DNA of 64,000 bases from a virus, in IMG/VR virus record IMGVR_UViG_3300018080_000002, positions 93,358-157,357 of that record; one strand, given 5' to 3'. Positions 1 through 64,000 of the stretch are shown piece by piece; within the stretch, counting starts at the first letter, position 1; every line of letters begins with the position of its first letter. The notes below the pieces were generated by a model. It was not told the DNA's origin. It saw only the letters and a program-made list of their open reading frames with translations, and did no database searches. The translations under genes were made by a program, and so were the position numbers.

Positions 1-1
1 A

Positions 2-181
2 TGGGGTGTCTACGGTAGATTTAGACGGAGCGGAGAGTTTGTGGAGCCTCATACTAAAGGTAAGATTAGCGTATTAGATGGAAACCATAGGGCTTTAGCA
101 TCTAAAAAGGCGGGTAAATCTCATATTATGGTTATAATTCCAGATATTTCTTTTAATAAATATGTTGAGGACACACCATGA
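2..181 (+). CDS. ParB/Srx-like protein, C-terminal part (5' truncated by window)
   Basis: Open reading frame running in from before the window and stopping at 179-181. The visible 59 residues contain VLDGNHRALASKKAGK followed by a hydrophobic strand (HIMVIIPDI). DGxHR followed by a small helix is the nucleotide/phosphate-binding signature of ParB/sulfiredoxin-fold domains, seen in ParB-like nucleases and phage ATP-using enzymes. The rest of the protein is outside the window, so its full role cannot be judged. Its stop overlaps the start of the next gene (ATGA), indicating translational coupling. Family call moderately supported; activity is inference. Confidence 0.55.
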   Translation, partial: WGVYGRFRRSGEFVEPHTKGKISVLDGNHRALASKKAGKSHIMVIIPDISFNKYVEDTP

Positions 182-1251
182 TTACTACTCATTTGAATGA
201 GTTTTTATTAGTAAATCAAAAGGCTGTTTCTTTGATGGAGATGGTTTTTTCTGGATATACGAAATACGATAATCTTACGGTATTTTTTTCCAAGCAGAGA
301 AAGCCCTCTATAGCTATTTTGAGAAAAGGCAATAGGTATGATGTTTTGTTTTTCAAGCAAGGTAGGATGGGTCTAGTCCTTTATAATATTTTGGGTATGG
401 GTAGAGGACAGGGGGTTTCTGACGAGAAAATTTTTGATTTGATGTTGGAGAAATCTAAGGAAGTTGGTTTGTTGAAAAAGTTTCATTCCAATTTAACTGG
501 ACCAAAACTGATTGATTTATTGATAGTAAAAAGCGGTGTTCAGACTGAAGTTTTAAAAGACATTTTTCCAGATATTGATTTTGAGGAAAAGGGTGTTAAG
601 ACTCAGATTGGAAAATTCAATATTATAGGCTTATCTAAGAAAAACGAAAAGATCGTAGAATCATTGATTGACAAATCGTCCGATCTAATCAGGAAAGCAG
701 GATATGGTCATATACTTTATGGCGATGTGGTTATTGTTACTAGGGGTTCTATATCCCAGAGAGCTGCGGCTGATTATGGCGAAAAATCAGACAATATCAG
801 GTTGAAATTACCTGTTAAAATATTTGATCATGCTGTCCAGAGTCTCATTCATGAGTTGGGACATAGGCAATATTATAAATTTAAGACTGACCAAACAGCG
901 GTCCATCGGCGATGGCTCCAGGCTACTAGTAAATATCCCATATTGCGAATAGGAGACCGGGTAAAAGAACCTGATTCTGATAGGGAATTTTCGGTTACTG
1001 GTATTAAGTCTATTCGATCTGGAAACGTCAAGTACCAAGGATATTATATGGATGATCCTGGCAGAAAATTGATTGCTAGTGATCATATAGCTCTTTGGGA
1101 TAAGCTGACTGGAGAGAGCGACAGGGATGTTTTATCTGTATCACGATATGCCATGAGTAATGAGAGAGAGTTTTATGCAGAGGTTTTTGCTCATGGGGTT
1201 TTAGGAAATAAAAATGCTTTGCAATGGATCAAAGAGGTGTCATCTAAGTAG
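178..1251 (+). CDS. putative zinc metallopeptidase (HEXXH) of the virion block
   Basis: 357 aa. Residues 225-229 read HELGH inside SLIHELGHRQYYKF, the gluzincin/metzincin-type zinc motif with catalytic Glu226. A later helix, EREFYAEVFAHG near residues 335-346, could supply the third zinc ligand. Between the two lies an inserted segment (about 240-310) rich in charged and beta-type residues. No signal peptide. The first 30 residues are hydrophobic/amphipathic and may be a head-targeting leader like those of neighbouring genes, though the match is weak. It is translationally coupled to the preceding ParB-like gene. It could be an internal virion protease acting after ejection or a maturation enzyme; the sequence does not decide. 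The motif is clear, the substrate unknown. Confidence 0.6.
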   Translation: MITTHLNEFLLVNQKAVSLMEMVFSGYTKYDNLTVFFSKQRKPSIAILRKGNRYDVLFFKQGRMGLVLYNILGMGRGQGVSDEKIFDLMLEKSKEVGLLKKFHSNLTGPKLIDLLIVKSGVQTEVLKDIFPDIDFEEKGVKTQIGKFNIIGLSKKNEKIVESLIDKSSDLIRKAGYGHILYGDVVIVTRGSISQRAAADYGEKSDNIRLKLPVKIFDHAVQSLIHELGHRQYYKFKTDQTAVHRRWLQATSKYPILRIGDRVKEPDSDREFSVTGIKSIRSGNVKYQGYYMDDPGRKLIASDHIALWDKLTGESDRDVLSVSRYAMSNEREFYAEVFAHGVLGNKNALQWIKEVSSK

Positions 1252-1260
1252 GGGTTTAAA

Positions 1261-1635
1261 ATGTATAAAGCTAGGGATTTAATTGACGAGACTAACAATG
1301 TGGTGTCTTCGGTATTAGATGAAGAATCAATGAAAGTTATTAGGAAAGTAGATCAAGCTAAACCTGAAGATAAGGTTACAAGTGATTTTTTTGAGTATCT
1401 TTTGAGTAAAAAATTGAGAGTTGGATATAATGTTGATGATATGAGGGGTATTATTGATTTGGGTGAAATTGGAGATTTATATTTTGGTATGTCGTCTAAT
1501 GATCCTAGTGTTTTTTTCTCTATAAATGATAAACATTTTACCCATAGTTTTAAAGTTAGCATGGGTGAAAGTGTTAAATCTGTAATTGAATCTATTTTGA
1601 AATTTCGTAAGGTAGTTAATAATTACAGTGAATAA
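1261..1635 (+). CDS. hypothetical protein with leader-like N-terminus
   Basis: 124 aa, unrecognised. The N-terminus, MYKARDLIDETNNVVSSVLD followed by EES, is an amphipathic helix ending in V-L-D-E, resembling the leaders of other small proteins in this window (helix followed by L-x-E). The body is a compact alpha/beta sequence with a hydrophobic strand around GDLYFGMSS and a C-terminal helix. It starts 9 nt after the metallopeptidase gene with only a weak upstream purine stretch. I infer an internal virion protein, low certainty. Confidence 0.6.
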   Translation: MYKARDLIDETNNVVSSVLDEESMKVIRKVDQAKPEDKVTSDFFEYLLSKKLRVGYNVDDMRGIIDLGEIGDLYFGMSSNDPSVFFSINDKHFTHSFKVSMGESVKSVIESILKFRKVVNNYSE

Positions 1636-1658
1636 TTGATGAATGGAGGTTTGATTTT

Positions 1659-2225
1659 ATGTCGAATATTTTAAAAGAATTTGAAAGTTTTGGTTTAATA
1701 AACAAAAAAAAGACTACTCAAGAGGCTTACATTGATCCTGAGCAAGAGCAGGAACAGGACGGTGCAGAACCAGAGGGTCCAGAGGATGATGAGCCTAGAG
1801 CAGATGATATTGGGCAAGACTCTGAAGAGGAGGGTATGATCCAGGTTCCAGAGGAAACCAAAGAAAAGGTCATGGAGCTGCATAAGCTGGCTGGTGAAGT
1901 CTATGGATTGATGGCTGGTGAGCCTGAGACGGGTCAGGAAACAGAGGAATCATATGATGCCCAACCAGACGACGAAACTCCTCCTGAAGCTGTTGGCGAT
2001 CCTGACGATACTCCTGAAGATGATAAGACCGTTGATGCTACTATTGATGAGCTTATATCGACAAGTTGGGGTGGTGATAACGAGAGTCAGGGGAAAGCGA
2101 TAGAGCTGCTTAAGGGGTTGGCTTTTTCTGATGATCCGAAAGCGAATGCGTTTATGATGAAACTGGATGAGTTGACATCCGGTATGGACGCTAGTGCGTT
2201 AGGTGAGAGTAAAAAGAAAGCTTAA
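1659..2225 (+). CDS. highly acidic protein, possible scaffold or internal head protein
   Basis: 188 aa. Residues about 22-135 are dominated by Glu, Asp, Gln and Pro with very few aromatics; this is low-complexity and probably disordered. A short helical, more hydrophobic segment (about 136-180) follows, and the tail is basic (SKKKA). A disordered acidic body with a folded basic end is typical of phage scaffolding cores and of internal head proteins, but also of other acidic proteins. The start is fixed by a good Shine-Dalgarno (GGAGG at 1643-1648). It lies immediately before the neck-protein candidate, which suits a head function. No homologous domain recognised. Confidence 0.65.
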   Translation: MSNILKEFESFGLINKKKTTQEAYIDPEQEQEQDGAEPEGPEDDEPRADDIGQDSEEEGMIQVPEETKEKVMELHKLAGEVYGLMAGEPETGQETEESYDAQPDDETPPEAVGDPDDTPEDDKTVDATIDELISTSWGGDNESQGKAIELLKGLAFSDDPKANAFMMKLDELTSGMDASALGESKKKA

Positions 2226-2238
2226 ATAGAGGTCCAGT

Positions 2239-3009
2239 ATGGATAATGCAGAATTAATTCATATCGTCCAGAAAAAGCTTGGGATGCCTCAAGTAAAAGT
2301 AGAGATGGATGAATCTCAATGGGATGAGATGGTAGATGAGACTAAGCGTTGGTTCCTTGGTAAGAAAGGGATTATAGGCGCAAAGTCGATGTATATTGTT
2401 CCTAAGAGACCAGTTAAGTTTAGTACGATAGATACCACTCATGGGGTGGACAGCATCGTAGATGTTATCTTTGGTGTAGATCCTGCGTTAAATGGTCTGT
2501 TTTATGATTGCATTTTCGGGGTATTTACCAATGGGTATCCTATTGTGGGAGCGTCTGTTTTTAAAACCCATTTCGGTCTATTTTCCTCTAGTCGCTATGC
2601 TCAGATGGTTATGGCTTTAGAGGAAAGACATAGGATCTATGGTTCTGAATATGACTGGTGGATTCTCGAAGGTGAGAATTATGATGGTGATGATAATCTG
2701 ATCATAGACGGTCGAGATGATGGTACAGGGGTGCTCTGTATCGTTAAATTTAAGCCAAGGTTAAAGCCTAGAGATCTCAACTTAGAATGGCTCAAATCGA
2801 GAGATGAGGAGCTTGTTGTTCGTTGGGCTACAGCAGAGGCTAAGGAGATTCTTGGTCATATCCGATCTAAGTATCCAAGTTATCAGACACCTGGAGGAGA
2901 TGTTTCTTTGAATGGGGAGGCGTTGCTTGAGCAGGCTAAATCCGAAAAGGAAATTTTAAACGTAGAGATATCGGAAAGCCAATTCCCGATGCCTTTTATT
3001 ACGGGGTGA
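2239..3009 (+). CDS. putative neck / head-tail connector protein
   Basis: 256 aa. The N-terminal KKLGMPQVKVEMDESQWDEM, followed by a helix ending RWFLGKKG, matches the pattern of myovirus neck or connector proteins (LGxPxVxVELTxxQxxxxVxxA). It also has two Trp-rich stretches (YDWWILEG) and a helical C-terminal part (AEAKEILGHIRSKYPSYQTPGGDVSLNGEALLEQ split across residues about 200-235) common to these proteins. Position between a scaffold-like gene and connector-like genes agrees. Assignment is by pattern, not by alignment. Alternative: another baseplate or head structural protein. Confidence 0.5.
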   Translation: MDNAELIHIVQKKLGMPQVKVEMDESQWDEMVDETKRWFLGKKGIIGAKSMYIVPKRPVKFSTIDTTHGVDSIVDVIFGVDPALNGLFYDCIFGVFTNGYPIVGASVFKTHFGLFSSSRYAQMVMALEERHRIYGSEYDWWILEGENYDGDDNLIIDGRDDGTGVLCIVKFKPRLKPRDLNLEWLKSRDEELVVRWATAEAKEILGHIRSKYPSYQTPGGDVSLNGEALLEQAKSEKEILNVEISESQFPMPFITG

Positions 3010-3278
3010 TGATTATGAATTTTGTAGAAAACGATAATAAACTTGCAACGAAAGTGATGTTTGGACAGACATTGACGGAGGCAAGTAACGAAGAAAAAAT
3101 AAGCAAACTTGAGGTCAAGTTTAACAAGTTAAGGGAAAAGGCTGAGGTTCTGAGAGATAGGCAGTTTAAGTTAGAGGATGAGCTTGAAAAGATTGTTAAG
3201 GCTGCGGATAAACTTGGAGCTGAAGAATTGTCTGGAGTGCATTTGGATGGTCTGTCTCTATCAGATTTGATGTCTTGA
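3009..3278 (+). CDS. small coiled-coil protein, paralogue of the bodies at 24025 and 24299
   Basis: About 89 aa. The leader-like N-terminus ends TLTEAS (L-T-E then Ala), followed by a coiled coil rich in Lys/Glu/Leu (residues about 28-65) and the end GAEELSGVHLDGLSLSDLMS. The layout RQxKLxxxLxKIxKxAxKxG followed by E-L...G...L-x-D is repeated in the two small proteins at 24025-24294 and 24299-24562, although those carry a different leader. The start at 3009 overlaps the previous stop (TGATG); an in-frame ATG at 3015 is an alternative. Function unknown; likely head-internal or assembly role by context. Confidence 0.65.
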   Translation: MIMNFVENDNKLATKVMFGQTLTEASNEEKISKLEVKFNKLREKAEVLRDRQFKLEDELEKIVKAADKLGAEELSGVHLDGLSLSDLMS

Positions 3279-3284
3279 GTAATG

Positions 3285-3298
3285 CGAAAGCGATTTCG
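3285..3298 (+). repeat. 14-bp hairpin repeat, copy 1
   Basis: CGAAAGCGATTTCG, intergenic copy. An identical 14-mer occurs at 14538, 23575, 38416 and 50510, all on the + strand. Confidence 0.8.
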
Positions 3299-3304
3299 TT
3301 TTTT
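3285..3304 (+). terminator. short hairpin plus T6 between 3009-3278 gene and RmlB-like gene
   Basis: CGAAA-GCGA-TTTCG forms a 5-bp stem (6 with a flanking G-T pair) closed by a GNRA-type loop, followed by TTTTTT at 3299-3304. It sits in one of the few untranslated gaps here. The stem is short for an intrinsic terminator, and the same 14-mer occurs four more times inside genes without a T run, so terminator function is only possible at this copy. Confidence 0.35.
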
Positions 3305-3315
3305 AAGGAGTATGT

Positions 3316-4293
3316 ATGCGTAAGGTAGTCGTCACAGGGGGATGTGGCTTTATTGGAAGTGCGTTTGTTCGTTTATTTCATGAGAAATACGATATTCTGA
3401 TTGTTGATAAATTCACATATGCGGCAGATCCTATTAGGATAGAGGGGTGTAAGCATAGCATTTGGAAAGAGGATATTGCTAAGGAAAATTGGCATGATGA
3501 ACTGGTGAGATGGAAACCGGATGTTATTGTGAATTTCGCGGCTGAGTCTCATGTTGATAGATCGATTCATTCGGACCAGGTTTTTCTTGATGCGAATACT
3601 GGAGGGACTTTAAATCTTTTAAGGTACTGTAACGTCATGGGATGTAGGATGGTTCAGGTATCTACAGACGAGGTGTATGGATCTATACGAGAGGGTGCTT
3701 TTTTTGAGCATGATAGATTTAACCCTCGTAATCCATACAGTGCCTCTAAAGCGGCTGCGGAGCATTTCTGCAACGCTTATTATGCGACACATAAGATTGA
3801 TGTCGTTGGCACCAGAGGAGCTAATACCTACGGTCCTTGGCAGTATGCTGAAAAACTTATACCTGTAGCTTTAAAGAAATTGTATGATGGAGGTAAAGTC
3901 CCGGTATATGGCATAGGTGCTCAGATCAGAGATTGGTTGTATGTGGATGATCACGCCAAAGCCATTGAGCATGTTATGCTGCATGGTAAGGCTGGAGAGT
4001 TTTATAATGTTCCTGGCACCAAAGAATTGCAGAATATTGATTTAGTCAAATCTTTGATACAGACTTGTAAAGCTAGAGGTTGGGACATAGACGTTGATAA
4101 TAGCATTGAATTTGTGGCTGATAGAAAGGGTCACGATTTTAGATACAGCATGAATGGTGGAAAAATACACAGTATAGGCTTTTTTAAAACAACGATGTTT
4201 GAGGATGGATTGAACGCTACTGTGGATCACTATAAGAGGGTGTTTGATAAACAAAAATGTTTAAGAGGGGTAAGTAATGGGAACAATACCTAG
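3316..4293 (+). CDS. NAD-dependent sugar-nucleotide dehydratase/epimerase (RmlB-like)
   Basis: 325 aa, extended short-chain dehydrogenase fold. TGGCGFIGSAF at residues 7-17 is the GxxGxxG dinucleotide-binding loop. STDEVYG near 115-121 holds the Thr-Asp-Glu catalytic set of dTDP-glucose 4,6-dehydratases, and PYSASK near 139-144 supplies the YxxxK pair. RGANTYGPWQ and RDWLYVDDHAKA are also typical of RmlB. Length is slightly short of bacterial RmlB (about 350). It would convert an NDP-hexose to the 4-keto-6-deoxy sugar. The glycosyltransferase at 30835 and methyltransferases at 27759 and 30203 could use the product to modify virion or host glycans; that link is inference. Start chosen for AAGGAG 5 nt upstream; the preceding ATG at 3312 is out of frame. 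Confidence 0.88.
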   Translation: MRKVVVTGGCGFIGSAFVRLFHEKYDILIVDKFTYAADPIRIEGCKHSIWKEDIAKENWHDELVRWKPDVIVNFAAESHVDRSIHSDQVFLDANTGGTLNLLRYCNVMGCRMVQVSTDEVYGSIREGAFFEHDRFNPRNPYSASKAAAEHFCNAYYATHKIDVVGTRGANTYGPWQYAEKLIPVALKKLYDGGKVPVYGIGAQIRDWLYVDDHAKAIEHVMLHGKAGEFYNVPGTKELQNIDLVKSLIQTCKARGWDIDVDNSIEFVADRKGHDFRYSMNGGKIHSIGFFKTTMFEDGLNATVDHYKRVFDKQKCLRGVSNGNNT

Positions 4294-4825
4294 CACAGAA
4301 ATTTGTGGCCGAGCCATCGCAGACGGAATGTTAGTTCCGATCTCATATGATGATGGTGCTAAACAGGAATATGGTTTTATCGGCAATGTGAGAAAAGGTG
4401 GTCCGACAGATTTTTTCTGGAGAGTAACCAAGGCTGAATTAGTAGATTGGAAAATCTCGAAAGATGATTTGATGGATTGCGTTCGTCAATTATCTGAGAT
4501 GGGCAATATAGAGCAGTTGAGAGACATGCTTGGTATTAGCCCAGGTCAGGGTTTAAAGTATTGCGATTTTGGTCTTAGGAGCGAAACCAATCCTAAGATT
4601 TGTTGTCGAGTGGTTGTCAATTCGAGGACAGCATACGGTCATCCGTACTGGGATGCTGATGGTGGTGCTCCAAGCAATTTCAACGATTATGGTCAGGTAA
4701 TAGAGATTTATTTCTATTATGATATTCATAATGTCGTATCTGGGGAAGAAACGGATGATCGATTGGTTGGCGATATGAATAAGCTACTATTTGGAGATGG
4801 TGTAACTGTTCCTACTTTACTTTAA
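4277..4825 (+). CDS. hypothetical structural-block protein
   Basis: 182 aa, unrecognised. Mixed alpha/beta sequence with several aromatic strands (QVIEIYFYYDIHNVV) and three Cys. Its start lies within the end of the RmlB-like gene (17-nt overlap) behind AGAGGGG. No membrane segment or signal peptide. Followed by connector-like small proteins, so a neck or head role is possible but not shown. Confidence 0.65.
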   Translation: MGTIPSTEICGRAIADGMLVPISYDDGAKQEYGFIGNVRKGGPTDFFWRVTKAELVDWKISKDDLMDCVRQLSEMGNIEQLRDMLGISPGQGLKYCDFGLRSETNPKICCRVVVNSRTAYGHPYWDADGGAPSNFNDYGQVIEIYFYYDIHNVVSGEETDDRLVGDMNKLLFGDGVTVPTLL

Positions 4826-4836
4826 GGAAAGAGAAT

Positions 4837-5049
4837 ATGAGGCAGTTCAAAAAAAGACCGATCAAGGATTTTATGGCTGTTGACATTAAAGAGGACATAG
4901 CCTCTAGCGCGACAGTGCCGGGTTTTACGATTGAGGGTGAATGGAATGGTATCAATAATTTCATGTCAGATCTTAAATATCACTTAACGATTTTGAGTCA
5001 GAAACATGGTGTTAAGGTGGTATCATCTGGGGAACCTGAAGATGGGTAG
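4837..5049 (+). CDS. small hypothetical protein
   Basis: 70 aa. Basic N-terminus (MRQFKKRPIKDF), then SSATVPGFTIEG and a helix (FMSDLKYHLTIL). The TVPGF element resembles NVPGF in the small protein at 28784, hinting at a shared short motif. Its end overlaps the next gene start (ATG at 5042). Function unknown. Confidence 0.6.
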   Translation: MRQFKKRPIKDFMAVDIKEDIASSATVPGFTIEGEWNGINNFMSDLKYHLTILSQKHGVKVVSSGEPEDG

Positions 5050-5533
5050 ATTACGAGATGGTTATGAAAATCCTTTGTTCCAGCATTACAGCTCTGAGAT
5101 AGTAGATTTGTATGGGACTGACGAGGTGATCTTGTATCGATTTGATGAGGCGTTATCTGATTCTGTAGCAGATCCTCTATGGGACGAGTATGCTCCAGCT
5201 CCTAAATATCGAGCTTTTAAAATCAAGGGATTTAGGTTTGACATAAGTAGGGATGGCAGCACAAATTCCCCTCATGGAAAAAATACTGAGATCGATGTTA
5301 CATCTACGATATCCAGAAATCACTTGGACCATGCAGGAGTCCCTACAGATGTGGATGGGAGGATGGTGAGAGAGGGTGACGTCCTATTGTTTCACGAAAG
5401 AGGAGATACGTTCTACTACGATATTATTGGCACGAACAGAAAAGGTCATGTGAACAACACTGATTCGTGGACATATGTAGAATGTACGATGAAACGACGA
5501 GAAAAGTTCACTCCAGAACGAAAACTTCCGTAG
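5042..5533 (+). CDS. putative head-closure / neck protein
   Basis: 163 aa, beta-rich. The central SPHGKNTEIDVTSTISRNHL and EGDVLLFHERGDTFYYDI look like the beta-barrel of small phage head-closure/stopper or neck proteins: loops rich in Gly/Asp, then WTYVECTMKRREKFTP at the end. The start ATG at 5042 overlaps the previous stop region. The connector assignment is inferred from composition and position near the putative neck gene, not from a clear family signature. Confidence 0.45.
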   Translation: MGRLRDGYENPLFQHYSSEIVDLYGTDEVILYRFDEALSDSVADPLWDEYAPAPKYRAFKIKGFRFDISRDGSTNSPHGKNTEIDVTSTISRNHLDHAGVPTDVDGRMVREGDVLLFHERGDTFYYDIIGTNRKGHVNNTDSWTYVECTMKRREKFTPERKLP

Positions 5534-5544
5534 GAGGGTGTTAT

Positions 5545-6087
5545 ATGCCGCTTAAAAAATCATGCAGTATAAAGGCGTATAAAGACAATGTCGCAGAGTT
5601 AATTGGCTCTGGACGCAAACCTAACCAAGCCGTTGCAATCGCCATCAGGACGCTAAAAACGGCTTGTGGGGTGGAATCTGATAAGAGGATGAGTCCCAAG
5701 CAGATTGTTGGAGAATCGCTAAGATTGCCGAGATTACGCGAAATGGCATCCAGTTTAAAAAGCTTTGGAAAATTAGGCTTTTACAACGGATACGATAATT
5801 TTGGCGATGTTTTGGATAAATTCGAGGATTTACGGATAGAGTTACGACCAACCAAAAATGATTTTAAGGTGATTGAGGATTTTAAAAAGCAGAACGAAAG
5901 CGATGGCGATAAGGATCATCGTGATTATTGGTCTGGTATCGCTAGGCAATGTAATTACGTTACTGATTGTTTGAGATTGTATGGTTTAGCTTTGGAAAAT
6001 CAGGTTCCAGGTTTGGATGATATTTTTCAGAAAAGAGCGATTCAGTTGGCTAATAGAGATCGATGGATAAACATAGAGGAGCTATGA
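5545..6087 (+). CDS. phage protein with KPNQAVAIA motif
   Basis: 180 aa. The N-terminal domain, SIKAYKDNVAELIGSGRKPN followed by QAVAIAIRTLK, matches a short helix-turn motif (I-x-x-G-KPxxQAxAIA) found in many phage head-region proteins. The rest is helical and charged. Candidate L/I-x-E sites occur (QIVGE-S, RLRE-M), as in the leader proteins nearby. Good Shine-Dalgarno (AGGAGGG at 5531-5538) fixes the start at 5545. Its stop overlaps the next start (ATGA). Confidence 0.6.
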   Translation: MPLKKSCSIKAYKDNVAELIGSGRKPNQAVAIAIRTLKTACGVESDKRMSPKQIVGESLRLPRLREMASSLKSFGKLGFYNGYDNFGDVLDKFEDLRIELRPTKNDFKVIEDFKKQNESDGDKDHRDYWSGIARQCNYVTDCLRLYGLALENQVPGLDDIFQKRAIQLANRDRWINIEEL

Positions 6088-6428
6088 TGTATAGGTTAGC
6101 AAATGATTTAAACGAATTTGACAAGTTGATCAGAACTCTGAAGGAAGATGATGATGAGCCTCAGATCAAATCGACAGATAAGGTTGATTATGGTGACGAT
6201 GATGTCAATGAGGCTGACTTCGGAGCTTATGTCAAAAAGGTCAAAAATGTCATGAATGCGTTTCGTAAGATAGGCATGAACATAGAGGATTTGATTGCGG
6301 ATCAATCGACACCCTCTGAGTTGAAAGACTATCTTATGGAGTTGGATAAGGATGTGAGTAAGAGTTACATGAAATTGTATAAATTTGCTCACAGGGTTAA
6401 AGTCAGACATTACAAAAATGGAGAATAA
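6084..6428 (+). CDS. small acidic helical protein with leader-like N-terminus
   Basis: 114 aa. Begins MMYRLANDLNEFDKLIRTLK followed by EDDDE: an amphipathic helix ending in an acidic patch, as in the surrounding leader proteins. The body is helical with Val/Lys-rich C-terminus. Translationally coupled to the preceding gene (ATGA at 6084). Function unknown; possible internal virion protein. Confidence 0.6.
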   Translation: MMYRLANDLNEFDKLIRTLKEDDDEPQIKSTDKVDYGDDDVNEADFGAYVKKVKNVMNAFRKIGMNIEDLIADQSTPSELKDYLMELDKDVSKSYMKLYKFAHRVKVRHYKNGE

Positions 6429-6431
6429 GGT

Positions 6432-6785
6432 ATGAGACACGCAGAAAAAATCAAGACTATTGGTGCTGGACTATTAAGTGAAAGCAATCATGTGTTGAAA
6501 AACGATATTGCGGAGACGAATGCGATCTTGGAAAGGGTTGCTCATGGTTTAGAGGAAGTGAGGACTGCTGAAGAGGATTTTGAAGAATCTCTTTTTGATG
6601 AAATTGTTGAATTTGTAGTTGTGAAATATAAGCAGCAGTATCCTGACATTACTCCAGATGAACTCGCTATGAAAGCATCTGCTCTGTTCCTTACTCTGAG
6701 TAAGGCTAAGTCGGTTGTTAGGAGTGATGCAAAGCGAATGGCTAAAAAAACGGGATTAGAGAGACAAATAAAAAGAGGTTTGTAA
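6432..6785 (+). CDS. small helical protein, leader ends LLSES
   Basis: 117 aa. The N-terminus MRHAEKIKTIGAGLLSESN is a short amphipathic leader with L-S-E followed by Ser, fitting the L-x-E cleavage rule of T4-type prohead proteases. The body is all-helical, with a hydrophobic middle (FDEIVEFVVVKYKQQY) and a basic tail (KKTGLERQIKRGL). The stop overlaps the next start. Function unknown; grouped with the leader family by inference. Confidence 0.65.
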   Translation: MRHAEKIKTIGAGLLSESNHVLKNDIAETNAILERVAHGLEEVRTAEEDFEESLFDEIVEFVVVKYKQQYPDITPDELAMKASALFLTLSKAKSVVRSDAKRMAKKTGLERQIKRGL

Positions 6786-7261
6786 TGCGAGAACAATATT
6801 TACAAGAGATGGAAATTATAACTGATTTACTTGAGGGTTCAGGTGAGTCGGTTGTAGAAAGCGTCAATGATTATTTCTCTGCTGAAGATAAGATGAAGAG
6901 TTTGGTAGTGACTTATCTTAAGGCTAGACAATCTCTCAAAGATTGGATCGACAAAAACAAGCCGGATGATCCTTTAGCTTTTTTAAGTGATGATCCAGAG
7001 CCAAAAGAGGCAAAGTCTTTGAGGTTGAAAAAGGAAAAAGCGGCAAGTAATGCTGAAAAGTTTTTTACTAAGTTTCTTGCTGCTTATATAGCTGAACCTG
7101 AAGTGGGAAGGGCTAATTTCAAATCAGCTATGGATGGATATATTGTATCGCCAAAGTCAGTGGAGATTGAGAAAGGCAAAAAGCATGATACGAGGTCAGC
7201 TTTGTCTGTTGCTAAAAAGATAGCTCCAAATATTGTAAAGAATTATAGACTTTTTGATTAG
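6785..7261 (+). CDS. leader-family protein (MREQYLQEM type)
   Basis: 158 aa. The leader MREQYLQEMEIITDLLEGSG is closely similar in layout to the starts at 7271, 9652 and 10502 (M-R-x-x-Y/F-x-x-E-M/V-x-x-I). L-L-E followed by Gly is a possible processing site. The body is helical and Lys-rich (KARQSLKDWIDKNKPDD, KKEKAASNAEKFFTKFLAAY). No known domain recognised. Probably a packaged internal protein, by analogy with T4 internal proteins. Confidence 0.65.
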   Translation: MREQYLQEMEIITDLLEGSGESVVESVNDYFSAEDKMKSLVVTYLKARQSLKDWIDKNKPDDPLAFLSDDPEPKEAKSLRLKKEKAASNAEKFFTKFLAAYIAEPEVGRANFKSAMDGYIVSPKSVEIEKGKKHDTRSALSVAKKIAPNIVKNYRLFD

Positions 7262-7270
7262 AGGATTGTG

Positions 7271-7543
7271 ATGCGTAATCAATATTTGAAAGAGGTATCG
7301 GATATTGTCAATTTCATGATGGGTAAATCGGACGATATCTCTGAGGAGATTGGAGATCCTATCAATGACGATGATGATGCTGAAAAAAGGCTACAGGTTG
7401 CTTTGAAGGACATCAAAGATGTTTTGAAGAAAATACCTCATTTAAAAGATCGCAAATACATCGCTCGTATATTGGGTCAGGTTCAAGTTGATATGGATGA
7501 TTTGATGAATTATTTTTCTAAAAAGAAAAGATTCAAGGGTTGA
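7271..7543 (+). CDS. leader-family small protein (MRNQYLKEV type)
   Basis: 90 aa. MRNQYLKEVSDIVNFMMG is the leader; then an acidic stretch (GDPINDDDDAEK) and a helical basic body (KDIKDVLKKIPHLKDRKY) ending KKKRFKG. ATG 7271 is preferred to the GTG directly before it. The stop overlaps the start of the FtsZ-like gene (TGATG). Confidence 0.62.
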   Translation: MRNQYLKEVSDIVNFMMGKSDDISEEIGDPINDDDDAEKRLQVALKDIKDVLKKIPHLKDRKYIARILGQVQVDMDDLMNYFSKKKRFKG

Positions 7544-8730
7544 TGAAAGACAAAGCCTCAACAGGAGTTCCTATTATGGTAGAGGAAGCATTGGGAGACA
7601 TTGTTGAGAGAGTAAAATCGAAAAGCGAAGCTCGTAGGCTGTCTATACAGACGGGAAAGGAGATTGATATGGATGGTTTTGACTTACCGGATATGGATGT
7701 GACTGTATCTGACGATAAGACCAGAATCATTGAGGACGAAAAGAAATCTGCTATTAGAATGGCCTTTCTTGGTCTGGGTCAAGGCGGTGGTAACATAGCG
7801 GATACATTCTGGAAGTATGGATATAGGCGTGTGTTAATAGTGAACACGACTGATCAAGACTTCAAAGACATAGAATGCACGAATCGCTTGGTTATCGGAG
7901 ATGATGTCAGGGGTGCTGGCAAAGATCCAGCAGTAGGTGCGAAGGTGTTTGAGGACCACAAAGAGGATGTTCTTACAGCTATAAAGAATGCCTTTGGTAA
8001 GGACGTGGAGCAAGTAATGATCTGTGTTGGTGCTGGAGGAGGGACCGGAGGAGGTTCTGCTTCAGGTGCAGCCAAAGCGATCAAGGAATTTCTGAAAAAC
8101 AATGGATCTGAAGATGCAAAAATAGGTTTCATTGTGAGTATGCCAGCCAAGCCGGAGGGTAGTGTAGTTGTCAATAACGCGGAGACGTTATTGGGTATGT
8201 TGCGTGAGTCTGTAAAGTTGAAAGAAATAAGTCCATTGGTGGTAGCTGATAATGCGAAAATTCTTAAAATTTTTCCGAATACGAAACTTGGTCAACGTTG
8301 GGATGTTATCAATCGGAGTGTTTGTGGGCTTTTTGATAGCTTTAATGTGCTTGCTGCACAGAGTTCCAGTTATGCGACCTTTGATCCACAGGATTACAAA
8401 AAGGTTCTTAACAGTGGGATGTTGATATTTGGCAGGAGTGTATTAGGGGTTCCTGAGACTGGAACAGAGTTGAGCGATGCTATCAGAAAGAATCTTAAAG
8501 GTGGTTTTTTGAGCGAGAGATTTGCTTTAACAGCAGCCACTCATGCGGCATCCATTATTGTTGCGAACAAAGACACCTTGGACCAGTTGGACCAGGAGGC
8601 TTATGATATGTCGTTTGAAACGCTACAGAGAGTCATAGGTTCAAAGAAACTGGTAATGTATCAGGGAATTTTCGATAACGAGAAAGTTAAGGGGATACAT
8701 TATTTTACGGTAGCGGGTGGTTTAGGATAA
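7543..8730 (+). CDS. FtsZ/TubZ/PhuZ-like tubulin-family GTPase
   Basis: 395 aa. After about 70 charged residues comes MAFLGLGQGGGNIADTF (GQGGGN at about 79-84, the tubulin/FtsZ nucleotide-binding start), VNTTDQD, and VGAGGGTGGGSASG at about 161-174, the tubulin signature loop (GGGTG-S/T-G). FDPQDYK near 280 corresponds in position to the T7 loop, which in this family carries the acidic residues that trigger GTP hydrolysis in the neighbouring subunit. These proteins form filaments; PhuZ positions the phage nucleus in phiKZ-like phages and TubZ segregates plasmids. The disordered N-terminal extension is unusual. Lying in a virion-protein block beside an AAA+ ATPase is also unusual. Family is clear; role (packaged, host-division interference or positioning) is open. 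Confidence 0.85.
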   Translation: MKDKASTGVPIMVEEALGDIVERVKSKSEARRLSIQTGKEIDMDGFDLPDMDVTVSDDKTRIIEDEKKSAIRMAFLGLGQGGGNIADTFWKYGYRRVLIVNTTDQDFKDIECTNRLVIGDDVRGAGKDPAVGAKVFEDHKEDVLTAIKNAFGKDVEQVMICVGAGGGTGGGSASGAAKAIKEFLKNNGSEDAKIGFIVSMPAKPEGSVVVNNAETLLGMLRESVKLKEISPLVVADNAKILKIFPNTKLGQRWDVINRSVCGLFDSFNVLAAQSSSYATFDPQDYKKVLNSGMLIFGRSVLGVPETGTELSDAIRKNLKGGFLSERFALTAATHAASIIVANKDTLDQLDQEAYDMSFETLQRVIGSKKLVMYQGIFDNEKVKGIHYFTVAGGLG

Positions 8731-8744
8731 ACAAAGGAGAAAAT

Positions 8745-9611
8745 ATGTTTAAAATAGCTCATGTTTCAGAGGAATTAGCTCCAGGTGAATTTGAGAATGA
8801 GATCAAAGAAATCGCATATGCCTTAGATACATATGTTCCGAAACCGAAGCTTGGTCAGCCATTCAAAATGAAGATTGAATCAGGATTTTATGATTTGCAA
8901 TGTTCCCTGAATGAGCATTCTGTCAAAAAGCTTAAACCGATGGAGATCATTTCTGACGAGATGATGGAAACATCGTGGAATAGGGTGCTTAGATCGGAGG
9001 TTCATAAGTTTTATACGAGCAGGGACAGGCTGGAGTCGAAGGGATTGCTGCATAAAACGGGTTTATTGCTATACGGACCTCCAGGATCGGGCAAAAGCTC
9101 TCTGCTTAAGATGGAGATGAAAAGGTTAGCTCAAGATGGAAAGGTCATATTTATGGCTCGTAGCCCATATATGATCAAAGAGTCGTTGGCCAATTTCAGG
9201 AAAATGGAGCCAAACAGAGATGTAGTGGTTATCCTGGAAGATATGGATGAGTACGTTAAATATGGTCTGCATGAGATGTTGGAGACAATGGACGGTATGA
9301 ACACCGTTGATCATGTCATGTTTGTCGCTACGACGAATAACATGGAGGGGATGCCTAACAAGATCTTAAGGACTGGAAGGATCGATAAAAAGATAGAGAT
9401 ACCGATGCCTCATGTAAGAGAGAGGCGAAAGTATCTTGAGATGAAAACCAACTGGAGGCCATCATTGATTGAAAATGTGGCGGTTAGGACTGAAGGATTT
9501 GGGTACTCGGATCTCAGGACATTATGTCATTTCGTGGATGGTTATGGAATGAAGATAAGAGATTCATATAGAGAAATACGGAACGATATACGTTCTCGTA
9601 ATAAGAAATAA
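8745..9611 (+). CDS. AAA+ ATPase
   Basis: 288 aa. Walker A GPPGSGKSSL near residues 111-120, Walker B VVVILEDMDEY near 160-170, sensor-1 ATTNN near 195-199 and LRTGRIDKKIEIPMP near 208-222, containing the arginine-finger region of the FtsH/spastin/Bcs1-type AAA clade. The N-terminal 100 residues form a separate domain without a recognised family. The Walker B has Glu-Asp (ED) as in active AAA proteins. There is no protease domain, so it is not a full FtsH. It follows the FtsZ-like gene by 14 nt behind AAGGAG, so the two are probably co-translated. A remodelling role on the neighbouring filament protein is attractive but inferred. Confidence 0.88.
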   Translation: MFKIAHVSEELAPGEFENEIKEIAYALDTYVPKPKLGQPFKMKIESGFYDLQCSLNEHSVKKLKPMEIISDEMMETSWNRVLRSEVHKFYTSRDRLESKGLLHKTGLLLYGPPGSGKSSLLKMEMKRLAQDGKVIFMARSPYMIKESLANFRKMEPNRDVVVILEDMDEYVKYGLHEMLETMDGMNTVDHVMFVATTNNMEGMPNKILRTGRIDKKIEIPMPHVRERRKYLEMKTNWRPSLIENVAVRTEGFGYSDLRTLCHFVDGYGMKIRDSYREIRNDIRSRNKK

Positions 9612-9651
9612 TTTCTGTAGGTGATAATTTTATTTTTTATAGAGGTATGTT

Positions 9652-10491
9652 ATGCGAAAAGAATTTAAAAAAGAAATGGCAAGAATAGAGTCTGTTTTAG
9701 GTCGAGATACTGGCGAAAGAGATTCTATTGAGGAATATTCTGAACCTTGGATGAATAAAAAAGTTAAGAGTCAAAAGACTGGTCGAATGGTTAAGATCGG
9801 ATCATTAGAGCCAGCAGAACGAGCAAAATATCGACCAAAATCAGAGCAAAAACCAGCTCATCATCATGCTGCTGAAGCCTTGAGGAAGTCGGGACATCAC
9901 AAGTTGGCAGATAAGGTTATGAGAGATCCAAAGTCTCATGCAAAAATAGCAGATAAAATGGAAGATATAAATAATCATGGTATTGCTGCTATGTTAAGGG
10001 CTGATGATGATACTGATGTTGAGGTTTTAGCCAAGGGTGAGCACGATCATCATGAGTTTGATATGAGAGGTAAGCCTGAGAAATATGGTCATGAAAGAGA
10101 TGATGCCTTGAGGGCAAAATATGAAGCTACTAATCCAGATAAGAGGATGGGTGACGGGGACGAATTTGATAAATGGCAAGCTCCAGGCCATTTGTCTGCT
10201 TTGAGATATCTTCATAAAAACAATCTACATCATACTGATACCTATAAGCGTTTGGCTGATAAGGTCAATAAGCATAAGGATAAGTATAAGAAACTTCATG
10301 ACGAGCATCTGAAGGGCTATAAAGACAATCATAAACAAGCCAAGGCAGAGTTGAAAGAGACTCAGAAAAGATTCAAAGACAAGTATGATAGGAAATATAC
10401 GATGGGTGATCATAAGAGCTATTTGCATAGTATTAAAAGCACTCATGACACACAGAAAGATCTTGGTAGGGTTCTTGGTTTAGATAAATAG
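9652..10491 (+). CDS. leader-family His/Lys-rich protein
   Basis: 279 aa. The leader MRKEFKKEMARIESVLGRDT belongs to the M-R-x-E/Q-Y/F group. Residues about 35-55 carry KTGRMVKIGSLEP, echoed by KTGRMVGQRYL in the protein at 26337. The body is extremely rich in His, Lys and Asp (AHHHAAEALRKSGHHKLADK), probably helical and able to bind metal or nucleic acid. No catalytic motif. It could be a DNA-associated internal head protein; this is inference from composition. Confidence 0.62.
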   Translation: MRKEFKKEMARIESVLGRDTGERDSIEEYSEPWMNKKVKSQKTGRMVKIGSLEPAERAKYRPKSEQKPAHHHAAEALRKSGHHKLADKVMRDPKSHAKIADKMEDINNHGIAAMLRADDDTDVEVLAKGEHDHHEFDMRGKPEKYGHERDDALRAKYEATNPDKRMGDGDEFDKWQAPGHLSALRYLHKNNLHHTDTYKRLADKVNKHKDKYKKLHDEHLKGYKDNHKQAKAELKETQKRFKDKYDRKYTMGDHKSYLHSIKSTHDTQKDLGRVLGLDK

Positions 10492-10501
10492 GAGATTTCA
10501 A

Positions 10502-10804
10502 ATGAGACAAGAATATATTGATGAGATGAAAAAGATCGAATCTGTTCTTTCTGAGGTTACTTTTAGTGGCGGTGGTTCTGATGATGCAGCTAAGGCATTT
10601 AAGATCCTGGGTACTAGGCCAAAATCCTCGGTAACGTCAATTGGTATAGTTGCTTATGGTACTGGCTTGAGTGAAATTGATGCGGTTTTGTTGAAAAAGC
10701 TTTTAAAGATCAAAACATTTACGGGTGTATCATTCAATCCTCAATCTAAATTAGAAATCATGTTTGATTTAGGCGATGATTTTGAGGATGAGGATGAGGA
10801 ATAG
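10502..10804 (+). CDS. leader-family small protein, leader ends VLSEV
   Basis: 100 aa. MRQEYIDEMKKIESVLSEVT is nearly the same leader as at 9652 (both contain IESVL), ending V-L-S-E, a possible L-x-E processing point. A Gly/Ser linker (SGGGSDDAA) separates it from a small alpha/beta body and an acidic tail (DDFEDEDEE). The start has GGAG 8 nt upstream. Function unknown. Confidence 0.65.
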   Translation: MRQEYIDEMKKIESVLSEVTFSGGGSDDAAKAFKILGTRPKSSVTSIGIVAYGTGLSEIDAVLLKKLLKIKTFTGVSFNPQSKLEIMFDLGDDFEDEDEE

Positions 10805-10818
10805 TTAGGAGATAAGAG

Positions 10819-11700
10819 ATGATTTCATTAGAGAGAAAACTATATGAGGATTCCATTGATGGGTTGGCGTCTGTTTTATGCGAGTCCTCAAGGATCAATG
10901 AAGAGTATGATCTTATCCTACAAAAAGAGTCTTTGGGTAAGCCGAAAGATATTGAAAAGTGGCATAAGGATCTTTTAGCTTGGATGAAAAAATATAAGCT
11001 TAAACCAGGCGCACAGCTAAAGATGTCTGGTGGACGTTTGTATGATCCTTCCAAGATGGCACCGACCAAAGCTGGTGATGAGTTTGAAAAACTATTAAAG
11101 AGAGCCTTAGATCTTAAAATAGGGTCTGAATACAATTTTAGGACTGGAGGTAGTATGCAGACCTCTAGTAAGTTGGCTGTCAATATATTTAATAGTGCAG
11201 ATCTTGTTTTTGGTGAGTATGACGATCTTGAGTATGCTGGTGGTGATAATACCTATGACTATTGCAAAGTAGAAAATGAGGGTGCTGTTTCTATTATAGA
11301 CAGGAATTTCGTAGAGAAATTTATTGAGCATTTAGGTGATGATACTGCTTATGTTATCCCGTCAGAAATTAATAATCAGTGGGAAGATTTTGAGGAGCTT
11401 GCTCATAAGGCGAATGGGTCTGCTGGTTTGAATCCAAAATTCGGAGCCATGATTCGTTTTAAGGCTGTTGAGTTATTTGAAGTGCTCAAAAAGTTGGATG
11501 GCATAAAGATCTCATTGAACAACATTAAAAAGTCTAAGAATAATCCAAAGTATTATTCGACTGTTGAATACAGGATTGAGGTTCCTAAGATTGTTGCATT
11601 TTATGTTTCAGTTAAATCTCAGAGATTACGTGATGGATCTTTTAGAGTGAATGCTGAAGCTGAATTGGATATCAAGCCTGGAAGGTTTCGTTCATTTTAA
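10819..11700 (+). CDS. hypothetical protein with leader ending VLCES
   Basis: 293 aa. The start MISLERKLYEDSIDGLASVL followed by CESS fits the helix-then-L-x-E pattern of the packaged-protein candidates. The body is mixed alpha/beta with aromatic acidic stretches and a basic C-terminal beta segment (KSQRLRDGSFRVNAEAELDI). No enzyme motif recognised. It sits 15 nt after the previous leader protein. Confidence 0.62.
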   Translation: MISLERKLYEDSIDGLASVLCESSRINEEYDLILQKESLGKPKDIEKWHKDLLAWMKKYKLKPGAQLKMSGGRLYDPSKMAPTKAGDEFEKLLKRALDLKIGSEYNFRTGGSMQTSSKLAVNIFNSADLVFGEYDDLEYAGGDNTYDYCKVENEGAVSIIDRNFVEKFIEHLGDDTAYVIPSEINNQWEDFEELAHKANGSAGLNPKFGAMIRFKAVELFEVLKKLDGIKISLNNIKKSKNNPKYYSTVEYRIEVPKIVAFYVSVKSQRLRDGSFRVNAEAELDIKPGRFRSF

Positions 11701-11717
11701 TAGCAGAGGGTTTTAAC

Positions 11718-13943
11718 ATGCTAAAGTATGGTTTTCTGAAAGAGACTAATGATGCTGTCTTAGATATTTTTAGAGAGGAAAACGGTTTTCCCAAGAAAAA
11801 TGAATTAACTGAGGGATGGGGAAACGAAGGTTATGATTTTGAGGGGGATGATATTGGTGTTAAGGCTTGGAGCGTAACGCCTACGTTCTGGGAGCTTGAC
11901 CTATATGACAACCTAAAACAGATTGGAAAACGTGGTAAGAGAATAAAGCATCTTTATAAAAGGGTGATCCATAAAGAGGGTAGAACGGCATGGCCTGAAA
12001 CTCTTATAGCTCGTCTTAAGCCTAATATGGGCAAGGCTGAGGTTATGAAAGAGTTTGATAAGATCATCAAAGAAATGGAAAGAGATACCGAGGCTGAAGT
12101 GCAAGTCAGTGGTGGAGAATCTGAGCTTAAAGCTGTGGATAGGTCTATTATTGAGCCATCCTGGGCAAATAAGTTTATCGATAAGGCTGGTAAGGACATC
12201 TCGGTACATTTCAAAAAACCCCATGTAACGATCTCCAGTAAAAAAGATTCTAAGGCGGCTGATGAACAGAGGATGTACCACTATATTGACGTAGACTGGC
12301 ATTATGCTAAGAAAGTCAACATGTTAGTGGATGAGCTAATTAAGGGTGTTGGTCTTTCGTCTGCTGGTAAGATCCTTAAAAGGGAAAAAATCAAGTATAA
12401 AGAGCCTTTCCGTATGGACCCGATGTGGGAATCGAAGCAGTTGCGGTTGAGTGAAGGATCAATAAAGATATCTCCTGATGACCCAGTGAAAAAGCTGTGG
12501 GTTGTTTTAAAGTCTGAATTAACTCAGTTTGACAAAAAGCAATCGACTAAATCTGGATATAATCATTATGCTCTAGCTCAGTATTTGGAGGCGGTAAATA
12601 AAGCTGCAAAGTTGGTTGGCAGTAAGGATGATAAGATACTTATTTTTAAGGCATTAATAAAGTCTTTTACATTCAATAGAAATAGGATGAAATTTGATCT
12701 TCCTCCATTACAGAGAGTTGCTAAAAAATATGGTGTTGATTATGAATCGGTTTCTGCTCTCCATAACAAGCAGGAGTCATCTGATATTGTAGTCAAAGAT
12801 GGTAAGAAATTCTTCAAGCCTAAAAAGCCTGTTTACCACCGTATGCCTGTTGAAAAATTTTCTGACATGACAGAGAGGGAGCTTAATAAGCTCGTACATA
12901 AGGCTATTAAGGGTGTTGATGTTCATTTTGGTTTTTCAGATCTTTTCACAGATAAACAGTTGAATGCTTTGTTGGATAGCGAGGTATTCAATGATTTTTC
13001 TCGTAGCACTAAGGACGATATTTATAACGCTCTGGGTGAGAGTGTGGAGATTTCTGAGTCTAATAAGTTGAAGGATGTTACGAAAAAGACAATAGCCATG
13101 TTGTCTGATCTTCGGCATATAGATGATGAAAATTTGGTTTCAGATTTCCCGACTACATTATTGATGGTTCTTCATAATTTAGCGGTTATGTCTCAGGATC
13201 TTGGGATGGATGATGTTAAACGAGATATTTTGTCTTTGAAGAAAAGGTTAAATTCTAGTGTTGTTAAGTATCAAATGGGTGAGGCTGTTGGCAAAAATTT
13301 GATAGGCAGTGCTCCGAGCTTAGAGAGGATACAAAAATTAATCAGTAAATATTTTATGGGTAGTAAAGTTGATCTGAAAGAGACCGGAGAAAATGAGTGG
13401 TCAGTAGCTACAGGTAAAGGTGTTATCCCGAAGTTAAGAGTCATCAAAAAGAAAAATCGTTTTAGGTTCGAGAGAACCGAGAGTAAATATGATCAAATAA
13501 CGGAAAGAGATACTACTCCTGATGAATGGAAAAAGGCTTTGGATGGTAACAGGCGTGTATTAAAGAGCCTGACAGACAAAGTCAAACGGATGCGAAAAGG
13601 AGAGACCTTCCCTAATCTGACTATGGATGGAGCTATGGGAGCTATTAGGGGGTTGACTGTAGCTATTAAAAACATCGAAAAATCATTGGGTGAGAACGTT
13701 GATAGCATTGTAAATGAATCTTCATATGATGTAGCAGCAGATAGTATTGCTAGATCAGCGGCTTTGAATCCAAAAGCTGTGTTGAAACTTATTGAGAGGC
13801 AGGGGTGGGATGGCGATAAATTGGCCGAATTGATCCATGCAAAAAAAGTAGATGCGATGGATGTTATGGTTGCTCTGGTTGGGAACAAGAAAGGTATGGC
13901 TCAAGCAATAAAGAAAATCGAAAAATCATTGGGTGTTTCGTAA
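11718..13943 (+). CDS. large hypothetical virion-block protein (741 aa)
   Basis: 741 aa, unrecognised. The N-terminus MLKYGFLKETNDAVLDIFRE resembles the leaders of nearby proteins. Charged helices dominate, with separate modules: a Trp-rich part (about 30-130), a region around residues 230-470 rich in Lys, and two C-terminal helical copies ending IEKSLG (about 652-658 and 733-738). The two copies are also identical in DNA over 19 bp (13674-13692 and 13917-13935). No membrane segment or catalytic motif recognised. Size and position suggest a major internal or ejected protein; not proven. Confidence 0.6.
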   Translation: MLKYGFLKETNDAVLDIFREENGFPKKNELTEGWGNEGYDFEGDDIGVKAWSVTPTFWELDLYDNLKQIGKRGKRIKHLYKRVIHKEGRTAWPETLIARLKPNMGKAEVMKEFDKIIKEMERDTEAEVQVSGGESELKAVDRSIIEPSWANKFIDKAGKDISVHFKKPHVTISSKKDSKAADEQRMYHYIDVDWHYAKKVNMLVDELIKGVGLSSAGKILKREKIKYKEPFRMDPMWESKQLRLSEGSIKISPDDPVKKLWVVLKSELTQFDKKQSTKSGYNHYALAQYLEAVNKAAKLVGSKDDKILIFKALIKSFTFNRNRMKFDLPPLQRVAKKYGVDYESVSALHNKQESSDIVVKDGKKFFKPKKPVYHRMPVEKFSDMTERELNKLVHKAIKGVDVHFGFSDLFTDKQLNALLDSEVFNDFSRSTKDDIYNALGESVEISESNKLKDVTKKTIAMLSDLRHIDDENLVSDFPTTLLMVLHNLAVMSQDLGMDDVKRDILSLKKRLNSSVVKYQMGEAVGKNLIGSAPSLERIQKLISKYFMGSKVDLKETGENEWSVATGKGVIPKLRVIKKKNRFRFERTESKYDQITERDTTPDEWKKALDGNRRVLKSLTDKVKRMRKGETFPNLTMDGAMGAIRGLTVAIKNIEKSLGENVDSIVNESSYDVAADSIARSAALNPKAVLKLIERQGWDGDKLAELIHAKKVDAMDVMVALVGNKKGMAQAIKKIEKSLGVS

Positions 13944-13971
13944 TTTTCTGACTTATACCTGGAGTCAAGGA

Positions 13972-14160
13972 ATGAAAACTCAGAAAGAAAAGATCAAGGA
14001 AGAGAATGACAGGATCTTAGAAAAGATGAGAAATGGAGAGTCGTTATCGAGATGTAAGCCTCAAGACACCTGGTTTCAGCCAAGGCCGATAATTGAAAAG
14101 GATAAAGAGGCTATAAAGAAACTTGAAAAGATGAGCAAAAAGGATGAGCCAGTACAATGA
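13972..14160 (+). CDS. small charged coiled-coil protein
   Basis: 62 aa, MKTQKEKIKEENDRILEKMR at the start, strongly helical and Lys/Glu-rich. A central QDTWFQPRP is the only aromatic stretch. Start at 13972 chosen for AAGG just upstream. It overlaps the next gene by 17 nt. Function unknown. Confidence 0.5.
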   Translation: MKTQKEKIKEENDRILEKMRNGESLSRCKPQDTWFQPRPIIEKDKEAIKKLEKMSKKDEPVQ

Positions 14161-14419
14161 TTTAAGGTTTACAAGATTGATATCTAGTCGCACAAATATG
14201 TGTGGCTATAAGAAATTGCCGCATAATTTAAAACAAGAGTTTGGAGAGGCTCATTTAATGTTTGAAAAAAGTGCTGCTAAGGAGGATTGGGATTCCGATG
14301 AGGAAACCACTTTAAGGGATTTACTACTAAGATTAGCGGAGGTTTTAGTCAGTCGTATAAACGTGAAAGAAAAGGAAAAGTCGTTAGTCAGTATAAAGGG
14401 TAATATTGAAAGGTTGTAA
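14144..14419 (+). CDS. small hypothetical protein
   Basis: 91 aa. Helical, with a Leu-rich C-terminal helix (LRDLLLRLAEVLVSRINVKE). No known domain. It overlaps the preceding gene and its stop meets the methyltransferase start (TAATG at 14417-14421), so it probably belongs to that translational unit. Confidence 0.5.
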   Translation: MSQYNDLRFTRLISSRTNMCGYKKLPHNLKQEFGEAHLMFEKSAAKEDWDSDEETTLRDLLLRLAEVLVSRINVKEKEKSLVSIKGNIERL

Positions 14420-15753
14420 TGTTAAATCTTGGTAATATTGTAAAGTCCGTACAAAAAGTTTCTAAGGAAATAGAGGAATATCGTAATAGTAGGGTGTTAA
14501 TTTATAACGAAGATTGTTTGTCTCGTTTAAAAAAAGTCGAAAGCGATTTCGTTGATTCATTGGTTGCAGATCCACCCGCTGGCATCTCGTTCATGAACAA
14601 AGATTGGGATAAAGATAAAGGCGGTAGGGATGAATGGATATCTTGGATGACTGAAGTAATGAAAGAATGCCACAGAGTAATGAAACCAGGAGCACATGGT
14701 TTAGTGTGGGCTATTCCCAGAACATCCCATTGGACTGCTACAGCATTAGAAGAGGCTGGTTTTGAAGTCAAAGATGTTGTGACGCATCTTTTTGGGTCAG
14801 GATTTCCTAAAAGTTTAAATATAAGCAAAGCTATCGATAAGCTGAAAGGGGTTGATAGGGAAGTTGTTGGTAGTGTTCCACACACAACTGGCATTCATAG
14901 AAATCATTCTTTACAGAGGAGTGAGTGGGATGAAAAAGATACTAAACAAGGCACTTTGAAAAATGATGAGATGAAAATAACCAAACCAGCCACACCCGAA
15001 GCTGAACAATGGGATGGCTGGGGTAGTGCGCTAAAACCGAGCAATGAACATTGGATTTTAATAAGAAAACCATTATCTGAAAAGTCGATAGCGGAAAATG
15101 TTTTAAAACATGGGGCGGGGGGTATTAACATTGACGGGTCTAGGATTGGTACAAGTGGAAGTGCATTACACGCATCAAAACCAAGATCAAAGAGGACTGG
15201 ATTTATAAAGGGATTTGTATCGGGCACCGAAACAGAGATAAGAAATCAAGGCCGATTTCCATCGAACACGGTCATGACACATCATCCTGAATGCGAACTA
15301 ACGGTGTATCCGGATCATACTACAACATGGGAATGCCATGATGATTGCCCGGTGAAGATGTTGGATGATCAATCTGGAATATTGAAAAACGGTGGTGCTG
15401 TAGCAGGTAAAGGGTATGAAAAAAATGGGATGTTTTCTATGGGAAATATAAATAATGCAAAGATTGATTTTGCTGGTGATAAAGGTGGTGCATCCCGATT
15501 CTTTTATTGTGCTAAAGCATCACGTTCGGATAGGGGTGAAGGAAACAATCACCCTACGGTTAAAAACACAAAATTGATGGAATATTTAGTAACACTCGTA
15601 ACTCCAAAGAACGGTCGGGTATTAGATCCTTTTATGGGTAGTGGTAGTACAGGTGTGGCGTGTGCTAGACTTGGGTATAGATTTTTCGGAATAGAAAAAG
15701 AAAAAGAATATTTTGATATTGCAGACACAAGGATAAAGAACGTCCTGGATTAG
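14419..15753 (+). CDS. DNA methyltransferase (N6-adenine/N4-cytosine, beta-type order)
   Basis: 444 aa. Motif IV-like VADPPAGISFMNKDWD near residues 48-63 comes before the SAM-binding motif DPFMGSGSTGVAC near 403-415, which is the beta-class order. HPTVKNTKLMEYLV just upstream of motif I is typical. The middle, with GGINIDGSRIG, GRFPSNTV and DDCPVKMLDDQSG, is the long insert common to phage-borne members of this family. DPPA in place of DPPY is common in these phage forms as I recall them. It probably modifies phage DNA to resist restriction or regulate expression. One copy of the 14-bp repeat lies inside this gene. Confidence 0.85.
   Translation: MLNLGNIVKSVQKVSKEIEEYRNSRVLIYNEDCLSRLKKVESDFVDSLVADPPAGISFMNKDWDKDKGGRDEWISWMTEVMKECHRVMKPGAHGLVWAIPRTSHWTATALEEAGFEVKDVVTHLFGSGFPKSLNISKAIDKLKGVDREVVGSVPHTTGIHRNHSLQRSEWDEKDTKQGTLKNDEMKITKPATPEAEQWDGWGSALKPSNEHWILIRKPLSEKSIAENVLKHGAGGINIDGSRIGTSGSALHASKPRSKRTGFIKGFVSGTETEIRNQGRFPSNTVMTHHPECELTVYPDHTTTWECHDDCPVKMLDDQSGILKNGGAVAGKGYEKNGMFSMGNINNAKIDFAGDKGGASRFFYCAKASRSDRGEGNNHPTVKNTKLMEYLVTLVTPKNGRVLDPFMGSGSTGVACARLGYRFFGIEKEKEYFDIADTRIKNVLD
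14538..14551 (+). repeat. 14-bp hairpin repeat, copy 2
   Basis: CGAAAGCGATTTCG inside the methyltransferase gene, read as part of E-S-D-F. Confidence 0.8.
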
Positions 15754-15761
15754 AGGTTTGT

Positions 15762-16298
15762 ATGAATAGTTGGCTTTTAATAGAGGAAATAACTGAGGCG
15801 GTAAATCGTAAGAGGACACGTCCAAGGAAGATGTCTCTCAGAAAAGAGAGAACATGGAATAGGATTGATCAGGTCCAGGATGATATTGATGAAATATTGG
15901 ATAAATTGGGGAAAAAGGAAACTATCTCGGTAGCTAAGATTGTTGAGTTGAATAACAGAGGTCGGATGCCGACTTTGTTAAAACATGCGGTTGTAGCGAT
16001 TACCAAATATTTGTTGAAAAAGACCAATGAGAGTCGATCTCAGGCGTTTATTGGAGGTCATAATATAGCGTTTTGGTCTCTTAGACGGTATGGTTATGTC
16101 AAACGAAATGGATATGCCTTAACAGGAAAAGGTGTTCTGCGGAGTAAGCTGCACGAAAGAGAGGGTGCTGAGGGTGGTCGAAAGACCGACAGGTATGGTA
16201 TTATGTATAATCAGGTATTCAAACGCAAAAAGAGCTATTCGGGTAAAGACAAATATCGTCATAAAACTGAACCGAAGATAAGAAATGTGAAAAAATGA
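15762..16298 (+). CDS. basic hypothetical protein
   Basis: 178 aa, very basic (Arg/Lys-rich throughout), with a central helical region and YGYVKRNGYALTGKG, which looks like the wing of a winged-helix DNA-binding fold. The N-terminus MNSWLLIEEITEAVNRKR is leader-like. It may bind nucleic acid. The stop overlaps the next start (ATGA). Confidence 0.55.
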   Translation: MNSWLLIEEITEAVNRKRTRPRKMSLRKERTWNRIDQVQDDIDEILDKLGKKETISVAKIVELNNRGRMPTLLKHAVVAITKYLLKKTNESRSQAFIGGHNIAFWSLRRYGYVKRNGYALTGKGVLRSKLHEREGAEGGRKTDRYGIMYNQVFKRKKSYSGKDKYRHKTEPKIRNVKK

Positions 16299-16492
16299 AT
16301 ATGAAAGAGATCAATGAAAAGCTAAAGTTGATTGAGAGAAATCTTTTCAATGATGATGAAGAGGGTTTAGCGGATAAGGTAAATTCTCGTTTGAGAAAAC
16401 GCCAAAAAAAATCTGGTGACAAAATGAAAGATAGATTGCGCCGTTCTCGTAAGTCTAGGATTTCAGATAGGAAAATTAGTAACAACGCTTGA
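16295..16492 (+). CDS. small basic protein with leader-like start
   Basis: 65 aa. MNMKEINEKLKLIERNLF at the start resembles the MNLKKLN leaders of the 24-29 kb cassette, followed by DDEEG and a strongly basic tail (RLRKRQKK, RLRRSRKSR). A leader plus DNA-condensing tail would fit an internal head protein. Translationally coupled to the gene before. Confidence 0.55.
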   Translation: MNMKEINEKLKLIERNLFNDDEEGLADKVNSRLRKRQKKSGDKMKDRLRRSRKSRISDRKISNNA

Positions 16493-16514
16493 TGTTTACA
16501 AGGGGTATGATTAT

Positions 16515-16778
16515 ATGCAGAAATGTACTGGAAAAGTGAAGTGGTTTAATACCGAAAAGGGTTTTGGATTCTTAGCCAGAGATGGCCATCCAGAGGACAT
16601 GGAGCCAAAGAAAGGTGTCTTTGTCCATTATGATGCCATTGAGAGGGTTGATGGTTTAGATAAGAAAACTTTGGTAAAGGACCAGATAGTAGAGTTTTTC
16701 GCTGTAACTTCGGAGAAAGGTCTTAAGGCGTTAAGGGTAAAATTTGTTGAGGTTGGCGATGACAGTGACGAATCATAA
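16515..16778 (+). CDS. cold-shock domain protein (CspA-like)
   Basis: 87 aa. TGKVKWFNTEKGFGFLARDG carries RNP1 (KGFGFL), and GVFVHYDAI carries RNP2; the final strand is KALRVKFVE. It is a single OB-fold RNA/ssDNA-binding domain of normal cold-shock protein length, with an 8-residue insertion before RNP2. It probably acts as an RNA chaperone during infection. The start follows AAGGGG by several bases. The end overlaps the amidase-like gene by 20 nt. Confidence 0.93.
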   Translation: MQKCTGKVKWFNTEKGFGFLARDGHPEDMEPKKGVFVHYDAIERVDGLDKKTLVKDQIVEFFAVTSEKGLKALRVKFVEVGDDSDES

Positions 16779-17469
16779 AATGCCTGAACTCCCTTTTCGG
16801 TCAACTCCGAATCATGGTGGAGAGATATCGCCGAGGATCATTGTGTTGAATTACACCCTTAGCAGGACGTTGATTAGTACGGTACGTTGGATGAGTACAT
16901 CTGAGAGTCAGGCATCAGCACATATCATCATCGGTCGTGATGGTAAGGCTATGCAGATGTTGCCGTTTAACATCAAGGCATGGCATTGTGGTTTTTCTGA
17001 ATTTAAGGGATTATCCAGATGTAATGATTTTTCGATAGGCGTTGAGTTGTGTAATTGGGGACCGCTTCAATACAAGCATGGCATGTATCAAACATGGGCA
17101 AAGACTACTGTTCATGATGACGATGTTGTCCAATTTGCTCATGACCTAGAGCCTGGTAAGCAGAAATTTTGGGAGCGATACAGGGAGGAACAGATAGCAT
17201 CCTGTATCAGCATTTGCAAAAAGATCTGCGAGCACTATCCGATTGAGGCGATTGTTGGTCATTCCGATATTGCTAGACCGTTGGGTAGGAGCCTTGGACC
17301 TGGACCAGCATTTGATATTAACAAGGTCAGGGAAGAGGTTGGCATTGGTTATTGTAAAGATACTGACGACTGTATCAAAAGCAGCAATTTTGAGTTATAT
17401 TTACTCAGGAATGAAATTGAGTCTGTTTTAAAAAAGGTCAATAGGTTTCTGGATAGGCGTAGCGATTGA
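16759..17469 (+). CDS. amidase_2-fold protein with altered zinc ligands
   Basis: 236 aa. The N-acetylmuramoyl-L-alanine amidase (AmpD/AmiD) pattern is clear: SAHIIIGRDGKAMQM, AWHCG, SIGVELCNWG, GHSDIAR and GPGPAFDI. The family binds zinc with His in the first strand (xVIHYT), His of GHSD and Asp of DPGP. Here the first is Asn (VLNYT, residue 31) and the last is Gly (LGPGP, residue 180); only His168 remains. It may be a peptidoglycan-binding pseudoenzyme or use a changed metal site. There is no signal peptide. Start at ATG 16759 overlaps the cold-shock gene. Confidence 0.8.
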   Translation: MTVTNHKMPELPFRSTPNHGGEISPRIIVLNYTLSRTLISTVRWMSTSESQASAHIIIGRDGKAMQMLPFNIKAWHCGFSEFKGLSRCNDFSIGVELCNWGPLQYKHGMYQTWAKTTVHDDDVVQFAHDLEPGKQKFWERYREEQIASCISICKKICEHYPIEAIVGHSDIARPLGRSLGPGPAFDINKVREEVGIGYCKDTDDCIKSSNFELYLLRNEIESVLKKVNRFLDRRSD

Positions 17470-17500
17470 AAGTCGCCATCGATTTCGTTCGGGGGATATC

Positions 17501-17731
17501 GTGAAGGAGTATTTTCTCAAATTTGATTGTCCTAATTTTGTGGATTCGGAGAAAGTTCTTCGAGCTATACAAGAGATTTTGGTTACGTACAAATGTAAGA
17601 TGACTCAATGTGGTGAATTTGAAACGTTAAAAGAGGTGATATTTAGACATAGCACAGGAGCGTGTAAGGGACGATCGGTTCCACCTAAATACACCAAAAA
17701 AGTATCGGACGATTTTAGTGTTAAAGGTTAA
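17501..17731 (+). CDS. small hypothetical protein (GTG start)
   Basis: 76 aa. GTG start preceded by GGGGG at about 17491-17495. Contains four Cys in a compact sequence (FDCPNF, YKCKMTQCGEF, ACKG), possibly metal-binding, and a basic tail. It overlaps the next gene by 14 nt. Function unknown. Confidence 0.5.
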   Translation: MKEYFLKFDCPNFVDSEKVLRAIQEILVTYKCKMTQCGEFETLKEVIFRHSTGACKGRSVPPKYTKKVSDDFSVKG

Positions 17732-18584
17732 ATTAAAGCCCAGGGATAAGCGCAGAATCGAGACCTATCTCAGAAAGATAGATAGGCGTGTGTCTGCTTT
17801 TTTTCGTGGGACTGCTACTCATGCAGGTCGTCTAGTAGCTCACCAGGTTAACCAGAAATTAGATCCTAGTCGAGATCCGCTGTCCAAGGAATACAGTGAC
17901 GGTGTTAGGACTCTCAGAGTTAAAGGTGCTGAGAGGATTCCAAAAGACGAGCTAGGATTGCCGAAGCCTCTGACGAGAGTAAGAGAGGAGCATTGGGCTG
18001 CTATTGCTGTTAGAGCTGAAGCACAAAAAGGTGACGATCTATTTAGGCAGTCGAAAAATATTATAATCAAAATCAAGCCACATAGGCGTAAGTTATTGAA
18101 AAATAGGATGTCTCATTTGATTCCATTGATTCGATATGGTCCTTGGACACCAGATACCATACCTTATATCCCAAAGCCATCTGAGGCTTTGGTTTTGTAT
18201 GTAAAGGTTCCGGTTATGGATCGAAAGTATTTTAGGGATCGAAACATTAAAGATATGCGAAAAGTAAGGTCTATGTTGGCTAGGGAAGGGATATCAACGA
18301 AAGATCCTTTAAAGAATCTCTCGAAGATATATGCCGTTGAAGAGATAGAATACTATGCTCTAAGACGGGAATTTGGTTTGTTAGCTGCTGAGAAACCTAT
18401 TTGGAAACCCTCGATCAAGTTTATGAAGAAAAAGGGTGCCGAATATCTAATCACTACTAACAAGCAGTTGTGGCGCACATTGTTTGATCCAAGTTACAAG
18501 GGGTATGGTATGTTAGGTCGTTTTACAGAGATCGATGCCGATCACGTAAAGTCGTTTCAGTCGTTTCAGGATAAAGTTCGATAA
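17718..18584 (+). CDS. putative tail-completion / minor tail protein
   Basis: 288 aa, basic. GTG start at 17718 within the previous gene's end. N-terminal helix KPRDKRRIETYLRKIDRRVS followed by GTATHAGRLVAHQVNQKL, then a beta-rich region. Layout resembles HK97-gp10-type tail-completion proteins that precede terminator and sheath genes, and its position is right for one; the similarity is general only. Confidence 0.5.
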   Translation: MLKVKLKPRDKRRIETYLRKIDRRVSAFFRGTATHAGRLVAHQVNQKLDPSRDPLSKEYSDGVRTLRVKGAERIPKDELGLPKPLTRVREEHWAAIAVRAEAQKGDDLFRQSKNIIIKIKPHRRKLLKNRMSHLIPLIRYGPWTPDTIPYIPKPSEALVLYVKVPVMDRKYFRDRNIKDMRKVRSMLAREGISTKDPLKNLSKIYAVEEIEYYALRREFGLLAAEKPIWKPSIKFMKKKGAEYLITTNKQLWRTLFDPSYKGYGMLGRFTEIDADHVKSFQSFQDKVR

Positions 18585-18599
18585 TGGAGGAGTTTGGAT

Positions 18600-18920
18600 A
18601 TGGCAAGAAAATTTTTGTCTGAATCCGAGATTGAAACTCCGATGGATTACAGCACTCAGACACCTCTCAGTCAGCCTGATGAGCAACATGATCTTGTTGA
18701 TGAGGCGATATGGGGTGTGATGGACGAGGTGATAGCCTTTGGACATTCGGAGTCTGCTGCTGAAAAAAGGGTTCGTGATGCTATTGACAAACTGGTAAAG
18801 GATGAAGTTGTATCCGAGACGCCAGAGTATGACGAGCCAGATGGGGTTAAATCTGCATGGATTTCAAATTCTTTGCCGAGGGTGAAGAACTATCTACGAA
18901 TGAAGGGAGATATCCTATAA
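18600..18920 (+). CDS. small hypothetical tail-region protein
   Basis: 106 aa, acidic and helical. ATG 18600 has GGAGG about 9 nt upstream. No recognised motif. The stop directly abuts the next start. Located between tail-completion candidates and the sheath. Confidence 0.55.
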   Translation: MARKFLSESEIETPMDYSTQTPLSQPDEQHDLVDEAIWGVMDEVIAFGHSESAAEKRVRDAIDKLVKDEVVSETPEYDEPDGVKSAWISNSLPRVKNYLRMKGDIL

Positions 18921-19634
18921 ATGTCTGGTGCAGGATACGATTTTAGCCGTAGAACTGGAGAGGTTTTCATAAGAAACTTCGACAGGGGTGTTGTCGAAAC
19001 GATGGGGGGTTATATTGACAATCCATCTAGTTTTGGTATCGATATGGTTAAGATGCTCGGAGGGGATAAGAAAAATTATTTTATCGATGTCCCTGATGCG
19101 AGTGAAGATCCTATACCTGTTATTTTCGGGAATCCCGAAGCAATCAAAGAAAGACAGATTTATCCTAGTTTCTTAGTAATAAGGGGTGATCCTGCTCCAG
19201 CTTTAAACCGATGGCATTCTGTTGGCCAAAAGGAATACAGGATACCTGGACCAAATGCGGTAGTTGAATACTCTGCTGAGTATGGTGTCAGTGGCTATTC
19301 TGAATATGAGGAAACTGTTCAGAATTGGCCTTATGACATACCGTATCAAATCCAAGTATACGCTCGTTTAGAGAACGAAGTTATTCCAATGCTTAAAAAG
19401 GTGTTGAGGACATATAAGCCTTATTGTAGAATAATTTTACAGGATTCACTTGAAGAAACAAGGACTTACACTGCATTTCAACAGTCAGTTAATGATATTA
19501 GTGAGTTGGTTGATATAGCTGATAGGGTCAAAGCTTATTCCGTCGAACTTATGGTTGAGGGTGAGCTTACGTTAAGTGATCCTGTTGTTAAGCCGAGTGT
19601 TACAGACATTAGGCATACAGTTCATAGGCGTTAG
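18921..19634 (+). CDS. putative tail terminator protein
   Basis: 237 aa. The second half, DIPYQIQVYARLENEVIPML, then a beta hairpin and VDIADRVKAYSVELMVEGEL, is like the alpha/beta tail-terminator proteins (T4 gp3/gp15, lambda gpU class) that cap the tube. The N-terminal 80 residues are extra. Immediately upstream of the sheath gene, the usual place. Pattern-based, not proven. Confidence 0.5.
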   Translation: MSGAGYDFSRRTGEVFIRNFDRGVVETMGGYIDNPSSFGIDMVKMLGGDKKNYFIDVPDASEDPIPVIFGNPEAIKERQIYPSFLVIRGDPAPALNRWHSVGQKEYRIPGPNAVVEYSAEYGVSGYSEYEETVQNWPYDIPYQIQVYARLENEVIPMLKKVLRTYKPYCRIILQDSLEETRTYTAFQQSVNDISELVDIADRVKAYSVELMVEGELTLSDPVVKPSVTDIRHTVHRR

Positions 19635-19655
19635 ATTTTTTGGGAGGATGAAAAA

Positions 19656-21443
19656 ATGCCAGAATTTTTAAGCCCAGGTGTATATATCGAAGAAAGACCT
19701 TCCGGGGTTACTCCGATTACTGGTGTTTCTACCTCTAATTTCGCAGGAGTCGGTTACACAGAAAGGGGACCGTCTAATACTGCTACTTTGGTAACAAGTT
19801 TGGAGCAATATCTTCAGACTTTTGGTGGATACACGAAGTATAGTGATTTAGCGTTGGCGATGACTGCGTTCTTTAACAATGGTGGTTTAAGGGCTTACAT
19901 TGTGAGAGTGGTAGCATCGGATGCGGTTACGGCTTGGAAAAACCTTGCCTCTCTATGGAAGTTTTCAGCTTCATCTGAGGGTGCGTGGGGAAATTTACTC
20001 CGAGTTCGTATCCAGGGTAATGAAAACTATTATGACGCTGATACGGCGACATATAGTCGTTTTGACGTTTTTGTCGATGAAGAAAGTGCTGATGGCGAGG
20101 GAGATTTCTCTACTCAAGAGCAGTATGAAGGTTTGATTTTAGATGATTCTGAAGACAAGGATTACATCGTTTCAGTTCTTAATGATCAGTCTGCCTTAGT
20201 TGTTGCAGAGGATCTAGGGAATGGCGGTATTCCGACCGATCTTCAATCCACCCAATATACGGATGTTGCTTTGGGTACTGGTGATAACATTGAACAGAGT
20301 TTCAGTGCTAGTGTCTCCGGTATGGTTGAAGTAGCTGAAGATACGTTTATCGTAAAAGTTGATAGTTCTCAGGTTGCCGCTGACGATGGTGACGGTGTTA
20401 TTAGCGGTACTGGCGTAAGCGGAACGATTGATTATGAGACTGGCGATATCACTCTGTACTTTACCACACCTCCTGGTAGTGGTGCTGCGATCACTGCTGA
20501 CTTTTACAAGCGTGGTGATGATGCGGTTAATACAGAGCTTGAGAATGGAAGCGATGGAGATCCTACATCTATCGGTCGAAGTGAGATCAGTGATCCTGGT
20601 CTTTCTGACGATAAGCATGGGATCTATGCGATGGATGACGTTGAAGAAATGTTTTCTCTTGCCGTTCCAGATTTCTCAGATGATGAGCTGATTTCTCTTG
20701 ATTTGATTTCGTATGCTGAATTGAGGAAATATGCTTTTGCTATTCTTGATGTCCCTGCTGGTTACACTCCACAAAAGGCATTGAAGTACAAGCGTACTAC
20801 GCTTGGAAGTCTGAGCAACTATGCTTCGATCTACTATCCTAAGATCACGATTGCTGATCCTTTGAAGGATAATAGGCCGAGAAATATCAGTTGTGTAGGT
20901 CACGTTGCTGGTGTATTTGCTCGAACGGATACTCAGCAAACTGTCGGTAAAGCTCCTGCTGGCGTCAATGACGGTCGGTTAAATTTTGCTCTTGGTCTTG
21001 AAAGGGAACTTTCGAGAGGTGAGATGGATTTAATTTATCCTGCAAACGTTAACCCGCTGTATGTCAGTACAGCTACAGGGAGAGTTGTTTGGGGTGCTAG
21101 AACGCTGCAAGTAGTAGGGGATTTCACTCAGATCAACGCACGACGATTGTTCCAATTCTTAGAACTGAGCGTTTTCAACCAGACACATGATGTCGTGTTT
21201 GAGAACGTTGGTGCTGAGTTATGGTCACGTATCAAGATGAGAGTTGATGGCTTTTTCTTTGCTTTATTCCAAGACGGATATTTCAAAGGTGATAGCCCAG
21301 ATCAAGCTTATCGGATTGTGGTTGATCAAAGTAATAACCCACCCGCTATTCAGGCGCAGAGAATGGTAATTGTTGATTATTATGTGGCAGTTAATGAGCC
21401 TGGAGAATTTTTGAGGCATCGTTTTCAAAGACGCTTCGACTGA
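19656..21443 (+). CDS. tail sheath protein
   Basis: 595 aa. The N-terminus FLSPGVYIEERPSGVTPITG and NFAGVGYTERGP are hallmark sheath sequences. The C-terminal domain (RRLFQFLELSVF, FVLF-type helix, QDGYFKGDSPDQAYRIVVD, VVNEP-like strand, FRHRF-like end) is the conserved contractile core. The middle, residues about 110-320, is an inserted variable domain exposed on the outside, with two VSG tripeptides. It forms the contractile layer around the tube encoded downstream. Good Shine-Dalgarno (GGGAGG). High confidence. Confidence 0.97.
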   Translation: MPEFLSPGVYIEERPSGVTPITGVSTSNFAGVGYTERGPSNTATLVTSLEQYLQTFGGYTKYSDLALAMTAFFNNGGLRAYIVRVVASDAVTAWKNLASLWKFSASSEGAWGNLLRVRIQGNENYYDADTATYSRFDVFVDEESADGEGDFSTQEQYEGLILDDSEDKDYIVSVLNDQSALVVAEDLGNGGIPTDLQSTQYTDVALGTGDNIEQSFSASVSGMVEVAEDTFIVKVDSSQVAADDGDGVISGTGVSGTIDYETGDITLYFTTPPGSGAAITADFYKRGDDAVNTELENGSDGDPTSIGRSEISDPGLSDDKHGIYAMDDVEEMFSLAVPDFSDDELISLDLISYAELRKYAFAILDVPAGYTPQKALKYKRTTLGSLSNYASIYYPKITIADPLKDNRPRNISCVGHVAGVFARTDTQQTVGKAPAGVNDGRLNFALGLERELSRGEMDLIYPANVNPLYVSTATGRVVWGARTLQVVGDFTQINARRLFQFLELSVFNQTHDVVFENVGAELWSRIKMRVDGFFFALFQDGYFKGDSPDQAYRIVVDQSNNPPAIQAQRMVIVDYYVAVNEPGEFLRHRFQRRFD

Positions 21444-21531
21444 TCTGTGGTCTTTTACCGATTGTAACGGAGATTTAATTATGCTACTCTTTAACCAAGT
21501 AAATTTTGTACTTACGTTATGGAGTAGCCGT

Positions 21532-22500
21532 ATGAACAATAAGTATTTTTTTGACGAGTCCGAATTGGAAAAAATGGTTGAGGGATATAATTCTGGTATG
21601 TCTCCTGGTGAGATAGGTAAGGCTTTTGGTGTGTCTAGGCAAGTAATACATCATTGGTTGAAAAAACGTGGTGTTGAGATCAAGCCTAGATCCCCGTATG
21701 GAGTTCTTACGACCAAGAAAGATGTGTCTCAATGGAAGAGATGGTATCTGGATGATGGTATGAGTGTACGACAGATAGCTAAGAAAGCTGGAGTTGTTAG
21801 CTCTACTGTTGTCAAGCATTTGAACAAAGCTGGTATTCAGATGAGGACAATTTCTGAGGGTAAAACCAAGGTTACTGATGATGATCGAAAAAAGATCATT
21901 GATGATTATGAGCTTGGTTTGAACATGGAGGATTGTGCTAGGAATGTTGGTTTTTCGATGGATACTGTCAAAAGAGTTTTGTATGAGTCTGGTATTGAGA
22001 CGAAACGGGGTCGTATGATCAAGTTTAGACGCAAAGAGCAGCAGGAAAAGATTCGTGATCTTTATAACAAAGGTTGGAGTCTTTCTGCTCTTGAGCGGGA
22101 ATTAGATACCAGTAGGGATAGCATCAAAGCTGTTTTGAGGATTTATGGGATTTCGATAAAATCCTATGGAGAGCTGAATGGTTTTGATTTTGAGGATCGG
22201 AAAGGCAGAAAATACTTCATGAGGAGTGGTTGGGAGATGTCTTATGCGAGATATCTCGATAAACTAGGTCTCGATTGGGATTACGAATTAGAGTCCTTTG
22301 ATATTGGGGAAGGTCGAAAATATACGCCTGATTTTTGGGTGTATAAGAAAGATGGTTCATTAGGTTACATAGTAGAAATCAAAGGGTGGTACACCGAGAA
22401 AGCTAAGAGACGAGTGAAACTTTTCAAAGAAAATTTTCCTAAGTTAAATTTTAAGCTTTTGCAGGAGAAAAATTTGCAAGTTCTAGGTGTTCTGACTTAA
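21532..22500 (+). CDS. free-standing homing-type endonuclease (HTH repeats + PD-(D/E)XK)
   Basis: 322 aa. Three or four helix-turn-helix repeats (GKAFGVSRQVIHHWLKKRGV, RQIAKKAGVVSSTVVKHLNK, CARNVGFSMDTVKRVL, SLSALERELDTSRDSIKAVL) are followed by a nuclease-like domain: SGWEMSYARYLDKLGLDWDY, YTPDFWV and YIVEIKGW, which give the PD...ExK signature. It splits the sheath and tube genes, the usual position of a mobile endonuclease invading a conserved late operon. ATG 21532 preferred for GGAG upstream; a longer start at 21481 adds an unlikely hydrophobic stretch. The target is probably the intron-less homologous site in related phages. Confidence 0.8.
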   Translation: MNNKYFFDESELEKMVEGYNSGMSPGEIGKAFGVSRQVIHHWLKKRGVEIKPRSPYGVLTTKKDVSQWKRWYLDDGMSVRQIAKKAGVVSSTVVKHLNKAGIQMRTISEGKTKVTDDDRKKIIDDYELGLNMEDCARNVGFSMDTVKRVLYESGIETKRGRMIKFRRKEQQEKIRDLYNKGWSLSALERELDTSRDSIKAVLRIYGISIKSYGELNGFDFEDRKGRKYFMRSGWEMSYARYLDKLGLDWDYELESFDIGEGRKYTPDFWVYKKDGSLGYIVEIKGWYTEKAKRRVKLFKENFPKLNFKLLQEKNLQVLGVLT

Positions 22501-22515
22501 GGAGGGTTATTAAAA

Positions 22516-22998
22516 ATGGCTAGAGCACAATCAAGTGATTATTATCACGTCATGAAATTTCATGTTGTTGATAATCAAGATAGGCTTAATAGGTTAGCTG
22601 GTTTTACCAGCGTGACGGTTCCCGAATACACTCTTGAGGCTGTAGAGTACAAAGAGGGTATTTGGACGTATCGAAGAAAATATCCTGGGGATGTGACTGT
22701 TAGTGATATCACTCTGACGAGGGGTGTTGCTCGACAGGCGACCTATTTCTATGACTGGATAAAAGAGGCCATAGAGGGTAATCCGTACAGGGTTGACTTT
22801 GTTATTTATCAGTATCACAGAGAGGATGTTCAAGGCATGACATCTTATCTTGATGCAACGCCATCGAGACGGATTGAATGTTTTGAAGCTTTTCCGATCA
22901 GGGTTAAGCCTGGAGCGGATTTTGATTCTCAGACTGGCGATGTCAGTGTTGAGGAGATGGATCTGGCAATTGAGCGGTTTAACATTGTAGCTGAGTAA
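22516..22998 (+). CDS. tail tube protein, gp19-like (copy 1)
   Basis: 160 aa. The T4 gp19 fold pattern is visible: VMKFHVVD, GFTSVTVPEYTLEAVEYKEG, DVTVSDITLTRG, then ECFEAFPIRVKPGADFDSQT and EEMDLAIERF. Tube proteins form the hexameric inner tube. Strong Shine-Dalgarno (AAGGAGGG). A second, diverged copy follows at once. Confidence 0.9.
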   Translation: MARAQSSDYYHVMKFHVVDNQDRLNRLAGFTSVTVPEYTLEAVEYKEGIWTYRRKYPGDVTVSDITLTRGVARQATYFYDWIKEAIEGNPYRVDFVIYQYHREDVQGMTSYLDATPSRRIECFEAFPIRVKPGADFDSQTGDVSVEEMDLAIERFNIVAE

Positions 22999-23009
22999 TT
23001 GGAAAAGCT

Positions 23010-23558
23010 ATGGCTAGAGATCAGATTACTGACTTTCTGTTGTCTAATCGGTTTCATTTACTGGATGTATCTTTGACGATACCTCCAGTATTGATTCCTA
23101 TATGGGGTTTTACGAGTATCAGTGCTCCAGAGATGACTGTTTCTTATCGAGAGATAAAAGAGGGTAACTACGAGTTTCCCCGAAAGGTTGTCGAGCGAGC
23201 GTCTGTATCTGTTCTAACCCTAGAGAACGGAAGTCAGATCTTCAATTCCGGTTTTTGGGACTGGATTAGTAAGATGCCGGAAGGTAATTACGAGAAAAAA
23301 GATTTATTGTTGATGCACCTGACTGGTATTAACCCGACAGATTCAGATAGTGTTGGGATAGATATTGGTGGTTTTGGTGTGGCTACAGGGGAATTTGCAT
23401 TTAGGGTTCCAGGTAAGGCATGGCTGTTAAAAAATTGTGCAGCGGCTAGGTACAAGGCGGGTTCAGACTTTAGTTCTATGGGTGGTTCAGAGGTTAGCAT
23501 CCAGCAATTAGATTTAGAGTATGAGGAGTTTCTTGAGTTTAACGTAGGTATTGGTTGA
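23010..23558 (+). CDS. tail tube protein, gp19-like (copy 2)
   Basis: 182 aa. Same order of motifs as the gene before: RFHLLDV, GFTSISAPEMTVSYREIKEG, ASVSVLTLENG, AARYKAGSDFSSMGG and QQLDLEYEEF. It has an insertion near residues 105-130. Two gp19-type proteins in tandem are seen in many large myoviruses; one may form the tube and the other the tube tip or initiator. Which is the main tube protein is not clear. Confidence 0.88.
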   Translation: MARDQITDFLLSNRFHLLDVSLTIPPVLIPIWGFTSISAPEMTVSYREIKEGNYEFPRKVVERASVSVLTLENGSQIFNSGFWDWISKMPEGNYEKKDLLLMHLTGINPTDSDSVGIDIGGFGVATGEFAFRVPGKAWLLKNCAAARYKAGSDFSSMGGSEVSIQQLDLEYEEFLEFNVGIG

Positions 23559-23566
23559 GGTGTATT

Positions 23567-24025
23567 ATGAGAAACGAAAGCGATTTCGCATCTAAGACAA
23601 AATCGATGGATAATGTTCTTACATTTGCGAAGGTGATGTCCAAGAGTTATAAACAATTGACCGAGGAAGAGTTTGATACGGTCGATGAGCAGTTAGAAAA
23701 AGTCAAGATAGCATTCGAGTCGGAGCTGTCTTTATTCATATTTGAGCTATTAAAAGATTATTCGCATAAGTTCAATTGGAGCTTTGCGTCTCCGAATAGC
23801 GAGTTATTTGGTCAAAGCTGGCAGTCTCTACAGGATAGATATCAGCTCATGGGTGATGCTGATAAAATCGATCTGTATAAAAAGATCGGCATGTATATGA
23901 TCAAAGTATTTTTAGAGTTGTTTCCGAATGCAGGAGAGCAGGCAGCGGTAGAGATGGCTATGGTCTTTAAGGATCTTATGGTCGAAAGGCTGAGGGAAAA
24001 ATCTGTTCAAGCAAGGAAAGTATAA
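23567..24025 (+). CDS. hypothetical helical protein after tube genes
   Basis: 152 aa, all-helical and acidic-to-neutral (EEEFDTVDEQLEKVKIAF, AVEMAMVFKDLMVERL). ATG 23567 preferred. Its position just after the tube suits a tail chaperone or tube-associated factor, but no signature is visible. The 14-bp repeat lies in its first codons. The stop overlaps the next start (TAATG). Confidence 0.6.
   Translation: MRNESDFASKTKSMDNVLTFAKVMSKSYKQLTEEEFDTVDEQLEKVKIAFESELSLFIFELLKDYSHKFNWSFASPNSELFGQSWQSLQDRYQLMGDADKIDLYKKIGMYMIKVFLELFPNAGEQAAVEMAMVFKDLMVERLREKSVQARKV
23575..23588 (+). repeat. 14-bp hairpin repeat, copy 3
   Basis: CGAAAGCGATTTCG in codons 3-8 of the 23567 gene, read as part of N-E-S-D-F, only 8 nt after its start codon. 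Confidence 0.8.
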
Positions 24026-24294
24026 TGAATCTTAAAAAACTAAATCGAACCCTCGAAGATATTGAGATGATTTTGAATGAGAATGCGTATATGACTAAGG
24101 TTCATGATGAATATGTAAAATTAAATAAGAAGATTCATGAGCATCTTATTAGGCAAGGCAAATTAGACCGTCAGTTGGACAAGATCAAGAAATTAGCAAA
24201 AAAATATGGGATATTTGAGTTATACATAAATGGTCAGACAATACAGATTCAAGAGATAAAAATAGAGGATATTTTTAAGAATATGGGGCATTAG
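24025..24294 (+). CDS. MNLKKLN-leader protein 1, coiled-coil body
   Basis: 89 aa. The leader MNLKKLNRTLEDIEMILNEN ends I-L-N-E. The body is a coiled coil with RQGKLDRQLDKIKKLAKKYG and the end ELYINGQTIQIQEIKIEDIF, paralogous to the bodies at 24299 and 3009. First of eight proteins sharing this leader. Its leader DNA is identical over 26 bp to that of 24573, a sign of recent duplication or conversion. Function unknown. Confidence 0.72.
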   Translation: MNLKKLNRTLEDIEMILNENAYMTKVHDEYVKLNKKIHEHLIRQGKLDRQLDKIKKLAKKYGIFELYINGQTIQIQEIKIEDIFKNMGH

Positions 24295-24298
24295 TGAT

Positions 24299-24562
24299 AT
24301 GAATCTCAAAAAGCTTAATGAACAGATGGAAGAGAGCATTTCGATATTAGAGGATAAGACCGAGGAGATGAAAAAAAAGTTGGCTGTTAGGTACGGCAAA
24401 CTTCAGATGAAGGTCAATAGACTTACTGATATGGAATGGAAATGTGGCGAGGAATTGGAAAAGATAAAGAAAATAGCTGAAAGATATAAGATAAGTGAGA
24501 TTGAAGTTGATGGAGGGACTATTGATTTATCTGATGTTTATCTAGGTGATATGAAAGCTTAA
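24299..24562 (+). CDS. MNLKKLN-leader protein 2, coiled-coil body
   Basis: 87 aa. Leader MNLKKLNEQMEESISILEDK; body a coiled coil (ECGEELEKIKKIAERYK-like) with ISEIEVDGGTIDLSDVYLGD at the end, matching the neighbour at 24025 and the gene at 3009. Adjacent tandem paralogues suggest local duplication. Function unknown. Confidence 0.72.
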   Translation: MNLKKLNEQMEESISILEDKTEEMKKKLAVRYGKLQMKVNRLTDMEWKCGEELEKIKKIAERYKISEIEVDGGTIDLSDVYLGDMKA

Positions 24563-24572
24563 GGTGGTAACA

Positions 24573-25304
24573 ATGGATCTCAAAAAACTAAATCGAACCC
24601 TCGAAGAGAGCATTCGGATTTTAGAGGAAGATAAGGTTCATACCATAATGTTAGAGGCTAAGTCTAAGGTGAATGAGTCGATTATACCGAATATCCAGAA
24701 ATGGGTTGATGCTGAACCAAGAAATACCATTGGTGATATCTCGTTTGAGATGGTCGAGGGTCATATTATTATCCCTAAAGATATCGTTACTCAGGAAGTG
24801 GTTGATCGGTATACGTATGAAGATAAGTGGGAAGTTGGTGAAGAGATCAGAGAATGGTTTTGGATGAGCTATGAGGAAAAGGGTAGTAAAGATATCCCTA
24901 AAGGTCACTGGGTTGCTTTAATGTTTGATGCTAGTATTATGGGAAAACCAGCGAAAGATATCAAGACTGCTTTGAATAATTTTATCAAAGAGGAGCGGGA
25001 TTGGTTCAAGAGTATAGGTGTTAAAGTAAAAACAAAGGTTAAGCTCACAAAAGCAACTGGTTCAGAGGCAGAACATACAAATGATAGTATTGGTTGGGAA
25101 TATTTATACACGGAATTTGATTTGACTGATAGTCATATGAGCCTTTTAGGCAAGATAAAAGATTCTGACGAGTCTTATAAGCCGGATAGCTATGATACGA
25201 AGTATTATATCCCCAAGATGGAAAAAAATGGCTTAGTGGTTTCTCAAGGTGGTGGTTATGTGATTACACCGAAAGGCGAAAAACTTTTGGCTAAGGGTTG
25301 GTAA
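24573..25304 (+). CDS. MNLKKLN-leader protein 3 (243 aa body-rich form)
   Basis: 243 aa. Leader MDLKKLNRTLEESIRILEED. The body is alpha/beta with aromatic acidic parts (DKWEVGEEIREWFWMSYEE) and a C-terminal winged-helix-like end (KMEKNGLVVSQGGGYVITPK followed by GEKLLAKGW). That end looks like a small DNA-binding or regulatory wing; not confirmed. ATG 24573 preferred over the upstream GTG. Overlaps the next start (TAATG). Confidence 0.7.
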   Translation: MDLKKLNRTLEESIRILEEDKVHTIMLEAKSKVNESIIPNIQKWVDAEPRNTIGDISFEMVEGHIIIPKDIVTQEVVDRYTYEDKWEVGEEIREWFWMSYEEKGSKDIPKGHWVALMFDASIMGKPAKDIKTALNNFIKEERDWFKSIGVKVKTKVKLTKATGSEAEHTNDSIGWEYLYTEFDLTDSHMSLLGKIKDSDESYKPDSYDTKYYIPKMEKNGLVVSQGGGYVITPKGEKLLAKGW

Positions 25305-25690
25305 TGGATCTCAAAAAACTCAACAAAGTTCTCAGAGAAAGTATTTCTATTTTACGAACAGAGTCCGATAAGTTTCGAGATCTTCCGATATATGGTGATG
25401 CGATTCCAGCGGGAAGCACCTTAATTAAAAAGAAAAGGGCTAAAAAGGATGCCATTTTTAAGCCTGTATTAATTAAGCAAGATGCTTATAGGACAAATAA
25501 AACCATATGGGTAAGAGCTATGGGTGTGTATGAAGGCGGGAAGGTTGTCAGGAGTTTTGAATATACCAGGAGTGGTAGAGTACAACTGTCGCTATGGTTA
25601 AAATACACAGACGACCCTGTGGTTGAAGATAAAATAACAAAATACAGGAAAGGGACTATTAACGATTTGCCAGCATTGATTGTTCGATGA
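25304..25690 (+). CDS. MNLKKLN-leader protein 4
   Basis: 128 aa. Leader MDLKKLNKVLRESISILRTE, then a basic beta-rich body (GSTLIKKKRAKKDAIFKPV, TIWVRAMGVYEGGKVVRSFE). No known domain. Starts on the previous stop (TAATG). Confidence 0.68.
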   Translation: MDLKKLNKVLRESISILRTESDKFRDLPIYGDAIPAGSTLIKKKRAKKDAIFKPVLIKQDAYRTNKTIWVRAMGVYEGGKVVRSFEYTRSGRVQLSLWLKYTDDPVVEDKITKYRKGTINDLPALIVR

Positions 25691-25703
25691 CATGGGGGTA
25701 ACG

Positions 25704-26048
25704 ATGAATCTTAAAAAATTAAACCAAGCTCTAGGCGAGAGTATTAAGATATTGGAAGGAAAATCGGATAAATATTTAGCTATTAAACGTGGTTCAGGTA
25801 CAAATAGATACTATTTAACTACTGCAAAAAAATATCGTGGTCGTTGGATGATTGGTGGTGATGTTGATACAACTAATGTAACTATTCTCAAAAAGGATCA
25901 AACGGACGATCGATGGAAAGCTTATACCCTTAAAGGTAATCGTATGGTTTTTTCTGATTATGTGGATGAGGATGATTTAAGGAAATATGAGAAAGGTCTG
26001 GATGATAAAGATTTGGAAGATGTTGGTTTGAAGGACTTGTATAAGTGA
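25704..26048 (+). CDS. MNLKKLN-leader protein 5
   Basis: 114 aa. Leader MNLKKLNQALGESIKILEGK, then a small beta body (YYLTTAKKYRGRWMIGGDVD) and an acidic helical tail. ATG 25704 begins the conserved leader. It overlaps nothing and sits 13 nt after the previous stop. Function unknown. Confidence 0.68.
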   Translation: MNLKKLNQALGESIKILEGKSDKYLAIKRGSGTNRYYLTTAKKYRGRWMIGGDVDTTNVTILKKDQTDDRWKAYTLKGNRMVFSDYVDEDDLRKYEKGLDDKDLEDVGLKDLYK

Positions 26049-26054
26049 AAAAAT

Positions 26055-26327
26055 ATGGGAAAAGATATGGACAATAAGACAATCAATGAAACTGTATCTA
26101 AGGTACTTTTTAAGGATAAACCCCTTAATGAGTCTTTTCATATGAAAGACAGTGTTCTGGATGGTTTTACGTTTGAGGATTTGATTACGACCATTCAGAC
26201 TAGCGAAGCAAAAATTGATGAAAAAACTGTTCTTAGGATTCTTGAAAAGGTCATCAAGCTTGATGTTGCTGGTGCTAGGTCTGTTGTTAAAAAGGAAATG
26301 AAGAATATTTTAGATGCTTTGCAATAG
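26055..26327 (+). CDS. small cassette protein with divergent leader
   Basis: 90 aa. MDNKTINETVSKVLFKDKPL followed by NESF gives L-N-E then Ser, similar in spirit to the surrounding leaders but not in sequence. The body is helical. An in-frame ATG at 26067 begins the leader-like part and is an alternative start. Confidence 0.6.
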   Translation: MGKDMDNKTINETVSKVLFKDKPLNESFHMKDSVLDGFTFEDLITTIQTSEAKIDEKTVLRILEKVIKLDVAGARSVVKKEMKNILDALQ

Positions 26328-26336
26328 AGGTATGTT

Positions 26337-26915
26337 ATGAATCTCAAAAAACTGAATGAAACCTTGGAAGAAAGTATAGAGATACTGTCTGATAATAAGG
26401 TTAGAAATCCAAAGACAGGCAGGATGGTGGGTCAGAGATATCTCAGGAAAGTGATTGCTAAAGAGCATGAGACGATTGGTAATCTTGGTTTTGAGAAACT
26501 GGAGACGTTCGTAAAGCATAAAAAGAAAAGAATGAAAAAGATAAGTGAGGCTGAGGACTTTCGTACTTTGAAGCGTGGAAAAGCAGAGAAATTAATGCGA
26601 ACTATTCTTGACAAACACACGAAAGGTGTTTTTAAGGATGAACATTGGGCACCTTGGCACAAGATCTTGGATGATTTCGTTGATCATAAGGTTGATTATA
26701 CGATCGATAAGACTGAGTATTACAAACATCCGAGTACCAAGGATGAGATGCCTGATGGTAAGAGGTGGATGCTTACTGTTTATCATGGTGAAAAAGGCGG
26801 CTGGAAAGTTAATATAACAGCCTCATTTGGTCCATCTAAGCCGGGTGATACGGATAAGTACGACATGATTTATACGATAAATTGGTTAGGACGTTTAAGA
26901 AAGCCGAAAGATTAG
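26337..26915 (+). CDS. MNLKKLN-leader protein 6, with KTGRMV motif
   Basis: 192 aa. Leader MNLKKLNETLEESIEILSDN. KTGRMVGQRYLRKVIAKE follows the leader; KTGRMV recurs in the His-rich protein at 9652. A basic helical stretch (KHKKKRMKKISEA) precedes a Trp-containing alpha/beta domain (RWMLTVYHGEKGGWKVNI). Clearly a two-part protein; body function unknown. Confidence 0.7.
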   Translation: MNLKKLNETLEESIEILSDNKVRNPKTGRMVGQRYLRKVIAKEHETIGNLGFEKLETFVKHKKKRMKKISEAEDFRTLKRGKAEKLMRTILDKHTKGVFKDEHWAPWHKILDDFVDHKVDYTIDKTEYYKHPSTKDEMPDGKRWMLTVYHGEKGGWKVNITASFGPSKPGDTDKYDMIYTINWLGRLRKPKD

Positions 26916-26924
26916 AGGTGAAGT

Positions 26925-27263
26925 ATGAATCTTAAAAAATTGAATGAACAGCTTGAACGGAGTATTTCTCTCTTGGAGAATAAGGATTCTGTTGATGGAG
27001 AATATCTTGTCAAAGTAGAGAGACAACCGATTTATAGTGATTCAGCTAAACACGCAACGTATAAAGTGTCGCAGAAAAAACTAAAGGTTTCTGATGGTAG
27101 TGTTTTCTTAAATGGAAAATCATTTAGGTTGAGTTCGCCTTTTGATTGGTTGCAAAAGGCGTTAGAAAAAGGTTTTGATTCTTTGAAAGCTGATGAGCAT
27201 ATCGTTTTTACGACACAAAAATTAAAGTATGAGCTGGTCGATATAATAAAGAAAATACGTTAG
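26925..27263 (+). CDS. MNLKKLN-leader protein 7
   Basis: 112 aa. Leader MNLKKLNEQLERSISLLENK, then a beta-rich body (YLVKVERQPIYSDSAKHATY) and a helical end. Shine-Dalgarno AGAGGTG upstream, shared with the next gene (TTAGAGGTGAAGTATG is repeated before 26925 and 27273). Function unknown. Confidence 0.7.
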   Translation: MNLKKLNEQLERSISLLENKDSVDGEYLVKVERQPIYSDSAKHATYKVSQKKLKVSDGSVFLNGKSFRLSSPFDWLQKALEKGFDSLKADEHIVFTTQKLKYELVDIIKKIR

Positions 27264-27272
27264 AGGTGAAGT

Positions 27273-27746
27273 ATGGCCGTAAAAGACGAAATTGATATTG
27301 CCAATATGATCATGGCAAAACCAAAAATTAGAATGAATGCTGGAGAGAAACAGCCAGCTCAGTGCATAGGTGGAGCTAGTAAGACTGGTCCTAATAGCGA
27401 GATAGCTACAGGTCAGTTAATGGCCGAGGAAGTTAAAATGAGCGATTTAAGGCCACAAAGGAGAGCTAAACCCTCATTATCCAATGATCGGAAAAACGAG
27501 CTTAAAGAGGCAATGAGGAGGTCTCATCTACATAATACGAGACAGGAGCCTATCACTGAGGATATGGGTTTTGAGGAATCTGTTGAGAGTTTATTTGAGG
27601 CTGTGAATAATATTGAGTTAGGGATCGAGGAAATTGGTTCACAAACTGGTCGAGTTGGTCGTAAGATGGTTGAGGAGTGGGATATGCTACTCAAGCGTCT
27701 GAAAAGGTTTGAGTTGTATTATGATCGAGCAATGTCAAAATTATAA
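27273..27746 (+). CDS. hypothetical cassette protein
   Basis: 157 aa. MAVKDEIDIANMIMAKPKIR is an alternative amphipathic start. A glycine-rich middle (AQCIGGASKTGPNSEIATGQ) and a basic helix (LKEAMRRSHLHNTRQ) lead to an all-helical C-terminus. No known family. It lies between leader-family genes and the TylF-like gene. Confidence 0.6.
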   Translation: MAVKDEIDIANMIMAKPKIRMNAGEKQPAQCIGGASKTGPNSEIATGQLMAEEVKMSDLRPQRRAKPSLSNDRKNELKEAMRRSHLHNTRQEPITEDMGFEESVESLFEAVNNIELGIEEIGSQTGRVGRKMVEEWDMLLKRLKRFELYYDRAMSKL

Positions 27747-27758
27747 GGTGATTGTCGT

Positions 27759-28412
27759 ATGATAGAACAGTTGATTGAGCTGGAGGCTGCGAATAGATAT
27801 CAGCCTTGGGTTGATCCTGGGTTAGATCCTGAATTTGTAAGGATGAAAGATGCCGTTCAAGAGCATACCGTGCTTTGTATTTATCGTTTATATACAGCAT
27901 ATCAATTTCTAAAACATGCTTTACGAATGGTTCATGGCAACGTAGCTGATATTGGTGTTTATAAGGGTGGATCTGTCAGGCTTTTTGGAGAAATGGCGAC
28001 CAAAGCTGGTCGAAAGACTTATGGCTTTGATACTTTTACTGGAGAACCGGAAACTGCTCCTTGGATAGATATTCATAAAGAGGGCGATTTTTCTGATGTT
28101 AATTTTGAAGATGTTCAAAAATTTGTGAAGAATTTTGATGTTGAGTTGTTTAAGGGGGTATTTCCTGAGACTGGGGACGTTATTAAAGACGATAGATTTT
28201 GTTTTGTTCATATAGATGTTGATTTGTATTTATCATGCCAGGATTGTTTAGAGTTTTTTTGTCCGAGAATGTCTGATGGAGCGATTATTTTATTGGATGA
28301 TTATGGCACCAAGTCATGTCCAGGTATCAAGCTTGCTACGGATGAGTTTGTTTTTGACAAAGATAAAAGTTTGATATTTTTGCCGACAGGACAGGCGGTG
28401 ATTATCTGTTAG
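27759..28412 (+). CDS. TylF/MycF-like O-methyltransferase
   Basis: 217 aa. VADIGVYKGGSVRLFGEMA near residues 66-84 is the SAM-binding G-loop; TYGFDTFTGEPE gives the acidic ribose-binding position; VHIDVDLYLSCQDCLEFF and GAIILLDDYG are metal-binding-type segments of macrocin O-methyltransferases. These methylate sugars on macrolides and cell-surface glycans. With an RmlB-like dehydratase at 3316 and a glycosyltransferase at 30835, sugar methylation on a phage or host glycan is plausible. Slightly shorter than TylF (about 250 aa). Confidence 0.8.
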   Translation: MIEQLIELEAANRYQPWVDPGLDPEFVRMKDAVQEHTVLCIYRLYTAYQFLKHALRMVHGNVADIGVYKGGSVRLFGEMATKAGRKTYGFDTFTGEPETAPWIDIHKEGDFSDVNFEDVQKFVKNFDVELFKGVFPETGDVIKDDRFCFVHIDVDLYLSCQDCLEFFCPRMSDGAIILLDDYGTKSCPGIKLATDEFVFDKDKSLIFLPTGQAVIIC

Positions 28413-28422
28413 GAGAATAACG

Positions 28423-28791
28423 ATGGATCTACGTAGTCTGAATAAAAAGCTGGAGGAATCTATTTCTCTTTTAAATGAGGGAAAGACTGCTGATGGAACA
28501 GTCACCATTGAAGGATGGTATGACAAGGACGATAACGAGTGGAATCTGGAGATTGAATATACGGTTGCTGACTATGAGTATGGTGCTGATAGAGATAGCA
28601 GGCGGGGTATGAGGCGAGTAGACCTTGAGGATTGGAGCGTTTCTCATGCTGAGTTAGTTTATCCGACCAAAAAAGATCTGGAGCCTGGGGAAAAATTGCC
28701 TAAATTCAATGAAAGAAAGCTCTCTCGCAAAGAATTGAAGGATCTCGGAGATCAGATTGAGGATTTGGCTAGGGAAGATTATCATGGATAA
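28423..28791 (+). CDS. MNLKKLN-leader protein 8
   Basis: 122 aa. Leader MDLRSLNKKLEESISLLNEG ends L-N-E then Gly. The body is a small acidic beta domain (VTIEGWYDKDDNEWNLEIEY) with a helical tail. Last member of the leader set, separated from the rest by the TylF-like gene. Its end overlaps the next start by 8 nt. Confidence 0.7.
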   Translation: MDLRSLNKKLEESISLLNEGKTADGTVTIEGWYDKDDNEWNLEIEYTVADYEYGADRDSRRGMRRVDLEDWSVSHAELVYPTKKDLEPGEKLPKFNERKLSRKELKDLGDQIEDLAREDYHG

Positions 28792-28969
28792 AATATCGGA
28801 ACAAACGACTACTGCTAATGTCCCTGGATTTGTTGTCCCATTGGGGATGAAATCTCCATTTATGACGAAAAAGGACTATGCTGATTTCGTTAAAAATGCT
28901 TCCAAATCTAAAAAATCCAGAAAAATGAGTTACCCTCTCCTGCGTTGGGATTACTTCCTTAGAAAATAA
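28784..28969 (+). CDS. small protein with NVPGF motif
   Basis: 61 aa. SEQTTTANVPGFVVPLGMKS followed by a helix (KKDYADFVKNA) and a basic end. The T-x-A-x-VPGF element resembles TVPGF in the protein at 4837. It is the last gene before the promoter-bearing gap. Function unknown. Confidence 0.55.
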   Translation: MDKISEQTTTANVPGFVVPLGMKSPFMTKKDYADFVKNASKSKKSRKMSYPLLRWDYFLRK

Positions 28970-28985
28970 AATCCAACTATGTGTA

Positions 28986-29014
28986 TTGACTTAATAAGTT
29001 TTTCTTTTTAAACT
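28986..29014 (+). promoter_or_regulatory. candidate sigma70-type promoter upstream of RHH gene
   Basis: TTGACT at 28986-28991 and TAAACT at 29009-29014 with a 17-nt spacer in an AT-rich 84-nt gap, one of the few gaps here. A second AT-rich patch (TATTATATAC at 29031-29040) lies just before the ribosome site and could be another -10. The gap precedes a ribbon-helix-helix gene, which could bind here. Purely by eye. Confidence 0.35.
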
Positions 29015-29053
29015 TTGAGCATGTTTTGTGTATTATATACGTAAGGGTGTAAC

Positions 29054-29284
29054 ATGGGTAAACCGATTGTAGGCAAAGTTCGTTTGAATTTGTTTATGCA
29101 GGCAAAGTTGTATATCGAATTGTGTCATATCGCGGAGACTGATGATCGAAGCATGGCTGACGTTATCAGGGAAGCGTGTAGAGATTACGTGGTTCGATAC
29201 AAAAGACGTGGAACGCATAAGTATTTTAATCAAGGAGTAAGCGATGAGCGAAGTGACGAAAGAGGTAGGGACAACGACAGTTGA
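29054..29284 (+). CDS. ribbon-helix-helix DNA-binding protein (CopG/MetJ-like)
   Basis: 76 aa. GKVRLNLFMQAKLYIELCHI followed by DDRSMADVIREACRDYVVRY is a strand plus two helices in the RHH layout (beta-strand Lys/Arg, then helix-turn-helix with S-x-A-x-V-I-R-E-A). These act as dimeric repressors. It follows the AT-rich promoter-like gap and may autoregulate. It overlaps the start of the chaperone gene by 41 nt. Charged tail (SDERSDERGRD). Confidence 0.7.
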   Translation: MGKPIVGKVRLNLFMQAKLYIELCHIAETDDRSMADVIREACRDYVVRYKRRGTHKYFNQGVSDERSDERGRDNDS

Positions 29285-30044
29285 TCAGATTGTTTCAGGG
29301 GTAAAGAGTGATACTAAATCCAGCCATACCTGTATAGAGCTGCCGACAGGTTATATCGATCAGGATGGAAATCTTCAAAAAGCGGTGGATATCAGACCGT
29401 ACACAGGTGAGGAGGAGGATATATTAGCCTCTCAGAAAATGCCTATGTATCGAAGATTGGGCAAGTTGCTGGAGAATTGTGTAACCAGGATTGGTGATAT
29501 TGATGATCCGAAGAGATTGAAAAGCATTATTCGTCAGTTAGTTTTTTCTGACAGATTGTTTTTGATCGTACAAGTAAGGGCTGCAACAAACGGAAATATC
29601 TATTCTTTAGATGTAAAATGCCCTGAAGAGGATTGTGGCTTGAACAGTATGCAGCATATTGATCTAGCTGATATCAAATGGGTTGGATTGCAAGATCCCA
29701 TGAAGCGTCAATACTCGTTTAAGCTGCCTGGTAGTGGTGTTGATGTGACATGGAACGTTATGGATGGAATAAGAGAGGAGAGGATTCATCAGCATTCCTT
29801 GGATCGAGATTTATTATCTGTGGGAATTTTGGCTAGGTTGAACGATCTCGATACTCGCCGAGTTACGATGGCGATGGTTAAAAAGATGACGCCTCCACAG
29901 AGACGAGCATTAAGGAAAGAGTTTGAAAAGGCTGAAGGGACTTTAGATGATCAGGTAACGTTTGAGTGTAAGCATTGCGGTCATGAATGGACGGATTCTG
30001 TTGATTACGCGCAACCAAGTTTTTTCTTCCCTACGGACGAGTAG
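29244..30044 (+). CDS. tail assembly chaperone / gp26-gp51-like, zinc-ribbon form (0-frame product)
   Basis: 266 aa. Two Cys clusters, CPEEDCG near 134-140 and CKHCGHEW near 244-251, can form a zinc ribbon. KMTPPQRRALRKEFEKAEG lies between. This layout resembles the T4 baseplate-hub assembly proteins gp26/gp51 and the tail-assembly chaperones that come just before tape-measure genes. It ends PSFFFPTDE at a perfect -1 slippery site, with a second reading frame continuing (see 30026). Good Shine-Dalgarno (AAGGAG). It presumably coats or delivers the tape measure. Confidence 0.75.
   Translation: MSEVTKEVGTTTVDQIVSGVKSDTKSSHTCIELPTGYIDQDGNLQKAVDIRPYTGEEEDILASQKMPMYRRLGKLLENCVTRIGDIDDPKRLKSIIRQLVFSDRLFLIVQVRAATNGNIYSLDVKCPEEDCGLNSMQHIDLADIKWVGLQDPMKRQYSFKLPGSGVDVTWNVMDGIREERIHQHSLDRDLLSVGILARLNDLDTRRVTMAMVKKMTPPQRRALRKEFEKAEGTLDDQVTFECKHCGHEWTDSVDYAQPSFFFPTDE
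30020..30026 (+). promoter_or_regulatory. -1 ribosomal frameshift slippery heptamer
   Basis: T TTT TTC in phase with the chaperone codons (TTT at 30021, TTC at 30024), a canonical X XXY YYZ site six codons before the stop. Slipping back one base enters a frame open to 30193. Confidence 0.65.
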
Positions 30045-30193
30045 AATATCTGGAATATCACATTGAATTATTGATGTATAATTTCAATGCGAGCTATTCG
30101 TCCGTTATGCAGATGCCAGTTGATCGTCGCTATCGTATAGTGGAGAGGATCGAGAATGAGTTGCGTAAAAGAAAGAATCAGAAACAGGCTTAG
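30026..30193 (+). CDS. -1 frameshift extension of the tail assembly chaperone
   Basis: Read in the -1 frame from the slippery site: LPYGRVEYLEYHIELLMYNF then NASYSSVMQMPVDRRYRIVE, a basic end and TAG at 30191-30193, 55 residues. Fusion with the 261 residues upstream gives about 316 aa. Phage tail chaperones before tape-measure genes often make such a long form (lambda gpG/gpGT, T-even-like and P2 gpE+E'). The L-E-Y-x-x-x-I-x-L-L-x-Y start and MP-x-D-x-R are typical of the extension. An internal ATG at 30074 could alternatively start a 39-aa protein. No strong stem downstream was seen. Confidence 0.65.
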   Translation, partial: LPYGRVEYLEYHIELLMYNFNASYSSVMQMPVDRRYRIVERIENELRKRKNQKQA

Positions 30194-30202
30194 GAGTGTA
30201 AC

Positions 30203-30838
30203 ATGGAAGATCGTAAGCCGTGGAGATTGACCTGGGATGAAGAGGGATATACTTATGCTTATTTTGTTAAAGGGAAAGACAGTGATAGGCATGAGGAGTT
30301 ATTTAAGGAAGTTGTTAACCGACATATAGATAACAAGGCAGATTGTCTGCAAGTGGGTATCCCTCATGGTATTGATCGAGAATTTGGTGGAGAGGGTAAG
30401 AAATTTGGCAAAAATTTCATAGCCATTGATTTATATGATCAGAATCCCGAAATAGATTACAATGTGGATTTGTCCGATACTCCTTTCGATAGTGATTGTT
30501 TTGATTTTATAGTTTGTCCGGCAATATTAGAACATGTTAAAGATCCGTTTAAATGCGTAGATGAAATATATAGAATCCTTAAAAATGGCGGTGAAGTATG
30601 GTGTGAGGTTCCATTTTTTCAACCCTTTCATCCATTTAAGGGCTATAATGAAGATGATATGGGATTAGCATTAGATGATCAACAGATCGAATTTACAGGC
30701 GATGAGGATCATGGTGGAGATTACTGGAGGTTTACGCCTCAAGGTGTAAGGCAATTATTTAGGCGATTTGAATTGATCGAGATGTTCCTATGTAGAGAGG
30801 GTGGAATTTGTTTCTATGGCCGTAAACCGGAGGCATGA
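30203..30838 (+). CDS. class I SAM-dependent methyltransferase
   Basis: 211 aa. CLQVGIP starts the SAM strand, IAIDLYDQNPEIDYNVDLSD gives the acidic loop and FDFIVCPAILEHVKDPFKCV with EIYRILKNGGEVWCEVPFFQ is the methyltransferase_11 pattern seen in sugar and lipid methyltransferases. The canonical GxGxG loop is modified (VGIPHGIDRE). It overlaps the glycosyltransferase gene (ATGA), so the pair is co-translated. Sits between chaperone and tape measure, where no enzyme is needed for tail building, so it is a moron. Confidence 0.75.
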   Translation: MEDRKPWRLTWDEEGYTYAYFVKGKDSDRHEELFKEVVNRHIDNKADCLQVGIPHGIDREFGGEGKKFGKNFIAIDLYDQNPEIDYNVDLSDTPFDSDCFDFIVCPAILEHVKDPFKCVDEIYRILKNGGEVWCEVPFFQPFHPFKGYNEDDMGLALDDQQIEFTGDEDHGGDYWRFTPQGVRQLFRRFELIEMFLCREGGICFYGRKPEA

Positions 30839-31620
30839 ATTTGAAAACCGATATTACAGGGACTCTTTTTGTTAAAGATAATTTTAGATTAGATTACTGT
30901 TTAGAGGAATCGGTCAGGAGTTTACTTCCTTTTTGCGATGAAATAATTGTTTTGGATTGCGGGAGTCGGGATGGCACTCAGGAATTGATCAGAAATCTTG
31001 CCAATGAGAATACTAAAATTAAAGCTGTTTATGACCATCCTTGGGATGTTGCGTATGGGTATCATAGGCTAAGGATTATTGCAGATGATGCTCGTAGAAT
31101 GGTTAAGACCAATTGGCATTTCATGTTACAGGCTGATGAGGTTGTTCATGAAGATAGTGTTCCATTTATTTTAGATGCTGTTAAATCGGGTTGTGGTGAT
31201 AGGTTTTTCTGTCGTCGTTATAATTTATTTGGAGGCATGGATCACTATATAAGATTTGGAAGTTCGTATCAGCCGTGTAATGATCAAGTAGTACGGTTAG
31301 GTAAACAGGTTTTTGCAGTTGTTGGAGATGCCGAGAATATTGATTCGGATCATGCTGTTGATGATTATTTGGATAAGATAAATATCGTGCATTACGGTTT
31401 TGTTAGAACGGGGTCTATTTTGTTGGATAAGGCTATCGAGATGCAGGAATGGTTTGGATTAGGGGTTGATTCTCGGTTGTTGGCTATGAAGAAAAGAGGA
31501 GAAATTTATGAATCTGAGGTCTTTATATCCAAAGATTATTTAGATGCGATACCATTTAGCCATCCGAAAGTTGCTCAAAAATGGGTTGATAGTAGGCGTA
31601 ATGATTTAACAAGGAAGTGA
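30835..31620 (+). CDS. glycosyltransferase family 2-like
   Basis: 261 aa. SLLPFCDEIIVLDCGSRDGT near residues 24-43 carries the GT-A nucleotide-binding strand and D-x-G-S-x-D-G-T motif; MLQADEVVHED near 100-110 corresponds to the DxD-type metal site (A-D-E). GT2-like enzymes transfer sugars from NDP-sugars. Coupled to the methyltransferase. Together with the RmlB- and TylF-like enzymes it suggests glycan decoration of virion or host surface. Confidence 0.78.
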   Translation: MNLKTDITGTLFVKDNFRLDYCLEESVRSLLPFCDEIIVLDCGSRDGTQELIRNLANENTKIKAVYDHPWDVAYGYHRLRIIADDARRMVKTNWHFMLQADEVVHEDSVPFILDAVKSGCGDRFFCRRYNLFGGMDHYIRFGSSYQPCNDQVVRLGKQVFAVVGDAENIDSDHAVDDYLDKINIVHYGFVRTGSILLDKAIEMQEWFGLGVDSRLLAMKKRGEIYESEVFISKDYLDAIPFSHPKVAQKWVDSRRNDLTRK

Positions 31621-31623
31621 TAG

Positions 31624-34600
31624 ATGGACAAGAAATATCTTGGCTTAGGTTTTACGTTTGCGGCCATTGATGATGGTTTGAAAAATGCTTTTCGTCAGAC
31701 TGCAAATAGTTTTGGACAGCTTGATGACCAAATGGGATCAGTGAACAAAAAGGGTAAGACCTTTTCTGAGATGTTTGAAGGTCTGAAAATGATCGGATTA
31801 GGTGCTGCTTACTCTAAGCTTAAGGATATCAGTGCAGCGATACAGGGTGTTGATACCAGTGATGTTACGTTCGGCACCTTAGAAACATTTGAGATGCAGT
31901 TTAAGTCTTTGACGGGATCTGTTGAGGCGGCCAAGGATTTAAGGTCTGTAATGATGCGGATAGCCACAGAGACTAATGCGACTGTGGAGGATTTGTCAGG
32001 TGCGTCAATATCTCTATCTCAGTCAGGCATTGATATGAATCGTATCAATAAAAGCATGACTATGATGGGTCAGTTGATGGGTGTCTTTAAGGTTGGAGCT
32101 GAGGATACAGCAGATATTTTTCGACAAGGATTGAGCGAACAGGGTTTAAAACTCAGTGTGAATCAGATGCAACAGCTCATTAAAGAGTCGTTTGCGTTCG
32201 GGAAAGGGATGGATACTGCGGTTGGTACTACGGTGACGAACCTTAATGGTATGAAAGACATCCTAGCGGCTGTTATCAATCAGCAGGAAAACTTTCGATT
32301 GAGGGGTATCGGAGCATTAGATGCAGCTAAATCTATCCAGAGATTATCATATTCATTCCAAGTGTTAGGGTTAAGCCAGGGGGATGCTACGAAAACCTCC
32401 ATAGATCTTTTCTCAAGAACCAAGGATATTGTTGGTAGTTTTAAAGATATGACTGCGGGATTGGATCAGAATGTTGATGAATATGCGGCATTAGCAAGGA
32501 TCATGGGTGATACCAATAAATTAAACAAGGCTTTGCTATCCAATGATCCTACTGTGATTTTCAACACTCTCTCAGCAGCTTTAGGCCGAGCGAGAAAGAT
32601 GGGTGGTCAGTCACAACAGGTTATGGAACGTTGGGTAGAGGCTAATTTTAAGGGTTTGGGTGTTACTCGATTATTAACATCGAATACTCAGCGTTTAAAT
32701 AAGGCTCTTGCTGGTGGTACTAAGCAGTTAAATATGTTTCGTAAGGGGTCTGTGGACGCATATGATGACTATGTCAAGGCGACTTTGGGGACTACTACAG
32801 CCTTACGAGAACAGATCAAAACAACCAGAGAGGCTACCGAGGTAGCGTTACAGTTTGCCATTAACAAGGATGTCAACCAGGGTCTTGAGAGGCAATTTAC
32901 GGCCAATAAAAAGCTAAATGCAGCTATTGTCGAATACAATAAGATCATGTCTGATACGACTATGACAGATCAGCAGAGGACAAAAGCTCTCGATGAGTTT
33001 AATAAAAAACACGATGAGGCTACACGTAGCTTGATGGATTTTGCTATTTTGGCAGAAAAAGTGGAAAAAGCTCCGTTGCCAGAGGCATTAAATGCGATTG
33101 CTAAAGAGATGGGCTTTGTTGGTTTTGATAATGATCAGTTACAGACGATAGCGGACGCCAATACCAGATTTTCTCTGTTATTTGGCTCAATTGATAAGGT
33201 GATTGATAAGGCGTTGGTCCTTGGTGGTATTTGGTTGATTTTCAGGAAACCTATTGTTGGTCTGGGCAAATTATTTTCCAAGGTGTTTACGATTCCTGCA
33301 AAGTTGTTAGGTAAAACAGCGACTATGGTTATGCCTAAGATTTTACCTCAGTTTTTTAAAGATTTGCCGACATGGATAAAATTATATTCTGAAGAGGCCA
33401 TTAAGGTCTTTAAGGGAAACTGGTTTAATGCGGTGAAATGGACCGGGAAGAAAATGTTGGTTTTTTCCAAACGAGCGGTGCAGATCATGGCTAGACCTTT
33501 TACTTTCTTTTGGAAAGAATTGCCACAGCTCTTATATAAAAACATGCCATCCATTACCAAAGCTATGATGAAAGCCTTTCAGGTATCGATTTCTTTTATC
33601 AAGGATATTCCCACTTGGACTAAATTGTATTGGGAAGAGGGAATCAAGATTATCAAGCGTAAGGCTATTGATCTTGGCAAATGGTTTGTAACGACTGGCT
33701 GGAGGTTTATCAAGGATATTCCGACATGGATCAACCTTTATTTTGACGAGGGTATTCGGGTTCTTAAGAGTAAATGGTCTAGCGGGGTGAAGTGGTTGAT
33801 CAATACGACTAAGAGTTTCCCTGGAGTTATGCTGAAGTCTTTTCAGTGGTTATGGACGACTTTGCCACAAAAAGTCATGGGAATATTGCCGCAAATAGGC
33901 GGGAAAATAACCGCTTTTATGGCGAAATTCGGAGCCAAAGGTGGTTTCTTAGCGAAAGTGTTTAGCACCGCTACTTTGAAAGGAGCTTTGGGATTTCTTG
34001 CTAAGTTTACTGGTCCGATATTTGCGATTGCTGATGCCATTTATATTTTATGGAGAGACTGGGGTAAGTTTACATCCTCTCTTGAAGGATTGACTCTTGG
34101 TGAGAAAATAGCGGCAAGCTTTAGGTTTGGTGTCGGTGTTTTGGCTGAGGTGTTGGATGATGTCTTATTTGGCATACCTTCGATGATCACCAAATATTTC
34201 TCTGGTATGACTCTGCGAGAGGGCATCGAAAACGTCTTTGATTGGATGAAATATGGATTTAAAGCGGTGGTCGATGTCTGGACTGAGTGGATAACATTGC
34301 CTTTCCAGAAAGCTAAGGAGGGGTTTGCTGAACTCATGGTCGACATGATGGAGTCTATGAATAAGGCTGCTGATATGTTGCCAGGTTTTATCGGAGATAA
34401 GCTTAAAATCGATGATCAGACGATTCAATACTGGAAGGATGTGGCAGATGGTGCAGCCAAGGTCCGAGAAAGTGTTGAGGGTATGTCTTTAGAAAAAGCC
34501 ATAGGTGAGATTGGTAAGATCGGAGATGCGGCAAAGCAGATGGCTGCTTTAGACAAATTTATGGCCGAATATGCTGGTCGAGAGGATGTGACTACTGGAG

Positions 34601-35379
34601 GACTGAAGCAACTAGCTAAAATGAGATCTGATATTGGTAAGAAACTGAAAAAAGAGACCAATGTTATTCCATTTGACCCTGTTCAAAGGCCAGTTTTTAA
34701 GGAAAAGAAAAAAGTTACGCCTGTTCCCAAGCCAATTCGTAAAGAACAGAAAAAAGTTGAACCTATTCCCAAACCTGTCCGTAAAGAGCAGAAAAAAGTT
34801 GTTTTAGATCCGTTGGTGGTTGAGTTTAAGGCTTTAGGCAGAAAAATAGAAATGCTGGAAAAACGCTATGCGTTAGAGAGAGCTAAGGCCAAGAAAAAAG
34901 GCTTTACTAAAAAAGAAATGGTGGGGATTGAAAGACGTTGGGCTGAGGAAGATGCTGCATTAGAAAAGATGAAGGAAAAGGAAGGATCTCTGATGCAGGA
35001 TTATTTGGATAAAGCGGCTCGGCAAGATCCGTTTCCTGTAGATGAGGGTGGTTATTCTGGTGCGTCTGCTGCTCCTGGTGAGGGTGGTGTATTTGCGATG
35101 AATCAACTTCCTGGTGCGTCTGCTCCTTCGATTCAAGATAGGATACATCAGAGAGAGGTTGAGCGTAAGCGTAATGCTATGCTTGAGGATAGAGCCGATA
35201 AGCAGGATGTCGGTGGTCAATTAGTTGCTGCATTGCAAACGGTTAAGACTGCTGATGGCAGGGATTTGAATGTTAATGTGGTCATTCAGGGTGATATGGG
35301 TAAATTCTTGAGAGTCCATAAAAAGGCGGTAAATGATCAGGCAGCTCATTCTGGTCATTATGGGATGAGAGGATCTTGA
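31624..35379 (+). CDS. tail tape measure protein
   Basis: 1251 aa, the longest gene, directly after the chaperone module. Helical N-terminal half with ANSFGQLDDQMG, MRIATETNATVEDLSGASI and QGDATKTSIDLFSRTKDIVG-type helices. A repeated element, F-x-K-D-I/L-P-T-W-x-x-L-Y-x-E/D-E-G/A-I, occurs at nt 33352, 33595 and 33706. A hydrophobic part near residues 780-805 (LKGALGFLAKFTGPIFAIAD) may be the membrane-inserting segment. A Pro/Lys-rich repeat (VPKPIRKEQKK, IPKPVRKEQKK) precedes a charged C-terminus. It sets tail length and is ejected with DNA. No lytic domain was recognised. Confidence 0.9.
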   Translation: MDKKYLGLGFTFAAIDDGLKNAFRQTANSFGQLDDQMGSVNKKGKTFSEMFEGLKMIGLGAAYSKLKDISAAIQGVDTSDVTFGTLETFEMQFKSLTGSVEAAKDLRSVMMRIATETNATVEDLSGASISLSQSGIDMNRINKSMTMMGQLMGVFKVGAEDTADIFRQGLSEQGLKLSVNQMQQLIKESFAFGKGMDTAVGTTVTNLNGMKDILAAVINQQENFRLRGIGALDAAKSIQRLSYSFQVLGLSQGDATKTSIDLFSRTKDIVGSFKDMTAGLDQNVDEYAALARIMGDTNKLNKALLSNDPTVIFNTLSAALGRARKMGGQSQQVMERWVEANFKGLGVTRLLTSNTQRLNKALAGGTKQLNMFRKGSVDAYDDYVKATLGTTTALREQIKTTREATEVALQFAINKDVNQGLERQFTANKKLNAAIVEYNKIMSDTTMTDQQRTKALDEFNKKHDEATRSLMDFAILAEKVEKAPLPEALNAIAKEMGFVGFDNDQLQTIADANTRFSLLFGSIDKVIDKALVLGGIWLIFRKPIVGLGKLFSKVFTIPAKLLGKTATMVMPKILPQFFKDLPTWIKLYSEEAIKVFKGNWFNAVKWTGKKMLVFSKRAVQIMARPFTFFWKELPQLLYKNMPSITKAMMKAFQVSISFIKDIPTWTKLYWEEGIKIIKRKAIDLGKWFVTTGWRFIKDIPTWINLYFDEGIRVLKSKWSSGVKWLINTTKSFPGVMLKSFQWLWTTLPQKVMGILPQIGGKITAFMAKFGAKGGFLAKVFSTATLKGALGFLAKFTGPIFAIADAIYILWRDWGKFTSSLEGLTLGEKIAASFRFGVGVLAEVLDDVLFGIPSMITKYFSGMTLREGIENVFDWMKYGFKAVVDVWTEWITLPFQKAKEGFAELMVDMMESMNKAADMLPGFIGDKLKIDDQTIQYWKDVADGAAKVRESVEGMSLEKAIGEIGKIGDAAKQMAALDKFMAEYAGREDVTTGGLKQLAKMRSDIGKKLKKETNVIPFDPVQRPVFKEKKKVTPVPKPIRKEQKKVEPIPKPVRKEQKKVVLDPLVVEFKALGRKIEMLEKRYALERAKAKKKGFTKKEMVGIERRWAEEDAALEKMKEKEGSLMQDYLDKAARQDPFPVDEGGYSGASAAPGEGGVFAMNQLPGASAPSIQDRIHQREVERKRNAMLEDRADKQDVGGQLVAALQTVKTADGRDLNVNVVIQGDMGKFLRVHKKAVNDQAAHSGHYGMRGS

Positions 35380-35380
35380 T

Positions 35381-35701
35381 ATGGCAGAAAAAATTACGAA
35401 CAATTCTCAATTGCATTTTGCTACGTTGTTTAATGTTGATTCGGTAAATTTTTGGGATTTACCTGGTTATCCAACCATAATTCCTCAAGACGACGATTTA
35501 ACTCATACGGTTAGCTCAGATGAAGTCGCTAGGGTAGATTTAATTGCTTACGATTATTACGGCGATTCTGAGTTATGGTGGGTTATTATGTTAGCAAACA
35601 GCAAACAGGATATGAGTGCCTTTAGTATGGGTGAACAGATTACTATTCCTGCTCCGAGGTATGTCACGGAATTGATCGGGGATAGAAAAAGAGGGGATTG
35701 A
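35381..35701 (+). CDS. baseplate wedge/LysM-like protein (gp53-like)
   Basis: 106 aa. ARVDLIAYDYYGDSELWWVI then MLANSKQD and EQITIPAP are the LysM/gp53-type signature (Y-YGD-LWW-I-ANN...I-IP). Such proteins bridge baseplate and hub. Follows the tape measure by 1 nt and precedes the hub gene, the usual order. Confidence 0.8.
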   Translation: MAEKITNNSQLHFATLFNVDSVNFWDLPGYPTIIPQDDDLTHTVSSDEVARVDLIAYDYYGDSELWWVIMLANSKQDMSAFSMGEQITIPAPRYVTELIGDRKRGD

Positions 35702-35702
35702 T

Positions 35703-37232
35703 ATGCCGTTTGATATGAGGGGTGCTGTCATTGAAGCTTTTATCGATCGGGGAGAGGATTCGTTCGATATCAGTGCTATTCAAGGTCTAGCAAACTCTTT
35801 AACATCTATGAAGCTAACTTTTAAGGCTGGTGGAGCATCATCCTGTGAATTAACATTAAGTCCTCCATTTGATGTTGCTAAATCGATTATTGAGTCAGGT
35901 CTATTGGGTATCGGATTTCCTGCTGTTGGAGGTGGTTCCTCAATATTAAACTTTTCTAGTGTTGGGGATGTCCTAGCTGGTGTCGCCAGTTATGCGGGGG
36001 TATCCGTTGTAAAAGATGTTGTGGGTAGCTTTTTTTCTGGTCCGATTCAAAAAGTTGAAAAGGGGAAAGGAGATCCATCAGCAAAACCAGTTCGATCGAA
36101 TACCGCAGTATCTCTTCGGGTGAAGTGGAAATATACCGATGGAAGCAAATATTCTGAAAGTCCTATGTTTTTCGGCATATTGCATCCTCCATCTGTTTCT
36201 TTTGGTGAAGAGATATCTATTACTTTGAATGCAACCGATGGTATCGGTGGAGTTCTGGCTAGAATGGACATTCCTGAGACGAGGGACGGGCTTAAAGTTT
36301 CGGAAGTTGTTCAGAAAATTGCTGATAAGATGAGTGCAACTATTATTTGGCATAAAAATTCTGAGTCCAGGGCATCCAATAAAACAGTCAAAGAGCAGCA
36401 GGACGTGAATTTGTTGGTTTATCTGAACGAGGTTTTAGAGAAAATCGGCTGTACGTTTATGATGGGTGACATTACTAAGGACGGAAAAATATCCATTAAT
36501 ATAATCTCTCATGAGGATTTGAACGAAACTAATCCTGTTTGTACTCTGGCTATGTATCGACAGATCTATCCTGATCCTGGTAGCGGTGCTCCGGTTTATC
36601 CGGTTAATTCGGTGGAATCTAATATCAGCCATGCTTTTAGTATGGGGATGATGAAAGGTTCGACTCATGTTGCTGTTGATTCAAATAAAAAAAAGGCGAA
36701 ATTATATCGTAATGATGCCAGTGATTATAAAAGAAAGTCAGTAGGCAAAACTGCTGAGGGTAAGATGCCTGAAGCTCATTCTACGATAGGGGTGAAGACC
36801 AGTTTGCCAGCTAAAGATTTCGAGAGTGGTTTCCATAATAAATCGGTTGAAATGAATAAAGAACATCCAGAGGAAGGATTTCAAGACAATCAAGAATACT
36901 TTAATGATTCGATTGAAAAAGGTTGGGAAATGAATCTTTCTGGTCCTGGTATTCCCTGGGTTCAGCCTCTTCAATTGGTTCGTGTCGATATCGGAGGAAT
37001 TAGACATTTGACGGGTTTGTATAAGGTAAAAGAGATTACTCATACTGTAGATCAGAATGGTGCTCAGACTGATTTTGCTTTATACAAAAATGTGGGTCTT
37101 AGTGATATCGAAGATATTGGTGGTATTTCTATGAATACTAGAGAGCCAGAGTATCCTGGAGATGCCTCTCAGGATTCTTTTGGTAATAGTGTTGGCGGGA
37201 TTATAGATTCAGCCGCAACATTGTTAGGATAA
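35703..37232 (+). CDS. baseplate hub protein, gpD/gp27-like
   Basis: 509 aa. Beta-rich with SLRVKWKYTDGSKYSESPMF, LNATDGIGGVLARMDIPETR, KVSEVVQKIADKMSATI, and a C-terminal VRVDIGGIRHLTGLYKVKEI then THTVDQNGAQTDFALYKN, which is the Phage late control D/gp27 ending. The hub links tube and spike. Contains an insert rich in Gly (about 90-130). Overlaps nothing; followed by the spike gene. Confidence 0.78.
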   Translation: MPFDMRGAVIEAFIDRGEDSFDISAIQGLANSLTSMKLTFKAGGASSCELTLSPPFDVAKSIIESGLLGIGFPAVGGGSSILNFSSVGDVLAGVASYAGVSVVKDVVGSFFSGPIQKVEKGKGDPSAKPVRSNTAVSLRVKWKYTDGSKYSESPMFFGILHPPSVSFGEEISITLNATDGIGGVLARMDIPETRDGLKVSEVVQKIADKMSATIIWHKNSESRASNKTVKEQQDVNLLVYLNEVLEKIGCTFMMGDITKDGKISINIISHEDLNETNPVCTLAMYRQIYPDPGSGAPVYPVNSVESNISHAFSMGMMKGSTHVAVDSNKKKAKLYRNDASDYKRKSVGKTAEGKMPEAHSTIGVKTSLPAKDFESGFHNKSVEMNKEHPEEGFQDNQEYFNDSIEKGWEMNLSGPGIPWVQPLQLVRVDIGGIRHLTGLYKVKEITHTVDQNGAQTDFALYKNVGLSDIEDIGGISMNTREPEYPGDASQDSFGNSVGGIIDSAATLLG

Positions 37233-37236
37233 TATC

Positions 37237-38313
37237 ATGTCAGATGTATGGGGTGAAATGGTAGCAGCCGTAAGAAAGTTCGGCTTTGAGAGTGTTTTCC
37301 GCAAATATTATTCTAAATATCGCGCACTTGTCGTTGATGTGGCTGACGAAGAGGATCGATGTCGTGTTTTGGTAAAAGTCCCAACGTTGTTTGCAGATAG
37401 TCCGTTGGCTAATTGGGCTGAACCGATGGTACATGGCGGCAAGATGGATCTGCTCGGTAGTATTACCGGGAAACCGTCTACGACTGGCGGGAAATTCTGC
37501 GGTTCATTTTTTCCTCCGAAAGTTGGTGATTGGATATGGGTAGAATTTAAGAACGGAGATTCAAGATATCCTCTCTATCATTGTGAGTCGTGGTATGGGG
37601 ATGATGAGCGACCAGATGCCTTTGGGGAAGCGTCAGACTGGAATATGATGAATCCTATCTTTATATCGAGATACGGTCATCAGATGTATTTCGATGAGAG
37701 TGCTGGTGCAGCCAAGTTCATGCTGAAGATGAACAACGGCAACATGATCACTATAGATGAGACTACTGGCGATGAAAAAATAGAGATTCAATCAGAGAGG
37801 GGGGCGTATTGGAGATGGACGCTTAATCCTGATTTACAGAATACTGATATTAAGCTTGTGTTGGGGGGAGAATACGAAGAGACTATCAGCCAAGCCGTAG
37901 CCATAGAGCATGAGGATGACGTTGAGTATACGATAGGTGGAACATATGACCTCACGGTATCAGACGCGGTCGCTTTTGAGTTTGAGGATGATTTTGGTCT
38001 AACTATTGGTGGAGATTATGACGTTGAAGTTTCTGGCGACTATTCTATGACGTCAAAAGGTGATACGACAATAGAAGCCAGTGGTGAGGCAACGCTAAAA
38101 GGTAAAACTCAAACGATCGGGAGCGGGGGACATCCCGTAGCTCACGGAGATGTGTTAAAGGATGCTTTGGATGCGTTGGCTGATGAGCTGACTAAGTTGA
38201 CGCCAGGTAGCCCAGCTAATAACGCTTCAGCGATTGCGGCTCTCATAGCGGCTGGAACGGCGTTTAAGTCAGCGATAGCCAAAATGAATAGCGAAAAGAC
38301 AGAGACGGACTGA
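37237..38313 (+). CDS. baseplate spike, gpV/gp5-like
   Basis: 358 aa. The N-terminal OB-fold is visible (RALVVDVADEEDRCRVLVKV, FFPPKVGDWIWVEFKNGD, RYPLYHCESWYG), followed by a triple beta-helix stalk with repeats (VEYTIGGTYDLTVSDAVAFE, GLTIGGDYDVEVSGDYSMTS, GDTTIEASGEATLKG) as in T4 gp5C and P2 gpV. There is no lysozyme insert. It pierces the outer membrane. The C-terminal 60 residues are Ala-rich helix rather than a PAAR tip. Confidence 0.88.
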   Translation: MSDVWGEMVAAVRKFGFESVFRKYYSKYRALVVDVADEEDRCRVLVKVPTLFADSPLANWAEPMVHGGKMDLLGSITGKPSTTGGKFCGSFFPPKVGDWIWVEFKNGDSRYPLYHCESWYGDDERPDAFGEASDWNMMNPIFISRYGHQMYFDESAGAAKFMLKMNNGNMITIDETTGDEKIEIQSERGAYWRWTLNPDLQNTDIKLVLGGEYEETISQAVAIEHEDDVEYTIGGTYDLTVSDAVAFEFEDDFGLTIGGDYDVEVSGDYSMTSKGDTTIEASGEATLKGKTQTIGSGGHPVAHGDVLKDALDALADELTKLTPGSPANNASAIAALIAAGTAFKSAIAKMNSEKTETD

Positions 38314-39002
38314 TGGGTGCAAAGGATAAATTCATAGATGCGATTATCAAACTGAACTCCGAAGGTCTCGAAGGTGATGCGAAGGATAATGCTGAGAAAG
38401 ATGCGGAGGCAGAGGCGAAAGCGATTTCGTCGGCTATGCTATTGATGAAAATTCCTCCAGGCGCAATTTGCTCAGAGATGACGATTAGTGGTGCTCCTGG
38501 AGGCGTAAAAAACACGTCTTTGATAAAGTTGGTGGATGCAACTCAAGCAGCTCAAGTACTTAAGTCTGCTTTAGTCGGAATCAATTCTGGAGGTCCACCA
38601 TCGGGTGCATCAAAATTGGTTGGTTGGGCTGAGAAATATGCCGATGCAATTAAAGATTTATGCACAAGCGTTGGCATCCCGAAAGGTTCGATTATTGAGA
38701 ATCCTGCTCCAGCTACAATTACTGTTCCTAACCTACCGTTTCCAATTGCAGATTTAACTGGTGCTTTGGCAAAATTTCAGACAGACTACGTAAAAGTTAA
38801 AAAGGGTGATACGACAGATCCATCTGCGATTGCGAGTATATCGGGGTGGGCTAGTCAAGTTGCATCTGCTATAAGTGCTTTTATGATTACGTTAACCGTA
38901 CCGCCTGGTGTTGGCTTTCTTACGATTTCACAACCCGTACCGCCTGGACCTCCGATTGCAGGCATTCCGAACCCCGTTCCATTGCCTTTGGCAGATTCAT
39001 AA
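38313..39002 (+). CDS. hypothetical spike-proximal protein, Pro-rich ends
   Basis: 229 aa. Two similar halves: helical segments separated by Pro/Gly strands (IPPGAICSEMTISGAPGG, TVPPGVGFLTISQPVPPGPP). Ala-rich helices as in the spike C-terminus. No PAAR repeats. Starts on the spike stop (overlap). It may be a spike-tip or baseplate adaptor. The 14-bp repeat is in its first third. Confidence 0.6.
   Translation: MGAKDKFIDAIIKLNSEGLEGDAKDNAEKDAEAEAKAISSAMLLMKIPPGAICSEMTISGAPGGVKNTSLIKLVDATQAAQVLKSALVGINSGGPPSGASKLVGWAEKYADAIKDLCTSVGIPKGSIIENPAPATITVPNLPFPIADLTGALAKFQTDYVKVKKGDTTDPSAIASISGWASQVASAISAFMITLTVPPGVGFLTISQPVPPGPPIAGIPNPVPLPLADS
38416..38429 (+). repeat. 14-bp hairpin repeat, copy 4
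   Basis: CGAAAGCGATTTCG, here read in another frame (A-K-A-I-S) than in copies 2, 3 and 5, so conservation is at DNA level. Confidence 0.8.
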
Positions 39003-39012
39003 TGTTGTAATG

Positions 39013-39042
39013 TTGTTTCAATGTCGTGTATTGTGATAAAAT
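39013..39042 (+). promoter_or_regulatory. candidate extended -10 promoter before gp25-like gene
   Basis: TTGTTT at 39013-39018 and TAAAAT at 39037-39042 with an 18-nt spacer, and TG one base before the -10 (TGATAAAAT). It lies in an 80-nt gap before the baseplate wedge operon. By eye only. Confidence 0.35.
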
Positions 39043-39082
39043 TAACTCAATTGTTACATCGTGTTTACTCAAGGCAGAATAA

Positions 39083-39451
39083 ATGGCAAAGTATCGAGGG
39101 TTAGCATTTCCAATTCAGAAAGGATCTGATGGCTATCCAAAGATGGTTGAAGATGATGAATTGGTATGGAACGATGTAAAGGCATTGTTCAATACTAGAC
39201 GAAGAGTTCGGGTTATGCGTCCAACCCTGGGCATGTTGCTAGAGGGTATTGTTTTCGATAATACCGGACCATTATTGAATGCTAAGGCTTATAGAGAGAT
39301 TGCTACAGCGTTGGCTAGTTTTGAGCCAAGAGTGACTTTGGAAAGTGTTGGTATTGCAGATGAGGATACTACGGTGACGATTGAAACCATAATCAGCATA
39401 AATGGGTTTAAGTATAAATTGACTCATGCAGTTAGCAGAAATAGGGTGTAA
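39083..39451 (+). CDS. baseplate wedge gp25-like protein
   Basis: 122 aa. GLAFPIQKGSDGYP, VWNDVKALFNTRRRVRVMRP then LGMLLEGIVFDN and EPRVTLESVGI are the gp25/W family pattern (R-x-x-R-x-M-P-x-Y/L-G), start of sheath assembly. First gene after a promoter-like gap. Good match in length. Confidence 0.9.
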   Translation: MAKYRGLAFPIQKGSDGYPKMVEDDELVWNDVKALFNTRRRVRVMRPTLGMLLEGIVFDNTGPLLNAKAYREIATALASFEPRVTLESVGIADEDTTVTIETIISINGFKYKLTHAVSRNRV

Positions 39452-39453
39452 AT

Positions 39454-41781
39454 ATGGCTGTGACGAGTGCTGTAGATGCGTTAACCAGAGTAAGGTATGT
39501 AGGTCAGGATTTTCAGACGCACGTTAATGAGTCTACGGAATTTCTAAAGACCAAGTACCCTGATGAGTATAACGATTGGGTTGATAGCAATGCTGGTATA
39601 GCCCTGATTCAGTTAATTGGTTATACGGCGCAGGGTTTGTCTTTCTATATGAACAGACGAACCACTGATATTTACATGAACACGGCTCAAACTCCTTCGG
39701 CGATTTCTAAAATTGCTAGGATGTTGAACTACACGATAGAGGCTGCTTCGTCTGCATCGGCTGATATTGTGGTCACTCTAAAAAATGGTCCATACACCTA
39801 TCCTATCACGATCAGAAAGGGCTTTAGATTCTCCGGTCCTAATGGGTTGATTTTTGAATATAGAAACAATGAGCCTATTGTTTACAGTCCTGGAGAGACC
39901 GAAAAAACCTTTACGGTTTATGAGGGTGAGACTAAAGAGAACACCTTTGTTTCTGATGGCACAGAGAATCAGAAATTTTCTCTGGTTGGTGTCCCTGAAG
40001 AAAATTATTTGATCGGAGCTTCCACAGAGGTATATGTTCAGAACCAATTGTGGAGTGAAAGAAACCAGATCCCTTATGCGATTGGTGATTTTTATGAAAT
40101 AGATTATGTCAGTGAGCCTCCTACGATCAAATTTGGGGATGGTATTGCTGGATCGATACCCGACTCTGGATCAGAGATTCGGGTTATTTTTATTGTCGGC
40201 AGCGGTCGTCAGGGACGGATTGGTAGCGGTCTGATATCTACGTCATTAGATGCGTTAGTGGTTCGCAATGAGACTGTTGAGCTTGAGGTTAATAACCCTA
40301 GCCCGTCCAGCGGTGGTGATGATTACGAAGATCTTAGAAAGGTCAAATCACTTGCTCCTGAGTTTTTTCAATCACAAGATAGGGCTATCTCTAAACGAGA
40401 TTACGATGCGATTGCTAATACTTATCCAGGTGTCGCTAAGTCTAATGCGTACATAGTCAGGGGTATTGACGACGATTACACTATCAATTTTTATCTTGAT
40501 AGAATCGTAGCGACAGTAAATGAGGGTGTCAGTGGTATCATTGACGATTCTCAGGCTTATCTTGATATTATTGAGAGTAATGCGAGTGCCATCAATGAAG
40601 CTGTTGATGACATGGAGACAGATATTTTAGCCGTAGTCAATCCAATCATTACGAATATTAAGACTGAATATTCGACAATGGCGACTGAGGTGTCTGGCGT
40701 TGTAGATCAAATGATTAGCGACATCTCGACTTATTGGACTGGCGTTGAGAGTGATTTGTCGGATATCGAGACAGCGACAGATGCGGCAATTACTACTCAG
40801 GAAAAAGAGGTCACTTTACCTCAATCGACAATTATTTCTTTGGTGCAGCAAATAAACGACACGGTGTCTGGTTGTGGATCTGGAGTTACCACTCAGGTTG
40901 CATCTCTTGGAAATGAGATAAACAGCGAAGTGGCGGGGATACGCACAGGGGTAAGGACTGGAGCGGAAACTCTTGATACTGCTGTGAATGCGTTAACAGC
41001 TTCGATAAGGTCTAGGATTGGAGATATCCAGACCGAAATAGATGATCTTAATAGCGAGATTGATACTGTTATTACCGCTAGAGGGACTAATATTGATACG
41101 TATCTCGATAGTATCCCGACAACGATTTCGGCTTTTGTGCTGGATTTTCAAAACTCAGTAAGTGGTAATGTCGAGAATATCAATGATGCTGTTAGCGGTA
41201 TTGACCAAGTATATAAGAGTCATTCTACGGACATTATTGAGAGTGTTGAATCTGATGTTGATGACTTAAAAACGTATCTTGGAGAGACATTATCGACCTC
41301 ATGCTCATCTAATACCGTTGAGGTTCAGGTTTTACAGGTTGACGCGAACAATACTTATGTGGCTCCTACATCTGGTTTGCTGGAATCGTTAAGGAGTCAT
41401 TTGCAGGAAAGAGCCGATGCGGTGCATGTTGTTAAAACGATAGATGGTTCGATTGCGATTGTTCAGGTTGATTTAGAGGTGAGAATTAAAGTGGCTGACG
41501 ATGCTATTCAGGCTGATGTCAGGGATAGGGCTGAGCAGTCTTTGGTTAAGTATGACGATCAACCGTATGGTCTTTTAGTGTTGCGAGATTATGGAGATAG
41601 CCTCTATAAATACGAGATTCAGAAAGCTGTTAGGGATATTCAGTTGAGAGATACCGATGTGGAGTATGCTAATATTGATATTACTTACCCGACATCGAAA
41701 TTGGATTCTGCTGGCAATTTAATTATTGCATCAAATGAAGTAATTGTTCCGAGGACAATAACTGTTGCGGCTATTTTATAA
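39454..41781 (+). CDS. baseplate wedge gp6/gpJ-like protein with long helical insert
   Basis: 775 aa. The N-terminal SNAGIALIQLIGYTAQGLSF then YMNRRTTDIYMNTAQTPSAI and PPTIKFGDGIAGSIPDSGSE, with RAISKRDYDAIANTYPGV, match gp6/J. The C-terminal AIQADVRDRAEQSLVKYDDQ and GDSLYKYEIQKAVRDI also fit. Between about residues 355 and 630 lies an unusual helical insert (Ile/Ser/Thr/Asp-rich, e.g. MATEVSGVVDQMISDISTYW) with five VSG motifs, probably a long coiled coil. The wedge function is clear; the insert is not standard for the family. Confidence 0.85.
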   Translation: MAVTSAVDALTRVRYVGQDFQTHVNESTEFLKTKYPDEYNDWVDSNAGIALIQLIGYTAQGLSFYMNRRTTDIYMNTAQTPSAISKIARMLNYTIEAASSASADIVVTLKNGPYTYPITIRKGFRFSGPNGLIFEYRNNEPIVYSPGETEKTFTVYEGETKENTFVSDGTENQKFSLVGVPEENYLIGASTEVYVQNQLWSERNQIPYAIGDFYEIDYVSEPPTIKFGDGIAGSIPDSGSEIRVIFIVGSGRQGRIGSGLISTSLDALVVRNETVELEVNNPSPSSGGDDYEDLRKVKSLAPEFFQSQDRAISKRDYDAIANTYPGVAKSNAYIVRGIDDDYTINFYLDRIVATVNEGVSGIIDDSQAYLDIIESNASAINEAVDDMETDILAVVNPIITNIKTEYSTMATEVSGVVDQMISDISTYWTGVESDLSDIETATDAAITTQEKEVTLPQSTIISLVQQINDTVSGCGSGVTTQVASLGNEINSEVAGIRTGVRTGAETLDTAVNALTASIRSRIGDIQTEIDDLNSEIDTVITARGTNIDTYLDSIPTTISAFVLDFQNSVSGNVENINDAVSGIDQVYKSHSTDIIESVESDVDDLKTYLGETLSTSCSSNTVEVQVLQVDANNTYVAPTSGLLESLRSHLQERADAVHVVKTIDGSIAIVQVDLEVRIKVADDAIQADVRDRAEQSLVKYDDQPYGLLVLRDYGDSLYKYEIQKAVRDIQLRDTDVEYANIDITYPTSKLDSAGNLIIASNEVIVPRTITVAAIL

Positions 41782-41793
41782 TGGGGTTTTGTT

Positions 41794-42234
41794 ATGCCTG
41801 AAACTATGTTGAACAGATATACATATCCAGAATGGGATGCTAAACCGTATTGGGATGTTATAAAGAGTTTTTATGGAGAGCTAGATGTAGCTGTTTATCA
41901 GGCAAAAAACAGGGATCATGCTTTCCTATGTGGGGGTGGATCTCTAACTTGGAACCCGTTGACGTTTACGTTTGCGTGGACGGATGATTTTAAAATTCCA
42001 TTGGTTATGTCTGGCTTTGTTACTAGCGTAGAATATGGTCCTAATGGTACGAGTAGATCTGCTGCAATTCAATCTGGCGAATGTTTGTACTGCGTATTGC
42101 CGACACAAGTAACTGCAAACGTTACTAGAAATGCTGCTGTTGCATCGACTTTATCGAACACCGATAGTAATTTCGTTATTGCTTATAACTGCGATAATAT
42201 TTTGTATGTCCGTAACGGTCAGATTTTAACTTAG
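41794..42234 (+). CDS. hypothetical baseplate protein
   Basis: 146 aa. MLNRYTYPEWDAKPYWDVIK at the start, then a beta-rich region with GSLTWNPLTFTFAWTDDFKI and a short end DNILYVRNGQILT. Similar short end strands (VFRNGYVLQDG) occur in the fibre at 43568. It is between wedge and gpI, so probably baseplate periphery. Confidence 0.6.
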   Translation: MPETMLNRYTYPEWDAKPYWDVIKSFYGELDVAVYQAKNRDHAFLCGGGSLTWNPLTFTFAWTDDFKIPLVMSGFVTSVEYGPNGTSRSAAIQSGECLYCVLPTQVTANVTRNAAVASTLSNTDSNFVIAYNCDNILYVRNGQILT

Positions 42235-42244
42235 GGGATCAGTA

Positions 42245-43102
42245 GTGGCTGGTGGATTTGGAAATCACCCATTTGGAAATGCTCCGTTTGGTAGAGGCGA
42301 CTACTCTCAGGACATTCTGGTAGCCAATTATCCGAGAGAATATTACCAGGATGAGGATGATGTAGAGAATGATCCTGCATATCATTATTTGACTGTTGCG
42401 AAAGAGTCTTTGGACTCTAGGTATGCTGAGGTGGATGCTATGAATACGTTGATGGCTCCATTGGAGATGCCATCAGGTTTGATTCCGTATTTAGCAGATT
42501 CGATCGGTGTAGGTGTTAATGATTATGAGCCTGAAGGGTTTCAGAGATCCATCGTTAACAATGCGGTTAGGTATTACACATTAAAAGGGACGTCTACTGC
42601 ATATAGTATTCGGGGGTTAATGTCTGGTTATGAAGTTGAAGTTTTACAGATGTGGCAAGTTACTCCTGATATTGCGAGTGGAATTGATGACGAATATTTG
42701 AGGCGAATAGGTGATAATTTTTATTCAGAATTAAATCCTACGGAAGTGAGCGGTGTAAGTGGCGATATCCCGTATTATGGAAATTGTGATTTTTGTTTGA
42801 CTGCGTTTGTTGGTATCGTAATGACTTTGAGGCGGGAAGCTCCAGAGGGATACAATGTGTATGTCTTAGACAGGACATTGGATGCTATTAAATCGATTAT
42901 GCCGATTCATGTCCGAGAGTTATTTCTTGAATCGAAGTTGATTTTCAAGGATATTGATATGGCGATTGAAGAAATAAATCAAGAATTTGAAGAAATCTCT
43001 TACAGGAATGTGGGTGTTAATTATTATTACGATTTATGGCCTGCTGATGTGGTTTCGACTGACGTTGGCATAAATGTTCGTGGTTATACACAGGAAATAT
43101 AG
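42245..43102 (+). CDS. tail protein I-like baseplate protein
   Basis: 285 aa. Gly/Phe-rich N-terminus (GGFGNHPFGNAPFGRGDYSQ), then LMAPLEMPSGLIPYLADSIG and the repeated gpI pattern RSIVNNAVRYYTLKGTSTAY followed by SIRGLMSGYEVEVLQMW. gpI-type proteins connect gpJ to fibres. GTG start preferred (GTGGCTGG at 42245) with AGGGGATC upstream. Contains VSGVSG near residues 173-178. Confidence 0.75.
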   Translation: MAGGFGNHPFGNAPFGRGDYSQDILVANYPREYYQDEDDVENDPAYHYLTVAKESLDSRYAEVDAMNTLMAPLEMPSGLIPYLADSIGVGVNDYEPEGFQRSIVNNAVRYYTLKGTSTAYSIRGLMSGYEVEVLQMWQVTPDIASGIDDEYLRRIGDNFYSELNPTEVSGVSGDIPYYGNCDFCLTAFVGIVMTLRREAPEGYNVYVLDRTLDAIKSIMPIHVRELFLESKLIFKDIDMAIEEINQEFEEISYRNVGVNYYYDLWPADVVSTDVGINVRGYTQEI

Positions 43103-43111
43103 AGGAACACA

Positions 43112-43558
43112 ATGGCTGTATTAGTAGGAACAATTACTGATGTTGGTCGCAGGAGACAGGCTGAATCGTTTATAAGCACTCTTGCTGGCTACGATGTTTT
43201 AAGTTTGAAATATTTCAAGATTGGTGAGGGTGGTTGGATTTCAGATGGAGTATCTAAGATACCCAAAAATCCTAATCCATCTTTGACTGATATTGAGGCA
43301 GACGGAACGCCTGGTAATACCTACGTTCAGAAAGATTTGACTGCTGATAAGGTCCAGTTTATTTTGCCATCCACAGCACAAGTGGAATGTACGTTAGAGA
43401 TGACTGAAGGTAACGATAACGGATACGGTGAAGCTCCTCAGTATTTTGAGATTGGATTGTTTGACGAACAGGACAACATGATTGTTTATGCGACTTTTCC
43501 TGGTGAGACAAAGAACGATGTGAAGATATTGAGACACTTTTTGCTGTGTGTATTCTAG
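43112..43558 (+). CDS. fibre-associated baseplate protein
   Basis: 148 aa. ALKYFKIGEGGW-like (YFKIGEGGWISDGVSKIPKN), PSLTDIEADGTPGNTYVQKD, and QYFEIGLFDEQDNMIVYATF is a pattern of tail-fibre N-terminal or adaptor domains in large phages (EIG-x-FD-x-x-x-x-M-x-x-Y-x-TF). Precedes the largest fibre gene. Function as adaptor is inferred. Confidence 0.65.
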   Translation: MAVLVGTITDVGRRRQAESFISTLAGYDVLSLKYFKIGEGGWISDGVSKIPKNPNPSLTDIEADGTPGNTYVQKDLTADKVQFILPSTAQVECTLEMTEGNDNGYGEAPQYFEIGLFDEQDNMIVYATFPGETKNDVKILRHFLLCVF

Positions 43559-43567
43559 GGGATTGCA

Positions 43568-46500
43568 ATGATCGTACATCAACTACCTATAAATCCTGAA
43601 TATATTAAAGTCCGTTGGCAAGAGCCGTATGTCAGTGGTGGATTGAACAGGAAAACTTTTGGAGTTATCCCCACAGGTATATATCACGGTTTTTCTATCG
43701 AGGCTGGTCCAGGTAACAGAGAGGTCACTGTTACAACGGATGATCCGTTTGGTGACAGTGGTTCGGTATCGGGTCATTCAGGTGGAAATTATGATGCGGC
43801 TGGCGGTTATTCCATAGCTGTCATCAATGACCGCAGAGGTATGCAGACCACTGTAAACATGGATAGTGGTGTATCTGGTACTTTCACATTTGATGCGACT
43901 GGTTACGACGATACTGATCTGTATGCAGTTATTAAGGCAAGATATTACATCGGTCAGTGGTCTGATGGTTGGGTAGCCTTAGTCACCGCAGATGAGATTG
44001 ATGATAATCCTGAGTATGTGGTGATCGGCAAAGTGGCGGTTCCAAGCTCAGGTACTCCTATTGATTCCAGTCATATTTCGTATCGAGATGACACCGATTA
44101 TCCGCGAACAGAGCCATTTGCGACATGGTACAAATGGGGTTTTATGCACTCCGATTATGTTCGCAAAGTCGATGCTATTGAAGAATTGATGTATCGAAAG
44201 CTGACTGGCGGTGGATTTATCGAGTTTGATGCTAATCTGCTGGAATGGAGCAGTCAGATTAGGGTCTATATTCCTGGACGAAACGATGTTTATTACATCG
44301 ATCCTGGCTCTCAGACGTTTGATTCTAATGGTCAGGTTTTATATACGGTCATACCTCATGAAGAACCGACCACAGCTTTACCGACATATTTTGGCACGAT
44401 TGATACTATCACGACCGAAAGCGTGAGTGGTGTAGCTGTTCCGATTTTCATCAGAGCATTTAACCGGGTTTATTCAGGTGACGGTGGTACTCTCCAGTTA
44501 GTCCAAGGTGACGCTGTTTCTGGTGGTATCGATACCGATTTACCAGCCAATATTGAATCTCTGCTTGGCATTACAGATACGAGTACCGAGTGGGGGTTTA
44601 CGAATAATTTTCCAGGATCTCAATTTCAGAATGCAGTTGAGCGATGGTCGTCATTGTCTGAAGATGATGAGAATCTTCATGAGGATAGAAATGTACTACT
44701 TAGCTGTTCTGGTAATGTCAGTTGGGATTTATCCAATGAAACTTTGGATATTGGTGATCCGTTTGTCCTGACGGTGCCAAATGAGTCGTTTGACTGGTAT
44801 GTCAATTCGGGGTCAGTGAGTGGAATTTCTGACGGTGATATTCTGTATGTCACTGTGAACCGTTCGGCTCAAGCCTGGTTGAATTTTTCTAAAACGTCTA
44901 ATGGATCTTTGCCGTTAGATGCAAGCAATAAGAACCACTATGCCATTGCATATAGGTTGGGTGATCGCATAGTTTTCCGTAATGGTTATGTTTTACAGGA
45001 TGGTGCTAACACACCGTTCGAGAATTTGATCGATAGAGATGTTCATATTAGGTGGGATTCGGTGATGAACCGAGTTCTGGCGGTTGGCAATATCTCGAAT
45101 ATCGATGGTTCGTCAGGCCAGGTTCAGTGGGATTACCCGATAAAAATACGGTCGCTGGCTGGCAATCTTTATTATGAGGTTGCCTCTGGATCTGTTACTC
45201 TAGCAGATGAGTATGTTGGTTATTTAGACCTCGATCGTGATACTGATATTGGACCTCATTTACTATGGGTTAACGGAAGTGATACATTAGCTTCCGTTGG
45301 CTCAGTTTCTTGGACTGGTAGTTTAAGCGCAGGCGATTGGGTCAAGAAAAAGCTGCTAGGCTACAGTAAATATTACAAGATTGCCAGTGTCGATAATGCG
45401 TGGACGGTTACTCTCGATGAGAATGTTGCGGAGGATTCATCTCCGGTTACTGGAGAGAAATCTCAGTACGCATTAGCCAATCCAACCTTACAGACTGCTC
45501 ATAGACAATATGTTCCAGAGGATGCTTTCTGGTTATTTTATCGTGATGATTTAGGATCTCCGCGAACGAGAATCCATGTCAGAGATATAGGTCAGATCCT
45601 TGAGGGTGACATGATCACCCCGATAGCATGGGTTTATAATGAGGATCTTTTAACGACTGAAGTATCTGGAATCGGGTCTTTGATGACCTTGCCGAATGAT
45701 AGCAGGGACGGTGATGCTCCGAAATATTACCGAGTTGGTATTGGAGACATGCTGGTTTTTGCTAATGGAGTGCTCCTAACCAGTGACCGAGTGGATGTTA
45801 CTACTCAGTTTATGCTGGACAGCTATAACTCAACTACGGGTGAGTGTTTCGTAAATGCTTCTTATAACGCCAGTTTAGTCCGTCCTGGAGATTGGTTTAC
45901 GGATGCTTTAGGTCGGACTAATTTGGTGAAAAGCAAACCGACAGGAACAAACTCATTCAAGGTTGCTCCAGGATCTTTGGTTGATACTGGGTTTGGCGGT
46001 TTTGTTTATCGACATGATTATGATGAGGTTGGGGTAACTAATTCGTTATCCAATCAGATAGAGCTACTAAGGCCATTCCCGGCTGGTGTAACGTTTAAAT
46101 TCTGGATACAGCCATTCTCTCGTCCTTATGCAGAAAGCAGCGGTACAGGCGTTTCTGGCGATGTTGGAGGCGGTGGAGGAGCTGGTACTCTCCAGGAGGC
46201 ATATGATGGCGGTCATGTTGTCAATGTCGCTGAAGGTCGTCCTGTAACATTTAATGGAGCAGGCATTTCTGGAAAGACTTTCCGAGTCCTCGGTCATATG
46301 GAGGTTTCGGGGGTAGTTGATCCAACAGGTGTTACCTATGATGAGGTATCGTCTGATCCCGATCCTGGAAAAAATACTCAATGGATGAATCTCGGCGGTG
46401 ATTTGATTCAGCAGGATACCATTAGGGGTATCACCCATATCCTAACTGAGCAAGGAAAATGGAAGCAATCGTATCAGAATACGACTGGATCTGTTCTAAA

Positions 46501-46840
46501 TAGCGGTCGTATCGTTGTTAAGGATGGATCTGGTAAGGTCAAATATGCAAGTAGGGATACCGAGTTAAATTCCAATGTTATTGGTGTCTTGATGCAGAAT
46601 ATTGCTCATACTGCGACTGGTTTTGTTCAGAGATCAGGATGGATTGAGTCAAGTATATTCACAACTTCATGTTTTACAGAGGGTTCGTTTCCATCCGAAG
46701 GTGTTGCGGTTTGGCTGGCGACTAATGGTCAGATGACGGTGACTGGTCCTGCAACTGGAAGTGGTGAAAGAGCTATTAAGGTTGGTATTTGGGATGAAGG
46801 TGGACTGTTATGGCAGATAAGAGATTATGGAACGGCATAG
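43568..46840 (+). CDS. large baseplate/tail fibre protein
   Basis: 1090 aa. Beta-rich, low Cys, rich in Gly/Ser/Asp/Thr, with nine VSG motifs at likely domain boundaries. An N-terminal domain (YHGFSIEAGPGNREVTVTTD, DRRGMQTTVNMDSGVSGTFT) suggests a baseplate-anchoring part. The C-terminal module (LNSGRIVVKDGSGKVKYASR ... GVAVWLATNGQMTV ... ERAIKVGIWD) is shared with 47979 and 48815. Probably a trimeric fibre. Receptor unknown. Confidence 0.75.
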   Translation: MIVHQLPINPEYIKVRWQEPYVSGGLNRKTFGVIPTGIYHGFSIEAGPGNREVTVTTDDPFGDSGSVSGHSGGNYDAAGGYSIAVINDRRGMQTTVNMDSGVSGTFTFDATGYDDTDLYAVIKARYYIGQWSDGWVALVTADEIDDNPEYVVIGKVAVPSSGTPIDSSHISYRDDTDYPRTEPFATWYKWGFMHSDYVRKVDAIEELMYRKLTGGGFIEFDANLLEWSSQIRVYIPGRNDVYYIDPGSQTFDSNGQVLYTVIPHEEPTTALPTYFGTIDTITTESVSGVAVPIFIRAFNRVYSGDGGTLQLVQGDAVSGGIDTDLPANIESLLGITDTSTEWGFTNNFPGSQFQNAVERWSSLSEDDENLHEDRNVLLSCSGNVSWDLSNETLDIGDPFVLTVPNESFDWYVNSGSVSGISDGDILYVTVNRSAQAWLNFSKTSNGSLPLDASNKNHYAIAYRLGDRIVFRNGYVLQDGANTPFENLIDRDVHIRWDSVMNRVLAVGNISNIDGSSGQVQWDYPIKIRSLAGNLYYEVASGSVTLADEYVGYLDLDRDTDIGPHLLWVNGSDTLASVGSVSWTGSLSAGDWVKKKLLGYSKYYKIASVDNAWTVTLDENVAEDSSPVTGEKSQYALANPTLQTAHRQYVPEDAFWLFYRDDLGSPRTRIHVRDIGQILEGDMITPIAWVYNEDLLTTEVSGIGSLMTLPNDSRDGDAPKYYRVGIGDMLVFANGVLLTSDRVDVTTQFMLDSYNSTTGECFVNASYNASLVRPGDWFTDALGRTNLVKSKPTGTNSFKVAPGSLVDTGFGGFVYRHDYDEVGVTNSLSNQIELLRPFPAGVTFKFWIQPFSRPYAESSGTGVSGDVGGGGGAGTLQEAYDGGHVVNVAEGRPVTFNGAGISGKTFRVLGHMEVSGVVDPTGVTYDEVSSDPDPGKNTQWMNLGGDLIQQDTIRGITHILTEQGKWKQSYQNTTGSVLNSGRIVVKDGSGKVKYASRDTELNSNVIGVLMQNIAHTATGFVQRSGWIESSIFTTSCFTEGSFPSEGVAVWLATNGQMTVTGPATGSGERAIKVGIWDEGGLLWQIRDYGTA

Positions 46841-46869
46841 TCTGCGATTTCGTGTAATGAGGGGATGAG

Positions 46870-47967
46870 ATGGCAAACATCAATTATATTCGTGGAATAC
46901 TGAATGGCACACCCTACACGATCAATTTGTGGGATGATGGCACGTTCTTGGAAGTTTATGGTATTCGCCTTAAGTATTCTACCAATCCTAATTTTTCCTT
47001 ACAGAAACCCCTAAAGGTTGGGGTGGATGGATATGTCGAGACGAGTTTGATTGATATGGTTTCGGATACGTTGGTATCTGGTACTGTTGATTGGAACAAT
47101 CAGACGATAGTGAATTTGGCTCCAGCCTCAGCGGGTAGTAATCCTGTTATCCTTGACCAGTTGGATTATGTTTCTGGTTATACGGCTGCTGTGTTGGCAG
47201 CTCTTGAAGCGAAACATGACGCCGAAATCGATTATGTGTCGGGTGTTCTTCAGGGGAATATAAATGATCTGGAGTCGAAGCATGATTCTGAGATTGATTA
47301 TGTTTCGGGATATTTCCAGACCGAGATTACGGATCTTGAGACCAAGCATGATTCTGAGATTGATTATGTCTCAGGCGTCCTTCAGAGTCGCATTGATGCT
47401 ATTGAAACAGGTGGAAGTGCTGATATTGATTATGTTTCAGGCGTTCTTCAGAACAATATTGATAACTTGGAATTGACTCATAATCAAGAAATTGACTATG
47501 TCAGCGGTGTTTTGCAGGACCAGATTGACGCGATAACCAGTGATGTTCCAAGGGAGGTCTATACGACTGTTTCGGGGGTTGCTGGTGAGACTGATTTTGA
47601 TTTTTCCCCATATACGTTTAGCTCAAACAATTCGATTTATGACATCCAAGTTTTTATAAATAGAGGAAGAATTTTTCAGAATCGGGATTTTTATAAACTT
47701 GATGATCATACTATCAGAACATATGTGGCTGTTCCTCAGAATAGCAAAGTCACCATAAGGGAGGAAAGAACTGGAGGTTCTGGTGGTGGTGGAGGAGGTT
47801 CCACTGATTTAGAAAACATTACGGTTGATCCACAGCCAGATACAGATGGAAATCATTCTCTTGGTGGAACGAAAGCTTGGAGTTATGTAGTATTAAAAGA
47901 TCAAGTAACAGGTGATCATTATCAGTTATCGGTTAGCGGCGGTGATATCGTTGCTGAAACGGTGTAG
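46870..47967 (+). CDS. tail fibre with DYVSGVLQ repeats
   Basis: 365 aa. Residues about 98-225 hold six repeats of about 20 aa with the core I-D-Y-V-S-G-V/Y-L/F-Q and K-H-D-S/A-E between (nt 47160-47535), probably a trimeric coiled coil or helical shaft. The part before has IYIRGILNGTPYTI-like beta; the end has a small beta domain (SIYDIQVFINRGRIFQNRDF) also found in 50406 and, more distantly, 50714. A Gly-rich linker (TGGSGGGGGGSTD) follows. Fibre function likely. Confidence 0.75.
   Translation: MANINYIRGILNGTPYTINLWDDGTFLEVYGIRLKYSTNPNFSLQKPLKVGVDGYVETSLIDMVSDTLVSGTVDWNNQTIVNLAPASAGSNPVILDQLDYVSGYTAAVLAALEAKHDAEIDYVSGVLQGNINDLESKHDSEIDYVSGYFQTEITDLETKHDSEIDYVSGVLQSRIDAIETGGSADIDYVSGVLQNNIDNLELTHNQEIDYVSGVLQDQIDAITSDVPREVYTTVSGVAGETDFDFSPYTFSSNNSIYDIQVFINRGRIFQNRDFYKLDDHTIRTYVAVPQNSKVTIREERTGGSGGGGGGSTDLENITVDPQPDTDGNHSLGGTKAWSYVVLKDQVTGDHYQLSVSGGDIVAETV
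47160..47535 (+). repeat. degenerate tandem repeat coding IDYVSGVLQ units
   Basis: Six units in the fibre gene, about 57-66 nt each, with DNA partly diverged (GATTATGT-G/T-TC). They encode I/L-D-Y-V-S-G-V/Y-L/F-Q. Confidence 0.7.
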
Positions 47968-47978
47968 AGGAGGAATCT

Positions 47979-48530
47979 ATGACACTCGCTGGTGTGAAAG
48001 CTAAGTATGTACTTTTAGAGCCTGTGGATAGTTCTGAGGTTCCACCGAATAGTGTCTTTGTTGAAAGTGGCACTAATCAGATGAATACGAAAACAAGCCT
48101 TGGTGTTCCCGTTCCTATAGTTGGAGATGTCACATCGTATTTTGTCAAGCAGATGGAAGCGGAGAATGTGTTTCCGCAGCATACTCCGTTAGCTAAAAAA
48201 TCAAACGGTAAAGTGGTTCCCGATGATTCAGATGCTCCAGGTCAGGCATTTATTGGATATGCACAGCAAGAGTCAGTGAGTGGTGGATCTCTCATTGATG
48301 TTTTGTTGGTTGGACCGAATGTTGAGGGTGCTATTTCTGGATTAGGTTTTGTTCCAGGACAACAGATTTATTTGTCGCCTGTTGCTGGAGGTTATACGAA
48401 TGATGCCAGCAGTCTTGGTGATGATGATAAAATAGTCAAAGTGGGTATTGCAGATTGTGCGGCTGGTACAGCAAGTGGTGCTGCGGTGGATTTAATTTCG
48501 TTTGCAGAAAAGCTAGTTGAACCGACTTAA
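47979..48530 (+). CDS. fibre-associated beta-domain protein
   Basis: 183 aa. PLAKKSNGKVVPDDSDAPGQ followed by GFVPGQQIYLSPVAGGYTND and KIVKVGIAD is the same module as the C-termini of 43568 and 48815, here as a free protein. It resembles the head/tail decoration folds with GYxxG strands. Likely an attachment or cap domain for a fibre. One VSG. Confidence 0.65.
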   Translation: MTLAGVKAKYVLLEPVDSSEVPPNSVFVESGTNQMNTKTSLGVPVPIVGDVTSYFVKQMEAENVFPQHTPLAKKSNGKVVPDDSDAPGQAFIGYAQQESVSGGSLIDVLLVGPNVEGAISGLGFVPGQQIYLSPVAGGYTNDASSLGDDDKIVKVGIADCAAGTASGAAVDLISFAEKLVEPT

Positions 48531-48539
48531 CAGGGATTT

Positions 48540-48806
48540 ATGATGGCCGTATGTAAAAGTAAATCAAAAAAGAAATCGCCTAGCGTTGTTCAAGGGACCG
48601 GAGAGGTCACTCACCCTGAGAACAAGCCTGGTGAAATCCTATTTCGTAATACGAAAGATGAAATTGCCGTTATTTCCGATCTCGAAAATTTTACGATCGA
48701 ATTAGACAAAGAGGTTTTGAAATTTCACGAAGCAGTAACGATGATCTCGAAAAAGTATGACGTAAAAGTTAAGGATTTCATTAGTTTTGAAATAATTGAA
48801 GGGTGA
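48540..48806 (+). CDS. small fibre-cluster protein
   Basis: 88 aa. Basic N-terminus (MMAVCKSKSKKKSPSVVQGT) then a strand-helix part (ENKPGEILFRNTKDEIAVIS, DKEVLKFHEAVTMISKK). In-frame ATG at 48543 is also possible. No family recognised. Perhaps a fibre-assembly factor. Confidence 0.55.
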   Translation: MMAVCKSKSKKKSPSVVQGTGEVTHPENKPGEILFRNTKDEIAVISDLENFTIELDKEVLKFHEAVTMISKKYDVKVKDFISFEIIEG

Positions 48807-48814
48807 GGTGAAAG

Positions 48815-50293
48815 ATGGCAACTAGAACGTATATTACCTGGGAAGATGGCTATAAACGCCGTCCCTCCAACACTGATACGGTAGATTTTTCGAGCATTAG
48901 AATTGGTGCATCTCTTTTAGAAATTAAAGAAACTGCTGGTCATTTTGATTTTTCAGCAAAAAAATTAGTAAACGTGGCTCCAGGCGGGGTCAGTGGTGAG
49001 GCGGTTGAATACGGTCAGTACAATACTGCTTTAGGTTTGAAGGAAGATACGGCAAATAGAGGATCGGCAAATGGCTACTGTCCTCTTGATGCGAGTAGCA
49101 AGGTTCCTGCTGTAAACCTTCCAAACGCGATCATGGAGTACAAAGGTACATGGAACGCAACGACCAACACCCCGACACTTGCTGACGGTGGTGGAAATGC
49201 TGATGAAGCGATTGGTGATGTTTATCGTGTAAGTGTTTCGGGTACTCAGGACTTAGGTTCTGGATCTATTGATTTTGACGTTGGTGACTATGTAATTCTC
49301 AATGCCAGTAAGGTTTGGGAAAGGTCTCCTGGTGGTGATAATGTTGATTCTGTCAATGGTCAGAGCGGTGTTGTTGTTCTCGATACTGATGATATTGGTG
49401 AAGGTTCAACCAATAAGTATTACAGCGAGACGTTGTTTAATAGTAGCTTTAGCGGCAAGTCCACGGATGATCTAACTGAAGGATCAACGAATAAGTATTA
49501 TAGTGAGACTCTTTTTAATTCCAGTTTCAGTGGCAAGACGACTACTGATCTGACGGAAGGAGATAACAAATATTACACCGCAGCTCAGGCTAGGTCGGAT
49601 CTTATTACCCAGGTCATAACCGATGGTGTGACGGGTACTGCTCCGAGTGAAGATGCTGTTTATGACGCATTAGCTCTTAAGGCTGCTGCTGATCATAACC
49701 ATGATGGTGTTTATTCTCCTGTAGGTCATGACCATAGTGGTGTTTATGCTCCTATCAGTCATAACCATACGGCATCTGATGTCACCGATTTTAGTGCTGC
49801 TGCCAAGGCTGCGACTATTTCTCAGGTGATTACGGATGGTGTAACAGGTCTTGCACCAAGCGAAGATGCTGTTTTCGATGCGTTGGCTCTCAAAGCTGAT
49901 TTGACCGATGTATCGGCTCCAAAAACCACTTTGACCAACAAAGAGGGTGGTGAGATTACGATTCGTCAGGTTTGCTATTTGACTGCTGCTGGTGAGGTAA
50001 ACCTTGCTCAAGCGAATGACAGTTTGAGTCTAGCGACTGCGTTCTACATGGTTGAGGATGCTTCGATTGCAAATGATGCGTCTGGTGAGTTCTATATGCC
50101 TGATAGGGGTACTGAGGTTGATGGATTCTCAGGATTGACTGTAGGATCTCCTATTTATCTCAGTAGGTCATCTGCTGGTGGTTATCAGCAGGATCTTTCT
50201 GGCTTTGTTGCTGGAGAGCATGTTGTAACTCTTGGTAGGGTTGTATCTGCGACCAAGATTGTTTGGAATCCTAAATACGAGTTTGAGTGGTAG
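48815..50293 (+). CDS. tail fibre with HNHDGVYSP repeats
   Basis: 492 aa. AADHNHDGVYSPVGHDHSGV then YAPISHNHTASDV gives the G-x-H-x-H-x-G-V-Y fibre repeats common in phage tail fibres. DDLTEGSTNKYYSETLFNSS is repeated three times just before, and TQVITDGVTGTAPSEDAVYD twice around them. The C-terminus is the module shared with 43568 and 47979 (VGSPIYLSRSSAGGYQ). A long gap with a hairpin follows. Confidence 0.85.
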   Translation: MATRTYITWEDGYKRRPSNTDTVDFSSIRIGASLLEIKETAGHFDFSAKKLVNVAPGGVSGEAVEYGQYNTALGLKEDTANRGSANGYCPLDASSKVPAVNLPNAIMEYKGTWNATTNTPTLADGGGNADEAIGDVYRVSVSGTQDLGSGSIDFDVGDYVILNASKVWERSPGGDNVDSVNGQSGVVVLDTDDIGEGSTNKYYSETLFNSSFSGKSTDDLTEGSTNKYYSETLFNSSFSGKTTTDLTEGDNKYYTAAQARSDLITQVITDGVTGTAPSEDAVYDALALKAAADHNHDGVYSPVGHDHSGVYAPISHNHTASDVTDFSAAAKAATISQVITDGVTGLAPSEDAVFDALALKADLTDVSAPKTTLTNKEGGEITIRQVCYLTAAGEVNLAQANDSLSLATAFYMVEDASIANDASGEFYMPDRGTEVDGFSGLTVGSPIYLSRSSAGGYQQDLSGFVAGEHVVTLGRVVSATKIVWNPKYEFEW

Positions 50294-50303
50294 AAATATC
50301 TTT

Positions 50304-50337
50304 GTTTTCCGTAATTTACGTCTTGTCGTTTTCCGTA
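50304..50337 (+). repeat. direct repeat GTTTTCCGTA pair
   Basis: Identical 10-bp copies at 50304-50313 and 50328-50337, 24 bp apart, in the 112-nt gap after the 48815 gene. Possibly a regulator site. Confidence 0.4.
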
Positions 50338-50347
50338 CATAGTGTCC

Positions 50348-50373
50348 ACTGAGAGGGGTTATTCCCTCTCAGT
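50348..50373 (+). terminator. strong hairpin without T run
   Basis: ACTGAGAGGG then GTTATT then CCCTCTCAGT: a perfect 10-bp stem, loop of 6. No poly-T follows, so it may be a transcript-processing or stability structure as much as a terminator. Confidence 0.55.
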
Positions 50374-50405
50374 ATCCGTTGCACTAAGCATAGTGGGGAA
50401 TATAG

Positions 50406-50705
50406 ATGGGCAAGCATTTATCACTGATAAATACTGATTCGATAGCAAAGCAGAAACGAGTTGAATCTGCATACACCGATTATGTTTCAGTTGTTACGAA
50501 TGTTGATGGCGAAAGCGATTTCGTCATAGCTGGAGGTACGGTGACAGCCAACGGCAAAATCGATGTGTTAATAAACGGGGTTGTTTATTATGAGGGTGCC
50601 GACACTGAAGAGTGGCAAAGAGATACCGAAAATAATAAGATAGTGACAAACAGAGCGATACCTAAAAATGCCGAAGTAATTGTTCGGCTTTATGAATATG
50701 AGTGA
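50406..50705 (+). CDS. fibre-cluster protein, small beta domain
   Basis: 99 aa. Strands IDVLINGVVYYEGADTEEWQ and NRAIPKNAEVIVRLYEYE match the end domain of 46870 (VFINRGRIFQNRDF ... AVPQNSKVTIRE). Contains the 14-bp repeat near its start (as GESDF). Starts after a 112-nt gap. Probably a fibre tip or cap. Confidence 0.6.
   Translation: MGKHLSLINTDSIAKQKRVESAYTDYVSVVTNVDGESDFVIAGGTVTANGKIDVLINGVVYYEGADTEEWQRDTENNKIVTNRAIPKNAEVIVRLYEYE
50510..50523 (+). repeat. 14-bp hairpin repeat, copy 5
   Basis: CGAAAGCGATTTCG inside the 50406 gene, read as G-E-S-D-F-V. Confidence 0.8.
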
Positions 50706-50713
50706 GGTAGGCG

Positions 50714-51490
50714 ATGCCTGGTAGTAGCCCTTATACCTATAATAGACCGACTGATATCCTAGCCGATGAGATTTTAGCGCGGTTAGGCAATGACGGTACG
50801 AGTTTATTGAAGGATTTATTGAACCGTTTGCATCAAGCATTTGGCTTTCCTGTTGAGATTAGAGCGCAAGATCCAGCGTCTAAACAGGTTAATGTCGGAG
50901 TTGGAATATACACCATGCCTGATGGTCAGAGGGTCATTCTCTATGAGGAGGGTGAGGTTTCTGATTTGGCCTCTGGTGTTATTGATTTCGAGGCGGGAGA
51001 GATAACAGCGGGATCGGTTTCTGGTTTCAGTTTACCGTCCATGACTGCTGGTTATTATATTCGGTCGCTAGTTTCGTATGATGCGATCGATAATGCTTTC
51101 GATGTTACGTTTGGGGATGAGGCATCTAGTTTAGATGTGGCAGAGTTTCCCAAGCCTACTGGAAGATATGAGCCTCTGTATTCTGTTGAGCTTTATAGTC
51201 CTACGAGTGGGGTTGGGAATTGGGATAATATCGAGCAAACTGATATTATCAGGGTTATGAATATAGGGCATACAATATCCCCGCAGGAGGAGGTACAGAC
51301 GGTGTCTGGATCGCCTCAGAGTATTTTTACGCTAACGACAATAGAGATCCCAAATGATCGGAACAGATTGTTTGTTCAATGGAACGGAGTCGGAAAAAAG
51401 AATACAGCATACACGGTGACTGGTGATACTGAGGTGACGTTTTCGCCAGCGGTTCCGGTAGGGGTAGAGGTAAGGTTTATAATTGTTTAG
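50714..51490 (+). CDS. fibre/adhesin-cluster protein
   Basis: 258 aa. Helical start (PTDILADEILARLGNDGTSL), beta-rich middle and an end similar to the small beta domain of 50406 (RNRLFVQWNGVGKKNTAYTV then AVPVGVEVRFIIV). Two VSG motifs. Likely a fibre component; no receptor domain recognised. Confidence 0.62.
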   Translation: MPGSSPYTYNRPTDILADEILARLGNDGTSLLKDLLNRLHQAFGFPVEIRAQDPASKQVNVGVGIYTMPDGQRVILYEEGEVSDLASGVIDFEAGEITAGSVSGFSLPSMTAGYYIRSLVSYDAIDNAFDVTFGDEASSLDVAEFPKPTGRYEPLYSVELYSPTSGVGNWDNIEQTDIIRVMNIGHTISPQEEVQTVSGSPQSIFTLTTIEIPNDRNRLFVQWNGVGKKNTAYTVTGDTEVTFSPAVPVGVEVRFIIV

Positions 51491-51515
51491 TCGCATAAAT
51501 GAGGCAGGGTAAGTT

Positions 51516-53312
51516 ATGACAATTCAATATTTTCAGTTAGCCGACGATTTCGCCAGGAGTAAAATCCGCAGTTTAATTGGCACACAGTTAAAAACCCAGA
51601 TGTATCTGATTGACGATAAGCTGGATTATCCGTTAGCTGTCGAGATCAGTGGCGATACGGTACAGATTGAGGCTGGAGTTAAACAGAAATATACATCTGA
51701 TGGCACAGATGACGGGGTTAGCGGAACGTATAAATGGAGGTTAGCACCGTTGAATGGTGCTGATGTTCAACCGTCTGCGAGCACATTAGATCTTACGGAC
51801 GGTTCAACGACTGGAGATTTTGCCAATAATCCTGCGACTGGTGTGACGATGACTGCTGGATACCATATTCAGATGGGTATCGAGCTTAGGGATGATGGTA
51901 AACACTATGTTGTTTGGGGTGATGAGTCTGCGACATCTGGAGGGACAACGTTTCCGAGGTTTAATTCGGATGCTCTTTCGGTGATGTTGATTCGTTTGGA
52001 AGATAGCGGAAGTGGGGGATCTTGGAATTTCAATACCCCGGATGATTCCGATGTTGAGATTATGCCTGTTGGTGGAGGTGCTGGCGGTGGAGGCGATACG
52101 AGCTTTAAGCTGGCGTCCATGTCTGGTAGCAGTGCCAATTTCAAAAAGGGCTATATCCGTTGGGATGACGGTATTGTATTGGCGGCTGGAGATGTTTCAG
52201 GTTCAGGGGATTTGGAGGATTTTTCGATAGATCTAACGGATCTCATAGCCAGTCCAGACAACAGTTCAACGTACTGGATGTATATAGATATTACGAAATT
52301 ACCAGACGAGAGAACTTACACCGATAATGGCCGAGAGGTATATCCGGTTTACGACGATTCTCATTTTGTTCTGAGAAAAGACATGCCGTTCATGAATCCA
52401 TCAAGGTTTGTTTTTGTTGGTGGATTTAAGACGCCAGGTTCCGGCAATACTTGGGTTGGATCAGAGTTTTGGTCTGCTGCGACTAGGCTGCATACTCAGT
52501 TTGGTGGTTTTATGGCCTTATGCGAGGTGTTTGAGGATACCTCGATTGACGGTGTTTCGGCATCGGTTGCATTGGAGCATGGTTTCAATCCAGATAGACC
52601 GCAGTTGGTGGAGATTGATTTTTACGATGATTCCACAGGCAAGCAGTATCCGCTGCTAAATACTAGCCATGTGTTAGATATAAACACGACGAATATCGTT
52701 GTAAATTCGCTAGGTTTGACATTTGATAGCGGCGACTATTTAGTGGTCAAAGCTTACAGGCTGCCAGAGTTACCGAATACGGTTCTGGATGCTACGAGGG
52801 TTTTTAGATCTTCATGGTACACCGATACATCGACGACTCAAGAGGCTCATGGATTAGATGATAAGCATGAGATTGTGAGTGCTGTTCTTTTAGAATGGGA
52901 TGTGGTTTCAGGCACTATCCGAGAAATCGATCAGGCGAGCTTGGTGAAATGGTGGGATGATGATAACATCTATTATGACTGGACTGGATTGAGTCCATCA
53001 GCCAACCTGAAATATCGGGTGATTACGTCTCCGACCGCTCAACCGTATGCGAAACCGTTCAAAGGAAATGTTTTTACGTTCACCGATGGAGCTACGTTGA
53101 CAAATGTTACGACAGCGTTCCCTTGTGATAAATTGTATTTTGATTTTCCGTTTAGCATACGAGCTGTTCAGAAAATGACGAATGGCTGGCAAAATGTGGA
53201 TAATATTGGTGCATTAGTCTGGGTGACTGATGATGTGAATAAGTATTTGAGGGGGGATATTTCGAGCTTGTCTCCGACATCGACGTACCCCGTCAAGATA
53301 ATGATCGAGTAG
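51516..53312 (+). CDS. large fibre/adhesin protein
   Basis: 598 aa. Beta-rich, with Gly-rich linker GGGAGGGGDTSF near residue 190, W-x-D-D and YY-D motifs, and three VSG. The N-terminal part (FQLADDFARSKIRSLIGTQL) is helical and might be a tail-attachment domain. No S74 or enzyme motif. Ends just before the first signal-peptide fibre gene. Confidence 0.65.
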   Translation: MTIQYFQLADDFARSKIRSLIGTQLKTQMYLIDDKLDYPLAVEISGDTVQIEAGVKQKYTSDGTDDGVSGTYKWRLAPLNGADVQPSASTLDLTDGSTTGDFANNPATGVTMTAGYHIQMGIELRDDGKHYVVWGDESATSGGTTFPRFNSDALSVMLIRLEDSGSGGSWNFNTPDDSDVEIMPVGGGAGGGGDTSFKLASMSGSSANFKKGYIRWDDGIVLAAGDVSGSGDLEDFSIDLTDLIASPDNSSTYWMYIDITKLPDERTYTDNGREVYPVYDDSHFVLRKDMPFMNPSRFVFVGGFKTPGSGNTWVGSEFWSAATRLHTQFGGFMALCEVFEDTSIDGVSASVALEHGFNPDRPQLVEIDFYDDSTGKQYPLLNTSHVLDINTTNIVVNSLGLTFDSGDYLVVKAYRLPELPNTVLDATRVFRSSWYTDTSTTQEAHGLDDKHEIVSAVLLEWDVVSGTIREIDQASLVKWWDDDNIYYDWTGLSPSANLKYRVITSPTAQPYAKPFKGNVFTFTDGATLTNVTTAFPCDKLYFDFPFSIRAVQKMTNGWQNVDNIGALVWVTDDVNKYLRGDISSLSPTSTYPVKIMIE

Positions 53313-53325
53313 TGGAGGATGAATC

Positions 53326-54828
53326 ATGAGATATTTTTTACTTTTATTAGCGTTTGTTTCTAGTTTCGCCTTTGCTGCGAGAGAGGATTTTGTAATTCCA
53401 GCAAGGGAGGATGGTGGCAATGTCATTATTGCTCCGAAAGATGCCGGAGGTACGTCAAGGACTTTGTTAACTGCTGATCCTGATGCTCAACAGATAACAT
53501 TTGAAAAAAGTTATTTTAACGCCAATTTAGGTATTGGTGTTGCTCCGACATATCCTTTACAGGTTGCCGGATCTGTTAGGTTTCAGAACTCAGGAGATAT
53601 CACAGATTATGCTCATTTTGGAGTTGGTTCTGATGTTTATTTGGATCTGAAAAAAGATGATGGTAGTAAGATATTCTTAAGTACCGGAGGTAATAGCTAT
53701 ATAGATAGTGGATATAATTTTGGGATTGGGACTAGTTCAGTAGACGAGAAGTTACATGTAGAGACTGCGGCAGATAATACAACAATTAAGATTCAGACAG
53801 GCGCAGATGCTAATGCTGTAGTACGCTTCCAAAATGATACTAAATCTTACCTAACAGGAGTATTAGGCGGCACGTCAGATGCCTGGCACGTCTATGATGT
53901 TGATAATACAGCATCGAGGATGACAGTACAAGCTGATGGCGATGTTATCATAAATCAGAGATTAGCAATTGGCGGCTCCTCTCATGTACAGAGACTTACT
54001 GTAGGAAGTTCCTCGTCAACAACAGTCGAGGGGGCCTATTTTGTAAATGATTCTGGAAATATGACCATGGGGGTTAGTCAAGGCGGTGGTTCCTTGTGTC
54101 TAAATGATTCTGATGGTGCTACTGAACTTTGTGCTAGTGGTCAATTAGAGCTTGGTTCTAATAATACTGTCAGGGCAAAGATCGAAACTGATGGTGACCT
54201 TGTTCTATTGAAACGATTGCTTATTGATAGCGTAGGAGTTCAGCCAGAAATATGGTTGGACACACCATCTGGTTCTTATAATGGTCTTATTGGTTTTAGT
54301 GAAAACGGTGTAGACAAATGGAAAATAGACTACAATTATTCAAGTGAAAATCTATCTATTTATAGTAATACTTTAAGCTCAAATATTTTAGAATTTCAAC
54401 CAGGTGGAAGGATAAAAACTGACTATACTGTTGAAATAAATGAAGGGGTTTTTTCTGATAGATTTGAAAAGTCATCTGGTGCTAGTGGTTCCCACGCTAT
54501 CTTTTCCTTGAGTGGGTTTGCTTCTGTCAATTCTGCAGTTAAAATTGATACAGTAACATCATGCACACATGTATCTACATCGAACTACAGGCTGATTCAA
54601 ACAACACTATTAGATCAGTATGTGTCTAGCACATGGACACAAACAGATGTTCATAGCCAGGGGAATGCTGGAATAGTAGGCTATAGCACCACAGGCGATA
54701 CTATTCAGGCTAGGGTGTATTTGGGTGATGGTATCAATATTGTAAAATGTTCACATTCAGTGAATATAATAGCTACATCTACAGATGGCGCTGGGAACAG
54801 AAACGCTATCACATACACAAGACTATAA
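53326..54828 (+). CDS. fibre-like protein with secretory signal peptide
   Basis: 500 aa. MRYFLLLLAFVSSFAFAARE is a typical Sec signal peptide with an A-x-A cleavage site, most unusual for a tail fibre. The body begins GNVIIAPKDAGGTSRTLLTA and GIGVAPTYPLQVAGSVRFQN, S74-fibre-type beta (G-I-G-x-x-x-P-x-x-x-L-x-V). Unlike the protein at 56727 it ends without a full S74 chaperone; a tiny ORF just after it has an S74-like tail. GGAGG upstream. Exported adhesin or host-surface protein is possible. Confidence 0.75.
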   Translation: MRYFLLLLAFVSSFAFAAREDFVIPAREDGGNVIIAPKDAGGTSRTLLTADPDAQQITFEKSYFNANLGIGVAPTYPLQVAGSVRFQNSGDITDYAHFGVGSDVYLDLKKDDGSKIFLSTGGNSYIDSGYNFGIGTSSVDEKLHVETAADNTTIKIQTGADANAVVRFQNDTKSYLTGVLGGTSDAWHVYDVDNTASRMTVQADGDVIINQRLAIGGSSHVQRLTVGSSSSTTVEGAYFVNDSGNMTMGVSQGGGSLCLNDSDGATELCASGQLELGSNNTVRAKIETDGDLVLLKRLLIDSVGVQPEIWLDTPSGSYNGLIGFSENGVDKWKIDYNYSSENLSIYSNTLSSNILEFQPGGRIKTDYTVEINEGVFSDRFEKSSGASGSHAIFSLSGFASVNSAVKIDTVTSCTHVSTSNYRLIQTTLLDQYVSSTWTQTDVHSQGNAGIVGYSTTGDTIQARVYLGDGINIVKCSHSVNIIATSTDGAGNRNAITYTRL

Positions 54829-54839
54829 GGGGAAACAAC

Positions 54840-54953
54840 ATGAAAACAATATTAATGATCATCGGTTTTTTAATTGTGCAAGAAAACCAGATGATGAAAT
54901 CATGGATATGCAACCAATACGATGCGCCTGAAAAACTATGTGTAAATGAATAA
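54840..54953 (+). CDS. 37-aa protein similar to the C-terminal end of the S74 fibre
   Basis: MKTILMIIGFLIVQENQMMK then SWICNQYDAPEKLCVNE. The second half is close to the last residues of the S74 protein at 56727 (ELMKSWICSQDNAPEALC). The first half also resembles the preceding chaperone helix LSVLIIEEF. So this is either a remnant of a lost S74 domain of the 53326 fibre or a small independent factor. ATG follows AAGGGG. Two Cys conserved. Confidence 0.55.
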   Translation: MKTILMIIGFLIVQENQMMKSWICNQYDAPEKLCVNE

Positions 54954-54963
54954 GGAGATAGAA

Positions 54964-56088
54964 ATGAAAAAGTTGTTTCCATTTATAACGTTATTGGCTC
55001 TGTCTCTTATATCGACAGGAGCAGTAATAAAAGAGAGCAAGCAGGGTGGATCGATTGAATTTTACACGAATGAATCGGGTACTGTTGTTAAAAAAGCCGA
55101 GATTACGGCTGCTGGGAAAATGAAGGTGGATCAAATTGAGAATCTTTCAGGCGGGACACCTCCTGGGATGATTCCGATAGGCGGGATGGTAGCTGTTATG
55201 CCTACAATTCACGCGAACGCTTGGCAGCCTCCAGTAAGCGGGGCCATAAAAGACGGTTTTATGCGTGCTGATGGATGGCAAATCACGGCACAAAACGTCA
55301 CTGACGGATCGTTAATACCAGCCGGAACATATTTACCGAATATGGTTTATATGGTTCCGCGCGGCGATACAGATAGTTGTAATGGCTCATCTGCCTGCAA
55401 TACAAAAACAGGTGGAAGTGATAATGCAACACTGACAATGAATAACATACCAGAGCACAATCACGGAGCGACCGGATTAAGTGGTTCGATGGCCGCAAGT
55501 GAATTTGAGCATAGTCATTCATTGTCAGGAAGTGTTGCAGGTGGAACCGCAAGTTTGACGGGTTCTATAACAAGTGGTGGAGCAAGTTTGAGCGGAAGTG
55601 TTTCTGGGGGAACCGCAAGTGGAACCTTTGCTTCGTCAGGACATACACATGGTTTGGCTTCTGGTGCAGCGGCGATCGGTATGCCTGGAAATACAACAGG
55701 CTATTTAATTTTTTCAAGATCGGGTCAGGCTTTTACTGGCTCATATTATGCATCAATGGCATCAGCATGGGCATCAACAGGAGATAGCCACCTTGGAACG
55801 AACTTAATTGGAACAACCGATGCAAACACGGCGACAGCATCAGTATCATCAACGGCTGCATCGAATGGAACGCTTGGCGTGTCATACACGGCACCAACCA
55901 ATGGAACCCTCGCTGTTTCAAATACCCCTGCAAACAATGGAACGCTCGCAGTTGGAGCCGATAATATTACAACGGCAAGATCGGTTGGGATATCAGGAAA
56001 TACAGCCAACGCAGGGCAAGCCTCTCCAACTGCTGTTGATACGCTTCCTAATTATCAAAAAGTCGTTTGGGTTATTCGAGTATATTAA
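54964..56088 (+). CDS. tail-collar/gp12-like adhesin with signal peptide
   Basis: 374 aa. MKKLFPFITLLALSLISTGA is a Sec-type signal peptide. After SIEFYTNESGTVVKKAEITA comes PIGGMVAVMPTIHANAW and GFMRADGWQI, a collar-domain pattern (G-x-V-x-x-x-P; D-G-W). IPEHNHGATG, FEHSHSLSGS and SGHTHGLASG are H-x-H motifs like those binding metal in gp12-type short fibres. Ser/Gly repeats lie between. ATG 54964 chosen for AAGGAG 6 nt upstream. Exported tail-collar-like protein: odd for a virion part. Confidence 0.75.
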   Translation: MKKLFPFITLLALSLISTGAVIKESKQGGSIEFYTNESGTVVKKAEITAAGKMKVDQIENLSGGTPPGMIPIGGMVAVMPTIHANAWQPPVSGAIKDGFMRADGWQITAQNVTDGSLIPAGTYLPNMVYMVPRGDTDSCNGSSACNTKTGGSDNATLTMNNIPEHNHGATGLSGSMAASEFEHSHSLSGSVAGGTASLTGSITSGGASLSGSVSGGTASGTFASSGHTHGLASGAAAIGMPGNTTGYLIFSRSGQAFTGSYYASMASAWASTGDSHLGTNLIGTTDANTATASVSSTAASNGTLGVSYTAPTNGTLAVSNTPANNGTLAVGADNITTARSVGISGNTANAGQASPTAVDTLPNYQKVVWVIRVY

Positions 56089-56104
56089 ATAGAAAGGATA
56101 TAAG

Positions 56105-56341
56105 ATGAAAGCAAGACATTGGGCAATGTTATCAACATTTATAACCGTTATCGTTTCTCTTGCAATTTTCTTGGTAATATGGGGATTAAAAAATCCACCG
56201 GAACCAAAGAAAGTTGGAGAGTTTGAGATTGAAGGAACAAAGACAACTTTATTCCAAGCAGGAGATTGTCAAATATATGTAACAAAGTGGCAAAGTCAAC
56301 CAGAGCCAAGATTTTTCTTCAGTTGTCCACAACGCAAATGA
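56105..56341 (+). CDS. small single-pass membrane protein
   Basis: 78 aa. One transmembrane helix (residues about 7-28, LSTFITVIVSLAIFLVIWGL) with short basic N-terminus; the outside part has two Cys (GDCQIY, FSCPQ). Could be an inner-membrane spanin, holin-like or an export/anchor partner of the neighbouring exported proteins. No family recognised. Confidence 0.6.
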   Translation: MKARHWAMLSTFITVIVSLAIFLVIWGLKNPPEPKKVGEFEIEGTKTTLFQAGDCQIYVTKWQSQPEPRFFFSCPQRK

Positions 56342-56349
56342 GGTAAAGT

Positions 56350-56718
56350 ATGAGATATTTAATGTTAGTTTTAATGTTAGTTTTAGTAGGTTGTACTACG
56401 TCTAAATTCAAGAAAGACGTATTAGACAATTTAACCTCTACGTTTGCTGGTCATGGTGAGTGTGGAGGTTATGATGATATGCGTGATGATTTAGATAGTC
56501 TTTTAGATAAATCAAAATGTTTAGAGGACAATGAAATTGCTCCTAATTACATGAAAAGTTTACCAGATGGAGTATGGTCAGCTAAGGCTATGTGTTGTTT
56601 TGCTGTTTTACAGGAGTTAGATTATTCTGATAAAACGGTGAAACCTAAAGATAGTTGGAATTGCAAGAAACCTATCGATTATGAAACGGCATTGTTAGAA
56701 TGTCAGAAATTGGAGTGA
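56350..56718 (+). CDS. putative lipoprotein, Cys-rich
   Basis: 122 aa. MRYLMLVLMLVLVGCTTSKF carries a lipobox (LVGC) with acylation Cys15, then Lys/Asp-rich residues and six further Cys (GECGG, SKCLE, MCCFA, NCKK, LECQ), probably disulphide-bonded in the periplasm. May be an outer-membrane-anchored protein, e.g. an o-spanin-like or superinfection-exclusion lipoprotein. Located among exported fibres. Confidence 0.65.
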   Translation: MRYLMLVLMLVLVGCTTSKFKKDVLDNLTSTFAGHGECGGYDDMRDDLDSLLDKSKCLEDNEIAPNYMKSLPDGVWSAKAMCCFAVLQELDYSDKTVKPKDSWNCKKPIDYETALLECQKLE

Positions 56719-56726
56719 GGTGAGTT

Positions 56727-58574
56727 ATGAGAAAATTATGGTTAGCATTAATTTGTTTGCTGTTTACATCGGTAGCGTTTTCCCGTCCTGTGGTGGTGGT
56801 AAACCCAGAGCAGGATGAGGACATTGAGTTTAAGGTGAATGATGGTGGTACTATTAAAGAGGCTTTGAATATAGATGGTGCTACATCTTATGTTAAGGTT
56901 CTTGAGAGACTGGGTATTGGGACTGCGCCATCCGTGACGTTTCATACGGTGGTGTCAGGAAATCATAATATAAGTAGATTGCAGGGTGGTGATTCTAACC
57001 ATACCAGTATCCAGTTGTCAAACTCAGACACTTCTGATTTGTGGGGTTTGGTTAGGGACGGCGGTGATTCTGACAAGTTTAAGATTTACTATAATACGAC
57101 TCCTGGTAATGATTATTTTACAATAAGTACTGATGGAAAAGTTGAGATAGATGGAGCTGGTACTGCTGCATCAGGATATGATTTAAAGGTAAACTCAGTA
57201 GCTACTACTGATGCTGGCGATAACAATTTTATGACTACGTTTTATAACGGGTCTAAAATGATCGGTGGGTTTTATAAAACTCATGCTAATGGGGGTATTT
57301 TAAGCCTTAAGAAAACAGATGGAACATCTAATGGTGTTTGGTTAGCTGGAGGTGCTACTTCCTATTTTGATAATAATGAACAGGGTGTTGCTTTTGGTGA
57401 TGCTGGTAAAGATTCAGATGTCCCGTTTTATTTCAATGCTTATAAGTCTGGTTGTGGTTATGCGTCAGGAGCGAATTACCCGAATGGTACTGTTGCAGCT
57501 TTTAGTAGAGCAGCGACCAACTGTACGGCTGGTATAGCGCAGGTTTATATAACAGGCGGTGGTCCATATGCTTATTTGTATTTAGGTGATCATACGAATC
57601 CATCAAGGGGTGGGATTTTCTACGATACTGATACACTGCATTTGGCTAATGGTGGGAGTGCAGTGAGGATAGATGCGTCTAAAACTGTTGTAGTTAATGG
57701 ATCTAATTTAACTGGTGGTCAGCTTGAGGTACAAAGTACAGGTAATGCTCAATTATCTATAGTGTCTGATAATGACAATAACACAGCGCAGGCTTTTGCT
57801 AGTATTTTCTTTAGTGACTACACTAATGCCAAGGGGGTTATTAGAGGTGACTATGGCGGTGCTAGTGAGGCTTTAAGGATTAACCCTAGTGGATATGGAG
57901 GCAATATATCTCTAGCTGAGGGTGGGGGTAAAGTAGGTTTTGGCGTTAATCCAACGTATTTACATCATGTAGAGTATAACACTAGTACTCGTATGGCTGT
58001 GTTTAAGAATACGAGTACATCTAATGGTCAAATTTTGGGTCTCGAAACAAACATAAATAGTAATTCAAATTTACAACAGATATTTCATATTTATACTCAA
58101 AGAGGTGGTGCTTCAAGTACTGAAATGTACGTTTCCAATAACGGCCAGATTTATGTAGATCCGGATAATTGGGCAACAGGCGGTACTGCAATAGGTGTAA
58201 GTTCAACATCAGGAGGGCATTTAACAACAAGTCCTTCAAGTAGGCGATATAAGGAAAATATAAGTACAGAAAATTTCTATAATGAAATAGATACAAGTAA
58301 GATTTTTGATTTAGAGCCTGTTGTTTTCGATTATAAGGTGGATGGTAGGCATTCCTTTGGCTACATAGCTGAAGATGTTTATCCCAATGTCCCAAGTGTT
58401 GTTTATATTGCAGAGCAAGAGGATGGTTCAAGGCAGATTGAATCTGTGGATTATAGAATGCTGTCAGTGCTCATTATTGAAGAATTTAAAAAGACTAAAA
58501 AAGAAAATGAATTAATGAAATCATGGATTTGTTCTCAAGATAATGCTCCAGAAGCATTATGCGTAGGTTATTAG
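56727..58574 (+). CDS. exported S74-chaperone fibre protein
   Basis: 615 aa. MRKLWLALICLLFTSVAFSR is a Sec signal peptide. After it VNPEQDEDIEFKVNDGGTIK and LGIGTAPSVTFH show the same N-terminal domain as 53326 and 54964. The C-terminal 112 residues (SSRRYKENI, KIFDLEPVVFDYK, FGYIAEDVYP, LSVLIIEEF) are the Peptidase_S74 intramolecular chaperone, which normally cleaves itself before the Ser of SSRR (about 504). Trimeric beta-helix fibre expected. Signal peptide plus S74 recalls adhesive fibres of predatory Bdellovibrio. Confidence 0.85.
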   Translation: MRKLWLALICLLFTSVAFSRPVVVVNPEQDEDIEFKVNDGGTIKEALNIDGATSYVKVLERLGIGTAPSVTFHTVVSGNHNISRLQGGDSNHTSIQLSNSDTSDLWGLVRDGGDSDKFKIYYNTTPGNDYFTISTDGKVEIDGAGTAASGYDLKVNSVATTDAGDNNFMTTFYNGSKMIGGFYKTHANGGILSLKKTDGTSNGVWLAGGATSYFDNNEQGVAFGDAGKDSDVPFYFNAYKSGCGYASGANYPNGTVAAFSRAATNCTAGIAQVYITGGGPYAYLYLGDHTNPSRGGIFYDTDTLHLANGGSAVRIDASKTVVVNGSNLTGGQLEVQSTGNAQLSIVSDNDNNTAQAFASIFFSDYTNAKGVIRGDYGGASEALRINPSGYGGNISLAEGGGKVGFGVNPTYLHHVEYNTSTRMAVFKNTSTSNGQILGLETNINSNSNLQQIFHIYTQRGGASSTEMYVSNNGQIYVDPDNWATGGTAIGVSSTSGGHLTTSPSSRRYKENISTENFYNEIDTSKIFDLEPVVFDYKVDGRHSFGYIAEDVYPNVPSVVYIAEQEDGSRQIESVDYRMLSVLIIEEFKKTKKENELMKSWICSQDNAPEALCVGY

Positions 58575-58592
58575 TAACGTTGTTTTGATGAA

Positions 58593-58615
58593 TTACTGAG
58601 TGTATTGCTTAGTAA
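58593..58615 (+). terminator. hairpin between S74 fibre and next gene
   Basis: TTACTGAG-TGTATTG-CTTAGTAA forms an 8-bp stem (one G-T). No T run. Gap of 64 nt after the exported fibre. Weak terminator candidate. Confidence 0.35.
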
Positions 58616-58638
58616 GAAACATTTTAAAGGAGTAAATT

Positions 58639-58842
58639 ATGAAAGAGAAATTGTCATTACCTACGTTTGTTGTTGTAATTTTTTTGGCTGGATGTTTGTT
58701 TGGCGCTCATTCTTTGTATTTGCATTTAAAGATTGATAGTGCGCTGTCAAACCATGCTGCATTACAGAAAGGTGTTGAGGGATTTGCCAAACAGGTCAAT
58801 GACGAGTTTAAGAAGCGCCCTGTAAAAGATGACAAAAAATAG
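58639..58842 (+). CDS. small single-pass membrane protein
   Basis: 67 aa. One membrane helix (residues about 8-27, FVVVIFLAGCLFGAHSLYLH) then a basic soluble helix (KRPVKDDKK). Could be an i-spanin or holin-like lysis protein, or a signal-anchored virion partner. Good Shine-Dalgarno AAAGGAG. Confidence 0.55.
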   Translation: MKEKLSLPTFVVVIFLAGCLFGAHSLYLHLKIDSALSNHAALQKGVEGFAKQVNDEFKKRPVKDDKK

Positions 58843-58851
58843 GATTGGTAG

Positions 58852-59139
58852 ATGAGTGGACCTGCACAAAATTGCAAGTTTGATATTCCGGGTAGGTTTC
58901 CGCTCAAAGCTACCGATGTTAGAGAGATAAGTGTACTCCGCCTTCGTATTCCAGCATTAAGCGAGGTAGGAGTACAGGTTCATAACAGGGCTATATTGAA
59001 CCCGATATTTAAGAGGTTTGATAACTGGTGGGTTGATGCTATGGGTTCAGTGGATGTCCGTTATGATTTTGATTTTGTAGAGGCGATTCTCAGAAACGTG
59101 ACAGACTGTGATTTGGATATTTTGATCAGGATATTGTAG
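58852..59139 (+). CDS. small beta protein (hypothetical)
   Basis: 95 aa. KFDIPGRFPLKATDVREISV and IPALSEVGVQVHNR, then WWVDAMGSVDVRYDFDF; looks like a small beta domain that might be structural. Three residues separate it from the next gene. Function unknown. Confidence 0.6.
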   Translation: MSGPAQNCKFDIPGRFPLKATDVREISVLRLRIPALSEVGVQVHNRAILNPIFKRFDNWWVDAMGSVDVRYDFDFVEAILRNVTDCDLDILIRIL

Positions 59140-59141
59140 AA

Positions 59142-59627
59142 ATGGTTCAAGGACAATGTGTACCGTACACGTTTGCAGACGAATTTCAGAGAATCAGAGA
59201 GTGTCTAGCCGAGCTAGGTTGCACTCCGAGTGATGGTTCTACGACTGGTGTACCTATCGATATCCGAACCAGTGGTCGTGTAGATATTTCTGGAGATTCA
59301 TTTCAGACTGTTTTGGAGTGGTGTATTCCTGACAATCAGAAGTTTCAGTTAAAACATTTTTATGTAAGTTTACTTGGGTTTTCAGGCGAAGTGGTTGTCG
59401 ATTACACTAGAGATAAGATAAACTATGAATTGATACGCAGTTATATTTTGAATGTCCAGAGTCCTAATTTTGAGGAAAATTTAGCTGGCTGTATTACAAA
59501 GTTTCCTAAAATATCTGATGAATACAGTTGTTTTCGTATTAGGGCTAAGATGAATGGTGGAGCATGCACAAACCTAGAAGGTACTGTGTTTGCTGCTATA
59601 AATGGTTTCCTACTTCCGTACCCGTAG
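59142..59627 (+). CDS. hypothetical structural protein
   Basis: 161 aa. Short N-terminal helix (FADEFQRIRECLAELGC), then TGVPIDIRTSGRVDISGDSF and an even beta body. Similar DISGD/VSG loop occurs in the following proteins. Probably a fibre or head-decoration piece; no family recognised. Confidence 0.6.
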   Translation: MVQGQCVPYTFADEFQRIRECLAELGCTPSDGSTTGVPIDIRTSGRVDISGDSFQTVLEWCIPDNQKFQLKHFYVSLLGFSGEVVVDYTRDKINYELIRSYILNVQSPNFEENLAGCITKFPKISDEYSCFRIRAKMNGGACTNLEGTVFAAINGFLLPYP

Positions 59628-59696
59628 ATTGTTCAGACGTTTAGGTTATTGGTTTTTTCTTAATTAATCTATGGTCATATCAGATGGAGGTAGCAC

Positions 59697-60431
59697 ATGA
59701 ATGATCTAGGTACAGTAATTTCCCGTTATAGGGACACATTGTCGGCATACTGTGACAATCAGTATGTTCCGATTGCGGTCGATCCTTATGGAAGGATCGT
59801 TTTTACTCACGAAGAATCAAGTGTAAGTGGTAGTGGTCTTTATTCGTCTGTCAGGATTGGCGACGGTACGGATCTGTTAGATGTTATCAATTATGGTGAT
59901 ACGGTCAGTGGCAACACAGGTCTTATTGTTTATGGGGAGGATGAAAGTGGTAATGCTTATCCGATTCCTATTGACAATGATAGGGTTAAAGTTGTTCTTC
60001 CTGATCAGCCTATTGGTGTTAGCGGTACTATCAATGTCGATTTTACTCCTGGTACGGAAGGTGATACGCACAGTGATGAAGCTGGTGCAAATACAGAGCC
60101 AGGTGTTGTCGATAGCGTTGGAACATCGACTTGGGTGGATGTTGTTTCTGTGCCTGTCGGTGCTGGTACGACATACAACCTATTAGGCGTTCATTACACA
60201 GCGGACAGGACGTCTCAGTTCCGTCTAATAGTAGAGGATAATGGTACTCCTGCTGAGTATATTGGAAACTGGATTGCGACACAGAACGTAGCTAGTTATG
60301 ACATGCAGCTCCAGAGAGCGAGAGAGATTGCTGGTGCTGCTAATAGGATTATTAAGCTACAGGCGATTCGTTTGGCTGCTTGTACTGTTGATGCTAATGT
60401 CTCAGGCCGTATTAATGGTTATACCGAATAA
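59697..60431 (+). CDS. structural protein with VSG motifs
   Basis: 244 aa. RDTLSAYCDNQYVPIAVDPY and several beta strands, with four VSG tripeptides (SSVSGSGLYS, DTVSGNTGL, IGVSGTINV, NVSGRIN). Ends with a compact domain (LIVEDNGTPAEYIGNWIATQ). No known domain; probably virion. GGAGG upstream. Confidence 0.62.
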   Translation: MNDLGTVISRYRDTLSAYCDNQYVPIAVDPYGRIVFTHEESSVSGSGLYSSVRIGDGTDLLDVINYGDTVSGNTGLIVYGEDESGNAYPIPIDNDRVKVVLPDQPIGVSGTINVDFTPGTEGDTHSDEAGANTEPGVVDSVGTSTWVDVVSVPVGAGTTYNLLGVHYTADRTSQFRLIVEDNGTPAEYIGNWIATQNVASYDMQLQRAREIAGAANRIIKLQAIRLAACTVDANVSGRINGYTE

Positions 60432-60475
60432 CGTTAGGTATTTTTGGTTATTGAGGATTCGATGTTGATTTTTCA

Positions 60476-60498
60476 GGGGGAGTTGTTCTAGCTCCCCT
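60476..60498 (+). terminator. hairpin GGGGAG...CTCCCC before small structural genes
   Basis: GGGGAG at 60477-60482 pairs with CTCCCC at 60492-60497 around a 9-nt loop, in an 87-nt gap. No T run follows. Possible transcript structure or weak terminator. Confidence 0.4.
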
Positions 60499-60518
60499 CG
60501 ACATATGTTTTGGGGTTT

Positions 60519-60878
60519 ATGATGTCTGAATTGTCTAAAATTGTTGAAACTTTAAAATCGTCTCCGGTTCCTTTGGTTGATTCTGATGAGGGTTGGGAGA
60601 CTGTTGATGAGATAGCTTTGACGCCAAAGACTGGTATAGAGATGAAAAAGATACATATCCAGGGTGCTCCTGGTTCGTTGGTTCGTATCAGGTCAGAGGC
60701 CATTAAGGGCAAATCCTACGATGCTACGATTTGGAAATATAAAAGTCGAGGTATCCCGAAAACGTTTGATTTAGATGGCTACGATTGTGGTGGTCACGAT
60801 GTTAGGCGTATAAAGATTCAGCGTCTTATAGGTAATGAGTGTGAGGCGAAGATAGAATACAAGCGTCACGGAGATTAG
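60519..60878 (+). CDS. hypothetical structural protein
   Basis: 119 aa. Helical start (SELSKIVETLKSSPV), then a beta body (GIEMKKIHIQGAPGSLVRIR). Start at ATG 60519/60522 after GGGG is preferred to the upstream TTG. No known family. Confidence 0.55.
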   Translation: MMSELSKIVETLKSSPVPLVDSDEGWETVDEIALTPKTGIEMKKIHIQGAPGSLVRIRSEAIKGKSYDATIWKYKSRGIPKTFDLDGYDCGGHDVRRIKIQRLIGNECEAKIEYKRHGD

Positions 60879-60881
60879 TAG

Positions 60882-61211
60882 ATGTATGATGTCCAGACTG
60901 AGATAGTTGACTCATTGATATCTGAGCACTATGAGGGTTCGGTTAGTGGTATTGGTGCGGTTGTGGATATTGCAAGCACAAAAGTTGTTCGTGGCGGTTT
61001 AGTTTATAATCCTACGGTTGGTCCTAATGCGACTACTAACGGGGTTAATAAGTATATCAGGGTGAGCTTAGACGGTGGTAGCGGTTGGATTACCATCCCA
61101 TATGGAGGCAAACTGTGCTTTGGTATTAGACCTGATGACGACACAGTTAAGATAGATGCTGGAGTAAGTGGCGGCATTGGTTATGAAGTAGTGTTGGCGG
61201 TGGAAAAATGA
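60882..61211 (+). CDS. small beta structural protein
   Basis: 109 aa with GSVSGIGAVV and AGVSGGIG, and VSLDGGSGWITIPYGGKLCF giving a small beta-sandwich pattern. Its end overlaps the next start (ATGA at 61208-61211). Confidence 0.6.
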   Translation: MYDVQTEIVDSLISEHYEGSVSGIGAVVDIASTKVVRGGLVYNPTVGPNATTNGVNKYIRVSLDGGSGWITIPYGGKLCFGIRPDDDTVKIDAGVSGGIGYEVVLAVEK

Positions 61212-61705
61212 GAAATCACCCAATTTGTTTGCATACGGTTCCTAGAGCTGGAGAGGTTCCTACTGAATATGTAAGTGGAATTCCTGAGGATGTTGATAAT
61301 GTTCAGGAGTTTTTGGAGTATTTGCTAACAATAGCTGGTATCTCTGCGTCTCCAGGTTTTACATGGGGTCGATCTGGAAATGTTGTTTCTAATTCATGGC
61401 TTTTGAATGATACGGTTCCGTCAAATTTGACTGGTAGAACTGTGTTTATTTATAACGCAGAGGTAATTCAATTTTTCACATCGAATCAAGATGATCCTTC
61501 GACATATACGCTGGGATTGTATGAACATGATGGTGTTACATATACGTTATTGGAGACTATCGCTGTTGTTGGTGCGAGGACGGCGACTAAGGATTTGACT
61601 GGAGTGTACCCAACAAAGGGTAATGAGTTGGCGGTTAAAGTGGAGAGTGGATCAGGTAAGAACATAACTTGTGGTGTTCTTATGAAAGGGACATTAGTGC
61701 CATGA
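61208..61705 (+). CDS. hypothetical beta structural protein
   Basis: 165 aa. Beta-rich, with LTGRTVFIYNAEVIQFFTSN and TYTLGLYEHDGVTYTLLETI, similar to the body of the next protein (LALWKINPD ... TETFSI), so the two are probably paralogues of one small beta-sandwich. One VSG. Overlaps both neighbours. Confidence 0.6.
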   Translation: MRNHPICLHTVPRAGEVPTEYVSGIPEDVDNVQEFLEYLLTIAGISASPGFTWGRSGNVVSNSWLLNDTVPSNLTGRTVFIYNAEVIQFFTSNQDDPSTYTLGLYEHDGVTYTLLETIAVVGARTATKDLTGVYPTKGNELAVKVESGSGKNITCGVLMKGTLVP

Positions 61706-62499
61706 AACGAATTAAGTACGTTGGTCCTGGTGACTTTTATGAGATTCCTGAAGTCGGAGAGACTGTTAGCGGTACTAGTTTTTATGAAACTGGATACCGT
61801 GAGATTCACCCGACTATATATCCGTATTATGCTGATGCTGCTTATATCACTGATTCTACGTTGGTTTCTGGCATTGATATGGAATATTTAGTTATTAATG
61901 ACGGAGAGTTGGATGTAGCGGTTAGTGGTGTTGGAAATCAGTATGATGGTGTAGGAACTGAGAAACATGGGTTTGCCAGGGACTACATGAAATACCCTGA
62001 TGAGGCGTTTAATGTTAGGTTTAGATCTAGTCCTGAGCGATTGAATGGGTTTGAGTCTAAAGATGTTCAGAGAGCAATAGAGGAATCTAAGCAGTCGGCG
62101 TTTGGAAACGATTCTGATACGTTACAGTTTGCAAAACAGGGATCGTCTAGTAATAACACGTATTTGCTGACGCTGAATAATATTTCGGGTAATGATTCAC
62201 CTGATCATGTGCCGTGGGATGTTTTGTTTTTAAGATGGTCAGTAGCGACTGCTGCTGCTCCACCGGCTCCGTTTACGTTGGCTCTGTGGAAAATCAATCC
62301 AGATCATTCAGTGGCATCGATTGTATATACAGAGACGTTTTCTATTACTAACGGTAATTTTACGGGACATTCAGGCTATACGCTGTCAAATCAGAATATT
62401 GTTATTGAAAAAGGGTATGGTATTTATGTTCAGGTTACAGCTGTAGGCAATCCGAAGCCTACAGATTTGAACGTACTTTGTTGGACTAGGAGGTTGTAA
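61702..62499 (+). CDS. structural protein with beta-sandwich and VSG motifs
   Basis: 265 aa. Three VSG motifs in the N-terminal half. The C-terminal 130 residues (DTLQFAKQGSSSNNTYLLTL, FTLALWKINPDHSVASIVYT, YGIYVQVTAV) form a jelly-roll-like carbohydrate-binding-type sandwich also seen in 61208. Might bind a glycan or attach to the virion. ATG 61702 starts on the previous stop. Confidence 0.62.
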   Translation: MKRIKYVGPGDFYEIPEVGETVSGTSFYETGYREIHPTIYPYYADAAYITDSTLVSGIDMEYLVINDGELDVAVSGVGNQYDGVGTEKHGFARDYMKYPDEAFNVRFRSSPERLNGFESKDVQRAIEESKQSAFGNDSDTLQFAKQGSSSNNTYLLTLNNISGNDSPDHVPWDVLFLRWSVATAAAPPAPFTLALWKINPDHSVASIVYTETFSITNGNFTGHSGYTLSNQNIVIEKGYGIYVQVTAVGNPKPTDLNVLCWTRRL

Positions 62500-62500
62500 G

Positions 62501-63337
62501 ATGTCTTTTAATGCGTGTTATGTGAAGCAGGTAACTTATGAGTCTAGGACATATTACAACAAAGTCTTTGATCTGAATGAGGAATACCTGATACCTGATT
62601 CTGACAGAATTGGGTTTATGAGTAACCTTGCATTGTTATCTGATGTTGTTAGTGGTGCAGCTTTAATAGGAAATGGGACTGAGTATTTTGATGATATTGG
62701 TTTCCAGTTAGATTGGTTGAGAAATAGGGATATTAATGCGCGAGACGATGAGAATCACTTAGAAATTAAGCAGGTGATGGCCAAGGATACATATCATTAT
62801 GAGCCGCGATCGTTGGACTTTACAACTGCCAAATATAACTCTCTTTATAATAGAAAACACGATGGAAATTGTATTCCTGACGGAACGGATTACGGTGATG
62901 CGTTCATGTATTTCTATAACGTCAGTGGCGTAGCGATGGAGAGAGATGACTATGATAGCGATGAGGATTTTCAGTTAGCGTTATCGAATAGCGTGAGTGG
63001 TTGTTGTAAGACGGTCGTTAAATTTATTCCTGACTATGATTATTCGATCAAGTCAGGTGTTTTGATGCTGGCTGAAGAGTGGGATTATGATGGATATGTT
63101 TGGTGTTTATTGGCTCCAGATATTCCGGAGGCATGGGGTGGTCAAGCTCCGTTTTTGGCTGGCGGGTATAATATGAGATTTTTTCCTGCCCGTTCGTATA
63201 TTCGCATGGATGGACAGACGACTTTCCATATACTACAGGATTTAGTTTACTATTCGCACGTTATAGGATTAGTCGTAAAACACGATCCTGGGGATCAAAA
63301 AGGTATCCAGATGATTTACGAGCACTATAAGGAATAG
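62501..63337 (+). CDS. hypothetical structural protein
   Basis: 278 aa. Acidic, aromatic-rich, with three VSG motifs. A C-terminal beta part (DGYVWCLLAPDIPEAWGGQA, YNMRFFPARSYIRMDGQTTF) may be a receptor-binding or host-glycan domain. No family recognised. Starts directly after the previous stop. Confidence 0.58.
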   Translation: MSFNACYVKQVTYESRTYYNKVFDLNEEYLIPDSDRIGFMSNLALLSDVVSGAALIGNGTEYFDDIGFQLDWLRNRDINARDDENHLEIKQVMAKDTYHYEPRSLDFTTAKYNSLYNRKHDGNCIPDGTDYGDAFMYFYNVSGVAMERDDYDSDEDFQLALSNSVSGCCKTVVKFIPDYDYSIKSGVLMLAEEWDYDGYVWCLLAPDIPEAWGGQAPFLAGGYNMRFFPARSYIRMDGQTTFHILQDLVYYSHVIGLVVKHDPGDQKGIQMIYEHYKE

Positions 63338-63343
63338 AGGGAG

Positions 63344-63874
63344 ATGAGGATATTATATGCTAAGAATAATAAGTATTATTCGAAGTTAATGATGAAAGTA
63401 GAGGGTAGTCCCGTCAGTCATGTCGGGATTTTATTTTTCAACGATAGTTTAGACATAGTAATTGATTGTACGAAACCGTATGGGAAAAGGTATCCATTAG
63501 AGGCTTGGGTCAAAAAGTACGAGATTGTATTGATTCAGGAGATACCGATGGTTCCTCGTTTTGAGAGAGATTGTATGGAAAAAGTTCGTAAAGCATGTGT
63601 TGGAACGCCCTATGATTGGGGTGCGTATTGGTACGCATGGTGTTGGGGTTTACGCCATTTGATAACGAAAGAGCCATATCCAGATAGGAATAAATGGGCC
63701 ACGGAGGGCGGGATGTGGTGTAGCGAGATCTTTAACCCGATCAAACCGGAGTTGAAAAGTCTAGGTATAGACATCACCGATGTTCACTTAGACGCTAAGA
63801 CTCCGTGGATGGTGTATAATATTTTTAAAGAAAGAGGGGTTAAAGATGTATGCAATAAAGCGAGTAAGGGATGA
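63344..63874 (+). CDS. YiiX-type permuted papain-like (NlpC/P60) hydrolase
   Basis: 176 aa. SPVSHVGILFFNDS puts a catalytic-type His at residue 26; GMWCSEIFNPIK holds Cys126. A His early and a C-S-E/Q near the end is the circularly permuted papain layout (YiiX/YaeF). WYAWCWGLRHL separates them. Likely cleaves peptide or amide bonds, such as peptidoglycan or lipids, during entry or release. No signal peptide. Confidence 0.75.
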   Translation: MRILYAKNNKYYSKLMMKVEGSPVSHVGILFFNDSLDIVIDCTKPYGKRYPLEAWVKKYEIVLIQEIPMVPRFERDCMEKVRKACVGTPYDWGAYWYAWCWGLRHLITKEPYPDRNKWATEGGMWCSEIFNPIKPELKSLGIDITDVHLDAKTPWMVYNIFKERGVKDVCNKASKG

Positions 63875-64000
63875 CTCGAAGCTGGATGAGTTCGTAGTGG
63901 AGTTCTGTAAGCAGATAAGTTACAGGGTTCCACTACAGTTTTTTGAAGATGAGGAGGTTTGGGGTTTATATAAGGACGGAAAACTTGTTGGTGGATTTGC
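63846..64000 (+). CDS. putative GNAT-like acetyltransferase, N-terminal part (truncated by window end)
   Basis: Starts MYAIKRVRDDSKLDEFVVEF at 63846, overlapping the previous gene. VWGLYKDGKLVGGF is the type of strand-turn found where GNAT enzymes form their central sheet. Too short to be sure. Reads to the window edge without a stop. Confidence 0.4.
   Translation, partial: MYAIKRVRDDSKLDEFVVEFCKQISYRVPLQFFEDEEVWGLYKDGKLVGGF

What the first reader, a model, noticed from the sequence alone, without database searches (positions are those of the whole stretch)
53326..58574. Three fibre-like proteins with Sec signal peptides in a phage tail-fibre cluster
Seen: MRYFLLLLAFVSSFAFA, MKKLFPFITLLALSLIS and MRKLWLALICLLFTSVAFS begin fibre-type proteins (53326, 54964, 56727), which share the domain that follows. 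Phage fibres are normally built in the cytoplasm without export. A lipoprotein and a membrane protein lie between them. They may be displayed on the infected cell (receptor decoy, superinfection exclusion, adhesion) rather than on the virion. Known: predatory Bdellovibrio carry exported S74-chaperone fibre adhesins, so the host may be such a predator, or the genes come from one.
Basis: partly seen in the sequence, partly recalled or inferred. Interest (0 to 1): 0.78.

Follow-up and report, generated by a model that had tools for sequence, protein, structure and literature searches.

The report
Phage-encoded exported tail-fibre-like proteins
A newly assembled, T4-related phage carries, in one run with its ordinary tail-fibre genes, three fibre-like proteins that begin with clear export signals, so they are probably sent out of the infected cell's cytoplasm to act on its surface rather than being built into the virus particle; the host is unknown and nothing has been shown experimentally.

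Summary
The window is the end of a probably complete (124-bp terminal repeat) 157-kb myovirus with a T4-type capsid. Inside its tail-fibre run, genes 53326, 54964 and 56727 start at ATGs with good Shine-Dalgarno sites and encode textbook Sec signal peptides. Between them lie a lipoprotein, a membrane protein and a 37-codon relic of a fourth such gene. Only the 56727 protein has a recognisable S74 chaperone. "Sharing the following domain" is true for 54964/56727, not for 53326. Independent support for export: all six mature products of the island have an even number of cysteines, and exported proteins of the phage are biased that way (13:4 against 74:81). Comparison makes it unusual: the N-terminal module of 56727 occurs in 52 other viral loci, none exported, and 13 of 13 S74 proteins in those viruses are unexported. 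The phage encodes about a dozen other exported proteins. The best reading is fibre adhesins displayed by the infected cell, working like Bdellovibrio MAT fibres. They are not canonical MATs: the ~130-aa MAT N-domain has no room. A Bdellovibrionota host could not be tested; a Bacteroidota host is disfavoured by strong Shine-Dalgarno usage.

The parts
48815..53312 (+). upstream unexported tail-fibre genes (48815-50293, 50406-50705, 50714-51490, 51516-53312), same strand, gaps 112, 8, 25 bp, then 13 bp to P1
   Evidence: phrog_13892 minor tail protein 5.9e-42 for 48815 and phrog_30742 0.002 for 50714; gaps; no signal peptides
53326..54828 (+). P1, 500 aa exported fibre-like protein with one GIGVAPTYPLQV capping-type motif at residue 68; no S74
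   Evidence: weak match to cyanophage structural proteins (about 4e-4)
53326..53376 (+). P1 Sec signal peptide MRYFLLLLAFVSSFAFA, predicted cut A17|A18
   Evidence: sequence
54840..54953 (+). 37-codon relic: hydrophobic start joined to the C-terminal tail of an S74-type fibre (MKSWIC..APE.LC)
   Evidence: 52% identity to P3 residues 578-613, E 4e-9; alignment A5
54964..56088 (+). P2, 374 aa exported protein; start at 54964 not 54946; weak tail-protein similarity; collar-like by eye
   Evidence: SD AAGGAG; phrog_6465 0.012; codon usage most atypical of the three, z -2.5
54964..55023 (+). P2 Sec signal peptide MKKLFPFITLLALSLISTGA, predicted cut after A20
   Evidence: sequence
56105..56341 (+). 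78-aa protein with one N-terminal transmembrane segment and two cysteines in the outer part
56350..56718 (+). 122-aa lipoprotein (lipobox LVGC) with six further cysteines
56727..58574 (+). P3, 615 aa exported fibre with C-terminal S74 chaperone
56727..56783 (+). P3 Sec signal peptide MRKLWLALICLLFTSVAFS, predicted cut S19|R20
   Evidence: sequence
56790..56936 (+). P3 N-terminal module VVVVNPEQDEDIEFKVNDGGTIKEALNIDGATSYV.., found in 52 other viral loci, mostly internal
   Evidence: tblastn down to 2e-10; profile of 47 viral copies 1.8e-16; none exported
58236..58403 (+). S74 chaperone domain of P3 (residues 504-559); Ser504 and Lys509 at the places of the catalytic pair
   Evidence: PF13884 7.6e-06, 4.5e-8; alignment A2
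58458..58565 (+). C-terminal tail of P3 with cysteine pair (602, 612), shared with the relic
58639..58842 (+). 67-aa membrane protein after P3 (64-bp gap)

Best explanation
P1, P2 and P3 are fibre adhesins made by the phage (probably late), sent through the host's Sec system, cut by signal peptidase and folded in the oxidising periplasm. P3 probably trimerises with the help of its S74 domain and releases it by self-cleavage. The mature fibres are displayed on, or shed from, the infected cell and bind an outside partner; they are not virion parts. Shown from sequence: genes, starts, signal peptides, S74 domain, module, operon-like spacing, even-cysteine bias. Inferred: export, trimerisation, self-cleavage, surface display, adhesive role. 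In effect this works like the MAT fibres of Bdellovibrio, but is built from phage fibre modules.
For: Signal peptides with correct starts. All six mature products of the island have even cysteine numbers (4, 2, 2, 2, 6, 4), and the phage's exported set is biased to even (13:4 against 74:81, Fisher p 0.02), as expected for disulfide-bonded exported proteins. P3's N-module occurs in 52 viral loci, none exported; 13 of 13 S74 proteins in those viruses and 4 of 4 in cultured phages with a visible N-terminus lack a signal; seven annotated fibre/spike proteins of Flavobacterium phage immuto lack one. The relic suggests that this gene type existed more than once here. The phage is geared to export: lipoproteins with GH18, CAP, PETase-like and lipocalin domains, an exported SNase, a pair of related exported proteins, one with HEFGH. 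Phage immuto, the nearest annotated cultured capsid relative, encodes a C-type-lectin protein with a signal-like N-terminus, so exported adhesin-like phage proteins have a parallel.
Against: No outer-membrane anchor (no lipobox, no autotransporter barrel) is visible in P1-P3, so the display route is unknown. The genes sit in the virion-fibre run with 8-16-bp gaps, which also suits a virion role. No homologous exported fibre was found in any collection searched. The structure predictions were too poor to use (pLDDT 47 and 37).
Confidence: 0.5

Rival explanations
1. Virion fibres matured outside the cytoplasm: the fibres are exported, form disulfides in the periplasm and attach to virions as the cell lyses.
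For: Same operon-like run as unexported tail fibres; even cysteines; T4 short tail fibres can be added after phage completion (T4 annotation).
Against: No precedent known to me; no shared docking sequence with the phage's other fibres.
Confidence: 0.13
2. Superinfection exclusion or receptor masking: exported fibres bind the host receptor and block further adsorption, as the T5 lipoprotein Llp does with FhuA (PMC9586334).
For: Exported, fibre-type binding proteins plus a small lipoprotein in the same run.
Against: Placed in the structural, probably late run, although exclusion is most useful early; no tip shared with the phage's own fibres.
Confidence: 0.17
3. Uncleaved membrane-anchored fibres or non-functional signals: the hydrophobic N-terminus is a virion-internal or membrane anchor.
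For: Location among virion genes.
Against: All three have n/h/c regions with small-residue cut sites, strong starts, and even cysteines after the cut.
Confidence: 0.08
4. A special form of the best explanation: the host is a predatory bacterium (Bdellovibrionota) and the fibres, carried or copied by its phage, change prey handling. It overlaps with the best explanation rather than excluding it.
For: MAT fibres are exported, mosaic and partly S74-tipped (PMC10769870); the exported hydrolase set would suit a predator; strong Shine-Dalgarno usage, 70% like T4 63% against 4% in a Bacteroidota phage, disfavours a Bacteroidota host.
Against: No host evidence obtained; the MAT N-domain is absent by anatomy; P3's N-module is phage-type.
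Confidence: 0.25

Closest known systems
MAT (mosaic adhesive trimer) fibres of Bdellovibrio bacteriovorus (PMC10769870)
   Same: Signal peptide, fibre body with GIG..P-type motifs, different C-terminal ends, some ending in S74
   Different: Encoded by a phage; no room for the ~130-aa MAT N-domain (fibre motif starts 43-51 residues after the cut in P3 and P1); P3 starts with a phage fibre module
S74 (endosialidase-chaperone) phage tail fibres and spikes, PF13884
   Same: C-terminal S74 domain with the Ser...Lys pair, beta-rich body
   Different: The phage members compared here have no signal peptide
Superinfection-exclusion lipoproteins such as T5 Llp (PMC9586334)
   Same: Phage-encoded exported protein acting at the cell surface (function inferred here)
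   Different: Llp is a small lipoprotein, not a fibre
C-type-lectin protein with a signal-like N-terminus of Flavobacterium phage immuto (NC_055915 10527-11525)
   Same: Phage-encoded, signal peptide, adhesion-type fold
   Different: No S74, not in the fibre run, host with little Shine-Dalgarno use

Membership tests
S74 intramolecular chaperone fibres (PF13884) | S74 domain above the curated score at the C-terminus | tested here: met
   P3 26.6 bits against cut-off 22, residues 504-559; P1 and P2 not matched
S74 intramolecular chaperone fibres (PF13884) | Catalytic Ser and Lys five residues apart (SDxxxK type) | tested here: met
   Ser504-Lys509 (SSRRYK) aligned with the phage homologues; second position Ser, not Asp
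S74 intramolecular chaperone fibres (PF13884) | Trimerisation and self-cleavage | not testable with these tools
   Needs expression; structure model unusable
MAT fibres | N-terminal signal peptide | tested here: met
   Rule-based scan and start-site analysis
MAT fibres | Conserved ~130-aa beta-rich domain right after the signal peptide | tested here: not met
   Judged by anatomy only: GIG..P fibre motif already at residues 62 (P3) and 68 (P1); P3 residues 22-70 are a phage fibre module. No MAT N-domain sequence was at hand for direct comparison
MAT fibres | Diversified C-terminal tips on a common base | tested here: inconclusive
   Three different C-termini; the common base is shared by P2 and P3 only
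MAT fibres | Surface display on a predatory bacterium | not testable with these tools
   Host unknown; genome scans empty
Superinfection-exclusion proteins | Blocks adsorption or DNA entry of related phage | not testable with these tools
   Needs adsorption assays

The most novel reading that the evidence does not exclude
A phage has turned its own tail-fibre modules into secreted, S74-chaperoned surface adhesins that re-equip the infected cell (possibly a predatory bacterium in its prey), or that mature in the periplasm and join virions at lysis: fibre proteins taking the Sec route in a phage life cycle.
Probability: 0.3. Interest if true: 0.8.

Novelty: new variant of a known kind. Interest (0 to 1): 0.55.

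Why it matters
Phage fibres are thought of as cytoplasmic virion parts. A phage that exports several fibre proteins, one with its own folding chaperone, would show phages reshaping the outside of the infected cell with adhesins. It would also suggest a concrete route by which bacterial surface fibres such as the Bdellovibrio MATs could have arisen from phage fibres: gain of a signal peptide in front of a fibre module.

Tried and rejected
(1) Close relatives of P1, P2 and P3 in IMG/VR by exact peptide patterns, and of terminase and tail sheath: none confirmed; these scans need exact 8-residue matches, so distant relatives could be missed. The capsid protein found only a 4.6-kb fragment, 99.96% identical, so of the same virus, in metagenome 3300017991. 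(2) Host by genome scans with the exported HEFGH pair and with S74: both scans spent, nothing confirmed. (3) Opening predator genomes through relatives, E. coli or Silvanigrella plasmid records: not possible. (4) PDB sequence search: P3 only a weak match to a cohesin-domain entry (9e-4), P1 and P2 none. (5) AlphaFold without alignment for the P1 tip and the P3 end: pLDDT 47 and 37, so no fold search was run. (6) Sigma-70 promoter scan: 35 sites against 34.5 expected, uninformative. T4-type late promoter TATAAATA: one copy above contig position 140,000, not at these genes. (7) Bacteroidota host (where, from my own knowledge, exported S74 proteins are also common): disfavoured by Shine-Dalgarno usage. 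(8) No tRNAs in the window, but 18 elsewhere in the genome; they could not be traced to a host. (9) C-tail alignment of P3 and relic against IMG/VR: nothing confirmed.

Full report
What the window is. The window is positions 93358-157357 of a 157,357-bp IMG/VR virus record. The first and last 124 bases agree over at least the first 100 tested, so the record is probably a complete genome. It has a T4-type major capsid protein (phrog_138, 3.9e-72; nearest annotated cultured relative Flavobacterium phage immuto, 32%), a contractile-tail sheath and 18 tRNA genes. A 4.6-kb fragment, 99.96% identical, comes from metagenome 3300017991. No close relative was found in the collections searched.

Observation. 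P1 (53326-54828), P2 (54964-56088) and P3 (56727-58574) are real genes with good ribosome sites and no credible downstream start. Each begins with a positively charged n-region, a hydrophobic core and a small-residue cut site. A rule-based scan of mine (not SignalP) flags 21 of 237 proteins in this phage, about 16 of them credible by eye, against 1.4 in shuffled N-termini; in the 150 kb of T4 scanned it flags 6, none of 300 aa or more. Between P1 and P3 lie a 37-codon relic, a one-span membrane protein and a lipoprotein. The gaps are 8-16 bp and the run continues from unexported fibre genes upstream, so co-transcription and late expression are likely but not shown.

The relic. ORF 54840-54953 joins a hydrophobic start to QENQMMKSWICNQYDAPEKLCVNE, which matches the C-terminal tail of P3 (52%, 4e-9). 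It is best read as what is left of a fourth gene of the S74-fibre kind.

Which parts are shared. P3 residues 22-70 are a module (QDxDIxFKVNDGGT..EALxIDGATS) found in 52 other viral loci (profile E 1.8e-16). In those proteins it is mostly internal and in no case follows a signal peptide (two of the 52 frames run off the contig at the 5' end). P2 carries a weak version, related to that of P3 beyond chance (0 of 5000 shuffles). P1 does not. P3 ends in an S74 chaperone with Ser504 and Lys509 in place. P1 and P2 have no S74.

Is export unusual? In the same viruses 13 S74 proteins were traced to their N-terminus; none has a signal. Four S74 proteins of cultured phages also lack one, as do seven annotated fibre or spike proteins of phage immuto. 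Immuto does, however, encode several other proteins with signals, and one C-type lectin protein with a signal-like N-terminus, so exported adhesin-like phage proteins are not unique to this phage.

Independent evidence of export. After removal of the predicted signals, the products of the island contain 4 (P1), 2 (relic), 2 (P2), 2 (membrane protein, outer part), 6 (lipoprotein, without the lipid cysteine) and 4 (P3) cysteines: all even. Across the phage, exported proteins are even:odd 13:4 and the others 74:81 (Fisher p 0.02). The cut sites and the list of exported proteins were chosen by me, so this is moderate evidence. It is what disulfide bonding in an oxidising compartment would give.

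Context. The phage encodes a wider exported set: lipoproteins with GH18 (6e-43), CAP (1.4e-19), PETase-like, lipocalin-like and collagen-like parts, an exported SNase, and two related exported proteins of which one keeps HEFGH. The GH18 part has no match in 50,697 phage records. Shine-Dalgarno usage is 70% of genes (T4 63%, immuto 4%), so the host is unlikely to be a Bacteroidota, the other group in which, from my own knowledge, exported S74 proteins are common.

Interpretation. The most likely mechanism is Sec export, periplasmic folding, S74-assisted trimerisation of P3, and display or shedding at the surface of the infected cell, where the fibres bind something outside it. It works like the MAT fibres of Bdellovibrio (PMC10769870). 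It is not a canonical MAT: the ~130-aa N-domain has no room before the fibre motif. Rivals are exclusion of superinfecting phage, periplasm-matured virion fibres, and non-functional or uncleaved signals.

Verdict. Surface display is plausible. The predator link remains a lead.

Noticed in passing
L006 18619-19997 (contig 75619-77571): Lipoprotein with a GH18 chitinase-type domain (6e-43); the GH18 part has no match in 50,697 phage records.
   Followed up: partly
L006 2224-3084 and 7873-8976 (contig 59224 and 64873): Two related exported proteins (42% identical), both with a PENDLHLED motif after the signal; one keeps HEFGH, the other has HEFGR.
   Followed up: partly
L003 5535-6571 (contig): Collagen-like lipoprotein next to an exported Cys-rich protein whose end looks like a small outer-membrane barrel strand.
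   Followed up: no
L004 10099-10983, L006 17711-18607, L005 18856-19269: Lipoproteins with PETase-like hydrolase, CAP and lipocalin-like domains.
   Followed up: no
contig 66922-69846 (L006), minus strand: Minus-strand block with an XRE-type regulator by sequence look (68618) whose codon usage is the strongest outlier of the genome (z -9); possibly a recent import.
   Followed up: no
contig 30677-31531, minus strand: Two tandem copies of a ~131-aa gene, 89% identical.
   Followed up: no
contig 31754-43558 and 96673-97650: Sugar-nucleotide and surface-polysaccharide type genes by sequence look (nucleotidyltransferase, epimerases, sulfotransferase-like); not searched.
   Followed up: no
L071 9935-15868 (Flavobacterium phage immuto): Cluster of exported proteins including a C-type-lectin and a cohesin-domain protein.
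   Followed up: partly
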